Shown piece by piece: positions 1 through 64,000 of a stretch of DNA of 64,000 nt. The stretch is from Eubacteriaceae bacterium (GTDB lineage Bacteria; Bacillota; Clostridia; Lachnospirales; Lachnospiraceae). The stretch's first letter is position 1. Each line of letters opens with the position of its first letter. The notes below the pieces were generated by a model. It worked only from the letters and a program-made list of their open reading frames with translations, was not told the origin of the DNA and ran no database searches. The translations under genes were made by a program, and so were the position numbers. The DNA lies in contig CAJTDQ010000008.1 of the NCBI GenBank assembly GCA_910574895.1, positions 1-64,000 of the forward strand, in the 5' to 3' direction.

Positions 1-41
1 GCCACTTCTCTTTTAAAATGTTCATCATAGTATCTGCTCAT
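1..41 (-). CDS. Start of a transposase OrfA-like gene (cut by window edge)
   Basis: On the minus strand an ATG at 41 is preceded by a strong AGGAGG site at 55-50 with good spacing. Thirteen codons are visible, reading MSRYYDEHFKREV, then the window ends. The pattern of basic and aromatic residues followed by FKREV is like the first helix of IS3-family OrfA (helix-turn-helix transposase subunit). Too little is visible for a firm call. The position next to a truncated gene supports an insertion sequence. Confidence 0.4.
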   Translation of the reverse strand, partial: MSRYYDEHFKREV

Positions 42-112
42 CTGCTTTTCCTCCTGTTGGTTAATATTATATATTGCCGTCCCAGGTGTTGCAATTTTAA
101 TATACCACTACA
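1..112 (-). mobile_element. Probable left end of an insertion sequence
   Basis: The transposase-like start at 41 (minus strand) is preceded by about 70 bases without function. The minus-strand text begins TGTAGTGG at 112, and a 5'-TG terminus fits the IS3 family. Immediately to the right, from 112 on, a protein frame runs into the transglutaminase-like gene that lacks its own 5' end. The boundary at 112 is inference: the other end and the target duplication are outside the window. Confidence 0.35.
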
Positions 113-1005
113 AAAAGGGAAAAGTTAAAAAGATTCAATATAAGGTGACTGTAAAAAAGAAGAGCAAAAAGAAAAGCCAAGAGAAAAATAACACGAATAA
201 TAGTGTTGATAAAAAGCCGGCGAACAATCAAATTGAACATCCTATTATAAAACCAAAATATAAATATGAATTACAGGTTATGAACAGTAAAGATAAAAAC
301 TTGTATAATGATTCAGATGTCGTTATTTATATTAAAACAAATAATCCAAACCCAGTAACAATAAAAGCTGATTGTGGAACAGGAAAGTTAGTAAAACGTG
401 AAGATGAAGATGGTGTGTTTTATACAATAGAGGATGAATTTCATAAAATCATATCATCAAATGTTTACAGCGATGTGCGTTATACTGGAAGTAATAATCA
501 AGTTAGCGGAGGATACTTATATACGTATAAATGGGATAATCCCGGAAAGAAAAATTTTACTATAAAAGAAAAAGTAGGAGAGACATGGGTAACAGCTGCC
601 AAGATTGAAATTGAATTAAAGGACAAGAAAAAAGCAGAGGATGAGTGGCTTCAGTCAGTTATAGATGAGGTGACAGACTTAAATATGACCGGTCGGGTGA
701 AAATGCAACGCCTAGAGCAGTACATTCTTGATAATTTTATGTATGACAGAAATAATGAACGCGGAGAAATCTATCTGCTGGCAGATGAAGGAGTATATTG
801 GGAGCGAAAGCACATTGACTGTTGGGATGCAACAAATATTATGTGTCTGTTTGCAGATAAATTGGGATTAGAGAGTAAATGGACTTATGCTGGATATGCA
901 CAGCATTATTATGCAACAGTAATAATAGATGGAAAAGAGTATGGGTATGATGCCTGTCCGATGTCGAAAACAGGATGGACTATTGTATGGGAATACATTT
1001 TATAA
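112..1005 (+). pseudogene. Transglutaminase-like protein, 5' end lost at the insertion junction
   Basis: About 295 codons, 286 of them after a GTG at 145. The frame is already protein-like upstream of that GTG (KGKVKKIQYKVTV, typical of the last strand of an Ig-like domain), so the true start lies beyond the IS junction. The C-terminal 110 residues carry the triad arrangement of transglutaminase-like cysteine proteases: Cys in HIDCWDATN, His in AQHYYATV, Asp in GYDACP. The N-terminal half is Lys-rich linker plus beta-rich sequence. No signal peptide or ribosome site is left, so the gene is probably not expressed as a secreted protein now. An intact distant start cannot be excluded without sequence left of the window. 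Confidence 0.6.
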
Positions 1006-1105
1006 ATATTTTATTGGAAAATATTGTAAATATATATTGTTGATGATACAATCAAAATAAGAAGATATGAACGATTGTATTATGGAAAACATTAATAAAG
1101 AACAT

Positions 1106-1182
1106 AATCCCTGAGCAGAACCAGATTGATGTATCAGATAGAATCTGACATTTCGATATGGTACTGCTTGGGGATTTTTTTA
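1106..1182 (+). terminator. Branched hairpin with U-tract (terminator or small structured RNA)
   Basis: AATCCCTGAGCAG at 1106-1118 pairs with CTGCTTGGGGATT at 1164-1176 (one G-U and one mismatch) and is followed by a run of T. Inside the stem, CAGATT (1122-1127) pairs with AATCTG (1142-1147), so the fold is branched rather than a plain hairpin. It lies between the transglutaminase fragment and the RHS region and could end transcription of either, or be a short structured RNA. Confidence 0.5.
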
Positions 1183-1233
1183 TAAGGAACAGGAGGAGGT
1201 CATAAATTTTTAATGTTTTAGGGAGGAGAAGAG

Positions 1234-2275
1234 ATGAGAAGAAAAATGTTAAAAAGCACATGTGCAGTTGTATTATCCATCGCACAAAGGAAATAAGACG
1301 AGCCAGAATATCATAGGACCTCAGGAGAATGTCATTGCTACAATCCGCTATGAAGATGACGGAGAGCATGCATACTTTTATAATAAGGATATCAGGACGA
1401 GTGTGACGAATGTGGTTGATGAGTCGGGCAATGGTGTTGTAAGTTACCGGTATGATGATTACGGAACAACTACTAGATATGGAAATGAAGATTTTTATAA
1501 TGAGCTGTGTTATACGTCGGGTGTGTATGATGAATTGACGGAACTTTATTATCTGAATGCGAGATATTATAATCCGGAGAGTGCGACGTTTATAACAAGA
1601 GATTCTTATCAAGGAAGAATACAAGAACCTCAAACGCTAAATCGTTATGTTTACTGTTTGAATAATCCCATGAGTAGAGTAGATCCATCTGGTCATGATA
1701 GTTATGTTTTTTCGATTAGTGATTTTAAAATAGAGTCAAGTGGAATTCAAAATATATTAAATAAATATTATAACAAAAAGTCGCATTTAAAAGTTGTAAA
1801 TTCAAAGCAAAGATTTAAAAAAGAATGGAATGCAATGATGGGGAAAAAAATTGAATGTGTAGTTATTAATTCACATGCAGATCCTACAGAATTGGATGAT
1901 ATTGCTACGAAATTTACAGTTAAATCTTTAAAGAAAAAAAATGTAAAAAAATTAATAGTTCTAGGATGTAATGCAGGGCACGATGATTATACATTTTTAA
2001 ATATTTCGTATGCATTTAGAAACAAAGTCAAAGGTCCAGTCATTGCTTCTGACGGAACAGTTACTTCCGCTTTTTCTATACCTGCAACAGAGACATCTAA
2101 ATTTAATTCTATAGTAGATTATGATTGGAGATGGTGGAGAAAAAATAAAAAAAGAAAGAAGAATGCAGGATGGATTATGTATGAGAATCTTTCCCTAATG
2201 AGTTATTCGGGTTTAAAAAGTATGACTATTAAAGAAATGTGTAATTGGAGAGGTGGTTATTTGAGAGAATGTTAG
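1234..2275 (+). pseudogene. RHS/WapA-type toxin remnant: signal peptide start fused to core end plus putative caspase-like tip
   Basis: A strong site (GGGAGGAGAAG) precedes ATG 1234, which begins a secretion signal (MRRKMLKSTCAVVLSIA) and then stops after 20 codons at 1294-1296. In another frame, from about 1288, the RHS core begins abruptly (GNKTSQN, GPQENVIATIRYE) and continues to the end at 2275. I infer that a full-length secreted RHS protein lost its middle by deletion with a frame change. The core ends at RVDPSGH. The tip (about 190 residues) has His in INSHADPTEL and Cys in VLGCNAGH, spaced like the His-Cys dyad of caspase/CHAT or DUF4347-type domains, then a basic Trp-rich stretch. 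The tip assignment is a motif-level guess. Confidence 0.6.
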
Positions 2276-2349
2276 TTGATTTTTGAAAGGTGATTAATAA
2301 AGAAAGGAGAGATAACGAGTTATTATCAAATGCGTTATCAAAATTTTAA

Positions 2350-2769
2350 ATGAAGAAAGTTATAATAACTATATTAATAGTCTGTATTTTTAGCAATGTG
2401 TTATTAACAGATTACAGTGTTCAAAATATTTATGGAAGTACGAAGGAAAAAAAGTTTACAACAGGTAAAAAGAACATAAAGGTCAAGGTAAAATTAGCGA
2501 CAAAAAAGCAACTAAAACTTAAAGTTACAAATATAACAAAAAGAAAATTTTTCTACGGGGGAGCGTTTGTATTAAAAAAACGTGTAAAAAACAAGTGGAA
2601 AAAGGTTAAATTCAAAGGACCTATTATGTTTGTTAAAACAAAAACATTGTGGGGAAAGAGTAGTAGGATAGAAAAACTTAAATGGAAGAAGTTTTTTGGT
2701 AAGAATCTTTCTAAAGGCAGATATAAAATAGATTATGGACTATTTTATAAAACTTTTAGAATAAAGTAG
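2350..2769 (+). CDS. Small secreted Ig-like (Big_14-like) protein, possible immunity protein
   Basis: 139 residues with an N-terminal signal peptide (MKKVIITILIVCIFSNVLL), then a strongly basic beta-rich domain with VLKKRVKNKWKKVKF, a pattern seen in small bacterial Ig-like domains where residues wrap around KW..V. Its N-terminus and domain resemble the protein at 8296-9009, so the two are paralogs. It follows the first RHS tip by 74 bases, the usual place for an immunity gene, but function is inferred from position only. No good ribosome site lies directly before ATG 2350. Instead GATAACG (2311-2317) and CGTTATC (2333-2339) can form a hairpin there. Confidence 0.55.
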   Translation: MKKVIITILIVCIFSNVLLTDYSVQNIYGSTKEKKFTTGKKNIKVKVKLATKKQLKLKVTNITKRKFFYGGAFVLKKRVKNKWKKVKFKGPIMFVKTKTLWGKSSRIEKLKWKKFFGKNLSKGRYKIDYGLFYKTFRIK

Positions 2770-2779
2770 TAATAAAAGC

Positions 2780-2809
2780 GAAGTATTACTTACTTGGTCT
2801 GGCAAATAA
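2780..2809 (+). pseudogene. 3' tail remnant of a lipoprotein immunity gene
   Basis: The ten codons GAA to TAA read EVLLTWSGK-stop and match the last codons of the intact immunity lipoprotein at 4379-4780 (EVLLIWLGE-stop), with nearly the same DNA (gaagtattacttayttgg). The remnant ends exactly where the next RHS fragment begins. It is most simply the scar of a lost toxin-immunity cassette. Confidence 0.6.
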
Positions 2810-2810
2810 G

Positions 2811-4385
2811 CCCATACTGTATGATGTATTTGACCGTGTAACGAAAATGTCATATGCTGACAGTAGTAGTTTGAGTACAATTCTAGAACAGTACACTTAT
2901 GGCTATGATAAAAACAGTAATATTATAAGCGAAACGATTATTAATAATTATCCAGCAAAGCAGGAAGAAAGGGTAAACGAGACAAGAACATATGCCTATG
3001 ACAGCCTGAACCGTATGATTATTTCGAAAAGAACGGATAACATCAGTCAGACAGTAAGTAATGCTTCGTACACATATGATAAGGTGGGCAATTGCACTAA
3101 GAGTGTAGAAGATGGAGTTACAACATATAGCACGTATAATAGTTTGAATCAGTTAGTGTATAGGGATGTTTCAAAGAATGGAGCCCGTGTTGGTCTTACA
3201 TTCTATTCATACGATGCAAACGGAAATCAGATATTAGAACAGACAATGGTATCTCCGCCGACAATAACTGAGACAATAGAAAAAGAGTATGATACTAATA
3301 ATCAGCTGACAAAGGTTACATGCAGAGAGGGTAATGCCAATGGACCGATAAAATATGCGCAGGAGAATACATACAATTATGACGGTCAGAGAATTTCGAA
3401 GACGGATAATGGTGTAACAACGAATTACTATTATCAGGGAGGAGTGCTGTTATATACAACTGACAATAGTGGTAATAAGACAAGTCAGAATGTTGTAGGA
3501 CCCCAGGAGAATGTCATTGCGACAATCCGTTATGAGGATAATGGACAGCATACATACTTCTATAATAAGGATATCAGGACAAGTGTAACCAATGTGGTTG
3601 ATGAGTCTGGTAGTAGTGTTGTAAGTTACAGGTATGATGATTATGGAAGTACTACGAGGTATGGTGATAAGGATTTTTATAATGAAATCTGTTATACGTC
3701 GGGAGTGTATGATGAACTGACGAGACTTTATTATCTGAATGCGAGGTATTATAATCCAGAGAGTGCAATGTTTATAACGCAGGATAGTTATAGAGGTGAA
3801 CAGGATGATTATGGTACATGGAATCTGTATGCGTATTGTGGCGGGAATCCGATTAATTATGTGGATCCGAGTGGGCATAAATATAAAGAACAGTTTAAAA
3901 CTAAAGATTTAGCGGCGAAAGATTTTGCGGAGTGTTATTATAATAGAAGTTTATATATAAGATTGGAGTTTTCAGCTATAATATATCAGAAGAAAAATAA
4001 AAAGTTTTCTTATACAAAATACTCTGTAGGAGATGCTCATAGTTGTAATCCGATGGCAAGTGAGAAAAGAGTACCAGCAGGAGCCTCTATTCGCGCAATT
4101 ATACATACGCATCCAAATAGTAATGAATTTTCAAGTGCTGATAAAAGGTATTCGGAAGGGTGTTTTCTTCCACTATATGTAGTTACACCTAATAAAAAAT
4201 TAAGGATTTATCACGATACGAGAAGAGGATATAAAGATGAGGTTGTATATAAAAATTTAAAATTTTCTAAATTATCAAATAAAGTGAAAACAAAATTAGC
4301 AAATAAATATGCAATTAGATGGAACAGTCATTTATTGAAAGATTGTGGTTTTGAATGTCAAAATAGGAGGTGGCCATCATGGTAA
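2811..4385 (+). CDS. Orphan RHS fragment with DUF4329 (JAB-like) C-terminal toxin domain
   Basis: The RHS frame is open from about 2811 (KPILYDVFDRVTKM), with the first ATG at 2847 and no ribosome site, so this is a 5'-truncated cassette rather than a normal gene. Tyr-rich YD repeats run through the first 330 residues and the core ends at NYVDPSGH. The tip of about 170 residues has HTHPNS followed by SSAD, the His-x-His...Asp arrangement of JAB/MPN-like metal-binding domains known as DUF4329 in RHS tips; such domains are thought to be peptidase or isopeptidase-like. The core is almost identical in plan to the fragments at 1288 and 5084, which would allow tip exchange by recombination. The stop overlaps the next gene by seven bases, coupling tip and immunity translation. 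Confidence 0.65.
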   Translation, partial: PILYDVFDRVTKMSYADSSSLSTILEQYTYGYDKNSNIISETIINNYPAKQEERVNETRTYAYDSLNRMIISKRTDNISQTVSNASYTYDKVGNCTKSVEDGVTTYSTYNSLNQLVYRDVSKNGARVGLTFYSYDANGNQILEQTMVSPPTITETIEKEYDTNNQLTKVTCREGNANGPIKYAQENTYNYDGQRISKTDNGVTTNYYYQGGVLLYTTDNSGNKTSQNVVGPQENVIATIRYEDNGQHTYFYNKDIRTSVTNVVDESGSSVVSYRYDDYGSTTRYGDKDFYNEICYTSGVYDELTRLYYLNARYYNPESAMFITQDSYRGEQDDYGTWNLYAYCGGNPINYVDPSGHKYKEQFKTKDLAAKDFAECYYNRSLYIRLEFSAIIYQKKNKKFSYTKYSVGDAHSCNPMASEKRVPAGASIRAIIHTHPNSNEFSSADKRYSEGCFLPLYVVTPNKKLRIYHDTRRGYKDEVVYKNLKFSKLSNKVKTKLANKYAIRWNSHLLKDCGFECQNRRWPSW

Positions 4386-4780
4386 AAAAAATGTTATTAA
4401 TGATAGTGTTGCTATTAGCAACTATAATTTGTGTTGCATGTTCGACGGCGGTTAAGGAGAAAGAGACGATGAAACAAGAGTTAAAAGTAGATAAGAGTTA
4501 TATTTTTGATGCTCAAAAGATAAAAAAAACAGAAGATGGAATAAGGGAAGAAATAATAATTCCTGACAAAACTATTGCTTTAGAATATTCAAATATGATA
4601 TTAGAAAAAGTTTTGAAAAAAGATATCAATGAGTATAAAGAAGTGTATATCAATTATGATTCAAAAAAAGAAGTATGGATATTAACATACAGTTTGGGAA
4701 AAGAAACTCTTGGGGGAGATATTAATATTGCCATAGATAAGAAGACGGGGGAAGTATTACTTATTTGGTTAGGCGAATAA
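4379..4780 (+). CDS. Lipoprotein, NTF2-fold-like immunity protein
   Basis: 133 residues from ATG 4379, with AGGAGG at 4365-4370. An in-frame GTG at 4370 lies on that site and is less likely. The hydrophobic signal ends IICVAC, a slightly unusual lipobox (Cys at -3). The mature part ends VWILTYSLG...GGDINIAIDKKTGEVL, the pattern (W..TY, GG, I.ID..TG.VL) of NTF2-fold immunity proteins of polymorphic toxin systems. It overlaps the DUF4329 RHS gene, so it most likely protects against that tip. The family call is from motif memory. Confidence 0.65.
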   Translation: MVKKMLLMIVLLLATIICVACSTAVKEKETMKQELKVDKSYIFDAQKIKKTEDGIREEIIIPDKTIALEYSNMILEKVLKKDINEYKEVYINYDSKKEVWILTYSLGKETLGGDINIAIDKKTGEVLLIWLGE

Positions 4781-4855
4781 ATACAGATTCGTAATTCAAA
4801 AGTATGAAAATAATAGGTTGTCTATAAACTAATGGATAAGTTTAAGGATTAAAGG

Positions 4856-4894
4856 GAGGATTGAACCCTACCAATTTGATAGGATTCAATCCTC
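4856..4894. repeat. Near-perfect 15-bp inverted repeat
   Basis: GAGGATTGAACCCTA (4856-4870) and TAGGATTCAATCCTC (4880-4894) pair at 14 of 15 positions around a 9-base loop. There is no T-run after it, so it is not a standard terminator. It could be a terminator remnant or part of a small non-autonomous element. Confidence 0.6.
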
Positions 4895-4906
4895 ATACTT
4901 ATTATG

Positions 4907-4960
4907 GGTCGTGACCCTGTTGAGCTCGCGAAGCGTGCGAAATATCAACCACCCGTTTGT
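4907..4960. repeat. GC-rich palindromic block, REP-like candidate
   Basis: GGGTCGTGACCC (4907-4918) is a self-complementary 12-mer with a two-base offset centre. It is followed by GTTGA...TCAAC enclosing CGCGAAGCG, and by CACCCG. The GC content stands out against the AT-rich surroundings. Copy number elsewhere is unknown. Confidence 0.4.
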
Positions 4961-5083
4961 GCTCATGATTCTATTATTGGATAAGATAACCATGAATAAC
5001 ATTAAAAAGTTGTGAAAATGAGTCAAAACAAAGGTTTGATTTTAGGTCGTTAATATTTCTAAGAAATAGATAGGGAAGAATTT

Positions 5084-5428
5084 GGTGATGGTGTCGTAAG
5101 TTACTAGTATGATGATGGTACATAGAATTTGTATGCGTATTGTGGAGGAAATCCGATTAATTATGTGAATCCGAGTGGGCATGATGCAATTGAAGAGCCT
5201 GATATGTGGTTATGTAAACATATAATTAATTCTCCTTCTTATATTGGTGCGGAATTATATTTAAGAAAGAGAAAAGGATGGAAATACTCGGCAGATTTTT
5301 TAGAGCATTCATTACAAAAGAACCCGAGTGATTTGGTATATGGTTATGATTCTGAATTATCAATTAAATTGAGTAGGCATAAGAAAATAAAAAAGAGTAT
5401 AAGATTATTTTTAAAAAGGAAGAAAAAA
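5084..5428 (+). pseudogene. Third RHS core-tip remnant with two stops and an internal deletion
   Basis: The frame reads GDGVVSY-stop-YDDGT-stop-NLYAYCGGNPINY and then VNPSGH. Compared with the copy at 2811-4385, the core between YDDYG and the second DYGT has been removed, both ends being copies of GATGATTATGG. The DPSGH junction has become NPSGH. The remaining tip (about 80 residues, EPDMWLCKHIIN, DFLEHSLQKNPSDL) is a toxin domain I do not recognise. Its frame runs without a stop straight into the downstream lipoprotein gene. Confidence 0.65.
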
Positions 5429-5925
5429 ATGATAAAAAAAATAGTAGTATTAATAGTTACTATATCAATCGTATTAGCAGGATGTAACAAAAATGATATA
5501 TTAACATCAATAGGTAAAGAAATAGGAGTTGATATATCTTCAGAGAAAATTTTAGAAGAAAAAGATGATCATGGTGTTTTTTTGGTGATGGAATAAAAAT
5601 AGTCAAGATTCAAATTAAGAACAAGCAGTTTATTAGAGAATTAGATGATTCAAGTGAATGGAAACCTCAAATATCTAAAGCAATACAAGGGTTTTTGTAT
5701 GGATTGGAAGAGGGTGATTGCGGGTATGCACCATTTATTTCTGATGAGGATGATACTCCGTTGATACCTACTTTTTCTCATGCTTATTATTTTATTAAAA
5801 ATAGAAATAGTGATAGCTGTGACTTAGAAGGAACGGAAATGTTAGAATTACCTTCACAAAATGTAACAATAGCAGTTTATGATATTGAAACATCCGTGCT
5901 ATATTATTGTGAATATGATTCTTGA
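5429..5925 (+). pseudogene. Lipoprotein (probable immunity), frameshifted
   Basis: ATG 5429 has AAGGA seven bases upstream. The product starts with a lipoprotein signal ending VLAGC. After DDHGVF the frame is lost at a run of seven T (about 5579-5585) and ends at 5596. Adding one base restores a product continuing GDGIKIVKIQIKN and ending YDIETSVLYYCEYDS at 5925. The restored protein is collinear with the next copy at 6120-6605, so one base was probably lost from the T-run. The family (HG.F.GDG ... GYYF ... LYYYE.DT) is an uncharacterised Firmicute lipoprotein family as far as I can tell. Its position behind an RHS tip suggests immunity. Confidence 0.65.
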
Positions 5926-5941
5926 AATTATAAAAAAGATT

Positions 5942-6058
5942 AAAAAGAAATATCACTTGTTTAAAAAGAGTGGAAAAAGTAAAGATAAGTATGGGATTAC
6001 TTTAAAAAAAGGAGATATGTTTCTCAACAAATTGGAACACTCTGTAAATATAAAATAA
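5942..6058 (+). pseudogene. Possible tip end of a lost RHS cassette
   Basis: About 38 open codons (YHLFKKSGKSKDKYGITL to LEHSVNIK-stop) sit between two lipoprotein immunity remnants, where the arrangement tip-immunity predicts a toxin tail. LEHSVNIK recalls LEHSLQKN in the previous tip. Weakly supported. Confidence 0.3.
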
Positions 6059-6119
6059 CGGTGAAAATGTGGATGCAAAAATTAAGCTTATCATTTACCA
6101 GCAGATTAGGGAGAGCAAA

Positions 6120-6605
6120 ATGGAGAAAAAAATAATATATTTAGCACTTATAATTATTACAATATTATCGGGGGGTGCTGACACTACCGTGGATGATGTT
6201 ACTTGTATAAGCGAACAGATAGGCATAGATATTTCAGGAAGTAAAATTATAGAAAAAACGGATACTCATGGAAGTTTTCATGGAGACGGCATGATGTTTG
6301 TTTAAATAGAAATTAAAAATAAAAATTTTGAACAAGAATTAAAAAAAATTGGGAAATGGTCGCAAGAACCCTCTGAATTGACTGAAATACTTTTATATGG
6401 AAATGAAGAATGGAGTTCATATATCGCGGACGATAATGGTAAACCTTTGATGAAAAAAATAGAGAATGGATATTATTTTATAATAAATGATACAGATTCT
6501 AACGAGGAAGATATTGAATGGTCAGAAATGTACTCTGTAAATGCAATAGTAGCAGTATATGATGTGGACAATAATATACTATATTATTACGAAATAGATA
6601 CTTGA
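6120..6605 (+). pseudogene. Second copy of the lipoprotein immunity-like gene, nonsense mutation
   Basis: ATG 6120 follows AGGGAG. Codons run collinear with the copy at 5429: THGSFHGDG, then TAA at 6303-6305, then the same frame continues IEIKNKNFEQEL to NILYYYEIDT at 6605. A single nonsense change splits it. The lipobox Cys is also gone (LSGG instead of LSGC). Both defects point to decay. Confidence 0.65.
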
Positions 6606-6608
6606 TTA

Positions 6609-6923
6609 ATGTGTTTTTGTTATCAGAAAAAGTATTACAAATATCTAAAAAAGGTGACAGGTCCAAGAAAAGATAAAAGACATGGAGCAGATAAAAGGAA
6701 ACCTAGTGGATCAAGGGAACGGAATGTCGGTCATGTAAACGGAGAAGAACATTCAAGAGTTCCTAAAGGTAGCAATGGAAGAGCAAAAAGAACTGTTAAA
6801 AATGTTGCTAAAGCGGGGGTAGTCATTGGAGCAGGTTATGTGATTTATAGAGGAGTAAGGTTGCTACCTTCACTACTACCGCCATTTTGGTGGACTATTC
6901 CTGGAAATGTTATAATTCCATAG
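6609..6923 (+). pseudogene. Orphan RHS C-terminal tail
   Basis: 104 codons without a ribosome site. From about residue 40 the sequence RNVGHVNGEEHSRVPKG resembles the tail of many RHS-type proteins (RNVG...EEHSR.PKG). After a Gly/Ala-rich hydrophobic stretch it ends RLLPSLLPPFWWTIPGN, a motif I also associate with RHS protein C-termini. No RHS core precedes it, so it is a displaced tip fragment. The hydrophobic end could insert in membranes, but that is speculation. Confidence 0.5.
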
Positions 6924-6955
6924 CATAAATAAGTTTAATAAGGGAGAAAAGATAT

Positions 6956-8224
6956 ATGCGAGTAACTAAATTATCAAATGGATTAACATTTATATCTTAT
7001 CCAATACAACATGCAAAATCTGTTGAAATGGGATTATATATAAAAGCAGGTTCGAGATATGAGACCAAAAGTAATAATGGAATCACGCATTTACTTGAAC
7101 ATATACATTTTAGACAACTTGGTGATATGTCTCAGGAAGTGATATATCAAGAGGCAGAATGTATGGGAAGTTCTTTGCGTGGTACTACATATAAAGAGAT
7201 GATGAATTTTCACATGAAAGTCAGACCGAAATATTTAGAAAAGAGTTTATTGTTTTTCGAGAAAATTTTAACTACATTTAATTGGACAGATGAGCAATTG
7301 GAAAGTGAAAAAAGGATTGTTTCTAATGAAATATATGAAAAAGAGGATGAGCAGGAGTTACAACTGATTTCGGACGAAACAATTTGGCAGGGGCATTCAC
7401 TATCACAACCAATATTAGGAGATGAACAGACTATAAAAAGAATCAGTCTAGAGGAATTAGTAAATTACAAGAAAGAGATATTTTGCAAGGGGAATATGGT
7501 TTTCGTTATCACTGGAGCCATTGAAGACAATAATATTAAATCAATTACTAAGCAGTTTGAAAGGATTCCGATTGCTGATAATAAAACAACGTTTATAGAT
7601 AAAAGTGTTGTAGAGACACAATTTCAAAGAACACCTAATATAGTTATGAAAAAGTATTCTTCTTGGAGTCTTTTAGATGTTCAGTTATCTTTTGATGTGA
7701 ATTTGAAATTAGTTAAAGAAAATGAACTTTTGTTTTTAAATAGTATTATCGGTGGCGGAGATGGTTCTCGGTTGCAAAAAGAGATACGCGAGAAGATGGG
7801 ACTTGTATACGAAATACATTCTTATGTTGAAACTTATAATGATGCAGCAGTTTTATCAATATTTTTTTCTATTGAAAAGAAGAACTTACAATTAGGTTTG
7901 AAAAAAATTATGGACATTCTTAATAATCTAAGAGTAAATATTTCTCAAAGGGATATGGATATGAATAAAACTTTTTTTACAGACAACCTATGGTTTTGGC
8001 TCGAAGATTCTCGTGAATTAAATTTTCAGTTGGGATGTGATTTTATAGAGGGGAAAGAATTACTGACGATTGAAGAAAGAATTAAGGAAAATGAAAAAAT
8101 AGACAATTATCGTTTGAGAGAAGTGTCAAACATTATATTCAAAAGGGAAAATATTTCTTTAATTGTAATGGGAACAACAAAAGGATTGACAAAGAAATTG
8201 TTAAAAGACTGGTTAGAAGTGTAA
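6956..8224 (+). CDS. M16 family zinc metallopeptidase (insulinase-like)
   Basis: 422 residues, ATG with AAGGGAG upstream. The inverted zinc motif HLLEH is at residues 45-49, with the third ligand Glu125 in SNEIYEKE, matching HxxEH-x(74-76)-E of family M16. The second half keeps the non-catalytic signature GGGDGSRLQKEIREKMGLVY. No signal peptide, so it is probably cytoplasmic. It directly follows the orphan RHS tail with 32 bases between. M16 enzymes of this size in Firmicutes often act on small peptides, including RiPP precursors. A role as immunity or processing factor for the tail is only a positional idea. Confidence 0.8.
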   Translation: MRVTKLSNGLTFISYPIQHAKSVEMGLYIKAGSRYETKSNNGITHLLEHIHFRQLGDMSQEVIYQEAECMGSSLRGTTYKEMMNFHMKVRPKYLEKSLLFFEKILTTFNWTDEQLESEKRIVSNEIYEKEDEQELQLISDETIWQGHSLSQPILGDEQTIKRISLEELVNYKKEIFCKGNMVFVITGAIEDNNIKSITKQFERIPIADNKTTFIDKSVVETQFQRTPNIVMKKYSSWSLLDVQLSFDVNLKLVKENELLFLNSIIGGGDGSRLQKEIREKMGLVYEIHSYVETYNDAAVLSIFFSIEKKNLQLGLKKIMDILNNLRVNISQRDMDMNKTFFTDNLWFWLEDSRELNFQLGCDFIEGKELLTIEERIKENEKIDNYRLREVSNIIFKRENISLIVMGTTKGLTKKLLKDWLEV

Positions 8225-8295
8225 GATAGATATTCGAAAATGTTATATCAAAGGTTTGATGTATTAAGTAAAGTATAGTATTTTGGAGATTTAAA

Positions 8296-9009
8296 ATGAA
8301 AAAGGTTATAGTTATACTATTAGTGTGTTGCTTATTTAGTGATATATTATTTATGCATAATGGAATTCAAGAAGTTTATGGTAGTACAGTTGAGTATCCA
8401 ATGACAGAAAGTAAAAAACATGTAAAGATGAAAGTCTTATCTGTTAATAAAAAGCAGGTAAAACTAAAGATTATAAATAAGGGAGATAAGGATTATTATT
8501 TTTATGAAAGGTTTGTATTGAAAAAAAGAGAAAAAAACAAATGGAAAAAAATAGAATTTAAAGAAAACGTAGGATTTACATTTTTAGGTTATGAGTTTTT
8601 TAAAGAAAGAAAATATGAAACAACATCAATTGAAAATGTAGGACAATACAAGGGAAGTTTTTATTATGACATTGCATTAATACCAAAGGGAACTCTGGAT
8701 AAGTCCAAAGTAGTCGAGTATAAATATAAGTATATGGCGAGTATTCTTGATGATGCACAATATATTTTGTTGACATATCAATATGATAATGACGATTACA
8801 TAAGAGAAAAGGACAGGTTATCACATGTAGAAGATGAGTATGCCAGTGTTATCTATGATACTTCAAAATTTGATTTGCCCGCTTATATCTATATGTATAA
8901 TGTGGGAGACAGCAATGAATTTGCATTGGTAAATGATGAAATGAAACAGATTACATATATATGTATTCAATGTCCTTTTGATTTTATAGGTGAGAGATAT
9001 GTAGTGTAA
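8296..9009 (+). CDS. Secreted protein with Ig-like N-terminal half, paralog of 2350-2769
   Basis: 237 residues with ribosome site TTGGAG and signal peptide MKKVIVILLVCCLFSDILF. The first half matches the protein at 2350 (EVYGST, VLKKREKNKWKKIEF). The second half (SILDDAQYILLTYQYD, YIYMYNVGDSNEFALV) is absent from that paralog and unrecognised; it could be a separate domain or a joining of two genes. Its place at the end of the RHS array makes an immunity role plausible but unproven. Confidence 0.6.
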   Translation: MKKVIVILLVCCLFSDILFMHNGIQEVYGSTVEYPMTESKKHVKMKVLSVNKKQVKLKIINKGDKDYYFYERFVLKKREKNKWKKIEFKENVGFTFLGYEFFKERKYETTSIENVGQYKGSFYYDIALIPKGTLDKSKVVEYKYKYMASILDDAQYILLTYQYDNDDYIREKDRLSHVEDEYASVIYDTSKFDLPAYIYMYNVGDSNEFALVNDEMKQITYICIQCPFDFIGERYVV

Positions 9010-9064
9010 GTATGGGAACATTATTTCATAATAATACATAATTTAAAGAAAAAAGGATATTTTT

Positions 9065-9538
9065 ATGAATTATACAAATCTAGTACCAGTAATCGGTACG
9101 GTATTACGGATTATGAGTGAAAGAGACTGTTGCAGCCATATGATGTCTCTGCAAACAGCAAACGGGATTGTAAATTTCAGAATTAATTCAGAGACAGTAG
9201 TAATAGACAGCAGGCAGCTCCGTGTAGGGATGCAGATTGCAGCATTTTATGACAGCACACTTCCGGTACCACTGATTTTTCCACCACAGTATACTGCACA
9301 GCTTGTGACAGTGATTGGCAGAAATGAACAGGTTATGATTAATCATTTTGACAATAATCTTGTTTCTACAGATGGGGCGTTACAGCTCAATGTGGCAAGG
9401 AATACTACAATTACGACACTGAATGGACAGAATTTTAACTGCAATTTGGGAAATCGTAATTTGTTAGTTTATTATACGGTTATGACAAGAAGTATACCGC
9501 CACAGACAACTCCAAGAAAAATAGTGGTGTTATGTTAA
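9065..9538 (+). CDS. Conserved hypothetical beta-rich protein
   Basis: 157 residues after AAAAAGGATATTTTT. There is no signal peptide or membrane segment. The text VGMQIAAFYDSTLPVPLIFPPQY and the end TRSIPPQTTPRKIVVL recall a Clostridial family of short OB-like beta proteins sometimes fused to copper-amine-oxidase-like domains. Base composition is less AT-rich than the RHS array, suggesting it belongs to the older chromosome. It is followed by a good terminator and stands alone. Function unknown. Confidence 0.55.
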   Translation: MNYTNLVPVIGTVLRIMSERDCCSHMMSLQTANGIVNFRINSETVVIDSRQLRVGMQIAAFYDSTLPVPLIFPPQYTAQLVTVIGRNEQVMINHFDNNLVSTDGALQLNVARNTTITTLNGQNFNCNLGNRNLLVYYTVMTRSIPPQTTPRKIVVLC

Positions 9539-9551
9539 AATAGTAATATAA

Positions 9552-9587
9552 AACTCCAGTTCCAAATTAAAGGAAACTGGAGTTTTT
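9552..9587 (+). terminator. Rho-independent terminator
   Basis: AACTCCAGTTCC pairs with GGAAACTGGAGTT around an AT-rich loop and is followed by TTTT. It ends the gene at 9065-9538. Confidence 0.85.
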
Positions 9588-9901
9588 GTATAATTGAATT
9601 ATTTTTTGTGTTATAATTGGAAAATAATGGGAGCTATAGTATAAAATACAGTGAACAGTCGTGGGTTTATCCTGGAGACATATTACCTTATAGTATTTGT
9701 AAAAAACATAAGAAAAAATGTGGCGTTTGGGAAAAGCGTTGAAAATGGGTGTTGTATAACTTGGTTTTGAATATGTTTAAAATTAAAATAAAATCAAAAT
9801 ATCTAAGATTATATACACTTGTTAGGAAAAATGCTATACATTTTACAGTTTTTTAAGATTATGTGGTTTTTTTCATATAATAGTTACTAGGGGGTAAATT
9901 T
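9588..9901. other. Intergenic region before the first XRE gene
   Basis: About 310 AT-rich bases with no gene seen. TATAAT at 9612-9617 and ATATAAT near 9877 are possible -10 elements, the second being well placed for the XRE gene at 9902. No good -35 is seen for either. Confidence 0.4.
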
Positions 9902-10216
9902 ATGAACATTAACAATATGATAAAGAGCGTAAGATGTGCAAGACGGCTTTCGGTAAAGGAGTTGTCACAAAAAGCAGATATATCAACAAAATTTTTGTAT
10001 GATATAGAAGCAGGAAAAAGGGGAGTGTTTTACATTACGCTATACAAGATTGCCAAAGCCCTGAATGTAACTTGTGATTACTTAATTTTAGGAGAAGAAA
10101 GAAATTTAAGTAATGAATTAGTAAGTGTTTTAGTGCAATTGGATACAAAGGAACAAAAGTTACTTTATACCATGGCTTTAGAAATAATTAAACTAAGAGA
10201 AAGCGAAGTCAAATAA
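9902..10216 (+). CDS. XRE-family helix-turn-helix regulator
   Basis: 104 residues, site GGGGG before ATG. An HTH_3 domain covers residues 6-63 (IKSVRCARRLSVKELSQKAD, STKFLYDIEAGKRG, NVTCDYLILG); the rest is a short helical tail. It differs from the XRE proteins inside the kinase operons, which share a longer C-terminal helical region. It sits just upstream of the first agr-like operon as a separate unit, as does a similar small XRE (15145-15465) upstream of the second. It could control the operon, but no target is proven. Confidence 0.75.
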   Translation: MNINNMIKSVRCARRLSVKELSQKADISTKFLYDIEAGKRGVFYITLYKIAKALNVTCDYLILGEERNLSNELVSVLVQLDTKEQKLLYTMALEIIKLRESEVK

Positions 10217-10252
10217 CATTTTATAAATTATGACTGAAAGTTATTAGTTAAA

Positions 10253-10270
10253 GAGGTGATAAGTATGTAA
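10253..10270 (+). other. Start-stop mini-ORF with strong ribosome site
   Basis: GAGGTGAT (10253-10260) is followed four bases later by ATG (10265-10267) and at once by TAA. A well-placed ribosome site before a minimal ORF may be chance or the trace of a deleted gene. It lies before the promoter of the first QS operon. Confidence 0.35.
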
Positions 10271-10317
10271 AAAAATCTATAAACAAAAGAAAAAATGAAT
10301 TATTGATACTATATATA

Positions 10318-10360
10318 GTATTGAAAATACGTGGCTGGTGGATAATAAGACTTATATAAT
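10318..10360 (+). promoter_or_regulatory. Promoter/operator of first XRE-RR-HK operon
   Basis: An inverted repeat GTATT-GAA-AATAC (10318-10330) runs into ACGTGG, and a TATAAT -10 lies at 10355-10360. The position expected for -35 holds TGGCTG, a poor match, as expected for an activator-dependent promoter. The same layout (GTATT-TTG-AATAC, ACGTGG, TATAAT) occurs before the second operon at 15646-15688. Conservation of the palindrome with a changed centre argues for protein binding, by the XRE or the LytTR regulator. Confidence 0.6.
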
Positions 10361-10390
10361 TAAAAGAATAATTTATATTGGAGAAATATT

Positions 10391-10774
10391 ATGCAGAGTA
10401 AAGATCACGTATATAGCAAATCAATAGGAAAGAGAATTCGTTCTATTCGAATGATGAACAATCTCACGCAGGATAATTTAGGAGATATCTTAGGTATTTC
10501 GGCTCAGGCAGTTTATAAAATAGAATCTGGCGAGAATATGATTACAGTAACTTCGTTAATTATCTTATGTGAGGAGCTGGATGTTACTCCGGATTATATT
10601 TTGTTTGGAATAAAGAAATCAGAACGAGAGTTAGAGTTATCTTTTGAAACAATGGAAGGAAATGAAAAGCTGCATTTATTGTTTCGTCTGCTGTTATACA
10701 TGAGCAAAGTAGAAAATGAGAAGTACAGAGAACCATTAGAAAACATTATTGATTTGCTGGATAAAAAAGTATAA
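10391..10774 (+). CDS. XRE-family regulator, first gene of agr-like operon 1
   Basis: 127 residues, GGAG before ATG. The N-terminal HTH domain (IGKRIRSIRMMNNLTQDNLG ... ISAQAVYKIESGENM ... VTPDYILFG) is followed by a helical region ELSFETMEGNEKLHLLFR that is closely shared with the XRE at 15720-16094, and less so with 21440-21820. Thirteen bases separate it from the response regulator gene, so it is co-transcribed with the sensor pair. Classical agr operons lack an XRE gene. It probably binds its own promoter palindrome. Confidence 0.8.
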   Translation: MQSKDHVYSKSIGKRIRSIRMMNNLTQDNLGDILGISAQAVYKIESGENMITVTSLIILCEELDVTPDYILFGIKKSERELELSFETMEGNEKLHLLFRLLLYMSKVENEKYREPLENIIDLLDKKV

Positions 10775-10786
10775 AGGATAAATGGT

Positions 10787-11521
10787 ATGAAAGGGATAAA
10801 GAAGAATATACTGGTTGTGGAAGACAGCGAGTATTATATGAATCTAATATGCAATACTTTAAGTAAAATTCCAGATATTAACATATATAAAGCAACTTGT
10901 AGTGCAGAGGCTTACAAATATGCAATGGAAATGTCGATATCTGTTTTTATTGTGGATTTAATTTTAAATACAAATGTGTTGGGAGATGTTTCTGGCATTA
11001 AGTTTATTGAGCGAATGAGAACAATAGAAAAATATAAATTTGTGCCAGTGATAATTACAACCTCATTAGAAGATCCAAAGCTCCATTCTTATAGCTACCT
11101 TCATTGTTATCGGTATTTTGAGAAAACATTTGATACAAATGAATTAGTGGAAACTGTTCTCGAAGTGCTGAAGTATGAATCCCCAAAGGAAAAGACAAAA
11201 ATTATATATTACAAAAGAGAAGGTTTGTTATTTTCTATTAACACAAATGATATTATTTATATTGAAAACTGTAATAGGTTTATTAAATATCATTGTGTGG
11301 ATGGCCTTCACACGGCACCATATCAATCCTGTAAGAAAATTATACAGGAAATGGAGTCAACTGATTTCATACAATGCAGTAAAAATACTATTGTTAATAG
11401 AAAGTATATTTTATGTGTAGATTCCATTAATAGATATATTACTTTAATGAATGAATACGGCACATTAGATATTGGTCCACGAATGAAAAAAGAGTTTATG
11501 AATAGGTTGAAAAATGATTGA
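10787..11521 (+). CDS. LytTR response regulator (AgrA-like)
   Basis: 244 residues. The receiver domain (1-125) has the acidic pair VVEDSE, phospho-acceptor Asp in FIVDLIL, the Thr in TTSLED and Lys in YFEKTFD. The C-terminal LytTR DNA-binding domain (about 140-240) contains YYKREGLLFSI, FIQCSKNTIVN and IGPRMKKEFM. A distinctive insertion-like segment HSYSYLHCYRYFEK is kept in the second paralog. The gene overlaps the kinase start by eight bases. Known AgrA-type regulators activate when the kinase senses a cyclic peptide. Confidence 0.88.
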   Translation: MKGIKKNILVVEDSEYYMNLICNTLSKIPDINIYKATCSAEAYKYAMEMSISVFIVDLILNTNVLGDVSGIKFIERMRTIEKYKFVPVIITTSLEDPKLHSYSYLHCYRYFEKTFDTNELVETVLEVLKYESPKEKTKIIYYKREGLLFSINTNDIIYIENCNRFIKYHCVDGLHTAPYQSCKKIIQEMESTDFIQCSKNTIVNRKYILCVDSINRYITLMNEYGTLDIGPRMKKEFMNRLKND

Positions 11522-12812
11522 GTTAATATACTTGTTGGCTGAAATACTGTCGGTTGTGATATGTATTTTTAATTTAAATAATAAAACGATAAAGATTAGT
11601 ATAAATATCTTAATTTTAATATCAGTAGATGTTTTATATATTACTTTGATAAATAATGGATATTTCGAGAAAAAATCTTTACCTGTAATTTACGTGCTTA
11701 TAGTCTTTTTTTCATTATTAGAGTTTAAAAACAAATTGACATATACAATTTGTATTTGTACTACTGCTTTTATATTTGTAACAGCATTGCAAATGATAAT
11801 GTTTTTACCTGCAAGTTTGTTAAGTTTTATTTTTAGCGAAGAAGTTGTTGTATTAGTTATTAATTCAGTAAATTGTCTTTTGCTTATTTTAACAAAAAAG
11901 TTTAGTGTATATAGAAAACTGTATGATTTGTGTAAGGTAAAAGAATTAAAGGTATTTATATGTGCGGCAATTGTTTTATTGTTGATGAGTTATTATCTTT
12001 ATGTAATTAAAGTTAAAAATAAAGTACAAATGGATGCATATATTACCTGTTTGGTACTGATTGTTATGACAATGTATTTGATTCTTAGATGGCAAAAATC
12101 ACATCATGAAGTTATAGTAAAAGATAAACAAATAGAAGTAGTGAGAAAATGTAAGAATTCTTTTGAAGAACTAATAAATATTGCTAGAAAGAATCAACAT
12201 GATTTTAATAATCATATTATTGCTATTTCAGGTATGCATAATGTAATTGATACATATGAAGAATTGGTTAATGAGCAGAAAAAGTATATTGGTGAAATTA
12301 ACAATAGAAACAAAATTAATAAAGTATTATTAGGGGTAAACGAGCCGATTTTAGCTGGATATTTATTTGGAAAATTATCAAGTATAAAAGAGTATGGTAT
12401 TGATATAGAGCATACTTTGTCTGTTTTATCAAATAAGATTGATTATATAACAATATTTGATTTAAATGAAATTATTGGTATATTATTAGACAATGCAACA
12501 GAGGCAGTAATATCTGAATGTGGAGAAAATAAAAAGATTCATTTGGAATTAGAAGAAACCGACATCAGATTAAAAATTAGTGTATCAAACCCTAGTGAAT
12601 ATTTAAAGCAAGAACGGATTTTGGAGATGTTTAAAACGGGTAAATCTACGAAAGGCAAAAATAGAGGATTAGGATTAGCTAAAATAAAAGATTATCAGGA
12701 ACATTATGGTTTCGATATTTTGGTAGATAATAAACAGACAAACAATAAGAATTGGATATGTTTTACAATTATAATATTAAAAAAGATTTCAAGCAACAGC
12801 AAAGTTACTTGA
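11514..12812 (+). CDS. AgrC-like GHKL histidine kinase
   Basis: 432 residues. The N-terminal 190 residues hold about six hydrophobic segments, as in AgrC peptide receptors. The dimerisation/phosphorylation helix has KNQHDFNNHIIAISGM (His in HDFNNH). The GHKL ATPase follows: N-box GILLDNATEAV and G-box STKGKNRGLGLAKIKD. It runs convergently towards the small minus-strand gene agrD1, its likely ligand source. Confidence 0.88.
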   Translation: MIELIYLLAEILSVVICIFNLNNKTIKISINILILISVDVLYITLINNGYFEKKSLPVIYVLIVFFSLLEFKNKLTYTICICTTAFIFVTALQMIMFLPASLLSFIFSEEVVVLVINSVNCLLLILTKKFSVYRKLYDLCKVKELKVFICAAIVLLLMSYYLYVIKVKNKVQMDAYITCLVLIVMTMYLILRWQKSHHEVIVKDKQIEVVRKCKNSFEELINIARKNQHDFNNHIIAISGMHNVIDTYEELVNEQKKYIGEINNRNKINKVLLGVNEPILAGYLFGKLSSIKEYGIDIEHTLSVLSNKIDYITIFDLNEIIGILLDNATEAVISECGENKKIHLELEETDIRLKISVSNPSEYLKQERILEMFKTGKSTKGKNRGLGLAKIKDYQEHYGFDILVDNKQTNNKNWICFTIIILKKISSNSKVT

Positions 12813-12822
12813 AATCCATTTT
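12785..12822 (-). terminator. Terminator for agrD1 transcript
   Basis: GATTTCAAG (12785-12793) pairs with CTTGAAATC (12808-12816). Read on the minus strand the stem is followed by a T-run (TTTTTTAATATT); on the plus strand the following text is only CATTTTAAAA. It overlaps the last codons of the kinase gene. Confidence 0.65.
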
Positions 12823-12827
12823 AAAAC

Positions 12828-12965
12828 TTATTCAAAGTCTTCAGGAAGTGGATATTTCTGTTCACCAAAAAATAGAAGGCTTATTTTGGAAAAACGAACC
12901 CATAATGCCATAGCCATGCATAAGTTGCATATGGTTCCTATACTAGTAAGTTTGATTTTTTTCAT
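12828..12965 (-). CDS. agrD: AgrD-like cyclic lactone autoinducer precursor 1
   Basis: 45 codons from ATG 12965 (AAAGGA upstream; two further in-frame ATGs lie 12 and 18 bases before it). The layout is AgrD: basic start MKKIKL, an amphipathic/hydrophobic leader with CNLC, then ISLLFF and a charged, Pro-containing tail GEQKYPLPEDFE. By analogy with AgrD processing the ring would be Ser29-Phe33 (SLLFF), with AgrB cutting before Gly34. Two other precursors in this window have exactly the same length and plan, which makes chance very unlikely. It faces the AgrC-like kinase tail to tail. Confidence 0.8.
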   Translation of the reverse strand: MKKIKLTSIGTICNLCMAMALWVRFSKISLLFFGEQKYPLPEDFE

Positions 12966-12983
12966 GATTTGCATTCCTTTCAT

Positions 12984-13077
12984 ATTATTTTAGCAATACC
13001 AAGTTGTAAAAATATAAGTGATATAAAGTTTAACCTGTATAAATAAATCCAGAAAAAAATACTGGAATATGCTAACA
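12984..13077 (-). pseudogene. Degraded 3' end of an agrB gene
   Basis: Read on the minus strand, GTTAGCATATTCCAG (13076-13062) through TTGCTAAAATAAT aligns with the last 35 codons of the intact agrB at 18489-19061 (GTTAGCATTTTCCAG ... GTCGCCAAAATTC), with small indels. The translation keeps VSIFQ and IQV and then loses the frame. It sits immediately upstream of agrD1, just as agrB sits upstream of agrD2b. Upstream sequence to about 13,260 is open on this strand but shows no AgrB motif. The remaining bases to 13,324 are AT-rich promoter sequence of the next gene. Confidence 0.6.
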
Positions 13078-13324
13078 AATATTAATAACATTAATATCAT
13101 ATACAGTATAATTGTTAAAATTAATATTAATACATAACTATGAAAAAAGAGGGTATTTTCATAATAAACGTAATAATTTGTAATTTCTTGCCTAAAGTTT
13201 AGGAAGAAAGCATATTTATATATAAACTAAAAAACGGGTACCTTATATAAATTTAATACTTAAAAAAATTTAAAAATGATAAAATATATAAAAAAAAGCA
13301 AAAGAAAGAAGGAGGGTTTTTCTA

Positions 13325-14812
13325 ATGAAATTAAGAAAAGTATTGGCAATAGTTTTAAGTGCAAGTTTGATATTTGCCGGCACCGCAAATATGGCTTATG
13401 CTGACGAGGGACAAGGAGATGAAGGAGGAGACACTGCTGTCACTTATGAATTAAAAGTAAATGGCAAGCAGTTTTCAGAAAACAAAACTACAATTCAATG
13501 TGGTGAAGGAACAGCAGAATATAATCATGAAGCAGCAACATTGACATTGAGTAATGCGCAGATTACTGAGATAATGGGATATTCAGGTGGATGTATTTCA
13601 TCACAGATTGAAGGGCTGAAAATTGTTCTTGTAGGTGATAATACAATCAGTAATAGTTATAATACGGGAATTAATTCTACGAATGATGTTACAATTACAG
13701 GTGAAGGTACATTAAAAATATCTGGTTATATGGGCATTGAATCAGGTTCTTATGGCAGCCAGAATGGTGTGCTGACAATAAAGGACACAAAAGTAATTAT
13801 AAATACAGATGATAAGTGTGTTTCAGCAAATACAGATATTGTTGTTGAAAATAGTGTGTTTGAAGCAAAGGTAAATCATGGTACATATTCTTATGCCACA
13901 GCAATTTCTATGGGCAGTGTTGGAAAATTTGTGGTAACAAATAGTGACGTAACTGTTGAATCACCTGAAAATTCAGCAATTTATATGGGAGATGTATTCT
14001 CAGAAACAGAAAGAAAGTTTATACTTAATTCTGGCAATGTTATAATTAAAAATTTAGGGGGAAGTTCTTCTGCTATTCATTTTGGACCAGTAGAGAATGC
14101 TGCTATTGAAATCAATGGTGGTATGTTAAATGTAGAAAGTGCTTCTACAGTTACTAATCTTGCAGAATCAGCTATTACGATAAAAAATACAAGTATTGCA
14201 TCTGGATCATGGGATGGAAATAATATAAAAATCACACATCCGGAACATCATTTTAGTTCAGAATGGGTATTTGATAAAGATAACCACTGGCATGAATGTG
14301 AATGTGGAGAGAAGCAGGATGTGGCTGCACATACAGGAGGAACTGCAACAGAAGAAGAGCAGGCAGTTTGTGAAGTATGCAAATCACCTTATGGTGACAA
14401 AGTAACAAAACCAATCGAGACCACAGAAGCACCAACAACAAGTGCATTGTCCAAGGTAGAAACAACTACAGCAAATGCAGTAGAAACTACAACTGCAAAT
14501 AATCCAACGAAGGCGATTAAAGTAGGTAAAACAACGTGCAAAACTGCAACAAAAAAATATAAAGCAGCAAAAATCAAAATTTCTTTAAAGAAAGTAAAAA
14601 AAGCAAATAAATATCAGGTACAGATTTCTAAGTCAAAGAAATTTAATAAAGTTTTAGTGAAAAAAACAGTTAAAACAGTTAAATTTGTAATTACTAGTAA
14701 AAAACTTGAAAATAAGAAAAAGTTGTTTGTCAGAGTAAGAGCACTTCAACTTGTTAATAGAAGAGTTTACGCAGGAAAATGGTCAAAGCTTAAAAAAGTG
14801 AAAATTAAATAA
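13325..14812 (+). CDS. Secreted beta-helix/carbohydrate-binding-like protein with Thr linker and FnIII-like end
   Basis: 495 residues after AAGGAGGG. The signal peptide runs to about residue 27 (ANMAYADEG). Residues 35-300 are repeats of short beta strands with Asn/Thr/Gly turns (LTLSNAQI, VTITGEGTLKISG, INGGMLNV), as in parallel beta-helix or carbohydrate-binding domain proteins. Then comes HWHECECGEKQDVAAH and CEVCK, a Cys/His knuckle common in Lachnospiraceae surface proteins, a Thr/Pro-rich linker (TTEAPTTS), and a basic FnIII-like domain (KYQVQISKSKKF ... VRVRALQ). No sortase signal is seen. Lying between the two QS loci it may be a regulated exoprotein, but no shared promoter motif was found. 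Confidence 0.7.
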   Translation: MKLRKVLAIVLSASLIFAGTANMAYADEGQGDEGGDTAVTYELKVNGKQFSENKTTIQCGEGTAEYNHEAATLTLSNAQITEIMGYSGGCISSQIEGLKIVLVGDNTISNSYNTGINSTNDVTITGEGTLKISGYMGIESGSYGSQNGVLTIKDTKVIINTDDKCVSANTDIVVENSVFEAKVNHGTYSYATAISMGSVGKFVVTNSDVTVESPENSAIYMGDVFSETERKFILNSGNVIIKNLGGSSSAIHFGPVENAAIEINGGMLNVESASTVTNLAESAITIKNTSIASGSWDGNNIKITHPEHHFSSEWVFDKDNHWHECECGEKQDVAAHTGGTATEEEQAVCEVCKSPYGDKVTKPIETTEAPTTSALSKVETTTANAVETTTANNPTKAIKVGKTTCKTATKKYKAAKIKISLKKVKKANKYQVQISKSKKFNKVLVKKTVKTVKFVITSKKLENKKKLFVRVRALQLVNRRVYAGKWSKLKKVKIK

Positions 14813-14871
14813 AAAGTGTAGTTACTTTTAAGTTTTACAAATATCGTATTGATTTATTTAAGAGAATGAGA

Positions 14872-14916
14872 AGTCTAAGAATACGTATGTAAAGTATGCA
14901 TTCTTAGACTTTTTTA
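14872..14916 (+). terminator. Rho-independent terminator
   Basis: AGTCTAAGAAT (14872-14882) pairs perfectly with ATTCTTAGACT (14900-14910), followed by TTTTTT. It ends the secreted protein gene. Confidence 0.88.
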
Positions 14917-15144
14917 TTATGAAATTGTAGGTATATTAATGATGATATATTAAAAATACTATATAAAATACGTTTTTATTACACTATTTAATGCAAAAAG
15001 CATATTATTTAAAAATAGCCAAACAACATTATGCTGGTATGTTATAATATATAAAATTGTTGTGAGCGTTTTATTTTTTACAATCTGCTTAAAGATAAAA
15101 TTTAACAAATAGCATAAGGATAAAAGTGAGAGGAGAGAAAAACA

Positions 15145-15465
15145 ATGAAATTAGAATCTATAGGAGTAAAGATTAGGGAAAAGAGGGAACAGAAGTCATG
15201 GAGCCAGGAGGCATTAGCATGTGCGGCAGACTTATCTACCGTATATATTGGAATGATTGAACGAGGAGAAAAAGTACCTAGATTGCAGACCTTTTTAAGA
15301 ATCGTACATTGTTTGGGAACTACACCTAATGATTTATTGGCGGGATTATTTCCTGAGAAAAAAAATGAAGAAACTTTTAAGTATAAACATGAAATTGAAA
15401 AATTAAGTGTAAAAGACAAGAATAAAATGTATAAAATAATGGAGGCCTTTTTTGAAGAATACTAG
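15145..15465 (+). CDS. XRE-family helix-turn-helix regulator
   Basis: 106 residues, GAGAGGAGAG before ATG. HTH domain at residues 5-65 (VKIREKREQKSWSQEALACA, STVYIGMIERGEKVPRL, GTTPNDLLAGLF), then a helical tail. A weak hairpin follows the gene (CAAATCTA/TAGATTTG near 15476-15500). It occupies the same place relative to operon 2 as the XRE at 9902 does to operon 1. Confidence 0.75.
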   Translation: MKLESIGVKIREKREQKSWSQEALACAADLSTVYIGMIERGEKVPRLQTFLRIVHCLGTTPNDLLAGLFPEKKNEETFKYKHEIEKLSVKDKNKMYKIMEAFFEEY

Positions 15466-15645
15466 GTAATAATGCAAATCTACATTATTGCTAGATTTGT
15501 AAGAATATGTTAAAATACAATTGCTTTTTAAATTTGATACTTAATAAAAAATAAAAACAGTTATATATGAGTCACTCAAATATGTCATATAGAGTATCAT
15601 ATATAATTTTTTTTTACCCCGAGCCGATTATAAATATATGATATA

Positions 15646-15688
15646 GTATTTTGAATACGTGGATAGTAAATAATAAGATTTATATAAT
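15646..15688 (+). promoter_or_regulatory. Promoter/operator of second XRE-RR-HK operon
   Basis: Inverted repeat GTATT-TTG-AATAC (15646-15658), then CGTGGATAGTAAATAATAAG and TATAAT at 15683-15688. It is strongly conserved with 10318-10360, including spacing and the poor -35, and so is likely bound by related regulators. Confidence 0.6.
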
Positions 15689-15719
15689 TATAAGAATAAT
15701 CTATGTATGGAGAGATATT

Positions 15720-16094
15720 ATGCGAAATAAAGACCACAGAAACAATAAAGAAATTGGCAAAAGGATTCGTTCTGTAAGAATGATGAATAATCTTACACAG
15801 GATAATCTGGGAGATATGTTAGGTATAACTGGACAGGCTATACAAAAAATGGAAGCTGGTGAAAATATGATTACAGTAAATTCATTGATGATATTATGCG
15901 AAAAATTAGACGTAACACCAGATTATATACTGTTTGATAAACCAAAAACGGAACGTGATGTAGAGTTATCGTTTGAAACTTTAGAGGGCAATCAAAAATT
16001 GCAATTACTATTTCGATTATTGTTATATGTTAGTAAAGTTGAAAATGAAAAATATAGAAATTTATTAGAATCAATAATTGGCACGTTAGATTAA
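15720..16094 (+). CDS. XRE-family regulator, first gene of agr-like operon 2
   Basis: 124 residues from ATG 15720, preceded by GGAGAG. An in-frame ATG 69 bases further upstream lies in the promoter region and is rejected. The HTH part IGKRIRSVRMMNNLTQDNLG and the tail ELSFETLEGNQKLQLLFRLL are near-identical to those of 10391-10774. Nineteen bases separate it from the response regulator. Confidence 0.8.
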   Translation: MRNKDHRNNKEIGKRIRSVRMMNNLTQDNLGDMLGITGQAIQKMEAGENMITVNSLMILCEKLDVTPDYILFDKPKTERDVELSFETLEGNQKLQLLFRLLLYVSKVENEKYRNLLESIIGTLD

Positions 16095-16113
16095 AGGATA
16101 AAGGACATTTAAG

Positions 16114-16848
16114 ATGAAAGTGTTTAATAAAAATATACTTGTTATAGAAGATAATGAGTTTTATATGGATTTAATATGCAATGAACTGGAGCAGTTAGAA
16201 AATGTTAATATATACAGAGCAACAAATAGTGCAGATGCATATAAATATGCGATGGAGATATGTATCGATGTATTTATTGTTGATATTATTTTAAATACAA
16301 ATGCATTAGGAGATGTATCAGGAATTAAGTTTATTGAAAGAATTAGAACTATAAATAAATATAAGTTTGCACCGATAATTATCACTACTTCTCTAGAAGA
16401 CCCTAAACTCCATTCTTATAGTTATTTACATTGCTATCGTTATTTTGAAAAGAAATATGATCCGAAAGAATTATTTGCGACTGTTCTTGAAGTACTGCAG
16501 TATGAAACACCAAATGAAAGTACAAAGATGATTTATTATAAACGAGAGGGACTGCTGTTTTCAATCAATATTCAGGATATCATTTTTATTGAGAATTGTA
16601 ACAGATATATAGAATATCATTGTACAGATGGGGTTCATAAAGCACCATATAAGTCTTGTAAAAATTTAATAGAAGACATACATTCTGAAGATTTTCTACA
16701 ATGCAACAGGCACACAATTGTTAACAGAAGATATATTCTGTATGTAGATCTTGTAAATAGATATATAGAGTTAACAAATGATTATGGAAGTTTAGAAATA
16801 GGACCACGAATGAAGAAAGATTTAATAAGCAGGTTGAAAAATGATTGA
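16114..16848 (+). CDS. LytTR response regulator (AgrA-like), paralog 2
   Basis: 244 residues, same length and domain plan as the regulator at 10787-11521: receiver domain with VIEDNE, FIVDIIL and YFEKKYD, then LytTR domain with YYKREGLLFSI and CNRHTIVNRRYI. The match includes HSYSYLHCYRYFEK. It overlaps the kinase start by eight bases exactly as in operon 1, so the two operons arose by duplication. Confidence 0.88.
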   Translation: MKVFNKNILVIEDNEFYMDLICNELEQLENVNIYRATNSADAYKYAMEICIDVFIVDIILNTNALGDVSGIKFIERIRTINKYKFAPIIITTSLEDPKLHSYSYLHCYRYFEKKYDPKELFATVLEVLQYETPNESTKMIYYKREGLLFSINIQDIIFIENCNRYIEYHCTDGVHKAPYKSCKNLIEDIHSEDFLQCNRHTIVNRRYILYVDLVNRYIELTNDYGSLEIGPRMKKDLISRLKND

Positions 16849-18124
16849 TGGATTGTTTACGTTAATAGAAATTATAGCAGTTGTAATATGTATACATAAT
16901 TTATATTCAAGAGATAAAATATTTTCTATGTATACTTTAATATTTGTTTGCTTAGAAAGTTTTTATATACAATTAGCAAATGAAGGTATTGTATCTAAAG
17001 AAGTAATGATTGTAATATACCTGTTATTTATATTATATACTTTAATAGAATTTAGAGACAGTCTTATAAATTGTATTTATAATTGTTTAGTGACAATGTT
17101 AATTATTTCTGTATCTCAAATGGTTTTCTATTTGCCTGGAATATTAGTATATAATTTATGCAATAGTGAAGAGATAATGGCCGTATTCATTAATCTTTTA
17201 ACTCTTTTATTAATAATAATTACAAGAAAAGCGAAACTATATAATGCTCTTCACAATATATGTAGGAGAAAAGAAATAAAAGCGGTAATAAGTATTATTG
17301 TTAGTATAGGAATATTGCTTTATTATTCATATAGGATTAAAAAAGATAACGTTGTTCCAATAGATCTATATCTAACATGTTTATTATTTTTGATTATTGT
17401 AATATTCTCTATATATAGATGGCAGCGTTCTAATTACGAGGTGGAGCTAAAAGAGGAACAGTTAAAGATAGCCCGAAAATACAATGATTCTTTTCAGATA
17501 TTAGTAGAAGTTGTAAGAAAAAATCAGCACGATTTCGATAATCATTTATTAGCTTTATCTGGAATGAACCTGAATTCTGCTTCTCGTGATGAACTGGAGG
17601 AAAAACAAAAGGAATATAAGAAGACGATATTAGAACAGAATAAATATAACAAAATTTTGTATCGGATTAATGATCCAATATTGGCAGGATACACCTTTAG
17701 TAAATTGTCTGAGTTAGAAGAACAGGGATTAAATGTATTTTATGATGTAAATATAAAATCAGATAAAGTGGATGATATTCCCGTATACGACATAATAGAA
17801 ATTATTGGGATTCTATTGGATAATGCAAGGGATGCATTAAAAGAAAATAATTTAGAAAAAAGAGTCAAGTTTATTCTAAGTGAAGATAATGAAAGGTTTA
17901 CAATAGGAGTATATAATGTTAGCCCTTATTATTCAGAAGAGAGTATAATTAAGTTTTTTAGAAAAGGATATTCAACAAAAGGTGAAAATAGAGGTATAGG
18001 TTTGTCAAAAGTGAAAGAATTTCAAAAGCAATATGGATTTGACATTTTAATTGATAATAAAACTGAAGAGAATGTAAACTGGTTAAGATTTAATATTGTA
18101 ATTAAAAAGGCCTCGGTTGATTAA
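16841..18124 (+). CDS. AgrC-like GHKL histidine kinase, paralog 2
   Basis: 427 residues with about six N-terminal hydrophobic segments, phospho-acceptor region KNQHDFDNHLLALSGM, N-box GILLDNARDAL and G-box STKGENRGIGLSKVKEF. The membrane part has diverged from paralog 1 much more than the catalytic part, as expected if the two receptors distinguish different peptides. Its 3' end lies in a two-way terminator shared with the minus-strand agrBDD genes. Confidence 0.88.
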   Translation: MIDGLFTLIEIIAVVICIHNLYSRDKIFSMYTLIFVCLESFYIQLANEGIVSKEVMIVIYLLFILYTLIEFRDSLINCIYNCLVTMLIISVSQMVFYLPGILVYNLCNSEEIMAVFINLLTLLLIIITRKAKLYNALHNICRRKEIKAVISIIVSIGILLYYSYRIKKDNVVPIDLYLTCLLFLIIVIFSIYRWQRSNYEVELKEEQLKIARKYNDSFQILVEVVRKNQHDFDNHLLALSGMNLNSASRDELEEKQKEYKKTILEQNKYNKILYRINDPILAGYTFSKLSELEEQGLNVFYDVNIKSDKVDDIPVYDIIEIIGILLDNARDALKENNLEKRVKFILSEDNERFTIGVYNVSPYYSEESIIKFFRKGYSTKGENRGIGLSKVKEFQKQYGFDILIDNKTEENVNWLRFNIVIKKASVD

Positions 18125-18137
18125 AACCGAGGCTTTT
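18110..18137. terminator. Bidirectional terminator between kinase 2 and agrD2a
   Basis: GCCTCGGTT (18110-18118) pairs with AACCGAGGC (18125-18133), with T-runs on both strands (TTTT after 18133; CTTTTT on the minus strand). Confidence 0.85.
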
Positions 18138-18139
18138 GT

Positions 18140-18277
18140 CTATTCATAATCTTCTGCAACAGGATATTTCGGTTCACCAAAAAAGCAAAAGCTCATTTTT
18201 GAAAAACGAACCATAAACATCATCGCCAAGCATAAATTACAAATAGTGTTCATACTTGTGAGTCTAAATTTTCTCAT
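18140..18277 (-). CDS. agrD: AgrD-like autoinducer precursor 2a
   Basis: 45 codons from ATG 18277, with a strong GGGAGGTC site. The product starts MRKFRLTS, has CNLC in the hydrophobic leader, then MSFCFF and tail GEPKYPVAEDYE. Ser29 is in register with the other two precursors; this one also has Cys31. The expected ring is Ser29-Phe33, though a Cys31-based thiolactone cannot be excluded. It is the last gene of the minus-strand agrB-agrD-agrD unit. Confidence 0.82.
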   Translation of the reverse strand: MRKFRLTSMNTICNLCLAMMFMVRFSKMSFCFFGEPKYPVAEDYE

Positions 18278-18351
18278 TTGTAAGACCTCCCTTTCTAGAT
18301 AATTTAGCAATTTATTGTATTATCAGAACACAATTATCCAGAGATAAAAAA

Positions 18352-18489
18352 TTAGTTAAAATTTTCTGGAAGTGGATAGTTAGATTCGCCGAAAAATAAA
18401 AAACTTATTCCTGAAAATCTTACATAGAATATCATTGAAAGACATAAATTACAAATGATATTCATAGTTACTAATTTTATTTTTTTCAT
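18352..18489 (-). CDS. agrD: AgrD-like autoinducer precursor 2b
   Basis: 45 codons from ATG 18489 (a longer in-frame ORF runs into agrB, but AGGAGG at 18503-18498 marks this start). The product has MKKIKLVT, CNLC, core ISFLFF and tail GESNYPLPENFN. No Cys occurs in the core, so a Ser29 lactone is the expected product if it is cyclised. The ATG shares its A with the agrB stop (TAATG), so translation is coupled to the processing enzyme. Confidence 0.85.
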   Translation of the reverse strand: MKKIKLVTMNIICNLCLSMIFYVRFSGISFLFFGESNYPLPENFN

Positions 18490-19061
18490 TAATATATGCC
18501 TCCTGTTCTTAGAATTTTGGCGACTATTAATTGTATTGTATGTAATACAATAGTCCAAAAACCAACTTGTATATATGGAGCCAGAAATGAAATATTCTGG
18601 AAAATGCTAACGCATAGTATGAAAGAAAAAATTATAAAAAAACCTATATTACGGCAACTTTTTATAAGAACACTGTCAGGGGCTGGTCTAAAAGGTGATG
18701 CAACTGGTCCAATGTAAAAGTTAATAATCATACAAATAATACTAAAAAACATAATATGAGTAGTTGATAACGAAAATAGATTTGGAAAAAACATAATTGA
18801 CATATATAAGATAAAAAAAGTAAGTAACAGACAACTCATGTAATGTTTACAATGCAGTCCTCCAATATTAATTCTTAAAAATAAAAGTAAAATAATTGAA
18901 AATAAGAAAGGATAAAAATATCCTAATACTCCAAACAAAGTTCCGAAAAGAAGTAATTTTGAAAATTCGGAAAATAAGGATGCTAATACATACTTTACTT
19001 TAGCTATATCATAGTCAGAATAACCATATTCTCTTTGCAATTCCTGAATCAGTTCGCTCAT
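18489..19061 (-). CDS. agrB: AgrB-like peptide-processing membrane protease
   Basis: 190 residues from ATG 19061. An ATG 12 bases upstream is rejected because it contains the GGAGG ribosome site. AgrB proteins cut the AgrD tail and form the ring at the membrane. The catalytic pair is visible in GGLHCKHYMSCLLL: His70 and Cys77, seven apart as in known AgrB. Four to six hydrophobic segments cover the protein. It is the only intact agrB in the window, so it probably processes the two adjacent precursors and possibly agrD1. Confidence 0.9.
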   Translation of the reverse strand: MSELIQELQREYGYSDYDIAKVKYVLASLFSEFSKLLLFGTLFGVLGYFYPFLFSIILLLFLRINIGGLHCKHYMSCLLLTFFILYMSIMFFPNLFSLSTTHIMFFSIICMIINFYIGPVASPFRPAPDSVLIKSCRNIGFFIIFSFILCVSIFQNISFLAPYIQVGFWTIVLHTIQLIVAKILRTGGIY

Positions 19062-19090
19062 AACAACCTCCATTTTATTATTTTTGCGTA

Positions 19091-19120
19091 GTAATGTAAT
19101 AAATATTTATCTATTACGTA
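19091..19120 (-). promoter_or_regulatory. Inverted repeat and TACGT box upstream of agrB
   Basis: ATAAATATTTAT (19099-19110) is a perfect palindrome flanked by GTAAT (19091-19095) and ATTAC (19113-19117). On the minus strand TACGTAATAGATAAATA begins at 19120 and recalls the TACGTGGATAGTAAATA block before operon 2. It is a candidate site for regulation of agrBDD by the system's own regulators. The other bases between 19062 and 19319 show no gene. Confidence 0.45.
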
Positions 19121-19319
19121 AATCCAATAGAATTATCAGTGAGAAGTATAAAAGAATAATAATGAAAAACTTCAATTCTATGAAATGCAATGTAAAAATA
19201 ATTATAAACGCAAAAAAAAGAATAAAAATCATGTCATTTCTTGTAAATGGTTTTGATATATGTATGAAAAAGTGTAATTAGGAAAATATAAACAAAAAAG
19301 TAATTAGGGGAAATATAAT

Positions 19320-20624
19320 ATGTCAAAATCAGTATGGATAGATGGTACAAAACTTCCAAAGTATCAAAAATTGCAAGGAAAGGTTAAAACCGAGGTTTTA
19401 GTTATTGGTGGTGGAATCACAGGAATATTATGTTCGTATTTTTTGAATCAATCAGGAGTAAATACTATACTAGTTGAAGCTGATAGGATATGTCATGGGG
19501 TAACAGGGAATACTACAGCAAAATTAACTTCTCAGCATGGATTAGTATATGAAAAAATGATACAGTCTGTAGGAAAAGAAATGGCCGGAAGATATTTAGA
19601 GGCAAATGAGCAGGCACTAGAACGGTACAGAGAGCTGGCAAAGAATATAAATTGTGATTTTGAGAGAAAAGATTCTTTTATTTATTCATGCTCAAACCGA
19701 AGCAAAATTGAAAAGGAAGTTGAGGCTTTAACACAGTTAGGAATTGCGGCAGAATTTTGCGAACACATTTCAATTCCATTATCTATCAGGGGAGCAGTAA
19801 AATTTCCTAACCAGGCACAATTTAATCCGTTAATGTTTTTATCGGAGATTGTAAAGGGATTAGAAATCTATGAGCACACATTTATCAAAGATATCGCTCC
19901 ACATAAAGCGTGGAGTAATGAAGGGGAAATTACTGCAAATAAAATTATCGTAGCGACGCATTTTCCGTTTTTGAATAAATATGGAAGTTATTTTTTAAAA
20001 TTATATCAGGACCGCTCATATGTAATTGCCTTAAATAATGTAGAAGATGTACATGGTATGTATATGGATGAGGAGAAGACAGGTAAGTCTTTTCGAAATT
20101 ATAAAGATTTATTATTGATTGGTGGAGGAAGTCATAGAACTGGTAAAGCTGGAGGCAACTGGGAAGAACTAAGAGAGTTTGCAAAACAGTATTTTCCAGA
20201 AGCAAAGGAGAAGTATGCCTGGGCAACACAGGATTGTATGAGTTTAGATCAAATTCCATATATCGGAAGATATTCAAAACGGACACCGGATTTGTATGTT
20301 GCATCTGGTTATAATAAATGGGGAATGACAACATCCATGGTTGCAGCAATGTTATTATGTGATTTAGTTATGGAAAAGAAAAATGAATGGGAAGAGGTAT
20401 TTTCTCCAAGCCGCAGTATTTTAAAACCACAGCTCTTTATTAATGGAGTTGAGGCAACAAAAAATTTATTGACACCAACAATGAGACGTTGCCCGCATTT
20501 AGGCTGTGCATTAAAGTGGAATTCTACAGAACAAACGTGGGATTGTCCGTGTCATGGTTCCCGTTTCGAAAAAGATGGAAAAATAATTAATAATCCGGCT
20601 ACCGGAGATGCAAAGCTTAAATAA
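19320..20624 (+). CDS. FAD-dependent oxidoreductase with C-terminal Rieske domain
   Basis: 434 residues after TTAGGGGAAA. The dinucleotide fold is at residues 28-57 (VLVIGGGITGILCSYFL ... LVEAD). The middle region is typical of the DAO (glycine oxidase-like) family, including YIGRY and ASGYNKWGMT near the FAD. The last 45 residues carry a Rieske 2Fe-2S signature, CPHLGC and CPCHGSRF. Proteins of this YhfW-like plan are common in Firmicutes; the substrate is unknown. It stands next to the NUDIX gene. Confidence 0.85.
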   Translation: MSKSVWIDGTKLPKYQKLQGKVKTEVLVIGGGITGILCSYFLNQSGVNTILVEADRICHGVTGNTTAKLTSQHGLVYEKMIQSVGKEMAGRYLEANEQALERYRELAKNINCDFERKDSFIYSCSNRSKIEKEVEALTQLGIAAEFCEHISIPLSIRGAVKFPNQAQFNPLMFLSEIVKGLEIYEHTFIKDIAPHKAWSNEGEITANKIIVATHFPFLNKYGSYFLKLYQDRSYVIALNNVEDVHGMYMDEEKTGKSFRNYKDLLLIGGGSHRTGKAGGNWEELREFAKQYFPEAKEKYAWATQDCMSLDQIPYIGRYSKRTPDLYVASGYNKWGMTTSMVAAMLLCDLVMEKKNEWEEVFSPSRSILKPQLFINGVEATKNLLTPTMRRCPHLGCALKWNSTEQTWDCPCHGSRFEKDGKIINNPATGDAKLK

Positions 20625-20728
20625 AGATGATTTTGTTAAGTTAACATAACATATATGTAAAAATTAAATTGATGATATTTTCTCTTTGTGATAGACTATT
20701 TAATAATAAAGATATACGAGGGATTAAT

Positions 20729-21262
20729 ATGGAACAGTGGGATTTATATACAAAAGATAGAATTAAAACAGGAAAGAAAATAAATAGGGGAGAGCGTGTT
20801 CCGAAAGGACATTTTAGAACAGTAGTACATGTAGCTATATTTGATACGAAAGGAAAAATGCTGATACAACAAAGACAGAAAGATAAAAAACTATGGGCTG
20901 GTCTATGGGATGTGACAGCAGCAGGAAGTGTAATTGCAGGTGAGAGCAGTCTTGAGGCAGCAGAACGTGAAGTGTTTGAAGAGATAGGATATGAAATAAA
21001 CCTAAATAATGAAAGACCAGCATTTACAATTGATTTTGATGAGGGCTTTGATGACTGTTACTTAATTATCCGAGATTTGGATATTGATAAATTAGTATTA
21101 CAGGAAAAAGAAGTTCAAAACGTGAAATGGGCAACGGAAGAAGAAATCCTGCAAATGATAGAGGATGAGACGTTCATTTCTTATCATAAGTCAAAGATTG
21201 AATTGATGTTTTTCCTTAGGAATCAGCGGGGAACTCACACAAGAAATGACAAATATAAATAA
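20729..21262 (+). CDS. NUDIX hydrolase
   Basis: 177 residues from ATG 20729, chosen over an ATG 60 bases earlier because GAGGGA lies just before it. The NUDIX box GxxxxxExxxxxxxREUxEExGU is complete: GESSLEAAEREVFEEIGY, with the leading Gly in AAGSVIAG. The start (QWDLYTKDRIKTG ... VPKGHFRTVVHVAIF) is like the IPP isomerase/YfcD group of NUDIX enzymes. The exact substrate is not predictable. Confidence 0.85.
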   Translation: MEQWDLYTKDRIKTGKKINRGERVPKGHFRTVVHVAIFDTKGKMLIQQRQKDKKLWAGLWDVTAAGSVIAGESSLEAAEREVFEEIGYEINLNNERPAFTIDFDEGFDDCYLIIRDLDIDKLVLQEKEVQNVKWATEEEILQMIEDETFISYHKSKIELMFFLRNQRGTHTRNDKYK

Positions 21263-21286
21263 TAATATGGCAAAATAAGACAATAT

Positions 21287-21319
21287 AAAAAGTCATCTTG
21301 AAAAAGATGACTTTTTTTG
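21287..21319 (+). terminator. Rho-independent terminator
   Basis: AAAAGTCATCTT pairs with AAGATGACTTTT around GAAA, followed by a T-run. Confidence 0.88.
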
Positions 21320-21370
21320 CAAAAAATATAATTATATATAATACCAAACACCATTAGAATAGGTATATAC

Positions 21371-21400
21371 TCCATAGGTACGTAGATAATCGGCCATAAA
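21371..21400 (+). promoter_or_regulatory. TACGT-type element before third XRE-LytTR pair
   Basis: TACGTAGATAAT (21379-21390), preceded by GTATATAC, resembles the blocks before the two full QS operons (TACGTGGATA). It lies about 50 bases before the XRE start and may be the same regulator's site. Confidence 0.35.
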
Positions 21401-21439
21401 CAATATAGAATTTAAATATAAATATATGGAGCGTACTTT

Positions 21440-21820
21440 ATGGAGAGAAAGAAGATTACGGCACTAGACAGACAAATAGGTTCAAGAATTAAATCTATTA
21501 GAACAGATAATAAATTGTCTCAGGAAAAAATGGCAGCAAAAATAGGATTGGAGTCTCTTACTTTTTACCAGAATGTAGAAAAAGGAAAAAACAGGTTATC
21601 ATTAGAGAATTATATTAAAATATGTGATGAGTTTAATGTCACGATGGATTTCGTATTAAGAGGAAAGGTTAGTGACAACAAAGAATTTGAAGTATTCTTT
21701 GACAGCCTGGCTCCTAATAATAAAGTTCAGGAGTTTATGAATTTAATATTAAAGTTATGTGGAAATGAAGATGATGATTACATAAATTCTTTATTCGAAG
21801 TATATAAAAAGATGAGTTGA
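21440..21820 (+). CDS. XRE-family regulator of the third, kinase-less pair
   Basis: 126 residues after TGGAGCG. HTH domain IGSRIKSIRTDNKLSQEKMA ... SLTFYQNVEKGKNRL ... VTMDFVLRG, then a helical tail with FEVFFDSLAPNNKVQEF in the place of ELSFETMEGNEKLHLLF of the other two. Length and gene position match the operon-1 and operon-2 XRE proteins, but it is more diverged. Confidence 0.78.
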   Translation: MERKKITALDRQIGSRIKSIRTDNKLSQEKMAAKIGLESLTFYQNVEKGKNRLSLENYIKICDEFNVTMDFVLRGKVSDNKEFEVFFDSLAPNNKVQEFMNLILKLCGNEDDDYINSLFEVYKKMS

Positions 21821-21853
21821 AAGAGTATACAAAAGATAAAGCGGGGAGATAAA

Positions 21854-22591
21854 ATGCAGTTAATATACAAACAGATATTAGTAGTAGAAGATAATAAATA
21901 CAGTATGAACCGTATTTGTTCTATTTTGAAAGAAATTGAGGGAATAACGGTTATAAAGGCAGAAAATAGCGGAGAAGCATATCAATGTGCAATGGAGTAT
22001 TCTATTGATTTGTTTATCATTGATATTATTTTAGATTCAACAAAAGAAGCAGATGTTTCGGGAATGTCTTTTGCAGAAACAGTAAGAAAAATGGAAAAAT
22101 ATAAGATGACACCGATTATTTTTACAACATGTTTAGAGGATCCGGAGTTACATGCATATGCACATTTACATTGCTATGAGTACTTTAAAAAACCATATGA
22201 TTCAGAAAGATTAAAAGAAGCAATTATTACAACACTGCAAATGAAAATTCCCAAGTATGAAAAGGAATATGTATGTTTTAAGGTTAATGGAATTGTGTTT
22301 CCGGTCAAAATAAAAGATATAGTATACATTAATAATAAAACTACATCATTACAGATACAGTGTGCTAACGGGGAAAGTATTGATGCTCCTTATAAATCCA
22401 GCAGACAAATGCTGTTAGAACTTAATTCTAATAAATTTTTAAAGTGTAATAAAAGTGTCATTATTAATGTTGATTTTATTGAGTCTGTAAACTATCAAAT
22501 TTGTCAGGTAAAATTAAAAAAGAATTTTGGTGAGGTTAAAATTGGGCGAAGAATATTAAAAAGTTTTAAAGAAGGTTTACAACAGTCATAG
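21854..22591 (+). CDS. LytTR response regulator without adjacent kinase
   Basis: 245 residues, GGGGAG before ATG. The receiver domain keeps VVEDNK, Asp in FIIDIIL and Lys in YFKKPYD. The LytTR domain keeps VNGIVFPVKIKDIVYI, FLKCNKSVIIN and IGRRILKSF. No histidine kinase, agrD or agrB follows; a HAD gene starts 90 bases later. It may take phosphate from one of the two neighbouring kinases or work unphosphorylated. Confidence 0.82.
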   Translation: MQLIYKQILVVEDNKYSMNRICSILKEIEGITVIKAENSGEAYQCAMEYSIDLFIIDIILDSTKEADVSGMSFAETVRKMEKYKMTPIIFTTCLEDPELHAYAHLHCYEYFKKPYDSERLKEAIITTLQMKIPKYEKEYVCFKVNGIVFPVKIKDIVYINNKTTSLQIQCANGESIDAPYKSSRQMLLELNSNKFLKCNKSVIINVDFIESVNYQICQVKLKKNFGEVKIGRRILKSFKEGLQQS

Positions 22592-22681
22592 AAAAAATAT
22601 CCTATTGTTAAAGTAATGTCTTTGGTGTTAAAATACATAACATTAAAGACTTATTTTTTTGTGAAAATATTTGGAGGTTAT

Positions 22682-23344
22682 ATGATTCGGGCAGTGATAT
22701 TTGATATGGATGGTTTGATGATTGACAGTGAGAGAGTTACTTATGAATGCTTTAGAAAATATTTAAAAGATAAAGATATGGATATGACAGAGGAGTTTTA
22801 CATAACTTTGCTTGGGCAGACTATAAAAGTATGTAAACAGAAAGTATTAGACCAATTTGGAAAAGATTTTCCTTATGAGGATTGTGTAAATCAGGTTCAC
22901 GAGATGCTGGATGAACGGTTATTAATAGAAGGTGTACCGATAAAGAAAGGGTTAATTGAATTATTAAAGTATTTGAAAGAAAATCATTATAAAATGATTG
23001 TTGCAACGTCCAGCGAAAGAATCCGTGTGGACAAGATATTAAAAAATGCAGGGATTTTAGAGTTTTTTTATGATTCTATTTGTGGTGATGAGGTGGAGAA
23101 TGGAAAGCCGAATCCGGAGGTGTTTTTGAAGGCTTGTGAGAAATTAGGAGTAAGAGTGGATGAGGCATTGGTTCTGGAGGATTCCGAGGCTGGTATACAG
23201 GCTGCTTTTGATGGAGGAATTAAAGTAATATGTGTTCCTGATATGAAGTACCCGGAAGAAAAATATAAAAAAATGGCTACATTAGTTTGTGATGATTTAT
23301 CTGAGGCAGAGACTTATATAAAAGGATATTGTCAATGTAAATAA
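22682..23344 (+). CDS. HAD-superfamily phosphatase (beta-phosphoglucomutase-like subfamily)
   Basis: 220 residues from ATG 22682 with TTGGAGG just upstream (an ORF start 66 bases before lacks a site). Motif I is FDMDGLMIDSE with the Asp nucleophile and acid, motif II ATSS, motif III KPNPEVFLKA, motif IV LEDSEAGIQAA. A helical cap follows motif I, as in subfamily IA sugar-phosphate phosphatases and phosphomutases. Substrate not assigned. Confidence 0.88.
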   Translation: MIRAVIFDMDGLMIDSERVTYECFRKYLKDKDMDMTEEFYITLLGQTIKVCKQKVLDQFGKDFPYEDCVNQVHEMLDERLLIEGVPIKKGLIELLKYLKENHYKMIVATSSERIRVDKILKNAGILEFFYDSICGDEVENGKPNPEVFLKACEKLGVRVDEALVLEDSEAGIQAAFDGGIKVICVPDMKYPEEKYKKMATLVCDDLSEAETYIKGYCQCK

Positions 23345-23356
23345 TAGTGTTATAAT
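23329..23356 (+). promoter_or_regulatory. Promoter of the potassium transport operon
   Basis: TTGTCA (23329-23334), 16 bases, TATAAT (23351-23356), lying across the end of the HAD gene and 38 bases before trkA. Confidence 0.6.
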
Positions 23357-23393
23357 GAAAAGGTCTTTGATAGCATTATTTTGGAGGTAAGTT

Positions 23394-24752
23394 ATGAAGA
23401 TTATAATTGCCGGAGACGGAAAGGTAGGAGGAACTCTTGCCAGAAAATTATCAGCAGAGGGTTATGATATTACATTAATAGATTCCAACGCAAGAGTTTT
23501 GGATGCCAGTTTGGAAAGATATGATGTTATGGTAGTTCATGGAAACTGTACCTTAATGTCCGTATTATCTGAAGCAGATGTTGAGAGAGCAAATTTATTA
23601 ATTGCAGCTACCAGTGCAGATGAAATAAATCTATTATGTTGTATGACTGCACATAAAATGAACCCGGATTTACATACCATAGCAAGAATACGAAATCCTG
23701 AATATAGTGAACAGATATATAAAATGCGTGATGCATTTGGTTTATCTTTGACGGTTAATCCGGAAAAGCAGACTGCAGTAGAAATCGAACGATTATTAAA
23801 ATATCCTGTGTTTTTGCAGAGAGATACATTTGCAAAAGGAAGAGTAGAACTGGTTGAATTAAGAATTGATGAGGATAGCATTTTAAAAGATGTTTCCCTG
23901 AATGACTTATATAGTATTGTAAAGTGTCAGGTTTTAGTCTGTGCAGTTCGAAGAAATGGGCAGGTAGAGACTCCGGACGGAAATTTTGTTTTAAAAGAAG
24001 GAGATAGAATCTATGTAACTGCTCCATCAGACAACCTTACGATCATGTTGAAAAATATGGGGCTTATTACACATAAAGTCAGAAGAGTTATTTTGTGTGG
24101 TGGTGGAAAAGTAAGTTACTATCTTGCTAAGATTTTAAGAAAGTCTGGAATTTCTGTGGAAATTATTGAAGAGAATGAAAACAGAGCAAGACAATTGGCA
24201 GAGTTATTACCAAGTGTTGATATTATACATGGTGATGCAAGCAGAAAAACACTTTTAGAGAGTCAGGGAATAGAAGATTGTGATGCGTTAATTACTTTAA
24301 CAGGGATGGATGAGTTAAATATCATTATTTCGATGTATGCAAAGACCTGTGGGGTTCCCCATGTTATTACAAAGGTAGGACATACAGACCGAAGCAGTAT
24401 ACAGGACAGCCTTCATTTGGGAAGTATTGTTTGTCCAAAGGATTTATGCTGTGATACGATTGTAGGGTATGTCAGGGCATTGGAAGCACAGACAGGTGCT
24501 GCGATATCTGTACATAATATTGCGGATGGACAGGTTGAAGCAGTAGAATTTCGAGTAGATGAAAAAACAAAACATTGTGGTAAACCATTGAAAGAAATTT
24601 CAATAAAAAATAATATGTTGATTGCGTGTATTACCCATAAAGGAAAAACAGAGATTCCAAATGGTGACTCTTATTTTGAAAACGGAGATACCGTTATTGT
24701 TGTTTCAAAAGGAGATGTGGCATTGCACCAGTTAAATGATATATTTCAATAG
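23394..24752 (+). CDS. trkA: TrkA, NAD-binding regulator of Trk potassium transporter
   Basis: 452 residues after TTGGAGG. It has two RCK units in tandem, each with a Rossmann domain (GDGKVGGTLARKL at residue 7; CGGGKVSYYLAKIL about residue 230) and a TrkA-C domain (VSLNDLYSI; PLKEISIKNNML). This is the double-length TrkA form that gates TrkH. The trkH gene follows within 46 bases. Confidence 0.9.
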   Translation: MKIIIAGDGKVGGTLARKLSAEGYDITLIDSNARVLDASLERYDVMVVHGNCTLMSVLSEADVERANLLIAATSADEINLLCCMTAHKMNPDLHTIARIRNPEYSEQIYKMRDAFGLSLTVNPEKQTAVEIERLLKYPVFLQRDTFAKGRVELVELRIDEDSILKDVSLNDLYSIVKCQVLVCAVRRNGQVETPDGNFVLKEGDRIYVTAPSDNLTIMLKNMGLITHKVRRVILCGGGKVSYYLAKILRKSGISVEIIEENENRARQLAELLPSVDIIHGDASRKTLLESQGIEDCDALITLTGMDELNIIISMYAKTCGVPHVITKVGHTDRSSIQDSLHLGSIVCPKDLCCDTIVGYVRALEAQTGAAISVHNIADGQVEAVEFRVDEKTKHCGKPLKEISIKNNMLIACITHKGKTEIPNGDSYFENGDTVIVVSKGDVALHQLNDIFQ

Positions 24753-24797
24753 TTGACACTAATGAAAGAATAGTTAAGAGGCAAAAGGTTAAAGACG

Positions 24798-26255
24798 ATG
24801 AATTACAAAGTAATAGGGAAATTTATTTCACGGATTCTATTTATAGAAGCAATTTTTATGATACCGGCACTATTAATTAGTATATATGATAATGAAAAGC
24901 CGGCAGTCATTGGTTTTTTAGGAGCAATATTGCTTATCATGATTTTGGCATTTATCCTATATTTTATCTGTAAGAAAGCGAAACAACGTTTTTTTGCGAA
25001 AGAAGGGCTGGTGTGTGTTGGTTTAAGCTGGATTGTTCTAAGTTTATTGGGATGTCTGCCGTTTTATATTTCCGGTGAGATACCTGTATTTATTGATGCG
25101 TTATTTGAGATGGTATCAGGATTTACGACAACAGGAGCGTCTATATTGACAAATGTTGAAGCGATGTCAAGAGGACTTCTATATTGGAGAAGTTTCAGTC
25201 ATTGGCTTGGAGGAATGGGTGTTTTGGTATTTCTTCTGGCAATTGTTCCTGCTGATGGCAGGAGCAACCGATTTACAATGCATTTATTGAGAGCAGAAAG
25301 TCCGGGACCTAATGTTGGGAAATTGACACCAAGAATGAGAGATACTGCAAAGATTTTATATATTTTGTATATTGGTCTCACAGTGTTGAATATTATATTT
25401 TTATTGATCGGAAAAATGCCGGTGTTTGAGGCGTTTTGTACTGCTTTTGGTACAGCAGGAACCGGTGGATTTGGTGTCAAAAATAATAGTATAGCTGGTT
25501 ATAGTCCGTATCTTCAGGGTGTTTGTACAGTATTTATGTTACTGTTCGGAGTAAATTTCAGTTGTTACTATTTATTATTTTTAAAACGGTTTAAGGCTGT
25601 ATTTAAAGATGGAGAACTGAGAATATATTTGGGGATTGTATTTGCAAGCATTGCAATGATTACGGCGAATATATTCAGTCTCTTTGGAAATGTAAAAGAT
25701 GCTTTTCATCATGCGGCATTTACAGTGTCAAGTATTATCACCACTACAGGGTTTTCCACAGAAGATTTTGATTTGTGGCCTGGCTTTTCAAAAGCAATTT
25801 TATTAATATTAATGATGATTGGTGCCTGTGCCGGCAGTACAGGCGGTGGTTTAAAATGTGGAAGACTGCTTATATTAATCCGTAGTGTAAGAAGAAATAT
25901 CAGGCAGACTCTGAATCCAAGAAAAGTAGAAGTAATCCGTAATAGTGGAAATGTAGTTGATGAAAGAATTGTTTCGGGAGTAAACGGTTATTTTGCTGCA
26001 TACATTTTGATTGTATTTATTAGTTTTTTACTAATTTCATTAGATGGACAGAGTATTGTTACAAATCTTTCCGGAGTGGTAGCATGTTTTAATAATATTG
26101 GACCAGGGTTTGAATTAGTGGGACCAACATCCAGTTATGCATTGTTTGGTGCATTTTCGAAGTTTATTCTGATAATAGATATGTTGGCGGGACGTTTGGA
26201 AATATTCCCGATTTTGATTCTTTTGTCCAGAAATACGTGGACAAGTAAAAGATAA
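24798..26255 (+). CDS. trkH: TrkH potassium uptake membrane protein
   Basis: 485 residues, almost all hydrophobic. Pore-loop selectivity motifs of the Trk/Ktr/HKT family are visible: TTTGASILTN, FGTAGTGGFGV, TTTGFSTEDF and CFNNIGPGF, with GACAGSTGGGLKCGRL between. It forms the K+ channel-like pore controlled by TrkA, with which it is co-transcribed. Confidence 0.92.
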   Translation: MNYKVIGKFISRILFIEAIFMIPALLISIYDNEKPAVIGFLGAILLIMILAFILYFICKKAKQRFFAKEGLVCVGLSWIVLSLLGCLPFYISGEIPVFIDALFEMVSGFTTTGASILTNVEAMSRGLLYWRSFSHWLGGMGVLVFLLAIVPADGRSNRFTMHLLRAESPGPNVGKLTPRMRDTAKILYILYIGLTVLNIIFLLIGKMPVFEAFCTAFGTAGTGGFGVKNNSIAGYSPYLQGVCTVFMLLFGVNFSCYYLLFLKRFKAVFKDGELRIYLGIVFASIAMITANIFSLFGNVKDAFHHAAFTVSSIITTTGFSTEDFDLWPGFSKAILLILMMIGACAGSTGGGLKCGRLLILIRSVRRNIRQTLNPRKVEVIRNSGNVVDERIVSGVNGYFAAYILIVFISFLLISLDGQSIVTNLSGVVACFNNIGPGFELVGPTSSYALFGAFSKFILIIDMLAGRLEIFPILILLSRNTWTSKR

Positions 26256-26271
26256 TTATAAAGAGGCAGGT

Positions 26272-27618
26272 ATGAGAAATAAAAAACATAGACATATATC
26301 TACATCACAATTTATATTTTTAGGTTTCCTATTTACAATTATTTTAGGAGGCCTAATTTTAATGCTGCCTTTTGCAAGTTCTGGTGGAAAACAAACATCA
26401 TTTATAGATGCTTTATTTACAGCAACCTCAGCAACTTGTGTTACAGGTCTGGTGGTTCAGGATACAGCCACATACTGGTCGGGGTTTGGTCAGTCTGTAA
26501 TTTTATTCTTAATACAGATTGGAGGAATGGGTGTAATTACCATTGCAGTTTTATTAACAATGATGTCAGGAAGAAAAATCAGCTTAAGGCAGAGAACACT
26601 GATGCAGGAAGCAATTTCTGCACCGAAAATGGGAGGAATAGTAAAACTTACCGGTTTTATATTTAAAGCGATTGTAATAATAGAATTATTGGGAGCACTA
26701 TGTTTGTTTCCCGTGTTTTATAAAGAATTTGGTTTTTTAAAAGGGGTATGGTATGCATTGTTTCATTCGATATCAGCATTTTGTAATGCCGGGTTTGATC
26801 TAATGGGGATAAAAGAACCGTTTTCTTCCATGACAACGCTGTCAGGATCGGTTGTAGTAAATATTGTACTAATGGTTTTGATTGTTGTGGGAGGTCTGGG
26901 ATTTATTACCTGGGAGGATATGAAAGAGCATAAGTTGCATTTGGGAAAATATAGTATGCAGAGCAAAGTAATATTGTTTGTAACGGTAGTATTGATTATT
27001 GTACCGGCAGTTTATTTCTATTTCTGTGAATTTACCAGAGGGGAATGGAGAGATATGTCTGCATCTGATAAGGTAATGGCATCGTTTTTTACTTCTATTA
27101 CACCAAGAACAGCCGGATTTAATACTGTAGATTTCTCAAGACTTACCGGAGCAGGACAGCTTGTTATGATTATGCTGATGTTAATAGGTGGTGCACCGGG
27201 TTCTACAGCCGGAGGAATGAAAGTGACAACCATTGCGGTAATTTTTGCTTCAGCTTTTGCAGTGTTTAGTAAGAGGCAGCAGGCACAGCTTTTTAAGAGA
27301 AGGATTTCAACAGAGATTATTGCAAGAGCAGCAACGATATTATTGATGTATGTGTTTTTATTTGTCATTTCTGCAATTGCAATTAGTACAATAGAGGGAC
27401 TGCCTATTACAGAGGTTATGTTTGAGACAGCATCAGCGGTAGGTACAGTTGGATTGTCATTAGGAATAACACCAGGATTTGGAGTTGCATCTAAAATAAT
27501 TTTAATGATTTTAATGTTTTGTGGAAGAGTGGGAGGACTGACAGTTATTTTTGCTACTGTTTCCGGAAATAATGGAAGTATGGCAAAACTGCCGGAAGAA
27601 AAAATTATGGTAGGATAA
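26272..27618 (+). CDS. ktrB: KtrB potassium uptake membrane protein
   Basis: 448 residues after AGAGGCAGGT. Shorter than TrkH and of Ktr type. Pore motifs: TSATCVTGLVVQDT, SAFCNAGFDLMG, PRTAGFNTVDF and SAVGTVGLSLG, with GGAPGSTAGGMKVTT. Only 16 bases after trkH, so one transcript probably makes both systems, whose relative ion use is unknown. Confidence 0.92.
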   Translation: MRNKKHRHISTSQFIFLGFLFTIILGGLILMLPFASSGGKQTSFIDALFTATSATCVTGLVVQDTATYWSGFGQSVILFLIQIGGMGVITIAVLLTMMSGRKISLRQRTLMQEAISAPKMGGIVKLTGFIFKAIVIIELLGALCLFPVFYKEFGFLKGVWYALFHSISAFCNAGFDLMGIKEPFSSMTTLSGSVVVNIVLMVLIVVGGLGFITWEDMKEHKLHLGKYSMQSKVILFVTVVLIIVPAVYFYFCEFTRGEWRDMSASDKVMASFFTSITPRTAGFNTVDFSRLTGAGQLVMIMLMLIGGAPGSTAGGMKVTTIAVIFASAFAVFSKRQQAQLFKRRISTEIIARAATILLMYVFLFVISAIAISTIEGLPITEVMFETASAVGTVGLSLGITPGFGVASKIILMILMFCGRVGGLTVIFATVSGNNGSMAKLPEEKIMVG

Positions 27619-27663
27619 GGTATTTTCTGAGCAGAGGGAATGCATCAACAGGAGGAATTGGAA

Positions 27664-28311
27664 ATGAAATCAGTTTTGTTAATTGGACTTGGAAGATTTG
27701 GAAGACATATTGCTAAAAATTTGGATGAACTAAATCATCAGGTTATGGCAATTGATAAGAGAGAAGAGAGAGTAAATGCGGTGTTGCCATATGTTACAAA
27801 TGCACAGATTGGAGATTGTACAAATGAAGGATTTCTTAAATCTTTGGGGGTAGGAAATTTTGACGTTTGTATTGTTGCTATAGGTGATGATTTTCAAAAT
27901 TCTCTTGAAACTACATCATTATTAAAAGAGTTGGGAGCAAATCTGGTAGTCTCCAGAGCGGCAAGAGATGTACATGCCAAGTTCTTGTTAAGAAACGGAG
28001 CAGATGAAGTTGTTTATCCAGAAAGACAGTTAGCGAAATGGATGGCATTTCGATATACAGCTGACCATATTTTAGATTATATAGAGTTGGGGAAAGATTT
28101 TTCCATATTTGAAGTGGCACTTCCGGTGAAATGGATTGGAAAAACTGTTGAAGAAGTTAATGTAAGAAGACTCCATAATATTAATATTTTGTCCATTAAG
28201 AACCATGGGGAGTTTAATATGAAAGTTACTCCGGAGACACAGTTTCATGAGGGAGATACGCTGCTTGTGTTAGGACATAATAAAGATATTCAGAAGTGCT
28301 TTCATATTTAA
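27664..28311 (+). CDS. ktrA: KtrA, RCK regulatory subunit of Ktr
   Basis: 215 residues from ATG 27664; AGGAGG precedes it, whereas the ATG at 27640 has none. A single RCK_N (LIGLGRFGRHIAKNL) and RCK_C (GKTVEEVNVRRLHNINIL, FHEGDTLLVLG) unit. It forms the cytoplasmic gating ring for KtrB; in Firmicutes KtrA-type RCK_C domains may bind ATP/ADP or c-di-AMP. Confidence 0.9.
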   Translation: MKSVLLIGLGRFGRHIAKNLDELNHQVMAIDKREERVNAVLPYVTNAQIGDCTNEGFLKSLGVGNFDVCIVAIGDDFQNSLETTSLLKELGANLVVSRAARDVHAKFLLRNGADEVVYPERQLAKWMAFRYTADHILDYIELGKDFSIFEVALPVKWIGKTVEEVNVRRLHNINILSIKNHGEFNMKVTPETQFHEGDTLLVLGHNKDIQKCFHI

Positions 28312-28334
28312 TTGAGTTACGAAGGAGGATTGGC

Positions 28335-29102
28335 TTGGATATTCTGATTATGATAATTGTATGCTTTTTTGCAGGTATGGGAGCAGGGCTTGGAACGGGT
28401 CTTGCAGGGCTATCGGCAGCGGCAGTTGTTTCACCAATGTTGATTACATTTATGGGAATACCGGCTTTTGAGGCAATTGGAATTGCATTAGCATCTGATG
28501 TGCTGGCATCAGCAGTATCGGCATACACTTATGGAAAAAATAAAAACATTGATTTAAAACATGGTATTGTTATGCTGATTTCAGTTTTAGTATTTACTTT
28601 AGTAGGCAGTTATATTGCATCACTAGTACCAAATGGAACAATGGGCGGTTTCTCAAAGGTTATGACCTTATTTGTAGGGTTGAAATTTATTTTTAAACCT
28701 GTCATGAATACGGGAGAAAGGCAGAATGTGAAAAGTGAAAAACAGAAAATGATTCAGTCGATACTTTGTGGTGTGTTAATTGGATTTATATGTGGATTTG
28801 TCGGAGCAGGTGGTGGAATGATGCTGTTATTAGTACTCACCAGCGTGCTTGGATATGAACTGAAACTGGCTGTGGGGACAAGTGTATTTATTATGACATT
28901 TACAGCATTGACAGGTGCTGTCTCTCATTTTGCAATTAGTGGAACGCCGGATATTGGTATTACAGTTTTGTGCATTTTATTTACATTTATCTGGGCAAGG
29001 ATTGGAGCGAGATGGGCAAACAAAGCCAGTGCAAAAATGATGAACCGAGTGACCGGAATAGTTTTATCCGTTCTTGGAGTGGTTATGTTGATTATGAAAT
29101 AG
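28335..29102 (+). CDS. TauE/SafE-family anion exporter
   Basis: 255 residues from TTG 28335. This start is preferred because AGGAGG lies at 28323-28328; an ATG at 28296 is inside ktrA. About eight hydrophobic segments with the two family repeats GAGLGTGLAGLSAAAVV and GFVGAGGGMMLLLVL. Known members export sulfite or organosulfur anions. It follows the K+ genes closely but its substrate is not predictable. Confidence 0.85.
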   Translation: MDILIMIIVCFFAGMGAGLGTGLAGLSAAAVVSPMLITFMGIPAFEAIGIALASDVLASAVSAYTYGKNKNIDLKHGIVMLISVLVFTLVGSYIASLVPNGTMGGFSKVMTLFVGLKFIFKPVMNTGERQNVKSEKQKMIQSILCGVLIGFICGFVGAGGGMMLLLVLTSVLGYELKLAVGTSVFIMTFTALTGAVSHFAISGTPDIGITVLCILFTFIWARIGARWANKASAKMMNRVTGIVLSVLGVVMLIMK

Positions 29103-29132
29103 ATAAATAGTGGCTTATTGGAGATGATTTAT

Positions 29133-29738
29133 ATGAAAATTAAAGTATGTGGACTGACAAGCCCGAAAGAAGCTGAATATTTAAATAGAAATCATGTTGA
29201 TTTTGCAGGAATGGTATTGTTCTTTCCTAAAAGTAAACGAAATATCAATTTAGAGCAGGCAAAATGTATTATGGAGGCACTTGATTATAATATTAAGACA
29301 GTGGCGGTTGTTGTTGCACCTACGGTGGAGCAGATTCTTGAAATACAACAGGCAGGTTTTGACTTTGTGCAGATACACAGCAATATTCCGGAAGGTCTGT
29401 TTGAGAAGATTTGTATTCCAGTTTTAAAAGCATTTAATGTCAATGATTTGGACAAGTTTGAAGAGTATCATAAGAAGGATGGAATTGCAGGGTATGTGTT
29501 TGATGCGGCAGGTTATGGCAGTGGAAAGACTTTTGACTGGAATCTGCTAAAAGATATTCCAAGAGACGATAAATTATTTTTGCTGGCAGGAGGATTAAAT
29601 CCTGAAAATGTAGCAGAGGCAGTTCAGTATGTAAAACCAGATGGTGTGGATGTATCATCCGGCGTAGAATGTGATAATGGTATAGGTAAAGACGGAGAAA
29701 AAGTGGATAGGTTTGTTCAGAAAGTGAAACGCAGTTGA
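29133..29738 (+). CDS. trpF: Phosphoribosylanthranilate isomerase
   Basis: 201 residues from ATG 29133, preceded by TTGGAG. TIM-barrel enzyme of tryptophan synthesis. Seen: start IKVCGLTSPKEA with the catalytic Cys, GMVLFFPKSKR, VQIH, FDAAGYGSGKTFDW, LLAGGLNPENV, and the phosphate-binding end GVDVSSGVE. It is away from other trp genes. The sequence is complete for the family. Confidence 0.9.
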   Translation: MKIKVCGLTSPKEAEYLNRNHVDFAGMVLFFPKSKRNINLEQAKCIMEALDYNIKTVAVVVAPTVEQILEIQQAGFDFVQIHSNIPEGLFEKICIPVLKAFNVNDLDKFEEYHKKDGIAGYVFDAAGYGSGKTFDWNLLKDIPRDDKLFLLAGGLNPENVAEAVQYVKPDGVDVSSGVECDNGIGKDGEKVDRFVQKVKRS

Positions 29739-29795
29739 ACAGGAATTCAAGTTTTTTGAATAATATTTGAATATTATATTCCTACATAATAACCA

Positions 29796-29824
29796 TTGAC
29801 AAAATGAATGATTATATATACAAT
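29796..29824 (+). promoter_or_regulatory. Consensus-like promoter between trpF and hicAB
   Basis: TTGACA (29796-29801), 17 bases, TACAAT (29819-29824). Initiation would fall near 29831, only a few bases before a terminator hairpin, so it would give an RNA of about 40 bases unless the terminator is read through. Confidence 0.55.
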
Positions 29825-29836
29825 ATGATAAACAAG

Positions 29837-29872
29837 GTGCAGTAAAACAATTGTATTACTGCGCTTTTTTAT
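29837..29872 (+). terminator. Rho-independent terminator
   Basis: GCAGTAA (29839-29845) pairs with TTACTGC (29856-29862), followed by GC and TTTTTT. Confidence 0.85.
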
Positions 29873-29880
29873 TTTTTTTG

Positions 29881-29909
29881 TTTACACACGTATCAACACG
29901 TGCTATAAT
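29881..29909 (+). promoter_or_regulatory. hicAB promoter with internal repeats
   Basis: TTTACA (29881-29886), exactly 17 bases, TATAAT (29904-29909), 14 bases before hicA. ACACGT occurs twice in the spacer region, ten bases apart, a possible HicB operator. Confidence 0.7.
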
Positions 29910-29923
29910 GAGAAAGGAGAATA

Positions 29924-30115
29924 ATGAAATACAAAGTCTTATTAAAAATACTTAAACGAAACAAATGTTATATTTTACGACATGGTTCCAGACATGATAT
30001 CTGGTATAGTGAGATATCAAATAAGCAATTTCCTGTACCGAGGCATAAAACAGAATTAAAAACGGGAACATTAAGTAATATATTAAAAGAAGCAGGTATT
30101 AAAGGAGCAAAATAG
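29924..30115 (+). CDS. hicA: HicA mRNA interferase toxin
   Basis: 63 residues after AAAGGAG. The dsRBD-like HicA fold is recognisable: catalytic His in RHGSRHDIWY, then FPVPRHKTELKTGTLSNIL and AGI. HicA cuts mRNA unless bound by HicB. One base separates its stop from the hicB start. Confidence 0.9.
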   Translation: MKYKVLLKILKRNKCYILRHGSRHDIWYSEISNKQFPVPRHKTELKTGTLSNILKEAGIKGAK

Positions 30116-30116
30116 A

Positions 30117-30518
30117 ATGAATACAAAATATGTTTTTCCAGCGGTTTTTACGCCAGAAAAAGATGGAGGTTATTCCATACTGTTTCCGGATTTGGAAGGA
30201 TGTTTTACATGTGGAGATGATTTGATTGATGGAATGCAAATGGCAGAAGATGTATTGGCATTAGTTTTATATAGTTACGAAAAGGAGAATAGAGAAATTC
30301 CTATACCATCAAAAAGGGAAGATATAAAATTACAAGGAAAAGAATTTGTAAATTATGTGGCGTGTGACACGATGGAGTATAGAAAACGATATAATAATAA
30401 GGCTGTAAAAAAGACATTGACAATTCCCGCATGGTTGAATGAGAAGGCTTGCTCTATGAATATAAACTTTTCACAGGTTTTGAAGGAAGCACTGATGAAG
30501 AAGACTGGAATGATGTAA
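30117..30518 (+). CDS. hicB: HicB antitoxin
   Basis: 133 residues. The N-terminal partial RNase H fold FPAVFTPEKDGGYSILFPDL and GCFTCGDDLIDGMQMAEDVL is typical. The C-terminal LTIPAWLNEKACSMNINFSQ resembles a ribbon-helix-helix DNA-binding part, which would bind its own promoter. The pair is intact and so probably active. Confidence 0.9.
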   Translation: MNTKYVFPAVFTPEKDGGYSILFPDLEGCFTCGDDLIDGMQMAEDVLALVLYSYEKENREIPIPSKREDIKLQGKEFVNYVACDTMEYRKRYNNKAVKKTLTIPAWLNEKACSMNINFSQVLKEALMKKTGMM

Positions 30519-30584
30519 TATTACAGAATTGTAAGGTTCAAAATACTGTTTTAATGATATACTATAAAAAAAGAAGGACGTCTT

Positions 30585-31247
30585 ATGAAAAAGATATTGA
30601 TTATAGAAGATGATAAGTCTATCAGTAAAGAGTTGTATAATTTATTAATTCATTCGGGATATGAGACAGAGATTTTAGAGGATTTTTCGAACTCGAAAGA
30701 GGAGGCTTTAAAAAGTCGTGCTGACTTAATTTTATTAGACATTAATATTCCAGAATTAAATGGGGAGCTGCTTTTAAAAGAAATACGGAAAGAATCAGAT
30801 GTGCCGGTGATTATGGTAACCAGTAAAACCAGTGAGGTGGATGAAGGTTTATCAATTTCCTATGGGGCAGACGATTTTATAACGAAACCATACAGCCCGG
30901 CGGTTTTGTTGTTACGAATACAAAATATCTTTAAGAGAATGGAACCCAAAGGAGACAAATTAAAATATAATGATTTGGATGTTAGTCTCAGCAAAGGTAT
31001 TATCAGTAATGGAAAAGAAGAGATAAGACTTACAAAAAATGAGATGATTATATTTTCTTATCTATTAAATAATCAGGGAAAGATTGTTACAAGAGATGAC
31101 TTGATGACAGATTTGTGGAATAATGAAGAGTATATTAACGATAATGCACTGACTGTAAACATAAGCAGACTTAGAAACAAACTCTCAATGTTTGGTTATG
31201 AGAGTGCCATTGAAACGAGAAAGGGACAAGGGTATCTTCTGTTATGA
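30585..31247 (+). CDS. bceR: OmpR-type response regulator (BceR-like)
   Basis: 220 residues. Receiver domain: IEDDKS, Asp in LILLDINIPELNG, Thr in VTSKTS, Lys in ITKPYSP. Winged-helix domain: RLTKNEMIIFSYLL and NALTVNISRLRNKL, GQGYLL. BceR-type regulators turn on the adjacent ABC transporter in response to peptide antibiotics. The stop overlaps the kinase ATG (31244). Confidence 0.85.
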   Translation: MKKILIIEDDKSISKELYNLLIHSGYETEILEDFSNSKEEALKSRADLILLDINIPELNGELLLKEIRKESDVPVIMVTSKTSEVDEGLSISYGADDFITKPYSPAVLLLRIQNIFKRMEPKGDKLKYNDLDVSLSKGIISNGKEEIRLTKNEMIIFSYLLNNQGKIVTRDDLMTDLWNNEEYINDNALTVNISRLRNKLSMFGYESAIETRKGQGYLLL

Positions 31248-32305
31248 AAGTAAGTAAATATTTAAAGGATAAAAAGCTGTCAATAATTTTATTTGTTGCC
31301 TGCTTTTTTATTATGTTAGGAATGTTTTTGGCATTTCGTATTCCGAAACAGTTGATAGCAGCAACAGCTATGATTTGTTTTTTTATGGGAATATGTCTGA
31401 TTCTCATTGATTTATGCAGAAAGAAAAAGTTTTATGATGGACTGGTTGAGAATACAGGTGCATTAGATCAAAAATTTTTAGTTTTAGAAACTTTGGAAAA
31501 GCCAAATTTTTATGAGGGAGAAATTTTATATGAGAATATGTATGAAATCAATAAGTCTATGGTTGAAAGAATAGGAGATTACAGAGAAAATATAGATGAC
31601 TTTAAAGAATATATAGAAATGTGGATACATGAAGTAAAAATACCAATCTCCAGTTTGGTTTTAATGTGTCATAATGACAAAAGAGATAATGAGAGTATTT
31701 CACGGGAGCAGACTTTTTCAATGAATCATATAAATGAAAAGTATATTAAACAAATCAGAAGACTAGATAATTATACGGATCAGGTTTTATATTATATGCG
31801 CAGTAACTGTACAGAAAACGATTATCTGATTAAAGAAACAGCACTTGACAAAATTGTTGCAAATGTACTTATAAAAAATAAAGATGATTTACTGGAAAAT
31901 AAAATGAATATTTCTGTAGATGTAAGAGCGTGTAAGGTCATGACAGATGCAAAATGGATTGAATTTATTTTAAACCAGATTATAAATAATAGTATTAAAT
32001 ATAAAAGAAGTGATATTGATTCCGTGATAAAGATACAGGCAAAAGAGGATGCGGGTAGTGTATATCTTAGTATCTATGATAATGGAATCGGGATTCCATC
32101 TAAAGATGTAGCGAGTGTGTTTAAGAAATCATTTACCGGAGAGAATGGAAGAAAAGGTGCAAAGTCCACGGGTATGGGACTTTATATTGCGAAGAAGCTA
32201 TGTGTGAAATTAGGACATAAAATAGAAATTTCATCAAAGGAGAATCAGTGGACACAGGTAACAATAATATTTGGAAAAAATGATTATTACACATTTGAAA
32301 AGTAA
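31244..32305 (+). CDS. bceS: Intramembrane-sensing histidine kinase (BceS-like)
   Basis: 353 residues. Two close hydrophobic segments (about 14-34 and 40-60) with almost no outside loop, as in BceS kinases that sense through the transporter. H-box MWIHEVKIPISSLVL, N-box IINNSIKY, G1 DNGIGIPSKDV, G2 STGMGLYIAKKL. Confidence 0.87.
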   Translation: MKVSKYLKDKKLSIILFVACFFIMLGMFLAFRIPKQLIAATAMICFFMGICLILIDLCRKKKFYDGLVENTGALDQKFLVLETLEKPNFYEGEILYENMYEINKSMVERIGDYRENIDDFKEYIEMWIHEVKIPISSLVLMCHNDKRDNESISREQTFSMNHINEKYIKQIRRLDNYTDQVLYYMRSNCTENDYLIKETALDKIVANVLIKNKDDLLENKMNISVDVRACKVMTDAKWIEFILNQIINNSIKYKRSDIDSVIKIQAKEDAGSVYLSIYDNGIGIPSKDVASVFKKSFTGENGRKGAKSTGMGLYIAKKLCVKLGHKIEISSKENQWTQVTIIFGKNDYYTFEK

Positions 32306-32335
32306 TCTTACGAAATTGTAATGTTATGTAAGATT
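32304..32335 (+). promoter_or_regulatory. Probable BceR operator before bceAB
   Basis: AATCTTAC (32304-32311) and GTAAGATT (32328-32335) form a perfect 8-bp inverted repeat with 16 bases between. Inside, TTAC-gaaatt-GTAA forms a second one. It sits about 60 bases before bceA, the usual place for BceR-type sites. Confidence 0.65.
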
Positions 32336-32396
32336 AGAATTACGACAGGAGAACAAATTTGCTTTATCATAGTTTTTGTAAGGAGGAGTAAATACG

Positions 32397-33164
32397 ATGG
32401 AAAATATTTTAAAAATTGAAAGAATCGAAAAGTATTATGGAAACAAGTCCAGTCTTACAAAGGCTATTGATAATATATCCTTTGAGGTGGATAAGGGAGA
32501 GTTTGTTGCAATTATGGGAGCATCAGGCTCAGGAAAAACAACTTTACTGAATTGTATTTCAACAATTGACAAAGTAACAGCAGGTAATATTTATGTTGGC
32601 GGACAGAATATTACAAAATTAAAATCAAAAGCATTAAATAAATTCAGAAGAGAAGAATTAGGATTTATTTTTCAGGATTTTAATTTGTTGGATACACTGA
32701 CAGCATATGAAAATATTGCACTGGCATTGTCGATACAGAACGTAAGTGCAGGTGAAATTGACAGCCGAATCAGAAAGGTTGCGTATGATTTGGATATCGA
32801 AAGTGTGTTGAGAAAATATCCGTATCAGATGTCCGGAGGACAGAAACAGAGAGTGGCAAGTGCAAGAGCCATTATTACCAATCCGAAACTGGTTCTGGCA
32901 GATGAGCCGACAGGGGCATTGGATTCAAAGTCAGCCAAGATGCTGTTAGAAAGATTTCATTATCTGAACAGAGATTTACTGGCAACAATACTTATGGTAA
33001 CCCATGATGCATTTACAGCAAGTTATGCATCCAGAGTTATTTTCATCAAGGATGGCAAAATTTTTAATGAACTTCTCAGAGCAGGCAGAAGAAGAAAAGA
33101 ATTTTTTGATGAAATTATTGATGTAGTTACAATGCTAGGCGGGGATTTAAACGATGCTCTTTAA
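32397..33164 (+). CDS. bceA: BceA-type ABC transporter ATPase
   Basis: 255 residues, AGGAGG upstream. Walker A GASGSGKTT, Q-loop FIFQDFNLLD, signature MSGGQKQRVASARAI, Walker B LVLADEPTGALD, H-loop VTHD. The subfamily is that of peptide-antibiotic exporters (MacB/BceA group). It overlaps bceB by 11 bases. Confidence 0.92.
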   Translation: MENILKIERIEKYYGNKSSLTKAIDNISFEVDKGEFVAIMGASGSGKTTLLNCISTIDKVTAGNIYVGGQNITKLKSKALNKFRREELGFIFQDFNLLDTLTAYENIALALSIQNVSAGEIDSRIRKVAYDLDIESVLRKYPYQMSGGQKQRVASARAIITNPKLVLADEPTGALDSKSAKMLLERFHYLNRDLLATILMVTHDAFTASYASRVIFIKDGKIFNELLRAGRRRKEFFDEIIDVVTMLGGDLNDAL

Positions 33165-35196
33165 ATTATCTGCGAAAAATATAACAAAGAGTATTAAAGA
33201 TTATGCCATCTATTTCTTTACTCTTGTATTAGGTGTTGCAATATTTTATGTATTTAATGCAATAGAATCTCAGTCGGTTATGCTGCAGGTATCAGAAAGT
33301 ACAGCAGAGATTATAGAACTGATGACAAACATGTTGTCAGGAGTAAGTGTATTTGTATCATTTATTTTGGGATTTTTAATTATTTATGCATCAAGATTCC
33401 TTATTAAAAGAAGGAACAGGGAGTTTGGAATTTATCTGACTCTTGGGATGGGAAAAAGAAAGATTTCATTGATTTTGTTTTTTGAAACATTAATTATCGG
33501 AGTTGCATCTTTAGCGATTGGTCTTGCGATTGGTATTGGATTGTCGCAGATTATGAGTGTGCTGGTAGCCAATATGTTTGATGCTGATATGACAAAATTT
33601 CAGTTTGTCTTTTCGAATAGTGCCTGTGTGAAAACATTAATTTATTTTGGAATTATGTATTTATTTGTAATGCTCTTTAATACGGTAATTATTGGAAAAT
33701 GCAAATTGATAGATTTAATTCATTCAGGGAAAAAGGTTGAAAAAATAAAAATGAAAAATCCTGTTATCTGTATTTTGGTATTTGCAATATCAGCAGCGAT
33801 GATTGGATATGGATATTATATGGTAACAGGTGGTCTCACGGTAATGGATGACAGCACAGAGATTTATAAGGCGATAGCTTTAGGAGCTGTTGGAACATTT
33901 CTTTTATTCTGGTCTCTGTCAGGGCTGATACTAAAAATTGTAATGTCAGTGAAAAAGGTGTATTACAAGGAATTGAACAGTTTTACGTTAAGACAGGTGA
34001 GCAGCAAAATCAATACTGCAGTGATTCAATTGACGCTGATATGTCTGATGTTGTTTGTGACAATCTGTGTATTGTCCAGTGCGCTGTCTATTAAGAATTC
34101 AATGTCTGCGAATTTAAGGGATTTAGCACCGATGGATGTTCAGCTTACGAAATGGATCGACCATGATTCACAAAATAAAAAGATTATAAAAGATACAGAA
34201 AAGACGATTTTCCAGACTTTGGAGGAAAGTGGTTTTGATACAAAAGAGAACTTAAAAGAAGTCGTGAATTATACAGTTTATCATGATAAGAAATTTAATT
34301 TGAAAGCTACATTAGGGGACAAGACAGATGAATTAAAGAAACAATTTAAGTTTCTGCAATACGATTCAAAGGAAGATATTGTAAAAGTCAGTGATTATAA
34401 TAAGATTGCAAAACAGTATGGACATGAAACGTTTACATTAAAAGATGATGAATACATGGTTGTAGGGGATTTTGAGAGCATGGTTAAAGTCCGAAATGAA
34501 GTCCTGAAAAATGGACAGACCATTGAATTAAAGGGAAAAACTTATAAGCCAAAATATAGGGAATGCAAAGACGGATTTATTGAGATGAGTGGAAATCCTG
34601 CAGCTTCTGGTATTTTTATTGTTCCGGATCATGCAGTGGAGAAATTGGATGCACATATGACAGGAACCATTGCGAATTATAAAGCCGGTTCTAAAGAGGA
34701 ACGTTACGAGGTTGAGAAGAAGTTAGATAAAGTGATAGAAAACAGATGGAATAAGACAAGCCTGATATCCAGCAATTCAAAAATTGATATTGCAGAGGCG
34801 ACTACCGGATTAGGTGCATTAGTGACCTTTATAGGACTTTATCTTGGAATTATATTCCTTATGGCGAGTGCAGCAGTTCTGGCGCTAAAAGAATTGTCCG
34901 AGGCAACAGATAACAGAGAGCGTTATATGATATTAAAACGATTAGGAGCGGATGACAAGATGGTAAATAGGGCATTGTTCAGACAGGTTGGAATATTCTT
35001 TATGTTTCCGTTGTTGATTGCCATTGTTCATTCCGTGGTTGGGTTGAAATTCTGTGCATATATATTAGAAACATTTGGAAGGGATGGTTTGATACCGTCA
35101 ATTATCATGACTGCCGTCTTTTTGGTAGTAATCTATGGAGGATATTTCATGATAACATATTTCTGTAGTAGAAATATTATTCGGGAGAAAAGATAA
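33154..35196 (+). CDS. bceB: BceB-type permease with large external domain
   Basis: 680 residues with ten hydrophobic segments. The first eight come in groups with FtsX-like loops (ASRFLIKRRNREFGIYLTLG). A large hydrophilic domain of about 200 residues (roughly 330-545) lies between segments 8 and 9, the hallmark of BceB and of its peptide contact. With bceRSA it forms a complete resistance and sensing module, probably against bacitracin-like or cationic peptides. Confidence 0.9.
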   Translation: MLFKLSAKNITKSIKDYAIYFFTLVLGVAIFYVFNAIESQSVMLQVSESTAEIIELMTNMLSGVSVFVSFILGFLIIYASRFLIKRRNREFGIYLTLGMGKRKISLILFFETLIIGVASLAIGLAIGIGLSQIMSVLVANMFDADMTKFQFVFSNSACVKTLIYFGIMYLFVMLFNTVIIGKCKLIDLIHSGKKVEKIKMKNPVICILVFAISAAMIGYGYYMVTGGLTVMDDSTEIYKAIALGAVGTFLLFWSLSGLILKIVMSVKKVYYKELNSFTLRQVSSKINTAVIQLTLICLMLFVTICVLSSALSIKNSMSANLRDLAPMDVQLTKWIDHDSQNKKIIKDTEKTIFQTLEESGFDTKENLKEVVNYTVYHDKKFNLKATLGDKTDELKKQFKFLQYDSKEDIVKVSDYNKIAKQYGHETFTLKDDEYMVVGDFESMVKVRNEVLKNGQTIELKGKTYKPKYRECKDGFIEMSGNPAASGIFIVPDHAVEKLDAHMTGTIANYKAGSKEERYEVEKKLDKVIENRWNKTSLISSNSKIDIAEATTGLGALVTFIGLYLGIIFLMASAAVLALKELSEATDNRERYMILKRLGADDKMVNRALFRQVGIFFMFPLLIAIVHSVVGLKFCAYILETFGRDGLIPSIIMTAVFLVVIYGGYFMITYFCSRNIIREKR

Positions 35197-35226
35197 TGAG
35201 TATGTAGAATAAAATGAATAGATGTA

Positions 35227-35272
35227 AGAGAAGTCAACTGATTGTAGAATCATAGTTGACTTCTCTCTTTTC
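35227..35272 (+). terminator. Strong Rho-independent terminator
   Basis: AGAGAAGTCAACT (35227-35239) pairs perfectly with AGTTGACTTCTCT (35254-35266), then CTTTTC. Ends bceRSAB. Confidence 0.9.
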
Positions 35273-35644
35273 GTTGGTTGACAAAGTGGTATAGATAAAG
35301 TAATATAATAGTATATCAATAGTTCGGATAAAATTTCATAAAGAAAGGAGGAGAAGAGTTAGGAAAGCGGTTAAAATTTATTTTTAAAGATATACTGCTG
35401 GGATTATAAGAGTATGGTTTGATAAAGGGGGACTTTAGGTTTTTGTATTGAAACGTGATGAAAATATATTGTGGAGTTTCCCTGACAGAACGAAAGATAA
35501 ATTTAGTGCAAGAATGAGTTACTTGCATTTATAGTATTACGTTCGTGTTAGGGATTTTGTTTTTTCAAAGAAAGATTATTTTATAGTATTTACAACAAGG
35601 TATAAAATAATTTGTGTGTGGAAAAAGAAAGTGGAGGAAAAGTT
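35273..35644. other. Intergenic stretch before the protease gene
   Basis: About 370 bases with no convincing gene. AGGAGGAG at 35345-35353 is followed by no usable start. A short open run (VLKRDENILWSFPDRTKDK) ends at 35534 and may be a gene remnant. The 3' half folds into the long hairpin described next. Confidence 0.4.
35480..35570 (+). terminator. Long branched hairpin followed by T-run
   Basis: CCCTGACAGAACG (35480-35492) pairs imperfectly with CGTTCGTGTTAGGG (35540-35553). Inside, TGCAAG (35507-35512) pairs with CTTGCA (35522-35527). ATTTTGTTTTTTC follows. It could be a terminator, a leader attenuator for the protease gene, or a small RNA end. Confidence 0.4.
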
Positions 35645-37708
35645 ATGGAAAAAAGTTTTAAAAGAAAAGTAATTAAAAAAGTATTTTGTTTGTTGGTTAT
35701 AAGTATGTTAGTAGTATGTGATTTGTCAACTGCTATAATAGCAAAAGCGGATGAAGAGAAAAATGAATACATTATTACATTTAAGAAAAATGAGGATATT
35801 TACACTGTAACAGCATATGATAAAAAGGCAGAATTTATTGATAAACAAGAAAAAATATTACGTTTAGAATTAACAGATAGCGAAGTAAATGATATTAGAA
35901 AGAATAAGAATATAAATTCAGTTGAAAGCAATATAGTTATACAGGGATTAGACAAGAAAAACAAGAATAAGCGTAAATATCTAAATAAAGCTAGATGGAA
36001 TATAGACATGATAAACGCAAAAGATGGTCATGTGAATAATAATGAAATTATTAAGATTGCGCTTATTGATTCAGGAGTAAATTATAATAATGGTATGAAC
36101 ATAAAGCGAAGAATTAATCTTGTTGAAGGAGAAGATGATATATCTCCTTTATATGAAGATTTTTCAGGGCATGGTACATCTATAGCAAGTATTATTGCTT
36201 CAAAAGATGAAAAAAAGCAGAAAATAGGTGTTGACAGCAATGCTGAGATTATATCTATAAAAGTATTAGATGAAAATAATAGAACATCAGTTGATAAAAT
36301 TATAGAAGCGATATATGTTGCGATAAATGAAAGAGTAAATATTATTAACATGAGTTTTGGGACAGCCCAATATTCAGAAGCACTGCATATGGCAATTAAG
36401 GATGCATATAATGCTGGTATATTGATTATTGCAGCCGCTGGAAATAGAGGAGAGATAGACAAAGAGGTTGAGTATCCAGCAGCCTTTGAAGAAGTATTAT
36501 CCGTTGGGGCAGTTAACAGTAAAGGTGAAATTTCTAGTATTAGTAGCAGTGGTAATAGAGTAGATATATATGCTCCTGGTGAATCTGTTACGTCAAAAGG
36601 AATATTTAATTGTGATGTAGTTTGTTCAGGAACAAGTATAGCGGTGCCGCATGTTGTGGGAGTGGCTAGTAAAATATGGAGTAAAGATAAAAGTAAAACA
36701 CAAGATTTTATTAAAAGACTTTTGTTAGACTCAGCAAATGAAGTGGGAGAAACAAAAATTGTAGATTTGGGGTATGCATTGGAAATTTATGATGGATTTG
36801 AAAAGAAATATCAAAGTGAACATTATTTTGATGAATTTAATGAAAATAGTGAGCTTGTAATAGTGAGTGATGAAGAGAATACTGTTGAGGGAAGTTGGGC
36901 TAGATTTAGACATCAGGATACAATTGAACGATATACGACATTGAGTACTGCAAAAAAAACATATTCTAATAAAGCAATAAAATTAATGATAGCTGGTATT
37001 AGATTGGCAGATGAGGATACGACGAATTTGGCGTTTAACGTAAATCAGACAAATGCTCATGGATGGTGGCATGCGGGAAGTATGAATACAAGTACATTAA
37101 AAGGAGTTATACCAAATTATTTCTCAACAATGGAGTTTGTTGAAAATGTAATACATACAACAGGATGTGAAATTAATAATGCACCAAAACCTGCAGGGAT
37201 GTCAGATATTGTTTATGAAAATGCAAAAAAGAATTTGATTGCAGCCACGAATAAATTTGATTTTTCATCATTAGGATATGAGAGAAATGTTAAAAATTGT
37301 AGATATTTATACTGGGGGATTTATTTACATATTGCAACAGATTTATTTGCTCATAGGGCATTTGTAAAACATACGGATGGAAATTATTATTATATTACAG
37401 ATGCAAGAATAGGAATGGAAGCTGATAGTATTAAGGATTTACCGGAAAGATATACACTTACAGCGTATACTGTTCAAGATATTATGGATAACTGTATTAA
37501 TCCAGATTCACCATATGATTCGAAACGAGTTACTTTGGCACAGTTTACAAATCATAAAGTGTATTATTCAGGAAGATTTAAATTACAAAATTATTACGAG
37601 TTTGCAGTTGAGAGTGGATGGGATAAAAAAGTATCTAGTACTATAATGCAAATAGTAAAGGATAATTCTATTAAAATAAATTACTATAATGCTTCATCAA
37701 TTAAGTAA
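35645..37708 (+). CDS. Secreted subtilisin-like (S8) protease with extra C-terminal domain
   Basis: 687 residues from ATG 35645 (GGAGG upstream). Signal peptide to about residue 35, then an I9-like propeptide (EYIITFKKNEDIYTV, residues 41-100). The S8 domain has Asp142 (IALIDSGV), His176 (SGHGTSIA), oxyanion Asn267 (AAGNRG) and Ser329 (CSGTSIAVPH). From residue 400 a domain of about 290 residues follows, with GWWHAGSM and YLHIATDLFAHRAFVKH; such spaced His/Asp recall zinc phospholipase C/S1-P1-type or DUF6765-like folds. That part is a guess. It is followed closely by the LRR protein. Confidence 0.8.
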   Translation: MEKSFKRKVIKKVFCLLVISMLVVCDLSTAIIAKADEEKNEYIITFKKNEDIYTVTAYDKKAEFIDKQEKILRLELTDSEVNDIRKNKNINSVESNIVIQGLDKKNKNKRKYLNKARWNIDMINAKDGHVNNNEIIKIALIDSGVNYNNGMNIKRRINLVEGEDDISPLYEDFSGHGTSIASIIASKDEKKQKIGVDSNAEIISIKVLDENNRTSVDKIIEAIYVAINERVNIINMSFGTAQYSEALHMAIKDAYNAGILIIAAAGNRGEIDKEVEYPAAFEEVLSVGAVNSKGEISSISSSGNRVDIYAPGESVTSKGIFNCDVVCSGTSIAVPHVVGVASKIWSKDKSKTQDFIKRLLLDSANEVGETKIVDLGYALEIYDGFEKKYQSEHYFDEFNENSELVIVSDEENTVEGSWARFRHQDTIERYTTLSTAKKTYSNKAIKLMIAGIRLADEDTTNLAFNVNQTNAHGWWHAGSMNTSTLKGVIPNYFSTMEFVENVIHTTGCEINNAPKPAGMSDIVYENAKKNLIAATNKFDFSSLGYERNVKNCRYLYWGIYLHIATDLFAHRAFVKHTDGNYYYITDARIGMEADSIKDLPERYTLTAYTVQDIMDNCINPDSPYDSKRVTLAQFTNHKVYYSGRFKLQNYYEFAVESGWDKKVSSTIMQIVKDNSIKINYYNASSIK

Positions 37709-37721
37709 AGGAGACATAAAT

Positions 37722-39011
37722 ATGAAAAATAAAATATTAACAGTAACTATATTATTATCATTAATATTTTTGTTTAATGCAAATAAGAGCTTTGCAGATG
37801 ATATCAATAGAATAGAAGGTATGTGTGGAGAAAATGCTGTCTGGAGTTATAATAAAGAGACAAAAACATTGATTGTAAGCGGAAATGGAACAGTGACAGC
37901 TTCTGGCATTAGTTTAATTTCAGATAACATTAATACTTTAGTTGTTGAAGGGAGCATTAATACAATTGGCGAGAATGCATTTAAAGGTATTAAAGTATCA
38001 CATATTGAATTAAAAGAGGGAATTCGGAAAATCGAGAATTACGCATTTTATAATTGTATTGGACCTAAGAAAATAGTAATTCCTAAATCTGTTACACGAA
38101 TTGGAAGTGGGATCTTTGAATTAAGCCAAGGTTTTAATAATGTTACAATATTGGGAGATGTGTCTGTTGGTATAAGTACTTTTGGTGCATTATATTCTCC
38201 AGTAGATATCCTTGAAGTAGCAGGAAAGATTGACAATATGGCAAATATAATGATGAGTTCAGAGGGAGCGGCACCTGAAGTCAGGTTTATTAATGATAAT
38301 AAAAATTACAGTATGGTAAATGACATTATAATGTCAAAGGATAAAAAAGTAGTATATGCATTAAATGGAAGGAAAAATATCACAAAAATTAAAATGCCCG
38401 TTAGTGTTAAAAAGATTAAGCCTTATGCTTTTTATATGAGAGGGTTAAAAAGTGTACAGTTGAATAAAAATTTAAAGTATATCGGTGAAAAAGCTTTTTA
38501 TCATAACAATATCCAGAAGATTACAATACCAAAAAATGTTAAGTCTATTGGAAAGTCAGCTTTTGCATATAATCAGTTGACAAAGTTAAATTTTAAAGGA
38601 AATTCTCTTATTAAGATAGAGGAAGAGGCGTTCTATGAAAATGAAAAAGGATTAAAGAATGTAGTCTTATACAATTATCCAAGACTTGAAAAAAGAGCAT
38701 TTGATGGAAATGTGGTCATAGAATATGAGGCAGTAAAAAAAATAGCAGGAACAATAATAAAAGTGAATATTAAACATAGACGTTCTAAATATGCTGTGGC
38801 TGTCAAAAAGAAAAATGAAAGTCCAATCAAGTGTAGAATTATATTTAAGTATGGAAAAAATAAAAAAAATATTGTGATTAATTTACCTAAAAATAAAAAA
38901 GAAAAAAAAGAAATGATGAAAATGAAAAGAATGTCATATCGGGTAAAGCATAAAGTATATGTTCAATTTAAGAAAAAAGGGAGATGGCAAAAGAAAATCA
39001 GAATGTTGTAG
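37722..39011 (+). CDS. Secreted BspA-type leucine-rich-repeat protein
   Basis: 429 residues from ATG 37722 (GGAG upstream; an earlier in-frame ATG lies inside the protease gene). Signal peptide MKNKILTVTILLSLIFLF. LRR_5-type repeats: IGENAFKG, IENYAFYNC, IGSGIFE, IKPYAFYMRG, IGEKAFYHNN, IGKSAFAYNQ, IEEEAFYENE, LEKRAFDGN. A basic C-terminal tail of about 90 residues (KKNKKNIVINLPKNKKEK) may bind wall polymers. Such proteins mediate adhesion. Thirteen bases after the protease, so probably one operon. Confidence 0.85.
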   Translation: MKNKILTVTILLSLIFLFNANKSFADDINRIEGMCGENAVWSYNKETKTLIVSGNGTVTASGISLISDNINTLVVEGSINTIGENAFKGIKVSHIELKEGIRKIENYAFYNCIGPKKIVIPKSVTRIGSGIFELSQGFNNVTILGDVSVGISTFGALYSPVDILEVAGKIDNMANIMMSSEGAAPEVRFINDNKNYSMVNDIIMSKDKKVVYALNGRKNITKIKMPVSVKKIKPYAFYMRGLKSVQLNKNLKYIGEKAFYHNNIQKITIPKNVKSIGKSAFAYNQLTKLNFKGNSLIKIEEEAFYENEKGLKNVVLYNYPRLEKRAFDGNVVIEYEAVKKIAGTIIKVNIKHRRSKYAVAVKKKNESPIKCRIIFKYGKNKKNIVINLPKNKKEKKEMMKMKRMSYRVKHKVYVQFKKKGRWQKKIRML

Positions 39012-39017
39012 GAATAA

Positions 39018-39055
39018 AGCAGCTATGGTCCTGATACCATAGCTGCTTTTTTGAC
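39018..39055 (+). terminator. Rho-independent terminator
   Basis: AGCAGCTATGGT (39018-39029) pairs perfectly with ACCATAGCTGCT (39036-39047), then TTTTT. On the minus strand the text after the stem is TTATTCC, so it mainly serves the plus strand. Confidence 0.9.
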
Positions 39056-39069
39056 TCTTCCCATAAAAT

Positions 39070-39408
39070 TTAAGGTTCTTGGATCAAAATATCATATATA
39101 TCATCAAATTTAATTCGTGTATTTACAATCTGCAATATTTGGTTATTGATATCTATTTTAGCAACAATTCCGGTCAGTTTAATATACTCATCCTTACAAA
39201 AATAGATAACAGTAATTATCATTCCACTTTTTAGTAAATGCATTTTTCTATCCAGTTCTACCATACTGTCCTCTGACAGTTCAACTTTGGGAACGATAAT
39301 TTTTTCTTTTTCTTTTAAGGCCTCATCTAAACCTTTTAATGCAGAGAAAGGCATAAATTGTTTGGCGCGGTCCGCTGTTGACATTTTATGTTTTGGTTTT
39401 TCAGCCAC
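39070..39408 (-). CDS. YolD-like protein
   Basis: About 112 residues from GTG 39408, preceded by GGGGGAA; an ATG five codons earlier (39423) has no site. The motif MSTADRAKQFMPFSALKGLDEAL is the YolD signature found next to Y-family polymerases. The C-terminal beta part ends IKFDDIYDI. YolD proteins are thought to work with the polymerase, role unclear. Confidence 0.8.
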   Translation of the reverse strand: MAEKPKHKMSTADRAKQFMPFSALKGLDEALKEKEKIIVPKVELSEDSMVELDRKMHLLKSGMIITVIYFCKDEYIKLTGIVAKIDINNQILQIVNTRIKFDDIYDILIQEP

Positions 39409-39445
39409 GAATATTTCCCCCATATTATTAAGTTTGTATTATCAA

Positions 39446-40711
39446 TTATTCACCGCTTTTGTGTCCGCCAATTTGTTTGTTTCGTTCTATTGTCATAGCA
39501 TTTTCTTGGAGATTCATACCTTTTAAAACAGCATTTTTTCCATATTTATTCTTGATTTCCAAGACAGCTTTTTGCAGTTGACGATTTTTTTCTAGTTTTT
39601 CTATATCAACAAAAAAAGGGTATTGAAGATATTCTTCAGGTTTTACATTATTGCATGTAATATTGATTTTTCTGATAGAAAGATTAGGATTGACAATATC
39701 CTCGTATAAACCGGACAGCGCAGGAATAATGATGAAATCAGAATTGGTTTCCATATCAAGCGTTGTTGTTCCGTGTGCCGGTGCTGCATTGAATCTATTG
39801 GAATATCCGACATGCAGAGTGATAGAACCGGTAATGAGGTCTTGTGAAAGCAATTCTAAGCAGATAAGGTCTGCCATTTCTTTGATAATTAATTTTCCAT
39901 CTTCAAAATTGTAATCATGCATTAAAACCTGTCCACTTGTAATACTGTGATTTTGGGGTTTATAACATTTAATATCCTTGATTGTAGTGGGTTCAATTCC
40001 CCAGGCATGGTCAATTAACAGTTCTGCATCAATACCAAAAGCACTGTAAAGTAAATTTTCATCTGCATGGGCAATATCTTTCATCGTATAAATTCCGAGG
40101 GAGTGAAGTTTCTTTGCAATACCATTTCCAATTCTCCAAAAATCTGTGAGAGGGGTATGAGTCCATAAAGAACTGCGATACGTATGTTCATCTAGAAAGC
40201 CGGTGAAATCGGGGGAGTGCTTCGCTGTTATATCAAGAGCAATTTTGGTCAGATAGAGATTGGTACCTGCTCCACAGGAAGCAGGAATTCCCAGAGATTG
40301 ATAAATATTGTTCATAATACGTCTGCCAAGAGATAGGGCATCCGTATGGTATAGAGAAAGATAGTTAGTGACATCTAAAAAAGCTTCATCAATGGAGTAA
40401 AAATGAATGTCATCTTTTGAAATATATTGTAAATAAATAGCATAGATTTCAGCAGCATATTCAATATACCTTTTCATACGTGGAGGAGCAACAATATATG
40501 GAACATTAGAAGGAATTTCAAATACACGACAGCGATTGGAGATACCAAGTTGTTTCATTGCAGGAGTAATAGCGAGGCAAATTGTTTTATCTGTACGTTC
40601 CATATCTGCAACAACTAAATTCGTTGTCATGGGATTAAGACCACGTTCTACACACTCAATAGAGGCATAGAACGATTTTAAATCAATACAAAGATAAAAT
40701 TTGTCTGACAC
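39446..40711 (-). CDS. Y-family DNA polymerase (UmuC/UvrX-like)
   Basis: 421 residues, start MSDKFYLCIDLKSFYASIEC with the first metal-binding Asp. Catalytic motif YSIDEAFLDVT, then GAGTNLYLTKIALD (helix-hairpin region) and little-finger domain HDYNFEDGKLIIKE. Error-prone translesion polymerase. A yolD gene follows 37 bases after, the usual SOS mutagenesis pair. No obvious LexA box was found by eye. Confidence 0.88.
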   Translation of the reverse strand: MSDKFYLCIDLKSFYASIECVERGLNPMTTNLVVADMERTDKTICLAITPAMKQLGISNRCRVFEIPSNVPYIVAPPRMKRYIEYAAEIYAIYLQYISKDDIHFYSIDEAFLDVTNYLSLYHTDALSLGRRIMNNIYQSLGIPASCGAGTNLYLTKIALDITAKHSPDFTGFLDEHTYRSSLWTHTPLTDFWRIGNGIAKKLHSLGIYTMKDIAHADENLLYSAFGIDAELLIDHAWGIEPTTIKDIKCYKPQNHSITSGQVLMHDYNFEDGKLIIKEMADLICLELLSQDLITGSITLHVGYSNRFNAAPAHGTTTLDMETNSDFIIIPALSGLYEDIVNPNLSIRKINITCNNVKPEEYLQYPFFVDIEKLEKNRQLQKAVLEIKNKYGKNAVLKGMNLQENAMTIERNKQIGGHKSGE

Positions 40712-40759
40712 AACAGTTACTCCTTACCTTTCTGCTAAAGAGTAACACTATGAGAAACC

Positions 40760-41386
40760 CTACATGCAGTTTTTCATTTCCTGATATAATCTGGCAATAG
40801 GAAGGCCTACCACATTGTTATAATCCCCATTTATTTCTTTTACATACACAGCAAATTCTCCCTGAATGCCATATCCGCCGGCTTTATCATAGCAGTCGCT
40901 CGTAGATATATAATGAGTGATTTCGCTAGGTGTCATAGGATATAATGTAACGTTGGTAGATTCTGAAAAAGTTTTATAAGTTTTTTCTCCGGTATTAAAA
41001 TCATATACGATGATTGTAATACCGGTATAAACCTGATGTGTCTGCCCCTGAATAGAATCAATCATCTCATAAGCATTTTCTTTGTCCTTCGGTTTTCCCA
41101 TAATATTTCCATTCTTGCTGACAACTGTGTCAGCACCGATAATCATTAAGGATAAATCATCAAATGCCATCAGTGATAAGTCGATAGATTGTAAAATCAT
41201 ATCCAGTACATTGTCAGCTTTTTGCAGGGAAAGTTCCTCCACTACCAGATTTGGCTTTGTCTGGGTGATTTTTTCTTCAATTGTAGACGCGATTATTTCA
41301 AATTCATAACCTGCCTGTCTCATCAGTTCGCTGCGTCTGGGCGATTGTGAGGCCAGGATTATCTTGGTTTTATCTAAATTAATCAT
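40760..41386 (-). CDS. maf: Maf nucleotide pyrophosphatase
   Basis: 208 residues. Family signature: IILASQSPRRSELM, the Glu region VVEELSLQKAD, GADTVVSKNGNIMGKPKDKENAYEM, YDKAGGYGIQG and VVGLPIARLY. Maf proteins hydrolyse dTTP/UTP or modified NTPs and affect septum formation. It has a modest insertion (ILQSIDLSLMAFDDLS) before the GADTVV loop. Confidence 0.9.
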   Translation of the reverse strand: MINLDKTKIILASQSPRRSELMRQAGYEFEIIASTIEEKITQTKPNLVVEELSLQKADNVLDMILQSIDLSLMAFDDLSLMIIGADTVVSKNGNIMGKPKDKENAYEMIDSIQGQTHQVYTGITIIVYDFNTGEKTYKTFSESTNVTLYPMTPSEITHYISTSDCYDKAGGYGIQGEFAVYVKEINGDYNNVVGLPIARLYQEMKNCM

Positions 41387-41453
41387 AAATTTATTTTACC
41401 AAATAAATGAGTATTTACAATAATTTTAAAATTGAATCTTTATAGAAAAATTA

Positions 41454-41503
41454 TTGACAAATTGTTTATACTGTATATAATGGTATATAAACAGTATAAA
41501 CAA
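41454..41503 (+). promoter_or_regulatory. Promoter with large GntR operator
   Basis: TTGACA (41454-41459), 16 bases, TATAAT (41476-41481). TTGTTTATACTGT (41462-41474) and ACAGTATAAACAA (41491-41503) form a perfect 13-bp inverted repeat spanning the -10. Binding there would block the promoter, so the GntR protein encoded next very likely represses its own operon. Confidence 0.85.
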
Positions 41504-41530
41504 TGCATTGAAAAAACTGGAGGTAATCAT

Positions 41531-41902
41531 TTGAAAATAATAATATCAAATCAATCAGAACTTCCAATCTACGCACAGGTTAGAGAGCAGATTAAAGAAC
41601 AAATATTAAATGGCCAGATAAAAGAAGGAGAGGTACTGCCTTCTATCAGAAGCATGGCGAAAGATTTGGGAGTGAGCGTAATTACAACAACAAGAGCATA
41701 CAGCGACTTAGAACAGGAAGGTTTTATTGCTACGATGCAGGGAAAAGGAAGTGTCGTTTTATCGAAGGATAATAATATGCTGAAAGAACAGTTTCTTATG
41801 CGGATTGAGCAGGGAATTGAAACAGCAGTGGAATCTGCAAAACAGATAGGAATGACAAAGATGGAGGTACAGCAGATACTCAAATCTGTATGGGAGCAGT
41901 AA
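41531..41902 (+). CDS. GntR-family regulator (YtrA-like)
   Basis: 123 residues from TTG 41531, with GGAGGT eight bases before. The longer frame from 41432 reads across the promoter and is rejected. Winged helix: PIYAQVREQIKEQILNGQIK, LPSIRSMAKDLGVSVITTTR, LEQEGFIATMQGKGSVV. A short C-terminal helical part replaces the effector domain, as in the YtrA subfamily that controls ABC transporters. Confidence 0.9.
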   Translation: MKIIISNQSELPIYAQVREQIKEQILNGQIKEGEVLPSIRSMAKDLGVSVITTTRAYSDLEQEGFIATMQGKGSVVLSKDNNMLKEQFLMRIEQGIETAVESAKQIGMTKMEVQQILKSVWEQ

Positions 41903-41931
41903 TTTTTTGAAAAGAAAGAGTGGAGAGCGTA

Positions 41932-42789
41932 ATGAATATTTTAGAAATTGAAAATTTAAGTAAGCATTATAAAGGGTTTTCTCTGAAAAACATTCAGTTA
42001 ATCATACCGGCAGGATATATATTTGGTTTTGTAGGGCAGAATGGTGCAGGAAAAACATCTACAATTAATATGATTAATCATATATGTAAATATCAGCAGG
42101 GAACCATCAAAGTGAATGGAATAACATATGATGAAGATCCCGTAAAATATAAAGAAAGTATTGCTTATGTAGGTGATGAATCTTATTTTACGAAGGGGTT
42201 GAAAATTAAGACAGTAAAGAAGATATTGAAAGATTTTTATAAAACCTTTGATGAGAATAAGTTTGATTCTCTTATTCAAAGATATGGTCTTCCTACAAAC
42301 AAGAAGATTGATGATTTTTCCAGAGGAATGAAAGTAAAATTGATGTTCGCCTGTGTATTTTCCAGGGATTCAAAACTGATGATTTTAGATGAAGCGACCA
42401 ATGGGCTTGACCCGGTGGTAAGAGATGAACTGCTTTCTGATTTACAGGCATATATAGAAGATGGGCAGCGAAGCATTTTGTTTTCTACACATGTACTCAG
42501 TGACTTAGAAGAGATAGCAGATTATATTGCATTTATTGATAATGGGGAAATTCTTCTGGATAAATCAAAGGATGAAATGCTGGAGGATTATCTTGTGGTA
42601 AAAGGTGATGTATCGGAACTGACAAGAGAGCAGAAGCAGTATATTATCGGCTTGGAAGAGAAGACATACGGATTTGAGGGAATTATAAAGAGTGAGGATG
42701 TAGAAAAACTGGGTGGAAAGTTTACATACGATAAACCGGAAATCGCACAGATTATGCTTCACAGCATTAAGGATAGGAGGAACAGATAA
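41932..42789 (+). CDS. ABC transporter ATPase (YtrB-like)
   Basis: 285 residues from ATG 41932 (GGAGAG). Walker A GQNGAGKTS, signature FSRGMKVKLM, Walker B LMILDEATNGLDP, H-loop STHV. C-terminal accessory region of about 80 residues (MLEDYLVVKGDVSELT) is typical of YtrB/BcrA. Overlaps nothing; the permease starts directly at 42790. Confidence 0.9.
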   Translation: MNILEIENLSKHYKGFSLKNIQLIIPAGYIFGFVGQNGAGKTSTINMINHICKYQQGTIKVNGITYDEDPVKYKESIAYVGDESYFTKGLKIKTVKKILKDFYKTFDENKFDSLIQRYGLPTNKKIDDFSRGMKVKLMFACVFSRDSKLMILDEATNGLDPVVRDELLSDLQAYIEDGQRSILFSTHVLSDLEEIADYIAFIDNGEILLDKSKDEMLEDYLVVKGDVSELTREQKQYIIGLEEKTYGFEGIIKSEDVEKLGGKFTYDKPEIAQIMLHSIKDRRNR

Positions 42790-43452
42790 ATGGGTGCAGT
42801 TAATTTTTTTAAATTTGATTTAAGAAGAAGTAAATATTTATTTTTAATTTCGATTGTATTGTTTGCACCTCTCGGAGCGATGATGGGATATACAATGGAA
42901 TCAACTCTTGGGATATTTAGTTATATGGCATTGGTTGTAGTAGTTACACCGACTTCACTTTTTACATATGAATTAAAGAATGAATGTGGGTTTGACGGAT
43001 TACTTCCTGCAAAGGATCGGGATAAAGTGTTTGGTAGATATTTGATAGGTGCATTAAGCATTTTGTTTGAACTGGTGCTTGGAATTGTAATATGTACCGT
43101 TATGAGTAGATTTACAGACTTAAAAGTAGTGGATTTAGGAGTGGTTTCGATGACATTTGTGGCAGTCACATTGACCTATCTGTCTATAGCAATGGTCGCT
43201 TATTATCTGATAGGACGGAATTTGAATCCGAGAATAAGGTCATCAATTATTATGCTGCCATGTATTATTTTATGGTTTGGGGCTAACACTATTATTTCTG
43301 TATTGTCAGAGATAGATGCAATGGGGTTGGTATCTAAAGTAATAGAATATAAAGAAATTGTATCGGCATTGGCAATGATGATTGGTTTGGCAATGTATGT
43401 GATATCAGCATTGATATCGGTGCAGATAGTAAAGAAGAAAGATTATAGATAA
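42790..43452 (+). CDS. ABC-2 type permease
   Basis: 220 residues with six hydrophobic segments and no other motif; AGGAGG lies just before the ATG within the end of the ATPase gene. Forms the membrane part of the GntR-controlled exporter. In related operons the inducers are cell-wall antibiotics; that is inference here. Confidence 0.82.
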   Translation: MGAVNFFKFDLRRSKYLFLISIVLFAPLGAMMGYTMESTLGIFSYMALVVVVTPTSLFTYELKNECGFDGLLPAKDRDKVFGRYLIGALSILFELVLGIVICTVMSRFTDLKVVDLGVVSMTFVAVTLTYLSIAMVAYYLIGRNLNPRIRSSIIMLPCIILWFGANTIISVLSEIDAMGLVSKVIEYKEIVSALAMMIGLAMYVISALISVQIVKKKDYR

Positions 43453-43518
43453 TAAACACGCTTGGTTACAAATTTAATGAAAATTACACATTTTGTGTAA
43501 AGCAAAATTTAATATAAG

Positions 43519-43565
43519 AAAAGGATTTTTTGCAGAGAAGTATTCGTGCAAAAAATCCTTTTTCG
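43519..43565. terminator. Bidirectional terminator
   Basis: AAAAGGATTTTTTGCA (43519-43534) pairs perfectly with TGCAAAAAATCCTTTT (43547-43562), serving the convergent permease and macrodomain genes. Confidence 0.9.
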
Positions 43566-43566
43566 T

Positions 43567-44349
43567 TTAAAAGAGTAATTTTTTATATATATCAAAATCT
43601 AGATCTATAAACACATTGAATATTACTTTTTTTATGGATGTACATTTGCCCAGCATTTCAGTGACTGTATTAGTAGCGATTTCAGCAGCTTTATCATTCG
43701 GAAAATGGAACTCACCGGTAGAAATACAACAAAATGCAATACTTTCTAACCCATGTTTAGCTACAAGTTCCATACAGGAACGATAGCAGGATGCCAGTTG
43801 TAATTCCAGTCTGGGATTGAGACCATGATGCACAATGGGACCTATTGTATGAATTACATGTTTGCATGGAAGATTATATGCACCGGTAATTTTGGCATGG
43901 CCAGGTTTTTCTTCATGTCCCTGTATAGCCATAATCCTGTTGCATTCATCACGAAGCTGTAGTCCGGAAGCAGAATGAATGGCATTGTCAATACATCTGT
44001 GAAGAGGAACAAAACAGCCAAGCATCTGCGAGTTAGCTGCATTGACAATAGCATCAGCATTCAGTCTTGTAATGTCTCCCTGCCACAGGATAATTCGATC
44101 ATCAGAAGTAGTAGGAAGAGAGTTCACATCAACAACACCCCTTTCAGCAGTTTCTGTTGAAAGTAATTCATTTTGCAACTTAACAAACTCAGGGTTCAAT
44201 GGCAAGGCAGGTCTGATATTCATAAGACTTCTAAGTAAATCTCTTTGAGAGTGAATATCATTTGAAAAAGTATCTGCCTGTGGCTGATACATAGGCATTT
44301 CATTCAAAAGCATTTTATTTAGTGTTTTTATAAGTTCTAACCGGTTCAT
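43567..44349 (-). CDS. Macrodomain ADP-ribosylhydrolase (SirTM-linked zinc type)
   Basis: 260 residues from ATG 44349 (GGAG nine bases before; longer start at 44376 has none). N-terminal helical part of about 90 residues, then the macrodomain: ILWQGDITRLNADAIVNAAN, HSASGLQLRDEC, KITGAYNLPCKHVIHTIGP, CISTGEFHFP. Cys and His in CFVPLHRC and in the GHEEKPGHA/CCIS region fit the zinc-containing subgroup. It would remove ADP-ribose placed by the adjacent sirtuin. Confidence 0.88.
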   Translation of the reverse strand: MNRLELIKTLNKMLLNEMPMYQPQADTFSNDIHSQRDLLRSLMNIRPALPLNPEFVKLQNELLSTETAERGVVDVNSLPTTSDDRIILWQGDITRLNADAIVNAANSQMLGCFVPLHRCIDNAIHSASGLQLRDECNRIMAIQGHEEKPGHAKITGAYNLPCKHVIHTIGPIVHHGLNPRLELQLASCYRSCMELVAKHGLESIAFCCISTGEFHFPNDKAAEIATNTVTEMLGKCTSIKKVIFNVFIDLDFDIYKKLLF

Positions 44350-44365
44350 AAAATCTCCAATCATA

Positions 44366-45217
44366 TTATTGTTCAATTAGTGTATCGATTACTTGCCCGA
44401 TATCGAAATTAAGGCAAATAGATTGTTCCTTGATTTCAGCAGGACATATAGCATTTTCCAAGTTTATACAGGCATAGAAAGCGTTTCTATTTTCATAAGT
44501 CATTTGCCAGAAGGGATACTTGATAATCCCTGGTGTATTCAGCCCTACACCAAGTTCAAGAAAAAGTACATTGCTCTGTTGTGCTTTGTGAATAAATTTC
44601 TTATATCTCTCAGCACAGTCATACCAGTATTTATCCTGAACAAAATAATTATCACAGCGTAGATTCATTTCCATTTCACCACCGCATACAGGACATTTGG
44701 GAATAAGAGAACTAGGAATTTTGCAGTTTTCCGTATGGGAGACCATTGTCCGAACCTGAGACTCGTTATTGTAAAGTTTATTGTGACAGGCTTTTTTACA
44801 TTGAAAATATTTGTAATCTCCCTGAGTTGCAAATATTCTGTTCGTATCAAAGCCTGCTTTTTCAAATAAACCATCAACATTGGTAGTCAGAACAAAATAA
44901 TTTTTGTCTTTGAACAATTCATATAGTTTTTTGTGCAAGCCGTTTTCAGCAATCTCGTAACGATTCATCAGAACATGTTTTGCCCAGTAAGCCCATTTCT
45001 CTTCTGCACTGGGATATGGATAAAATCCGGCGGAATACATATCGGTTATTCCATATTTATCTATAAAGGGATGGAAATTGTCTGTGAATCGTTTGCCGTC
45101 ATATGTGAGACCAGCAGCAGTGGAAAGTCCGGAACCGGCACCAATTACAATATAGTCTGAATGTTCTATTTTATCTTTCAGAACATCAATGCTATGACAA
45201 AATTCATTTTGTTTCAT
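44366..45217 (-). CDS. SirTM-class sirtuin (protein ADP-ribosyltransferase)
   Basis: 283 residues. NAD-binding GAGSGLSTAAGLTYDG, TTNVDGLFEKAG, Cys4 zinc part (CKKACHNK, CPVCGG), and GVGLNTPGI. In the place of the sirtuin catalytic His-Gly the sequence is ATQGDY, Gln instead of His, as described for class M sirtuins that ADP-ribosylate a lipoyl carrier. It ends 17 bases before the macrodomain start. The usual partners GcvH-L and LplA2 are not in the window. Confidence 0.87.
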   Translation of the reverse strand: MKQNEFCHSIDVLKDKIEHSDYIVIGAGSGLSTAAGLTYDGKRFTDNFHPFIDKYGITDMYSAGFYPYPSAEEKWAYWAKHVLMNRYEIAENGLHKKLYELFKDKNYFVLTTNVDGLFEKAGFDTNRIFATQGDYKYFQCKKACHNKLYNNESQVRTMVSHTENCKIPSSLIPKCPVCGGEMEMNLRCDNYFVQDKYWYDCAERYKKFIHKAQQSNVLFLELGVGLNTPGIIKYPFWQMTYENRNAFYACINLENAICPAEIKEQSICLNFDIGQVIDTLIEQ

Positions 45218-45237
45218 GTTTTACTACCTCAATCTAT

Positions 45238-45873
45238 TTAATAATCAGCGACAACACTAAATCTTTTTTGAATATAATTACCATTTTCGGCCTCATCTAC
45301 CATTGCAATTGCATAGTCGGCATAACTGATGACACTTTCTCCTTTACTGTTTAGTGTAAGTTCTTCTCCACCAAGAATATATTTTCCGCTGCGGATTCCA
45401 TCTGCCTGGAAATCGCCTGCCGGTGAAAGATAAGTCCATAGAACATCGTTGCGTACTCTCAATGCTCTTAGAGTTTCACCATGAGCGGCGGAAACAGGTT
45501 TGAAAATATCAGGGAAGTCCGGTCCATCTTCCACACAGAGTGTGTGTTCCGGATTAACATATAAACTTCCGGCACCGCCCACAACGAGTAATCTTATATC
45601 ACTGCCTGATAAAATATCAGATAAATGTTTGGTAGCAGCAGGGAGAGAAGGAAGTGTCTCTTCTGTCCATGCCCCAAAGGCATTGATTACTACATTACTT
45701 GATTTGACATCATTGAGTGTGATATCAAATAAATCTTTTTCTATTATGTTTACTGTGTCAGGTAAATCTCGGTTGTTTCTTACGATGGCAGTAACTTCAT
45801 GACCTCGATTTACTGCTTCTTCTAAAATAAGTTTTCCAGCTCTTCCGTTTGCACATACAATAGTTATTTTCAT
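45238..45873 (-). CDS. NAD(P)-binding oxidoreductase (NmrA/atypical SDR)
   Basis: 211 residues from ATG 45873 with AGGAAGGAG upstream; the longer frame to 45990 crosses the promoter region. Rossmann start ITIVCANGRAGKLILEEAV, then VINAFGAW, LVVGGAGSLYV and SPAGDFQADG. Common partner of HxlR regulators. The divergent hxlR gene probably controls it. Confidence 0.87.
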   Translation of the reverse strand: MKITIVCANGRAGKLILEEAVNRGHEVTAIVRNNRDLPDTVNIIEKDLFDITLNDVKSSNVVINAFGAWTEETLPSLPAATKHLSDILSGSDIRLLVVGGAGSLYVNPEHTLCVEDGPDFPDIFKPVSAAHGETLRALRVRNDVLWTYLSPAGDFQADGIRSGKYILGGEELTLNSKGESVISYADYAIAMVDEAENGNYIQKRFSVVADY

Positions 45874-45929
45874 TATAAACTCCTTCCTGTGGATAAACCA
45901 TAATAAACATTTTATTTTTGTTTGTGATA

Positions 45930-45958
45930 TTGACTTGCGCTTGTCATAATTATACAAT
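45930..45958 (+). promoter_or_regulatory. Promoter of hxlR-MFS operon
   Basis: TTGACT (45930-45935), exactly 17 bases, TACAAT (45953-45958) in the divergent region between the oxidoreductase and hxlR genes. Confidence 0.65.
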
Positions 45959-46054
45959 AAAGCAGTAGATGCAAAACGTAAAGTAAGCACTTTATTGTGC
46001 TATAGTTACCTAAAAGATACTATTGTGATTTTTAAAGAAAGGTTTGGTGAAAAA

Positions 46055-46390
46055 ATGCAAATAGAGTTACCGGTTTGTCCTGTGGAAACAACATTAATGT
46101 TAATTGGAGACAAATGGAAAGTTTTAATATTAAGAGATTTGATGAATGGAACAAAAAGATTTGGAGAACTTAGGCGTTCTATTGGAACTGTCAGTCAAAA
46201 AGTGTTGACAGCACAGCTCAGAGATATGGAACAAAAAGGATTAGTAAATAGAAAAGTATATGCAGAAGTTCCACCGCGAGTAGAGTATACATTAACAGAA
46301 ACAGGGTATAGTCTAAAACCGATATTGGATGCAATGCAGGATTGGGGAGAAGTTTATAAAAATAAGGAACGAGAGAAACATAATGGATAA
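46055..46390 (+). CDS. HxlR-family transcription regulator
   Basis: 111 residues from ATG 46055 (GGTGA upstream; the frame is open 20 codons further up, but those are promoter-side). Winged helix CPVETTLMLIGDKWKVLILR, with the invariant Cys, then GTKRFGELRRSIGTVSQKVL and YTLTETGYSL. HxlR proteins often sense electrophiles or quinones. It overlaps the MFS gene start by eight bases. Confidence 0.9.
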   Translation: MQIELPVCPVETTLMLIGDKWKVLILRDLMNGTKRFGELRRSIGTVSQKVLTAQLRDMEQKGLVNRKVYAEVPPRVEYTLTETGYSLKPILDAMQDWGEVYKNKEREKHNG

Positions 46391-47609
46391 TAAGTATAAA
46401 ATAACAATTAATGCCTGCTTTATAGGGCATATTGTACAGGCAATCGTAAATAATTTTGTACCATTGTTATTTTTGACATTTCATAATCAGTATGGAATAT
46501 CAATGGCAAATATTACATTATTAATCACAATTAATTTTGGAGTACAATTATTTGTTGATTTAGTATCAGCTGGATTTATAGATAAGATTGGATATAAAGT
46601 ATCCGCAGTGATGGCGCATATTTTTGTGTCGGCAGGGCTTATTCTGCTGACAATACTGCCCGAGTTGTGCAGTAATGCTTTTTTAGGACTGTTTATTGCA
46701 GTAACGATTTATGCAGTGGGTGGTGGACTTACAGAGGTTTTATTAAGTCCAATCATGGAAGCATGCCCTACAGAGAATAAAGAAAAGGCGATGAGTATGC
46801 TTCATTCCTTTTATTGCTGGGGACATGTTATGGTAGTGTTATTTTCAACGATTTTTTTCACAGTAGTTGGAATTAATAACTGGAAGACTATGGCGGTTAT
46901 CTGGTCAGTGATTCCTATCGCAAATGCAATTATTTTTATGAAAGCGCCGGTTCGTCATCTTTTAGATGAAGGTGAAACAGGGCTTACCATGAAAGAATTA
47001 TTTCAGCGAAAAGTGTTTTGGATATTAATGCTTATGATGATGTGTGCAGGTGCCAGTGAGCAGGCTGTCAGCCAATGGGCATCAACGTTTGCTGAGATGG
47101 GACTGCATGTAAGTAAGACCATCGGAGATTTGGCTGGTCCTATGATGTTTGCGATTTTGATGGGGACATCAAGAGCTATTTATGGTAAGTATGGAGATAA
47201 AATGAATTTAGACAGATTTATGAAATACAGTGCTGTTCTTTGTGTAGCATCTTATTTGATAATTTCTTTAGTACCAAATCCGGTGATAGGGTTACTTGGA
47301 TGTGGTATTTGTGGTTTGTCTGTGGGAATCATGTGGCCTGGAACTTTTAGTAAGGCGGCAGTTTCTATCAAAAGTGGAGGCACAGTCATGTTTGCTCTTC
47401 TGGCATTGGCAGGTGATGTGGGGTGCTCTGGAGGTCCAACATTGGCAGGAATGGTATCATCTGCTTTTGAGAATGATTTAAAAATAGGAATATTGGCAGC
47501 AATTATATTTCCGGTATTGATGTTTATGGCATTAAAAGTTACCAGTAAGGGGAAAGAGCAATTGAAAGAAAATAAATATAAAAAGACACTATATAAAAAC
47601 AAAAAGTGA
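46383..47609 (+). CDS. MFS transporter
   Basis: 408 residues from ATG 46383 inside the end of hxlR, with AAGGAACGAG before it. Twelve hydrophobic segments. Motif A-like FIDKIGYKVSAV after segment 2 and RAIYGKYGDKMNLDRFM in the second half. It resembles FucP/fosmidomycin-type sugar or drug transporters; substrate unknown. Coupled to hxlR. Confidence 0.85.
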   Translation: MDNKYKITINACFIGHIVQAIVNNFVPLLFLTFHNQYGISMANITLLITINFGVQLFVDLVSAGFIDKIGYKVSAVMAHIFVSAGLILLTILPELCSNAFLGLFIAVTIYAVGGGLTEVLLSPIMEACPTENKEKAMSMLHSFYCWGHVMVVLFSTIFFTVVGINNWKTMAVIWSVIPIANAIIFMKAPVRHLLDEGETGLTMKELFQRKVFWILMLMMMCAGASEQAVSQWASTFAEMGLHVSKTIGDLAGPMMFAILMGTSRAIYGKYGDKMNLDRFMKYSAVLCVASYLIISLVPNPVIGLLGCGICGLSVGIMWPGTFSKAAVSIKSGGTVMFALLALAGDVGCSGGPTLAGMVSSAFENDLKIGILAAIIFPVLMFMALKVTSKGKEQLKENKYKKTLYKNKK

Positions 47610-47638
47610 TTGAAAGGCGCAGTAAATAATGTTAATAT
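47610..47638 (+). promoter_or_regulatory. Toxin mRNA promoter of type I module
   Basis: TTGAAA (47610-47615), 17 bases, TAATAT (47633-47638). It has the same -10 and nearly the same -35 as the antisense promoter at the other end of the module. The transcript would begin just before GGAAGCACC. Confidence 0.65.
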
Positions 47639-47726
47639 ATTAGTGGAAGCACCTATGACAGGGTGGCAGCCTCCTGAGTCTGGTAACTTGGTTTGACAAG
47701 AGTACATAGGAAGGGAGGTGATATGT

Positions 47727-47846
47727 ATGACCGCTTATGAGATTATTATGGTAGTGCTCACAGTATTAGCATTGTTGATTTCTTTTGGTGGATTTATCAT
47801 CATATTCCTAAACTTTCTGAATAAAAGGGATAGTAGGGATAAATAA
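47727..47846 (+). CDS. Holin-like type I toxin peptide
   Basis: 39 residues, MTAYEIIMVV, then one hydrophobic helix (LTVLALLISFGGFIIIF) and a charged end NKRDSRDK. Ribosome site AGGGAGGTG at 47711-47719. An ATG four bases earlier is out of frame and stops after five codons. The pattern M(S/T).YE...M..G/F.....KRD fits the putative holin-like toxin (Hol_Tox/TxpA) family of small membrane toxins held silent by antisense RNA. It is too short for normal ORF tracks. Confidence 0.8.
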   Translation: MTAYEIIMVVLTVLALLISFGGFIIIFLNFLNKRDSRDK

Positions 47847-47940
47847 AAATGCCAGTCCTGTCAGCACCAGGACTGGCTGTGTTCGTAAGAACATTTCGCT
47901 AGATTCTTGAGGCATCCACTTTGGAGTGGGTGCTTCCTTT
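47842..47940 (-). ncRNA. Predicted antisense RNA antitoxin (RatA-like)
   Basis: On the minus strand TTGAAT (47975-47970), 17 bases, TAATAT (47952-47947) is followed by an RNA of about 100 bases that ends at a perfect hairpin GCCAGTCCTG/CAGGACTGGC (47877-47851) with ATTTTTATTT. It overlaps the 3' end of the toxin message. End points are predictions from promoter and terminator. Confidence 0.65.
47851..47877 (-). terminator. Terminator of the antisense RNA
   Basis: Ten perfect pairs GCCAGTCCTG/CAGGACTGGC. The T-run occurs only on the minus strand side, so it is directional. Confidence 0.8.
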
Positions 47941-48025
47941 AATATGATATTAGCATTGAAATTTAATTTATTCAAGTATTTTTTCATATTTACAAATAAA
48001 AAGTAGTGCGAAGAGGTAAAAAAAT

Positions 48026-48391
48026 ATGTTAGAATGTTTATTAGTGGGAATTGGGGGATTTATAGGCAGTGTTCTTAGATATCTGATAGGATTGCTTCCG
48101 ATGAAACCAGATAATCAATTTCCAGTAAAAACCCTATTTATTAATATTTTTGGAGCGTTTATAATAAGTATTATAGTGGCAATGGCAGCGAAGAATAAAT
48201 CTTTAAATTCTAATCTTATTTTAATGTTAAAAGTGGGCGTTTGTGGTGGGTTCACTACATTTTCTACATTTGCTTCTGAGACTGTAGAATTAATACAGAG
48301 TGGAAACGTGATGGTAGCAGTGAGTTATGCTGTGTTAAGTGTAGTCTTAAGTGTTCTTGCCATTTATTTTGCACAGATGATAATAAATTGA
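48026..48391 (+). CDS. crcB: CrcB/FluC fluoride channel
   Basis: 121 residues after GAAGAGG. Four hydrophobic helices with family motifs GGFIGSVLRYLIG, FPVKTLFINIFGAFI and GVCGGFTTFSTFASE. Fluc channels act as antiparallel dimers and expel fluoride. Only one copy is present, so it would be a homodimer. The usual fluoride riboswitch signature (GGCGAT..., GGTTCGCC-like) was not found in the 85 bases before it. Confidence 0.92.
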   Translation: MLECLLVGIGGFIGSVLRYLIGLLPMKPDNQFPVKTLFINIFGAFIISIIVAMAAKNKSLNSNLILMLKVGVCGGFTTFSTFASETVELIQSGNVMVAVSYAVLSVVLSVLAIYFAQMIIN

Positions 48392-48413
48392 CAGATAGAG
48401 AGATGGAAGATAA

Positions 48414-49784
48414 ATGAATAAAAAAATGCGATTACGAATAATGGTTTCGACGGGCATAGTGTGCGTGCTTTCGATGATTATGATTGTTTTTACAAATACA
48501 CAGCAACAGGCAAAAGTCCATGAGATGATAACAATTCAGCCGACAATAGAAAAAACTCAGGAAACAATAGTTGTAAAAAAGGTAGCGGAGAAAGTAAAAA
48601 AGAAGAAAAAGAAATCATCTTTGTTCTCAAAGAAATATAAGAAGCTTACAGTAATAAAAGTCAGTGATGAGACAGAAACACAAAACTCTAACAATAATGT
48701 TTCAGATGAGATTGCAGAAATATACAAACAAAAATCTCTTACCGCAGAAGAGGCGGGAGTCGCATTAGATGGCTGTGTTGTTAAAGTGTTATCAAAAGAT
48801 AAGAATTGGACAAAAGTAAAATCAGGTAAAGTAGAGGGCTATGTTGAAAGTAAATATGTTGTAAAAGGGGATAAAGCAAAAAAGGTTCTATTTGATACAG
48901 ACCATATAGTAGCAAAAATGAATAAAAGTAATACGATGATAAAAGGTGATAAAATTAAAAAATCATCCAACATTGGTATTGCATATGCCAAGACTACATA
49001 TCCGATTATTGAAATTAGTAAAAATGAAAAATGGGTAAAAATAAAAAGAACCGAGACTTTATCAGGATGGATTCCGGCATCATCAATGACACTTAAGATT
49101 GAGAGGGAATATGCCTATACTTCAGATGAATATGATGAAATGGTTGAATCTGAATGGAAAACAGTTGCTGGAACGTATAAATTGGAAAAGAGTAAATTGC
49201 CAAAGAGTGGTGAGGCAAGAGAACTGATAGAATATGCATCGAAATTTTTAGGAAATCGATATGTCTGGGGTGGAACCAGTCTGACAAAAGGTGCAGACTG
49301 TTCTGGATTTGTTCAGTCAGTATTCAGACATTTTGGATATCGTTTAAATAGAACTGCTGCGGAGCAGTCCAGAAATGGTAAGTCAGTTTCAAATAATCAG
49401 TTAAAACCAGGAGACCTGTTATTTTATCATACAGACAGAAGACAGAAAAACAGAATCAGTCATGTGGCAATATATATTGGAAATGGAAAGATAATTCATG
49501 CGGCAAACAGGAGAGCAGGAATTATTATTAGTAATATGGGAAATCCGTGTGTGGCAAGACGAATTCTTACAGGCAAGAAGGAAAATAAAAAAGAGAAAAC
49601 AAAAATAGATAAAAGTTTAGGGAAAAATAAAAAACAAAAAAATAAGGAAAATTATAAAAAGCAAAATGAAGAAGAGACAACGAAAATTATAGAGACAACA
49701 CAGAGTGCAGAGACAGAACAACAGGTAACAACGAGAGTAGAGTCGGAAACAACGGAAGTTCAAAGCACAATTGGCGAAAATTAA
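48414..49784 (+). CDS. Secreted SH3-domain NlpC/P60 endopeptidase
   Basis: 456 residues after AGAGATGGAAG. N-terminal membrane/signal segment (about 8-27), Lys-rich linker, two bacterial SH3-like units (VVKVLSKDKNWTKVKSGKVE and IIEISKNEKWVKIKR), then NlpC/P60 (about 265-390): Cys in GADCSGFVQSVF, His in RISHVAIYIGN, third residue in IIHAANRR. A Lys/Glu/Thr-rich tail of 70 residues follows. Cleaves D-Glu-diaminopimelate-type bonds in peptidoglycan. Confidence 0.88.
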   Translation: MNKKMRLRIMVSTGIVCVLSMIMIVFTNTQQQAKVHEMITIQPTIEKTQETIVVKKVAEKVKKKKKKSSLFSKKYKKLTVIKVSDETETQNSNNNVSDEIAEIYKQKSLTAEEAGVALDGCVVKVLSKDKNWTKVKSGKVEGYVESKYVVKGDKAKKVLFDTDHIVAKMNKSNTMIKGDKIKKSSNIGIAYAKTTYPIIEISKNEKWVKIKRTETLSGWIPASSMTLKIEREYAYTSDEYDEMVESEWKTVAGTYKLEKSKLPKSGEARELIEYASKFLGNRYVWGGTSLTKGADCSGFVQSVFRHFGYRLNRTAAEQSRNGKSVSNNQLKPGDLLFYHTDRRQKNRISHVAIYIGNGKIIHAANRRAGIIISNMGNPCVARRILTGKKENKKEKTKIDKSLGKNKKQKNKENYKKQNEEETTKIIETTQSAETEQQVTTRVESETTEVQSTIGEN

Positions 49785-49790
49785 AAAAAT

Positions 49791-49848
49791 GCGGACATCA
49801 TATTTTCAATGAAGGATTACAAAATTGAAAAACAGATGTCCGCTTTTT
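49791..49848. terminator. Bidirectional terminator
   Basis: GCGGACATC (49791-49799) pairs with GATGTCCGC (49835-49843), with TTTTCAAT/ATTGAAAA inside. TTTTTAT follows on plus and ATTTTTTT on minus, serving the convergent NlpC/P60 and LysR genes. Confidence 0.85.
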
Positions 49849-50737
49849 ATAATTTATAAGATTGAATTTTTGCTTTTAGCCGGTTAAGAAATTCTTCGGA
49901 TGCTTTTGAAAAAATCTGAAATCTTTTCCAGATTACAGATAAATTTACAGTAATTTCAGGTTCGATAGGGACAAAACAGAGATTGTTGTTTCCCAAAGTA
50001 TTAATTAAGTGATCTATTGTTAATGCATATCCCATGCCCTGTTCTACCAGTAATGCAGCGTTATAAATGAGGTTAAAGGTGGCTTTAATATTCATTTCTT
50101 CCGGATAAATTCCAAGGATTTCCGGAAAATATTTGCTGTCAATCATTCTTTTTGCAACGAGAAGAGGGAGAGTTTTCATTGTGTCGATGGAAATATATTC
50201 AGTCTTAGCCAAAGGATCATCCTTACGCATAATTAATCCATACTGGTCTGTATAGGGAAGGCGCATTGTTTCATATTTCCTAATATCTGCAGGCTCAATA
50301 ACAACACCAAAATCTATCAGCCCCTTGTCGATTCTGTCGATAACATCATCTGCATTTCCACTGTATAAATGAAATCTTACATCCGGGTGTTCCTGATTCA
50401 TTTCAGACATAACTTCAGCCAGAATATTCATTGCAAGGGTTTCACCACCACCAAGGTACACATCTCCACTGATAAATTCATCTAATTGATGAAATTCTGC
50501 TTCTGTCTTATCCATAAGGGAAGTAATTTCTTCTGCACGTTTTCTTAGAAACATTCCCTCATCAGTTAAAGAAAGGTTTCTCTTTCCACGAATAAATAAT
50601 TCTGCACCTAGTTCTTCCTCCAATTCTTTTAATTGTCTGGAAAGAGTAGGCTGGGTAATATGTAAATACTCAGCAGCTTTTGATATGTTTTCCTCTCTGG
50701 CTACTGCTAAAAAATATCTTAGTACTCTTATATCCAT
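49847..50737 (-). CDS. LysR-family regulator
   Basis: 296 residues from ATG 50737, GGAG upstream. HTH at residues 1-60 (IRVLRYFLAVAREENISKAA, ITQPTLSRQLKELEEELGAE), then the periplasmic-binding-like effector domain (GDVYLGGGETLAM, DFGVVIEPAD). It faces away from the redox gene cluster that starts at 50940 and is the likely regulator, with the 200-base gap holding both promoters. Confidence 0.9.
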   Translation of the reverse strand: MDIRVLRYFLAVAREENISKAAEYLHITQPTLSRQLKELEEELGAELFIRGKRNLSLTDEGMFLRKRAEEITSLMDKTEAEFHQLDEFISGDVYLGGGETLAMNILAEVMSEMNQEHPDVRFHLYSGNADDVIDRIDKGLIDFGVVIEPADIRKYETMRLPYTDQYGLIMRKDDPLAKTEYISIDTMKTLPLLVAKRMIDSKYFPEILGIYPEEMNIKATFNLIYNAALLVEQGMGYALTIDHLINTLGNNNLCFVPIEPEITVNLSVIWKRFQIFSKASEEFLNRLKAKIQSYKL

Positions 50738-50939
50738 AAAAATCTCCATTCTAAGTATTAATCATTTGTCACTTGCCTTAATCTTACAATTGGAAAAAAT
50801 TTCGTGTGGCAGAGTGTCATGTACAAAAATATATAATTCATTATATCATGCCCTCAGAGCATAAAACAAGATTTAATATAGGTATTATACAGAATGAATG
50901 TAAAGAAATATAATAAAATTATAAAGGAGGTTGTGAAAG

Positions 50940-51167
50940 TTGGATAAAAAAAGTCAGTGTACTATTTTGTGCTTACAGGATATCGGTTGCAATCAGACAA
51001 CTATTGAAAAATATAGGAAAATGTCAAACGCAAATGATATAGAAGGCATGGTAAAAATGTTGTCCTGCATCAGATGCAGGGTATTAGAAGAAATACATGA
51101 AAAACAGGAAAAGTTGGATTGCCTTGATTATATTATTTTTGAATTAAGAAAACAAAAAAATAAATAA
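50940..51167 (+). CDS. Small Cys-containing protein of unknown function
   Basis: 75 residues from TTG 50940, supported by AAAGGAGGTTG. Five Cys are spread in LCLQDIGCNQTTIEKYR and LSCIRCRVLEEIHEKQ. The C-terminal half looks like the coiled-coil of MerR regulators (LEEIHEKQEKLDCLDYIIF) without any DNA-binding domain. Similar small proteins occur beside flavodoxin/aldo-keto reductase genes in this family, to my recollection. Function unknown. Confidence 0.6.
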   Translation: MDKKSQCTILCLQDIGCNQTTIEKYRKMSNANDIEGMVKMLSCIRCRVLEEIHEKQEKLDCLDYIIFELRKQKNK

Positions 51168-51226
51168 AAAACATTATGCAGATTTTTTAACTTGCACAAT
51201 AACAAAACAGATTGGAGGAAAATAAA

Positions 51227-51985
51227 ATGAGAGAAAAGATTGTACAGACTGCAGGAAGAGATAGTCTTGGAGAGTTTGCACCGATGTTTGCACATTTAAA
51301 TGATGATGTGCTGTTTGGAGAGGTATGGAATGAAGATACAATTTCAGTGAAAACAAAATGTATCATTACAGTAGTGTCTTTGATGGCATCAGGTATTACA
51401 GATTCTTCGTTGAAGCATCATTTAGAAAATGCAAAGAATCATGGAGTTACTAAAGAAGAAATTGCAGCCGTAATTACGCATGCAACAATGTATGTCGGCT
51501 GGCCAAAAGGATGGGCCGTATTCCGTTTGGCAAAAGAAATATGGAATGAGGAAACAGCGGAATTGACAGAAAAAGAGAAATATCAGAATAGTATCTTTTT
51601 CCCAATTGGGAAGACGAATGATGCTTTTGCCGAGTACTTTGTGGGACAGAGTTATCTTGCACAGGTATCAACAAAACAGATTCCGATTTTTAATGTGACA
51701 TTTGAGCCGGGATGCCGTAATAACTGGCATATTCATCATGCAAAGAGTGGTGGAGGACAGATGCTAATCTGTGTTGGAGGCAGAGGATATTATCAGGAAT
51801 GGGGAAAAGAAGCTGTTGAAATGGCACCGGGCAGCGTAATTAATATTCCGGCAAATGTGAAACACTGGCATGGTGCAGCTCCTGATTCGTGGTTTTCCCA
51901 TCTTGCTATTGAAATCCCAGGGGAAGAAACAGAGAATGAATGGTGCGAGCCGGTTTCAGAGGAAGAATATAATAAGTTGAAATGA
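51227..51985 (+). CDS. Carboxymuconolactone decarboxylase-cupin fusion
   Basis: 252 residues from ATG 51227, GGAGG upstream. N-terminal CMD/AhpD-like domain (residues 1-105): SVKTKCIITVVSLMASG, NHGVTKEEIAAVITHATMYVGWP. It lacks the CxxC of AhpD. C-terminal cupin (about 130-235): FEPGCRNNWHIHHAKSGGGQ, GSVINIPANVKHWHGAAPDSW, with metal-binding His. This fusion is common next to flavodoxin and oxidoreductase genes under LysR control. Confidence 0.87.
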   Translation: MREKIVQTAGRDSLGEFAPMFAHLNDDVLFGEVWNEDTISVKTKCIITVVSLMASGITDSSLKHHLENAKNHGVTKEEIAAVITHATMYVGWPKGWAVFRLAKEIWNEETAELTEKEKYQNSIFFPIGKTNDAFAEYFVGQSYLAQVSTKQIPIFNVTFEPGCRNNWHIHHAKSGGGQMLICVGGRGYYQEWGKEAVEMAPGSVINIPANVKHWHGAAPDSWFSHLAIEIPGEETENEWCEPVSEEEYNKLK

Positions 51986-52023
51986 TACAGAAATTCAAAT
52001 AGATATGATTGGAGGATAATATT

Positions 52024-52668
52024 ATGAAGAAAAAAATATTATTTTTATTATGTATATTAATTGTATTTACTTTTACAGCTTGTGGAAAAGAGGTAGAAAG
52101 AGGTGAAAATGCAGATATGAAAGAAAAGCTGATAGAGTCAACATCACAGAAAAAAATAGAATCTGATGATTCAAAGGTTGAAAAAGAAAAGAACGAAAAT
52201 GTTAGAGTGGTATATTTTTCTGCTACAGGAACAACAAAAGAAGTTGCCGGTACTCTTGCAGAAGTTTTAGAAACGGATGCTGTTGAAATTATTCCTCAGG
52301 AGACATATTCGTTTGGTGACTTAGACTATAATAATGATAATTGCAGGGCAAACAAGGAGATGAACGATGACAATTCAAGACCTGATATTAAAAATGATTT
52401 AAATGTAGTAAAGGAATGTGACATGGTATATATCGGCTATCCAATTTGGTGGGGAACAGCTCCGAGAATTATACAGACTTTTTTTGAAACATATGATTTA
52501 AGTGGAAAGACGGTTTATTTGTTCTGTACTTCCGGAGGAAGTGGTATAGAGCAGAGTGTCCAGGATTTACAGGAAAAATATAAAGATGTAAATATAGTCA
52601 GTGGTAAACGTTTTTCGGAAGGAGTTTCAGAAGAGGAAATTCGTGAATGGATGAATGAGAAAGAGTAA
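52024..52668 (+). CDS. Flavodoxin-domain lipoprotein
   Basis: 214 residues from ATG 52024, with GGAGG before. Lipoprotein signal ends FTFTACGK. Flavodoxin_4-type domain: FMN phosphate loop FSATGTTKEVAGTLA, then VYIGYPIWWGTAPRI and FCTSGGSGIEQS. It would place a flavin electron carrier on the outer face of the membrane. Operon with the CMD-cupin and aldo/keto reductase genes. Confidence 0.87.
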   Translation: MKKKILFLLCILIVFTFTACGKEVERGENADMKEKLIESTSQKKIESDDSKVEKEKNENVRVVYFSATGTTKEVAGTLAEVLETDAVEIIPQETYSFGDLDYNNDNCRANKEMNDDNSRPDIKNDLNVVKECDMVYIGYPIWWGTAPRIIQTFFETYDLSGKTVYLFCTSGGSGIEQSVQDLQEKYKDVNIVSGKRFSEGVSEEEIREWMNEKE

Positions 52669-52691
52669 ATAAAAAAGGAATGGTAAAGTAT

Positions 52692-53813
52692 ATGAGTGAT
52701 TTAGGAAAAGACATTAAAAAATTAGGGTTTGGATTGATGCGTCTTCCAAAGAAAGATGGCACTATTGATATAGAGCAGACAAAGGAAATGGTAGATTTGT
52801 TTTTAGAAGCAGGTTTTACATATTTTGATACAGCATGGGCTTATGCAGGAAGCGAGGATGCAATTCGTCAGGCACTGGTAGAGCGTTATCCAAGAGAAAG
52901 CTTCCAGCTTGCTACAAAAAATGCGGCATGGATTAATTGCAAGACAAAAGAAGAGGCTTATGAGCAGTTTGATGTATCTTTAAAACAGACAGGAGCAGGA
53001 TATTTTGACTTCTATTTACTCCACAATCTGGGAGAGGGAAGATCACATTATTTTGATGACTTCGACATGTGGAACTGGGTACAGGAAAAGAAAAAAGAAG
53101 GCTTGATTAAGCATGTCGGATTTTCGTTTCATTCAACACCAGAAGAATTGGAAAAAATTTTAGATGCACATCCTGAAATGGAATTTGTTCAATTACAGAT
53201 TAACTATGCTGATTGGGATAATCCTGCAGTACAGTCCAGACGTTGCTACGAAATAGCACGAAAGTATGGAAAACCTGTTATTATTATGGAGCCGGTAAAA
53301 GGTGGTATGTTGGCAACACCACCGGAAAGTGTAGAAAAGATATTAAAGGACTCAGAACCGGAGGCTTCGGCTGCATCTTGGGCAGTTCGTTTTGCTGCAA
53401 ATTTAGAAGGGGTCATCACTGTACTTTCAGGAATGAGTAATGTGGAACAAATGAAAGATAATATTTCTTATATGAAAGAGTTTACCGGATTAAGTGAAAA
53501 TCAACAAAGAACATTAGAAAAAGCGCGGGAAGAGCTTACTAAAATATCGCTGATTCCTTGTACTACATGTAATTATTGTGCTAAGGTATGCCCGATGAAC
53601 ATTGGCATTTCTGGTTCATTTACAGCAATTAATTATCTTACACTTTATAACGATATGGATATGGCAAAACATCAGGAAAACTGGCTTGTCGGTGGTCATG
53701 GACTAAAACGTGCAAATGAATGTATTCAGTGTGGAAAGTGTGAGGAAGCATGTCCACAGCAAATTAAAATCAGAGAACATTTGAGTGAGATTAGCGAGAC
53801 TTTGCTGAAATAA
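52692..53813 (+). CDS. Aldo/keto reductase with ferredoxin-type C-terminus
   Basis: 373 residues from ATG 52692 (AAGGA about 14 bases before; the ATG at 52680 is too close to the site). AKR barrel: FGLMRLPKKDG, FDTAWAYAGSE with Asp and Tyr, Lys in ATKNAAWI, and YLLHNLGEGRSH with His. C-terminal two 4Fe-4S motifs CTTCNYCAKVCP and CIQCGKCEEACP. A common Clostridial type, probably taking electrons from flavodoxin or ferredoxin. Confidence 0.9.
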   Translation: MSDLGKDIKKLGFGLMRLPKKDGTIDIEQTKEMVDLFLEAGFTYFDTAWAYAGSEDAIRQALVERYPRESFQLATKNAAWINCKTKEEAYEQFDVSLKQTGAGYFDFYLLHNLGEGRSHYFDDFDMWNWVQEKKKEGLIKHVGFSFHSTPEELEKILDAHPEMEFVQLQINYADWDNPAVQSRRCYEIARKYGKPVIIMEPVKGGMLATPPESVEKILKDSEPEASAASWAVRFAANLEGVITVLSGMSNVEQMKDNISYMKEFTGLSENQQRTLEKAREELTKISLIPCTTCNYCAKVCPMNIGISGSFTAINYLTLYNDMDMAKHQENWLVGGHGLKRANECIQCGKCEEACPQQIKIREHLSEISETLLK

Positions 53814-53897
53814 TTCTTCCGCAATCTTAATCTTTATTTTTTTACAAATCTATGATATTCTATTTCTAGGTTTTTTACGAATAGAAAGGAAAAGAAC

Positions 53898-54593
53898 ATG
53901 AACAGAGTTTTACTGAAATTGAGTGGAGAAGCACTTGCAGGAGATAAAAAAACAGGATTTGATGAGGATACTTGTGTAGCTGTAGCAAAGCAGGTGAAAT
54001 CAATTGTTGATAAGGGCGTTCAGGTGGCTATTGTTATTGGTGGAGGAAACTTCTGGAGAGGACGTACCAGTAATAAGATAGACAGACCAAAGGCAGATGG
54101 AATCGGAATGCTTGCTACAATCATGAATTGTATGTATGTTTCTGAAATTTTCAGAACTGAAGGAATGGATACCAATGTGTACACACCATTTACATGTGGT
54201 ACATGGACAAAGCTTTTTTCTAAAGATGAAGCGGTAGTTGATTTAGAGAAAGGAAAAGTTGTCTTCTTTGCAGGTGGCACAGGACATCCATATTTTTCAA
54301 CAGACATGACGATGGTACTTCGTGCTATTGAGATAGAAGCAGACTGTATCCTTGGAGCAAAGGCAATTGACGGTGTTTATGACAGTGATCCGGCTAAGAA
54401 TCCGAATGCAAAGAAGTACGACGAGCTTCCTATTTCAAAAATTGTTGATGACAGATTAGGAGTCATTGATTTAGCAGCAAGTGTTCTGGCTATGGAAAAT
54501 AAGATGCCTATGCTGTTGTTTGGACTGAATGAAGAAGATAGTATTAATAAGGCAGTCTCAGGAGAACAGATAGGAACAAAGATTACAGTGTAA
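53898..54593 (+). CDS. pyrH: UMP kinase
   Basis: 231 residues after AAAGGAAAAG. Amino-acid-kinase fold: VLLKLSGEALAG, VIGGGNFWRGR, DGIGMLATIMN, FAGGTGHPYFSTD, AKAIDGVYDSDP. Hexameric UMP kinase of pyrimidine synthesis. First of the housekeeping cluster, 19 bases before frr. Confidence 0.95.
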   Translation: MNRVLLKLSGEALAGDKKTGFDEDTCVAVAKQVKSIVDKGVQVAIVIGGGNFWRGRTSNKIDRPKADGIGMLATIMNCMYVSEIFRTEGMDTNVYTPFTCGTWTKLFSKDEAVVDLEKGKVVFFAGGTGHPYFSTDMTMVLRAIEIEADCILGAKAIDGVYDSDPAKNPNAKKYDELPISKIVDDRLGVIDLAASVLAMENKMPMLLFGLNEEDSINKAVSGEQIGTKITV

Positions 54594-54612
54594 AATAATG
54601 AAGGAGATTATT

Positions 54613-55167
54613 ATGGAAGAATTATTGATGACTTTTGAAGAAAAGATGGAGAAATCTTTAAATAACTTAAATGGTGAGTTTTCTACAATCAGAGCAGGAA
54701 GAGCAAATCCTCATGTCTTAGACAGAATTATGGTAGATTATTATGGCACACCAACACCAATACAGCAGGTAGGTAATGTATCTGTACCAGAGGCAAGAAT
54801 GATTGTTATCCAGCCATGGGATGTTTCTATTCTGAAAGAAGTAGAAAGAGCAATTATCATGTCAGACCTTGGAATTACACCAACAAATGACGGGAAACTG
54901 ATTCGTCTTGTATTTCCTGAATTGACAGAGGAAAGAAGAAAGGAATTAGCAAAGGACATTAAGAAAAAAGGCGAGAGTGCAAAGGTTGCAGTCAGAAATA
55001 TCAGAAGAGATGCCATTGATGCTGTAAAGAAAAAAGGAAAAGAAGATGGTTTTTCAGAGGATGATATTAAAGGATATGAAGACGACATCCAGAAGAATAC
55101 AGATGCATTTGTTAAGAAGATAGATGCAGCTGTTGATGCAAAAACAGACGAGATTATGACAGTTTAA
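54613..55167 (+). CDS. frr: Ribosome recycling factor
   Basis: 184 residues from ATG 54613 (AAGGAG upstream; earlier ATG at 54598 precedes that site). Family signature: STIRAGRANPHVLDRIMVDYYGTP, IQPWD, LGITPTNDGKLIRL, and the long helices of the three-helix bundle. Normal length. Confidence 0.95.
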   Translation: MEELLMTFEEKMEKSLNNLNGEFSTIRAGRANPHVLDRIMVDYYGTPTPIQQVGNVSVPEARMIVIQPWDVSILKEVERAIIMSDLGITPTNDGKLIRLVFPELTEERRKELAKDIKKKGESAKVAVRNIRRDAIDAVKKKGKEDGFSEDDIKGYEDDIQKNTDAFVKKIDAAVDAKTDEIMTV

Positions 55168-55185
55168 TGATAAACGTACGAAATA

Positions 55186-55214
55186 AGAGGAAACAGTTGT
55201 TTCCTCTATTTTCC
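55186..55214 (+). terminator. Possible terminator between frr and uppS
   Basis: AGAGGAAAC (55186-55194) pairs with GTTTCCTCT (55199-55207), followed by ATTTT. Weak T-run, so partial read-through to uppS is likely. Confidence 0.5.
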
Positions 55215-55309
55215 GTTATAAGAACAATAGAACTGGGAGTATATGCAGAGTAGAAAATAATACTTCCGGTATAATGAACCTGAAAAAGATTAGTGAAACG
55301 GAGCATATT

Positions 55310-56038
55310 ATGGCAGAGAAAATTGACGTAACAGGAATGAAGATACCGGAGCATGTAGCGATTATATTAGATGGAAACGGACGCTGGGCAAAGAAGCGCT
55401 TTCTTCCACGAAATGCAGGACATGCAGCAGGAGCAAAAACTGTTGAAAAGATAATAGAAGATGCCCATGATTTGGGAATTAAATATATGACAATGTATGC
55501 TTTTTCTACAGAAAACTGGAATCGTCCGGAAAGTGAAGTAAAAGCTCTTATGAAACTACTAAGAAATTATTTGAAGGACTGTATTGAGAGAGCAAATAAA
55601 AATGATATGAAGTGTCTTGTAATAGGAGATAAATCCCGTTTAGACCAGGATATTGTTGATAAGATTAACGAGTTAGAGGAATGTTCTAAGGAGAATCAGG
55701 GGATTACATTTATTATTGCGCTGAATTATGGAAGCAGAGACGAGATTCGAAGAGCGATGACAAAGATGGCACAGGATTGTAAAGAAGGAAAAATGAATCC
55801 GGAAGATATTACAGAAAGTACTATTAGTGATTATCTTGATACAAAAGGAATTCCTGATCCTGACTTGTTGATTCGTACGAGTGGAGAAATCAGACTGTCT
55901 AATTATTTATTATGGCAGCTGGCATATACTGAATTTTATTTTACAGATGTATTATGGCCGGATTTTAATAAAGAAGAATTAAAAAAAGCGATTGTAAAAT
56001 ATAATCAGCGTGACAGACGTTTTGGTGGTGTGAAATAA
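55310..56038 (+). CDS. uppS: Undecaprenyl diphosphate synthase
   Basis: 242 residues from ATG 55310 (GGAG before; longer frame from 55274 has no site). Motifs: HVAIILDGNGRWAKKR with the Asp that binds diphosphate Mg, NAGHAAGAKTV, FSTENWNRP, LNYGSRDEI, PDLLIRTSGEIRLSNYLLWQ. Makes the lipid carrier for wall synthesis. Confidence 0.95.
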   Translation: MAEKIDVTGMKIPEHVAIILDGNGRWAKKRFLPRNAGHAAGAKTVEKIIEDAHDLGIKYMTMYAFSTENWNRPESEVKALMKLLRNYLKDCIERANKNDMKCLVIGDKSRLDQDIVDKINELEECSKENQGITFIIALNYGSRDEIRRAMTKMAQDCKEGKMNPEDITESTISDYLDTKGIPDPDLLIRTSGEIRLSNYLLWQLAYTEFYFTDVLWPDFNKEELKKAIVKYNQRDRRFGGVK

Positions 56039-56130
56039 AAAATCTATCCAATAGATGAAAAGAACACGGTGCGCAGTGAGACATGAAGAAAAGTGTAACA
56101 CAGTGCACAGTGAGATTGAGAGGAAAGAAA

Positions 56131-56955
56131 ATGGTACTTAGCAAATTTGCAAATAAGTCTTTTGTGACAAGATTAATTAGTGGAATTGTATTGGTCGGGC
56201 TGATGCTGGCAACAATTATTCCGGGAGGAACTGTTTTGTTTGTCGCAAACATGCTTATTTCGCTAGTGGGAGTATATGAATTGTATAAGGTAATGGGACT
56301 TGAGAAATCATTGCCGGGTGTGACAGGATATGTGGCAACAATTTCCTATTATGCATTATTATTCACACAGAAAACACAATATATTACTATATTGTTTATT
56401 GTATTCTTGATTGCGTTACTGGCACAGTATGTTTTTATGTTTCCGCAATATAAGACAGAGCAGGTGTCTAATGCGATTATGTGTATGTTATATGCCGGTG
56501 TGCTTCTCTCATATATTTATATAGTAAGAGAAGGGAACAATGGGGCATATACGGTATGGTTGATATTTTTATGTTCATGGGCCAGTGATACATGTGCTTA
56601 TGTGGCGGGAGTGGCATTTGGAAAACATAAAATGGCACCGGTACTCAGCCCTAAAAAATCTATTGAGGGCGCAGTCGGAGGTGTTGTAGGTGCTGCTGTT
56701 TTAGGGGCAGTTTATGCAGCTGTATTTATTGATAAGATACAGTTAAGTGTTAATCCAGTCATGGTATTTGCAGTTATCTGTGCAGTTGGTGCATTAATTT
56801 CCATGGTAGGAGATTTGGCAGCATCTGCTATTAAGAGAAATCACGATATTAAAGATTATGGAACATTGATTCCCGGACATGGTGGAATCATGGATAGATT
56901 TGACAGTGTGATATATGTCGCACCGATTATCTGGATATTACTTCAGATATTTTAA
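56131..56955 (+). CDS. cdsA: Phosphatidate cytidylyltransferase
   Basis: 274 residues from ATG 56131 (GAGAGGAAAG). About eight hydrophobic segments and the signature SWASDTCAYVAG, LSPKKSIEGAVGG and SAIKRNHDIKDYGTLIPGHGGIMDRFDS. Makes CDP-diacylglycerol for phospholipids. Upstream, ACGGTGCGCAGTGAGACA and ACAGTGCACAGTGAGATT form a short direct repeat. Confidence 0.94.
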   Translation: MVLSKFANKSFVTRLISGIVLVGLMLATIIPGGTVLFVANMLISLVGVYELYKVMGLEKSLPGVTGYVATISYYALLFTQKTQYITILFIVFLIALLAQYVFMFPQYKTEQVSNAIMCMLYAGVLLSYIYIVREGNNGAYTVWLIFLCSWASDTCAYVAGVAFGKHKMAPVLSPKKSIEGAVGGVVGAAVLGAVYAAVFIDKIQLSVNPVMVFAVICAVGALISMVGDLAASAIKRNHDIKDYGTLIPGHGGIMDRFDSVIYVAPIIWILLQIF

Positions 56956-57025
56956 GAGAAAAGCTGATATGAAATGAGTTTTTGCATACAAAATGCAGGA
57001 ACAAAATAATATAATGGAGAAAATA

Positions 57026-58168
57026 ATGAAAAATATATCAATTTTAGGCTCTACCGGTTCTATTGGAACACAGACTCTAGATATTGTGAGGGCCAATAAT
57101 GATTTAAATGTCGTTGCGATTGCAGCAGGTTCTAATGTAAAGATGTTGGAAGAACAGATACGTGAATTCCATCCAAAACTTGTATGTGTATACAATGAAG
57201 AGGCAGCAGGAAGACTAAAGACAGCAGTTGCAGATACAGATGTGAAAGTCGTAGCAGGAATGGATGGTTTGATAGAGGCTGCTACATATAATAGTGCTCA
57301 GATTGTTGTGACAGCATTTGTGGGAATGATAGGTATCCGTCCGACACTGGAGGCTATTAAAGCAGGAAAAGATATCGCATTGGCAAACAAGGAAACTTTG
57401 GTTACAGCAGGCCATCTGGTAATGGAAGCTGCAAAAGAATATGGTGTAAAGATTCTTCCGGTAGATAGTGAACACAGTGCGATATTTCAGTCACTAAATG
57501 GTGAGAATAAAAAAGAAATTGATAAGATTTTACTGACTGCATCGGGAGGTCCTTTCAGAGGATGGACCAGAGAGCAGATGAAAAATGTGCAGGTGGAAGA
57601 TGCGCTGAAGCATCCAAACTGGGCGATGGGACAGAAAATCACTATAGATTCAGCTACAATGGTAAACAAAGGACTGGAAGTCATTGAGGCAAAGTGGCTG
57701 TTTGATGTAGACATTGATCATGTGCAGGCAGTGGTTCAGCCTCAGAGTATTATTCATTCGATGGTGCAGTATAAAGATGGTGCAGTGATTGCCCAGCTTG
57801 GAACACCGGATATGAAACTGCCAATACAGTATGCATTATATTATCCTGAGAGAAGGTATCTGGCAGGAGACAGACTTGATTTTGCAAAAATCGGTCAGAT
57901 TACATTTGAAGAACCGGATTTAAATAACTTTGCAGGGCTGAAAATGGCATATGAGGCAGGGCGAATGGGTGGTTCCATGCCGACTGTATTTAATGCAGCA
58001 AATGAAAAAGCAGTAGCAAAGTTTTTAAATAGAAAAATCGGATTTTTGGATATTACAGATATGATTCAATATTGTATGGAGCAACATGAAAATATTAATC
58101 ATCCGACAGTAGAACAAATATTAGAAATAGAACAATGGGTATATGAGCTTATTGAGAATAGGTGGTAG
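57026..58168 (+). CDS. dxr: 1-deoxy-D-xylulose 5-phosphate reductoisomerase
   Basis: 380 residues from ATG 57026, TGGAG upstream. NADPH site ILGSTGSIGTQTLDIV, ALANKETLVTAG, catalytic PVDSEHSAIFQSL, TASGGPFRG, HPNWAMGQKITIDSATMVNKG. Second step of the MEP isoprenoid route; ispG follows two genes later. Its stop sits three bases before the rseP start. Confidence 0.96.
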   Translation: MKNISILGSTGSIGTQTLDIVRANNDLNVVAIAAGSNVKMLEEQIREFHPKLVCVYNEEAAGRLKTAVADTDVKVVAGMDGLIEAATYNSAQIVVTAFVGMIGIRPTLEAIKAGKDIALANKETLVTAGHLVMEAAKEYGVKILPVDSEHSAIFQSLNGENKKEIDKILLTASGGPFRGWTREQMKNVQVEDALKHPNWAMGQKITIDSATMVNKGLEVIEAKWLFDVDIDHVQAVVQPQSIIHSMVQYKDGAVIAQLGTPDMKLPIQYALYYPERRYLAGDRLDFAKIGQITFEEPDLNNFAGLKMAYEAGRMGGSMPTVFNAANEKAVAKFLNRKIGFLDITDMIQYCMEQHENINHPTVEQILEIEQWVYELIENRW

Positions 58169-58170
58169 AA

Positions 58171-59472
58171 ATGCAGACAGCAATTAGTATAATTATAGCG
58201 TTAATAATTTTTGGAGTGTTGGTTTTAATTCATGAGTTTGGCCATTTTATTGTAGCAAAGAAAAATGGCGTAGTGGTTAATGAGTTTTCTATTGGTATGG
58301 GACCAAGAATATTCAGCCGTGTGGCAAAAAGCGGCACAAGATATTCAATCAAGGTTCTTCCGTTAGGCGGTTCATGTGCGATGCTCGGTGAAGATGAGGA
58401 TAATGAGGAAGAAGGTTCATTTAATTCAAAATCTATCTGGGCAAGAAGTGCGATTATATTTGCCGGACCGTTTTTTAATTTTATTTTAGCTTTTGTTCTG
58501 GCATTAATTGTGATTGGTGCTGCAGGGGCAGATGTGTCTTATGTAACCAGTGTGGATAAAAATTCGGCAGCTTATGAGGCAGGACTTCGTGAGGGTGACA
58601 GAATTACAAAGTATAATGGTGCACATGCTACACTTGGAAGAGAAATTTATTTAGAAGACTATGTAAATCCTTTAGATGGTAGTGAAATTTCCATATCTTT
58701 TGTAAGGGATGGAGAAAAGAAAACAATAAAGTATACTCCAAATACAGAAAAAAGATATATCGTTGGTATGAACTATAGTGCTACAGACACACAGGCAGAG
58801 ATTTCACAGGTTAACAGAGAATCTGCCATGGCAGAGGCAGGAGTGCAGCCGGGAGATGTTGTCACAGAGATTGATGGAGTAAAGATTACAACAGGAAAGC
58901 AGATGTCAGAGCATATTGCTGCACATCCATTTGGAGAGAAAGAAGTACATCTTACATTAGATAGAAAAGGTGAGGAAGTTAAGGTTGTGGTAAAACCACA
59001 GATGACGAAGATTGCAAATAGTGGGTTTACTTATAATCTTGGAAGAGAGAAGCAGTCTGTAGGCGGAGTAATTAAGTATAGTTTTACAGAAGTCAGATAT
59101 GAGATTGCCACCGTTTTAAAGAGTCTGAAAATGTTAGTGACAGGTAAAGTGTCAGCAAATGAAGTTTCGGGACCGGTAGGAATCGTAAACGTTATTGGAG
59201 ATACGTATACTACTGCAAAATCAGAGGGGGTAGCAATAACGATATTAACATTGCTCAATCTGGCAATTATGCTCAGTGCAAATTTAGGTGTTATGAACTT
59301 ACTTCCGATTCCGGCACTAGATGGTGGAAGATTGTTCTTATATCTGATAGAGATTATTACAAGAAAGAAAATTCCTAAGGATAAGGAAGGAATGATACAT
59401 TTTATAGGATTTATTTTATTAATGGCTTTGATGGTGTTCCTTGTGTTTAATGATATCCGGAAGTTGATCTAA
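58171..59472 (+). CDS. rseP: RseP-type site-2 protease
   Basis: 433 residues from ATG 58171, the AGGTGG site lying in the end of dxr. Zinc motif HEFGHF in helix 1, two PDZ domains (YVTSVDKNSAAYEAGLREGD; AMAEAGVQPGDVVTEIDG), then the second metal region NLLPIPALDGGRLF. Two PDZ units rather than one is worth noting for a Firmicute RasP. Cleaves anti-sigma factors and signal peptide remnants in the membrane. Confidence 0.94.
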   Translation: MQTAISIIIALIIFGVLVLIHEFGHFIVAKKNGVVVNEFSIGMGPRIFSRVAKSGTRYSIKVLPLGGSCAMLGEDEDNEEEGSFNSKSIWARSAIIFAGPFFNFILAFVLALIVIGAAGADVSYVTSVDKNSAAYEAGLREGDRITKYNGAHATLGREIYLEDYVNPLDGSEISISFVRDGEKKTIKYTPNTEKRYIVGMNYSATDTQAEISQVNRESAMAEAGVQPGDVVTEIDGVKITTGKQMSEHIAAHPFGEKEVHLTLDRKGEEVKVVVKPQMTKIANSGFTYNLGREKQSVGGVIKYSFTEVRYEIATVLKSLKMLVTGKVSANEVSGPVGIVNVIGDTYTTAKSEGVAITILTLLNLAIMLSANLGVMNLLPIPALDGGRLFLYLIEIITRKKIPKDKEGMIHFIGFILLMALMVFLVFNDIRKLI

Positions 59473-59523
59473 GGTTGAGATATCCGGAAGCATCATAGAT
59501 TAGGGATTGTAAGGTGAAATGTT

Positions 59524-60579
59524 ATGTTAAGAGAGAATACAAAAGTAATTCAGATTGGAAATAAAGTAATTGGCGGAGGAAATCCTATTCTGATTCAGTC
59601 TATGACAAATACAAAGACAGAAGATGTAGAAGCTACGGTAAATCAGATTAAAGAGTTAGAGGCGGCAGGCTGTGATATTATCCGATGTGCCGTGCCTACC
59701 ATGGAGGCGGCAGAAGCAATCGCACAGATAAAGAAACTGATTTCTATTCCGCTTGTTGCAGACATACATTTTGATTACCGTCTGGCTATTGCAGCCATGG
59801 AAAATGGTGCAGACAAGATTCGTATCAATCCGGGAAATATAGGAGATATCTCCAAAGTAAAAGCTGTCGTAGATGTGGCAAAGGAAAAGAATATTCCTAT
59901 CAGAGTCGGTGTGAACAGCGGTTCATTAGAAAAGAATATTTTAGAAAAGTATGGTAAGGTGACTGCTGAAGGAATTGTAGAAAGTGCTTTAGATAAAGTC
60001 AAAATTATCGAAGATTTGGGATATGATAATCTCGTTATCAGTATCAAATCATCTGATGTAATGATGTGTGTCAAAGCATATGAACTGATTGCACAGAAGA
60101 CCGATTACCCTTTACATGTAGGAATCACAGAATCCGGTACAATTACTTCCGGAAATATTAAATCGGCATTAGGATTGGGACTGATTTTAAATCAGGGGAT
60201 TGGTGATACAATCAGAGTTTCTCTCACAGGAGCACCTGTAGAAGAGATTGCCAGTGCAAAGCTGATTTTAAAGACATTAGGGCTTAGACAAGGCGGAATA
60301 TCCGTTGTTTCCTGTCCGACCTGTGGAAGAACACAGATTGACTTAATCGGACTGGCAGGAAAAGTAGAAAAAATGGTTACAAAATATGATTTAGATATAA
60401 AAGTTGCTGTTATGGGATGTGTTGTGAATGGACCGGGAGAGGCCAGAGAAGCAGACATTGGTATTGCCGGAGGTAAAGGCGAAGGACTTCTGATAAAGAA
60501 AGGTGAAGTAATTAAAAAAATACCCGAAGAACAGTTATTAGATACTCTTGAAGATGAATTGAAACACTGGAGGAATTAA
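59524..60579 (+). CDS. ispG: 4-hydroxy-3-methylbut-2-en-1-yl diphosphate synthase
   Basis: 351 residues. N-terminal TIM barrel (GGGNPILIQSMTNTKTEDV, VADIHFDYRLA, DKIRINPGNIGD), C-terminal 4Fe-4S part with CPTCGR and MGCVVNGPGEA. Sixth MEP pathway step. Ends one base before the polC start. Confidence 0.96.
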   Translation: MLRENTKVIQIGNKVIGGGNPILIQSMTNTKTEDVEATVNQIKELEAAGCDIIRCAVPTMEAAEAIAQIKKLISIPLVADIHFDYRLAIAAMENGADKIRINPGNIGDISKVKAVVDVAKEKNIPIRVGVNSGSLEKNILEKYGKVTAEGIVESALDKVKIIEDLGYDNLVISIKSSDVMMCVKAYELIAQKTDYPLHVGITESGTITSGNIKSALGLGLILNQGIGDTIRVSLTGAPVEEIASAKLILKTLGLRQGGISVVSCPTCGRTQIDLIGLAGKVEKMVTKYDLDIKVAVMGCVVNGPGEAREADIGIAGGKGEGLLIKKGEVIKKIPEEQLLDTLEDELKHWRN

Positions 60580-60580
60580 G

Positions 60581-63500
60581 TTGGAAAAAAAGAATTTTCT
60601 TGAAGTTTTTCCAAATCTGACACTGAGTGAGGAACTAAAAAGTATATTTCAACTGGTCGATATTACACGAATAACAACGAACAGTGAACATACAAAGATG
60701 AGAATCTATATTGAAAGCAGCAGACTTATTGAAAAGTCTGCTATTTTCAAAGTGAAAGAGCAATTGGCAAAAAACTTAAGAACTGGAAAGAAGATTTCTA
60801 TTGAAATCATAGAAAAATACATATTGTCAAAACAGTATACACCGGAAAATCTTTTTGAGATATATAAAGATAGTATTCTTCTGGAATTAAATGAGTCCAG
60901 TCCTATTATTGCTGCAATGTTGAAAAAAGCACCGACCAGATTTGATGAGTCCGGCAGACTGGTCATTGATTTAGAGTCCAGTATTGTCTCAGAGGCAAGA
61001 ATGAAAATATTAAAGGATACGATTGAGCATATATTCAGGGACAGATTCGATATGCCATTGGAGGTACGTATCGAAAAAAGAATTTTGAACAGTAATCGAT
61101 ATGCAGAGCGAAATGCCAGAAGACTGAAAAATGAAGTCAATGTTCTTTTAAGCAAAGATGAGCCAAAGAAGGAAGAAGAGCAGAAGCAGGCAGAAAGACC
61201 GAAACGTCCGAAGAAAGCTACATATTCAGATAATCCGGAAGTGGTATATGGAAGAGATTTTAAATTTGATTCAGATACACAACTATGTGATGTGTTTGAG
61301 GGAACCGGCGAGACCGTTGTAAAAGGTCAGGTTATGACTATGGATGACAGGGAAACCCGGACAGGTAAGTTTATTGTTACGTTGGAGATTACAGACTTTA
61401 CAGACAGTATTGCAGTAAAAATTTTCTTGGGGGATGAAAATGCAAAAAAAGAGTTTACGTCTAAGGTGAAAAAGAAAACTTTTATTCGTATCAAAGGTGT
61501 GGCAATGTATGATACTTATGACAGACAGGTAGAAATCAGCCGTGTGGATGGAATGAAACTGATTCCTGCATTTTTCACTGAAAAGAGAAAAGACACTGCT
61601 GTAGATAAACGTGTGGAGCTTCATTGTCATACAAAGATGAGTGATATGGACGGTGTCAGTGAATGTGGTGCTCTTGTGCGCCGTGCCTATGAGTGGGGAC
61701 ATAGAGCCATTGCCATTACTGACCATGGAGTCGTGCAGGCATTTCCGGATGCATGGCATGAATATTGTGATATTAAAAAAGAATGTAAAAAAGCAGGTAA
61801 GGAATGTGATTTTAAAGTAATATACGGTGTTGAAGCATATCTGGTAGATGACTTAAAGGATATGATTGTAAATCCAAAAGGACAGAGCCTTGATGACACC
61901 TATGTAGTTTTTGATTTGGAAACGACCGGTTTTAGTGCAAAAAGTGATAAAATCATAGAGATTGGCGCAGTAAAGGTACAGGAGGGCAAAATCATAGACA
62001 GATTCAGTACCTTTGTGAATCCTGAGATTCCAATACCATTTCGTATAGAGCAGCTTACCAGCATTAATGATAATATGGTAATCAATGCACCGAAGATAGA
62101 AGAGATTCTTCCAGAGTTTATGGAGTTCTGTAAAGATTGTGTTATGGTAGCCCACAATGCAGATTTTGATATGAGTTTTATTTCAGCGAATTGTGAACGG
62201 CAGGGGCTTCCATGTGACTTTACAATCATTGATACAGTGGCGATGTCCAGGTACTTGATTATCGGACTTGGAAGATACAAATTGGACAGTGTTGCAAAAG
62301 CATTGGGAATAGTATTGGACCATCATCACAGAGCTGTGGATGATGCAGAGTGTACTGCACTGATTTTCTTAAAGTTGTGCGATATGCTCCGAGATAAAGG
62401 AATTGACAATCTGGATGAGGTCAATGAAGAAGGAAAACAGTCAACAAACCTGATTAATAAACTTCCGGCACATCATGCCATCATTTTGGTAAAAGATTTA
62501 ATTGGAAGAGTTAATCTCTATAAATTGATTTCTATTTCTCATATTGATACATTTGCAAACAAAAGACCTCGTATTTTAAAGAGTGATTATTTGAAACACT
62601 GTGAGGGCCTTATGATAGGCAGTGCCTGTGAAGCGGGAGAGTTATATCAGGCGATTCTTCATGGAAGACCGCAGCAGGAGATTGCAAGGCTTGCAGAGTT
62701 TTATGACTATTTTGAGGTACAGCCTCTAGGTAATAATGACTTTATGGTGAAAACAGGCAATCCTGATATTGATAATAAAAAGAGATTTCTCGTAGAATCC
62801 AGAGAAGAGTTGAAAGACATTAATCGAAAGATTATTGAACTGGGAAGAAAGTTTAACAAAATGACGGTGGCAACCTGTGACGTACATTTCCTAGACCCTG
62901 AAGATGAGATATACAGGCGCATTATTCAGTTCGGTCAGGGATTTAAAGATGCAGATGAACAGGCACCGCTGTATCTTCGAACCACAGATGAAATGTTAAA
63001 AGAATTTGATTATCTGGGAAGCAATGTAGCAGAAGAGATTGTTATTACCAATCCAAATAAGATTGCAGATATGATTGATAATATTTCTCCAATACATCCT
63101 GACAAGTGTCCGCCGGTATTGGAAAATTCTGAAGAGAACTTAAGAAAAATCTGCTTTGATAAAGCTCATGAAATTTATGGAGATGATTTGCCTAAAATTG
63201 TAGAAGACAGATTAGAAGTAGAACTGGATTCCATTATCGGTAATGGATATGCGGTAATGTACATTATGGCGCAGAGACTGGTTTGGAAGTCGAACGAAGA
63301 CGGATACCTGGTAGGCTCGAGAGGTTCTGTTGGTTCCTCTTTTGCGGCAACGATGTCCGGTATTACAGAGTGTAATCCACTTGCACCACATTACTATTGT
63401 GAAAAATGTAAAAGTTCCTTTTTTGAAAAGGAATACAGAGCACCCGAAGGAACAGATTCAGGAGAAATTAAGCGAATACAGGAAATTATCGCAAAGGAGA

Positions 63501-64000
63501 AGGCAGAGGGGGGAATCGGATTTGATCTGCCCGATATGGTATGTCCTCACTGTGGTGAGAAAATGAAAAAAGACGGTCTGGAGATTCCTTTTGAGACATT
63601 CCTCGGATTTGGTGGAACAAAAGAGCCGGATATCGACTTGAACTTTTCAGGAGAATATCAGGCAAATGCTCATGCTTATACAGAGGTAATGTTTGGTAAA
63701 GGGCATACATTTAGAGCAGGAACCATTACCGGTGTAGCGGATAAGACTGCTTTTGGATATGTGAAGAATTATTTTGATGACCATAACGTTGTAAAAAGAA
63801 CAGCAGAGATTGACAGAATTGCCAGAGGATGTACCGGTATCAGAAGAAGTACAGGACAGCATCCGGGTGGTATCGTTATTGTTCCAAGAGATAAAGAAAT
63901 CTATGATTTTACACCAATACAGAAACCGGCAAATGATATGAGTGTAGATACGATCACAACGCATTTTGAATATCATGCGATTGATGCCAATCTGTTGAAA
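60581..64000 (+). CDS. polC: DNA polymerase III PolC-type alpha subunit (3' end outside window)
   Basis: TTG 60581 with GGAGG seven bases before; 1140 codons are visible with no stop. Domains in order: N-terminal region (about 1-230), OB fold (ETVVKGQVMTMDDRE), PHP part 1 (VELHCHTKMSDMDG, ITDHGV), inserted 3'-5' exonuclease (VVFDLETTGFSAKSDKIIEIG, HNADFDMSFI, HRAVDDA), PHP part 2, then the polymerase start with YLVGSRGSVGSSFAATM, zinc knuckle CEKCK...CPHC, and PDIDLNFSGE. Exonuclease inside PHP is diagnostic for PolC, the leading replicative polymerase of low-GC Gram-positives. Confidence 0.95.
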   Translation, partial: MEKKNFLEVFPNLTLSEELKSIFQLVDITRITTNSEHTKMRIYIESSRLIEKSAIFKVKEQLAKNLRTGKKISIEIIEKYILSKQYTPENLFEIYKDSILLELNESSPIIAAMLKKAPTRFDESGRLVIDLESSIVSEARMKILKDTIEHIFRDRFDMPLEVRIEKRILNSNRYAERNARRLKNEVNVLLSKDEPKKEEEQKQAERPKRPKKATYSDNPEVVYGRDFKFDSDTQLCDVFEGTGETVVKGQVMTMDDRETRTGKFIVTLEITDFTDSIAVKIFLGDENAKKEFTSKVKKKTFIRIKGVAMYDTYDRQVEISRVDGMKLIPAFFTEKRKDTAVDKRVELHCHTKMSDMDGVSECGALVRRAYEWGHRAIAITDHGVVQAFPDAWHEYCDIKKECKKAGKECDFKVIYGVEAYLVDDLKDMIVNPKGQSLDDTYVVFDLETTGFSAKSDKIIEIGAVKVQEGKIIDRFSTFVNPEIPIPFRIEQLTSINDNMVINAPKIEEILPEFMEFCKDCVMVAHNADFDMSFISANCERQGLPCDFTIIDTVAMSRYLIIGLGRYKLDSVAKALGIVLDHHHRAVDDAECTALIFLKLCDMLRDKGIDNLDEVNEEGKQSTNLINKLPAHHAIILVKDLIGRVNLYKLISISHIDTFANKRPRILKSDYLKHCEGLMIGSACEAGELYQAILHGRPQQEIARLAEFYDYFEVQPLGNNDFMVKTGNPDIDNKKRFLVESREELKDINRKIIELGRKFNKMTVATCDVHFLDPEDEIYRRIIQFGQGFKDADEQAPLYLRTTDEMLKEFDYLGSNVAEEIVITNPNKIADMIDNISPIHPDKCPPVLENSEENLRKICFDKAHEIYGDDLPKIVEDRLEVELDSIIGNGYAVMYIMAQRLVWKSNEDGYLVGSRGSVGSSFAATMSGITECNPLAPHYYCEKCKSSFFEKEYRAPEGTDSGEIKRIQEIIAKEKAEGGIGFDLPDMVCPHCGEKMKKDGLEIPFETFLGFGGTKEPDIDLNFSGEYQANAHAYTEVMFGKGHTFRAGTITGVADKTAFGYVKNYFDDHNVVKRTAEIDRIARGCTGIRRSTGQHPGGIVIVPRDKEIYDFTPIQKPANDMSVDTITTHFEYHAIDANLLK

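Follow-up and report, generated by a model that had tools for sequence, protein, structure and literature searches.

Do two operons of a Lachnospiraceae genome, each running head-on into very small genes on the opposite strand, encode agr-type quorum-sensing channels, and what kind of signal would they use? The Lachnospiraceae are major gut commensals, and to our knowledge their peptide signalling is poorly known. The window that we analysed is a stretch of 64,000 nucleotides (contig CAJTDQ010000008.1, positions 1-64,000, assembly GCA_910574895.1) from a Eubacteriaceae bacterium of this family. Our main reading, to which we give a probability of about 0.8, is that the operons, termed A and B, are two paralogous agr-type quorum-sensing modules with lactone signals, subject to feedback and coupling through a shared promoter block. 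The features on which the argument draws are as follows.

10318..10334, plus strand: promoter block GTATTN3AATACGTGG upstream of XRE-A
10391..10774, plus strand: XRE-A, opening gene of operon A, encoding a Cro/C1-type HTH protein (HTH_3, 7.8e-13)
10787..11521, plus strand: RR-A, receiver and LytTR response regulator (Pfam Response_reg 4.2e-10, LytTR 1.3e-10)
11514..12812, plus strand: HK-A, AgrC-like membrane kinase (HATPase_c_5 7.2e-12; six hydropathic segments, HDFNNH box)
12784..12817, minus strand: intrinsic-terminator-like hairpin 3' of agrD-A, overlapping HK-A at its end
12828..12965, minus strand: agrD-A precursor, predicted ring SLLFF, then GEQKYP
15646..15662, plus strand: promoter block GTATTN3AATACGTGG upstream of XRE-B
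15720..16094, plus strand: XRE-B, from the ATG at 15720 (the reading frame opens at TTG 15651)
16114..16848, plus strand: RR-B, receiver and LytTR response regulator (Pfam)
16841..18124, plus strand: HK-B, AgrC-like membrane kinase (Pfam GHKL; six hydropathic segments, HDFDNH box)
18110..18133, minus strand and possibly both: terminator-like hairpin between HK-B and agrD-B1, T-rich on both sides
18140..18277, minus strand: agrD-B1 precursor, predicted ring SFCFF, then GEPKYP
18352..18489, minus strand: agrD-B2 precursor, predicted ring SFLFF, then GESNYP; start codon overlaps the agrB stop (TAATG)
18489..19073, minus strand: AgrB cysteine protease/cyclase, His74/Cys81 (PF04647, 5.4e-25)
21379..21407, plus strand: promoter block TACGTAGAT..TATA upstream of XRE-C, related to the blocks at 10328 and 15656
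21440..21820, plus strand: XRE-C, third XRE paralogue, in an orphan XRE-RR pair
21854..22591, plus strand: RR-C, LytTR regulator without an adjacent kinase (Pfam; 40% identical to RR-A)

Both operons run from XRE through a LytTR regulator to a GHKL kinase and converge on minus-strand genes of 45 codons. The coordinates, and the overlap of 8 bases between regulator and kinase in A and in B, bear out the sequence-only reading, which had described two operons of the same layout running head-on into such genes. Between A and B the XRE proteins are 74%, the regulators 71% and the kinases 41% identical. The sensor halves of the kinases share 36% identity, their kinase halves 47%, and the LytTR halves of the regulators agree at 74 of 109 positions, a pattern consistent with different inputs feeding one output. 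The agr-like character first proposed for the loci is well supported by the AgrB, GHKL kinase and LytTR domains, and HK-A matched the staphylococcal AgrC model at 5.3e-12, with a score far under that model's cut-off. Among the features expected of an agr system we found an AgrB-family membrane protease with its His/Cys pair, a short precursor with a leader, a predicted ring and a tail holding an acidic residue and Pro, an HPK10/GHKL kinase with a polytopic amino-terminus (HATPase_c_5, six hydropathic segments, HDF.NH box) and a LytTR response regulator (Pfam). The loci depart from the classical pattern in that the genes do not form a single operon on one strand, being convergent in the window, in a module on contig 10 and at 24 regulator-anchored loci, and in that the ring nucleophile of a thiolactone, Cys, is replaced by Ser in all the window precursors.

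The three window peptides are 58-64% identical in pairwise comparison, and none matched a Pfam or NCBIfam model at E <= 1, curated AgrD models included, precursor A being entered in this comparison minus its first residue. They recur in three further species of the genus (E <= 1.3e-22). Loss of the 45-codon frames among relatives had been named as one finding that would overturn the initial proposal; we found them conserved. All 12 hand-chosen precursor pairs gave pN/pS values of 0.14-0.42. Intrinsic terminators follow 18 of 35 agrD genes, the ones at 12828 and 18140 among them, where shuffling gives an expectation of 0.38; the terminators are unevenly spread, clustering in certain sub-lineages, and the same test found none after agrD in the nearest relatives L010, L046, L048 and L050. 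The hairpin at 18110..18133 folds on either strand (z-scores -5.8 and -5.7), and a plain terminator scan of 10200-19400 showed no excess (3 found, 1.9 expected). Selection and terminators thus support real minus-strand genes, as does their recurrence in relatives.

Across 35 module precursors (33-48 residues, with starts assigned by hand, and 45 in the window) the residue five before the invariant Gly is Ser in 32, Cys in 3 and never anything else. The entropy at this position is 0.42 bits, compared with 2.5-3.3 bits at the nine preceding positions. Within the tail, Gly is present in 35/35, the acidic residue is Glu in 34 and Asp in one, and Pro is found in 34/35. This strict placement of Ser or Cys predicts a five-residue ring, closed as a lactone in most members. 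All three window precursors carry Ser at the ring position, a feature that the sequence-only reading had left unmentioned, B1 having an additional Cys inside its predicted ring, and the position and spacing of the Ser appear to agree with a five-residue lactone ring of the S. intermedius type.

His74 and Cys81 of AgrB are both present in 33/33 clade members. The first ATG of agrB lies at 19073, and a further ATG at 19061 has, by eye, a better-spaced GGAGG. That there is a single agrB proved correct inside the window and incorrect for the genome, which holds three, one of them in a convergent module on contig 10, the genome's third complete one. The TAATG coupling of agrB and agrD is present in both genome modules that have a lineage-type agrB.

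The block GTATTN3AATACGTGG occurs exactly at only two sites in the genome, before XRE-A and before XRE-B; by eye it is absent upstream of agrB and agrD-A, in agreement with the exact-site genome search, and this weighs against the scheme set out below. It is also found exactly upstream of an XRE gene in L046 and L047, and with one base different in L048. One block before both operons, exact nowhere else in the genome, makes a shared output, or cross-talk between channels A and B, plausible. A wider regulon defined by the block was rejected, as the 20 genome matches with two mismatches were fewer than the 39 of a reversed-pattern control, and so was one defined by a longer pattern, which returned the three source XRE promoters and two matches with two mismatches (control 2). 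XRE-C also adjoins the syntenic locus in L033/L046.

For cyclisation, ring size, peptide sensing, the pairing of peptides with kinases, DNA binding, the role of XRE, the regulon and cross-talk, we infer the following scheme. AgrB would cut each precursor ahead of the conserved Gly-Glu, and Ser would be joined to the carboxyl group of Phe or Leu, giving a five-residue lactone ring; in the minority of relatives with Cys at the ring position the product would be a thiolactone. A peptidase would trim the leader. The exported peptide would be sensed by the membrane kinase, leading to phosphorylation of the LytTR regulator, which, together with its operon's XRE protein, may act at the shared promoter block before both XRE operons. 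Action at this shared block would provide feedback and couple channels A and B. Precursor A, with no agrB next to it, would probably depend on the agrB product of locus B for its processing.

Locus A might instead be a decaying duplicate, its precursor left unmatured without agrB and signalling confined to locus B. We consider this unlikely. No agrB or agrB relic lies beside agrD-A in 12701-13400, and the syntenic relative L033/L046 has a single module; against decay, agrD-A remains intact, gives pN/pS values of 0.33-0.34 when paired with B1 and B2 and has its own terminator-like hairpin, and HK-A retains its H box and transmembrane segments. A further reading accepts processing by AgrB but takes the active signal to be linear, of another ring size, or converted by an O to N acyl shift to an all-amide cyclopeptide. 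Passages in PMC11297923 lend this some chemical footing: tail-less AIPs in Listeria rearrange to homodetic peptides, R. cellulolyticum is reported to show a comparable shift, and after 22 h 48% of a lactone analogue had rearranged and 36% was hydrolysed. The strict Ser or Cys five before Gly, however, corresponds to the staphylococcal ring size and would be superfluous for a linear signal, and several members, L054 and L081 among them, lack leader cysteines; we judge such a signal quite improbable.

It is hardly credible that the small genes act chiefly as antisense RNAs or membrane micro-proteins that damp kinase mRNA. The kinase and agrD stops are 15 bases apart at both window loci, and opposing transcripts could overlap there; protein-level selection, the TAATG coupling to agrB, the terminators and the Ser/Cys rule oppose such a role.

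A regulator-anchored scan of named genomes returned 61 loci. At 24 of them regulator and kinase meet a convergent agrB, and in all 24 modules the interval from kinase to agrB holds a minus-strand precursor gene, recognised by the tail G[ED]..[YFL]P, with Ser (21) or Cys (3) five before Gly. Parablautia intestinalis and Oliverpabstia intestinalis, both cultured, are among the species with modules. The 33 lineage AgrBs form one clade (100/97), and the layout is convergent for all 31 AgrBs so labelled, each within this clade. The arrangement had been thought unusual, which does not hold within the lineage. An XRE as the first gene, counted when within 200 bases of the regulator, was confirmed in 14 of the 24 full modules and not in the rest, which means that the lineage can do without it. 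Judged by these comparisons, operons A and B have the typical layout of a distinct agr lineage, mainly of Lachnospiraceae.

Matches occur in at least 12 of 397 family genomes (E <= 1e-3) and at least 3 of 392 class genomes (E <= 1e-4), own genome included, both counts being lower bounds since about 18 candidates were scored per genome. In the rest of the family, 8 loci out of 11 have a convergent kinase within about 3 kb; L021 breaks off early, agrB stands without a kinase in L023, and in L028 all the genes are missing. The two class hits from beyond the family are L163, where the whole convergent arrangement (regulator-kinase/agrD-agrB) is present, and L162, where 1.7 kb shows just a regulator opposite the peptide. 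Phages, searched with AgrB only, gave one partial match, and plasmids, searched with HK-B only, gave 151 matching records, none covering more than 80% of the query. At L063 a regulator and kinase were seen with no agrB or precursor noticed alongside. No common target gene stands beside the modules among 25 compared loci; an ABC-type ATPase group and genes related to sugars are found repeatedly, but beside some of the modules only. The layout was not found described among the matches listed in a literature search of titles and abstract openings, which is weak evidence of absence.

Control AgrB loci (n=29) indicate what does not define the lineage. Four have a convergent kinase, 8 a kinase on the agrB strand and 17 none within about 3.5 kb or less. 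Two of the convergent four, L125 and L127, are module members; L119 and L128 sit on long branches separate from the clade, and convergence is thereby ruled out as unique to the lineage. The non-module set comprises 28 loci (27 of the controls plus L011), 12 without a clear precursor and 16 with one, hand-picked from pattern matches with spurious ones dropped; L120, a further Cys precursor seen by eye, stands outside these 16. Their ring residue is Cys in 9, Ser in 6 (two with a neighbouring Cys) and Thr in one, so that six ordinary family AgrDs rule out Ser as a unique mark. A Y/H tail is present in 16/16 and the Gly of all 35 module precursors in none, a contrast partly by construction, as tails were used for recognition on both sides, though the pattern allowed Gly.

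Identity over the 11 residues that end in the ring links window B1 with the species of L046 and window B2 with that of L048. Tentatively, we envisage a whole gut-Clostridia agr lineage with the lactone as standard, and a multilingual window species in which A and B converge on one block by way of their own operons' XRE and LytTR proteins. If this is true, the species makes, and possibly hears, the signals of two other gut species. The lineage has a recognisable signature, Ser/Cys-x3-[FL]-G[ED]-x2-[YFL]-P, encoded opposite a LytTR regulator-kinase operon, which standard models missed in the window. The predicted signal structures are ready for synthesis, and why the lineage would favour lactone over thiolactone, whether species have signals in common and what XRE contributes to an agr circuit become testable questions.

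The modules resemble staphylococcal agr (agrBDCA) in the AgrB His/Cys pair, the short precursor with its leader, the predicted five-residue ring, the GHKL kinase, the LytTR regulator and a tail with a conserved acidic residue and Pro. They differ in having two convergent units, an XRE gene and mostly Ser as ring residue, and in a GE..YP tail where staphylococcal AgrD has DE..VP, the window precursors falling outside AgrD models. Clostridioides difficile agr1/2/3, including that of phage phiCDHM1, likewise illustrate variable agr gene content in Clostridia; parts of PMC3901668 name the agr1, agr2 and agr3 gene sets with no XRE gene among them, and it is by gene sets alone, not strand layout, that we set them apart. 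Enterococcus fsr has a lactone peptide (GBAP), as predicted here, an AgrB-like FsrB, and FsrA and FsrC as homologues of AgrA and AgrC; sections of PMC3673130 give GBAP a ring with four more residues and place fsrD within fsrB in a different frame. According to portions of PMC10482373, S. aureus AgrB1 and AgrB2 are unable to process a Ser precursor, so Ser processing by the window AgrB is an assumption. The S. intermedius group offers a likeness in that, in excerpts of PMC10482373 and PMC3673130, Ser replaces Cys at the ring position to give a lactone, the closure predicted here, and S. intermedius itself is described in PMC10482373 as making a Ser-lactone AIP. Among staphylococci, however, Ser is the exception, whereas here it prevails in an AgrB clade of many genera, and the gene order differs.

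Both operons of the window run head-on into a 45-codon gene on the opposite strand, the stop codon of which lies 15 bases past the end of the kinase gene, and in both the regulator and kinase genes overlap by 8 bases. The genes concerned, with two further loci of the same genome (2.48 Mb in 27 contigs), are:

10391-12812, plus strand, operon A: XRE, receiver-LytTR regulator and GHKL kinase
12828-12965, minus strand, agrD-A
15720-18124, plus strand, operon B: XRE, receiver-LytTR regulator and GHKL kinase
18140-18277, minus strand, agrD-B1
18352-18489, minus strand, agrD-B2
18489-19073, minus strand, agrB
21440-22591, pair C: an XRE gene and a LytTR regulator gene, the third such set, here lacking a kinase
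L010:3320-6529 (contig 10): XRE, LytTR regulator and kinase against agrD (SFFLF before GEPKYP) and agrB
L011:4288-7830 (contig 6): agrB and a Cys precursor (CWYVL before HEEKLP) sharing a strand; the opposite strand has a sensor-like gene and a pair of regulator-like ones, labelled from similarity

Locus A has a single opposite-strand gene, and neither agrB nor a relic of it was found there. Locus B has two, with agrB upstream on their strand, its stop overlapping the following start codon as TAATG. Between A and B the regulators are 71%, the XREs 74% and the kinases 41% identical. Contig 10 adds one more precursor, the fourth, and a complete convergent module, the third; contig 6 adds an ordinary agr locus with its precursor on the agrB strand. 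The precursors of the convergent type found in this species thus number four, and the agrB genes of the clade described below two.

The precursor was found in 4 of 23 genus genomes, the window's own included, at E ≤ 1.3e-22, with weak matches (E 0.02-0.08) in six more and none at E ≤ 0.1 in 13. Counts from the broader family and class scans are lower bounds, as about 18 candidates were scored per genome. The head-on layout is the same in all three other precursor-bearing species. To avoid selection on the peptide we scanned named genomes using a regulator alignment, itself built from the window's genome and loci found via the precursor. The records bearing the loci are mostly titled Lachnospiraceae or its genera, and a few carry the names of other groups; one of these, L080, titled Bacteroidales, is assigned by taxonomy to the window's own family. 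Among the resulting 61 loci, many metagenome-assembled and some truncated by contig ends, 33 have an XRE upstream of the regulator at a distance of at most 200 bases, 27 a kinase downstream, 24 a kinase and convergent agrB, and 14 all four genes. In 24/24 modules, seven of them already encountered in earlier precursor searches, a peptide gene on the same strand as agrB separates it from the kinase; wherever other short frames existed, the G[ED]..[YFL]P tail decided the choice.

In L071, L083, L089, L092, L040, L041 and L043 the XRE upstream of the regulator is about 230 residues long, and the corresponding proteins of L039, L040, L041 and L043 each show two HTH stretches in Pfam. A sub-lineage (L068, L070, L072, L073, L075, L079, L103) carries an extra regulator-like protein and XRE pair upstream on the opposite strand; in several of its members, inspection by eye shows glycosyltransferase or sugar-nucleotide genes nearby, and the output is maybe surface polysaccharide.

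A tree of 63 AgrBs puts every one of the 31 labelled convergent-module AgrBs in one clade (support 100/97), separate from ordinary family AgrBs. The clade also takes in L035, which sits at a contig end, and L037, where no kinase was seen. L119 and L128 have a convergent kinase and lie outside the clade on long branches. The 16 ordinary family precursors identified have Y/H tails.

Two results speak for real precursor genes. Their pN/pS is 0.14-0.42 in 12/12 chosen pairs. Of 35 agrD genes, 18 have an intrinsic terminator no more than 110 bases downstream on the strand of the gene, where shuffles expect 0.38; the matches are unevenly spread, and the loci nearest to the window (L010, L046, L048, L050) have none in the same test. 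In the window, each locus has a terminator-like hairpin after its final precursor gene, and the hairpin overlaps the kinase gene end.

XRE-A and XRE-B are preceded, at 56 and 57 bases from their respective start codons, by the block GTATTN3AATACGTGG, which has no other exact copy in the genome. The same block stands in front of an XRE in L046 and also in L047, and in L048 it does so with a single base changed. Pair C shares with A and B the core TACGT[AG]G.T and a downstream TATA, the longer pattern being derived from these three sites themselves. Given these shared sequences, A, B and C may have the control of their own promoters in common. The kinases are 36% identical in the sensor half and 47% in the kinase half, and the LytTR halves of the regulators match at 74/109 residues, which is what separate inputs with a shared output would look like. 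The L046 regulator is nearer RR-A (LytTR 85/109, receiver 106/135) than RR-B (75/109, 103/135) and its kinase is B-type, which suggests exchange between module copies.

B1 agrees with the L046 precursor, and B2 with that of L048, at every one of the 11 residues ending in the predicted ring. The L046 and L048 records are metagenome-assembled genomes from isolates named 'Lapin'; signal sharing with these species is possible. Related secreted-looking proteins near three genus modules (window 13325-14812, L010:127-3054, a relative in L050) could be module output or chance neighbours. Elsewhere in the window, 1262-5596 holds several RHS/YD-repeat C-terminal pieces with differing ends, one with DUF4329, resembling polymorphic toxin loci.

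We aligned 35 precursors on the tail Gly (position 0): 24 regulator-anchored, four from the window's genome and seven others, close relatives included, so that the independent cases number fewer than 35. Position -5 is Ser in 32 and Cys in three, -1 Phe in 33 and Leu in two, +1 Glu in 34 and Asp in one, and +5 Pro in 34. Within the clade Ser and Cys swapped at least twice on the AgrB tree. Ordinary, non-convergent AgrDs of the family (L117, L129, L132, L134) also carry Ser at the ring position, and predicted Ser rings may therefore be common beyond the convergent lineage. Staphylococcal signals have a five-residue ring, with Cys closed onto the C-terminal carboxyl (PMC10482373). Position -5 here holds only two kinds of residue, both nucleophiles that could close such a ring, and we infer a lactone signal in most members. 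The Listeria thiolactone pentamer has a half-life of 1.3 min, and its lactone analogue shows 36% hydrolysis and 48% rearrangement after 22 h (PMC11297923). A longer-lived signal may therefore be among the reasons for having Ser at this position.
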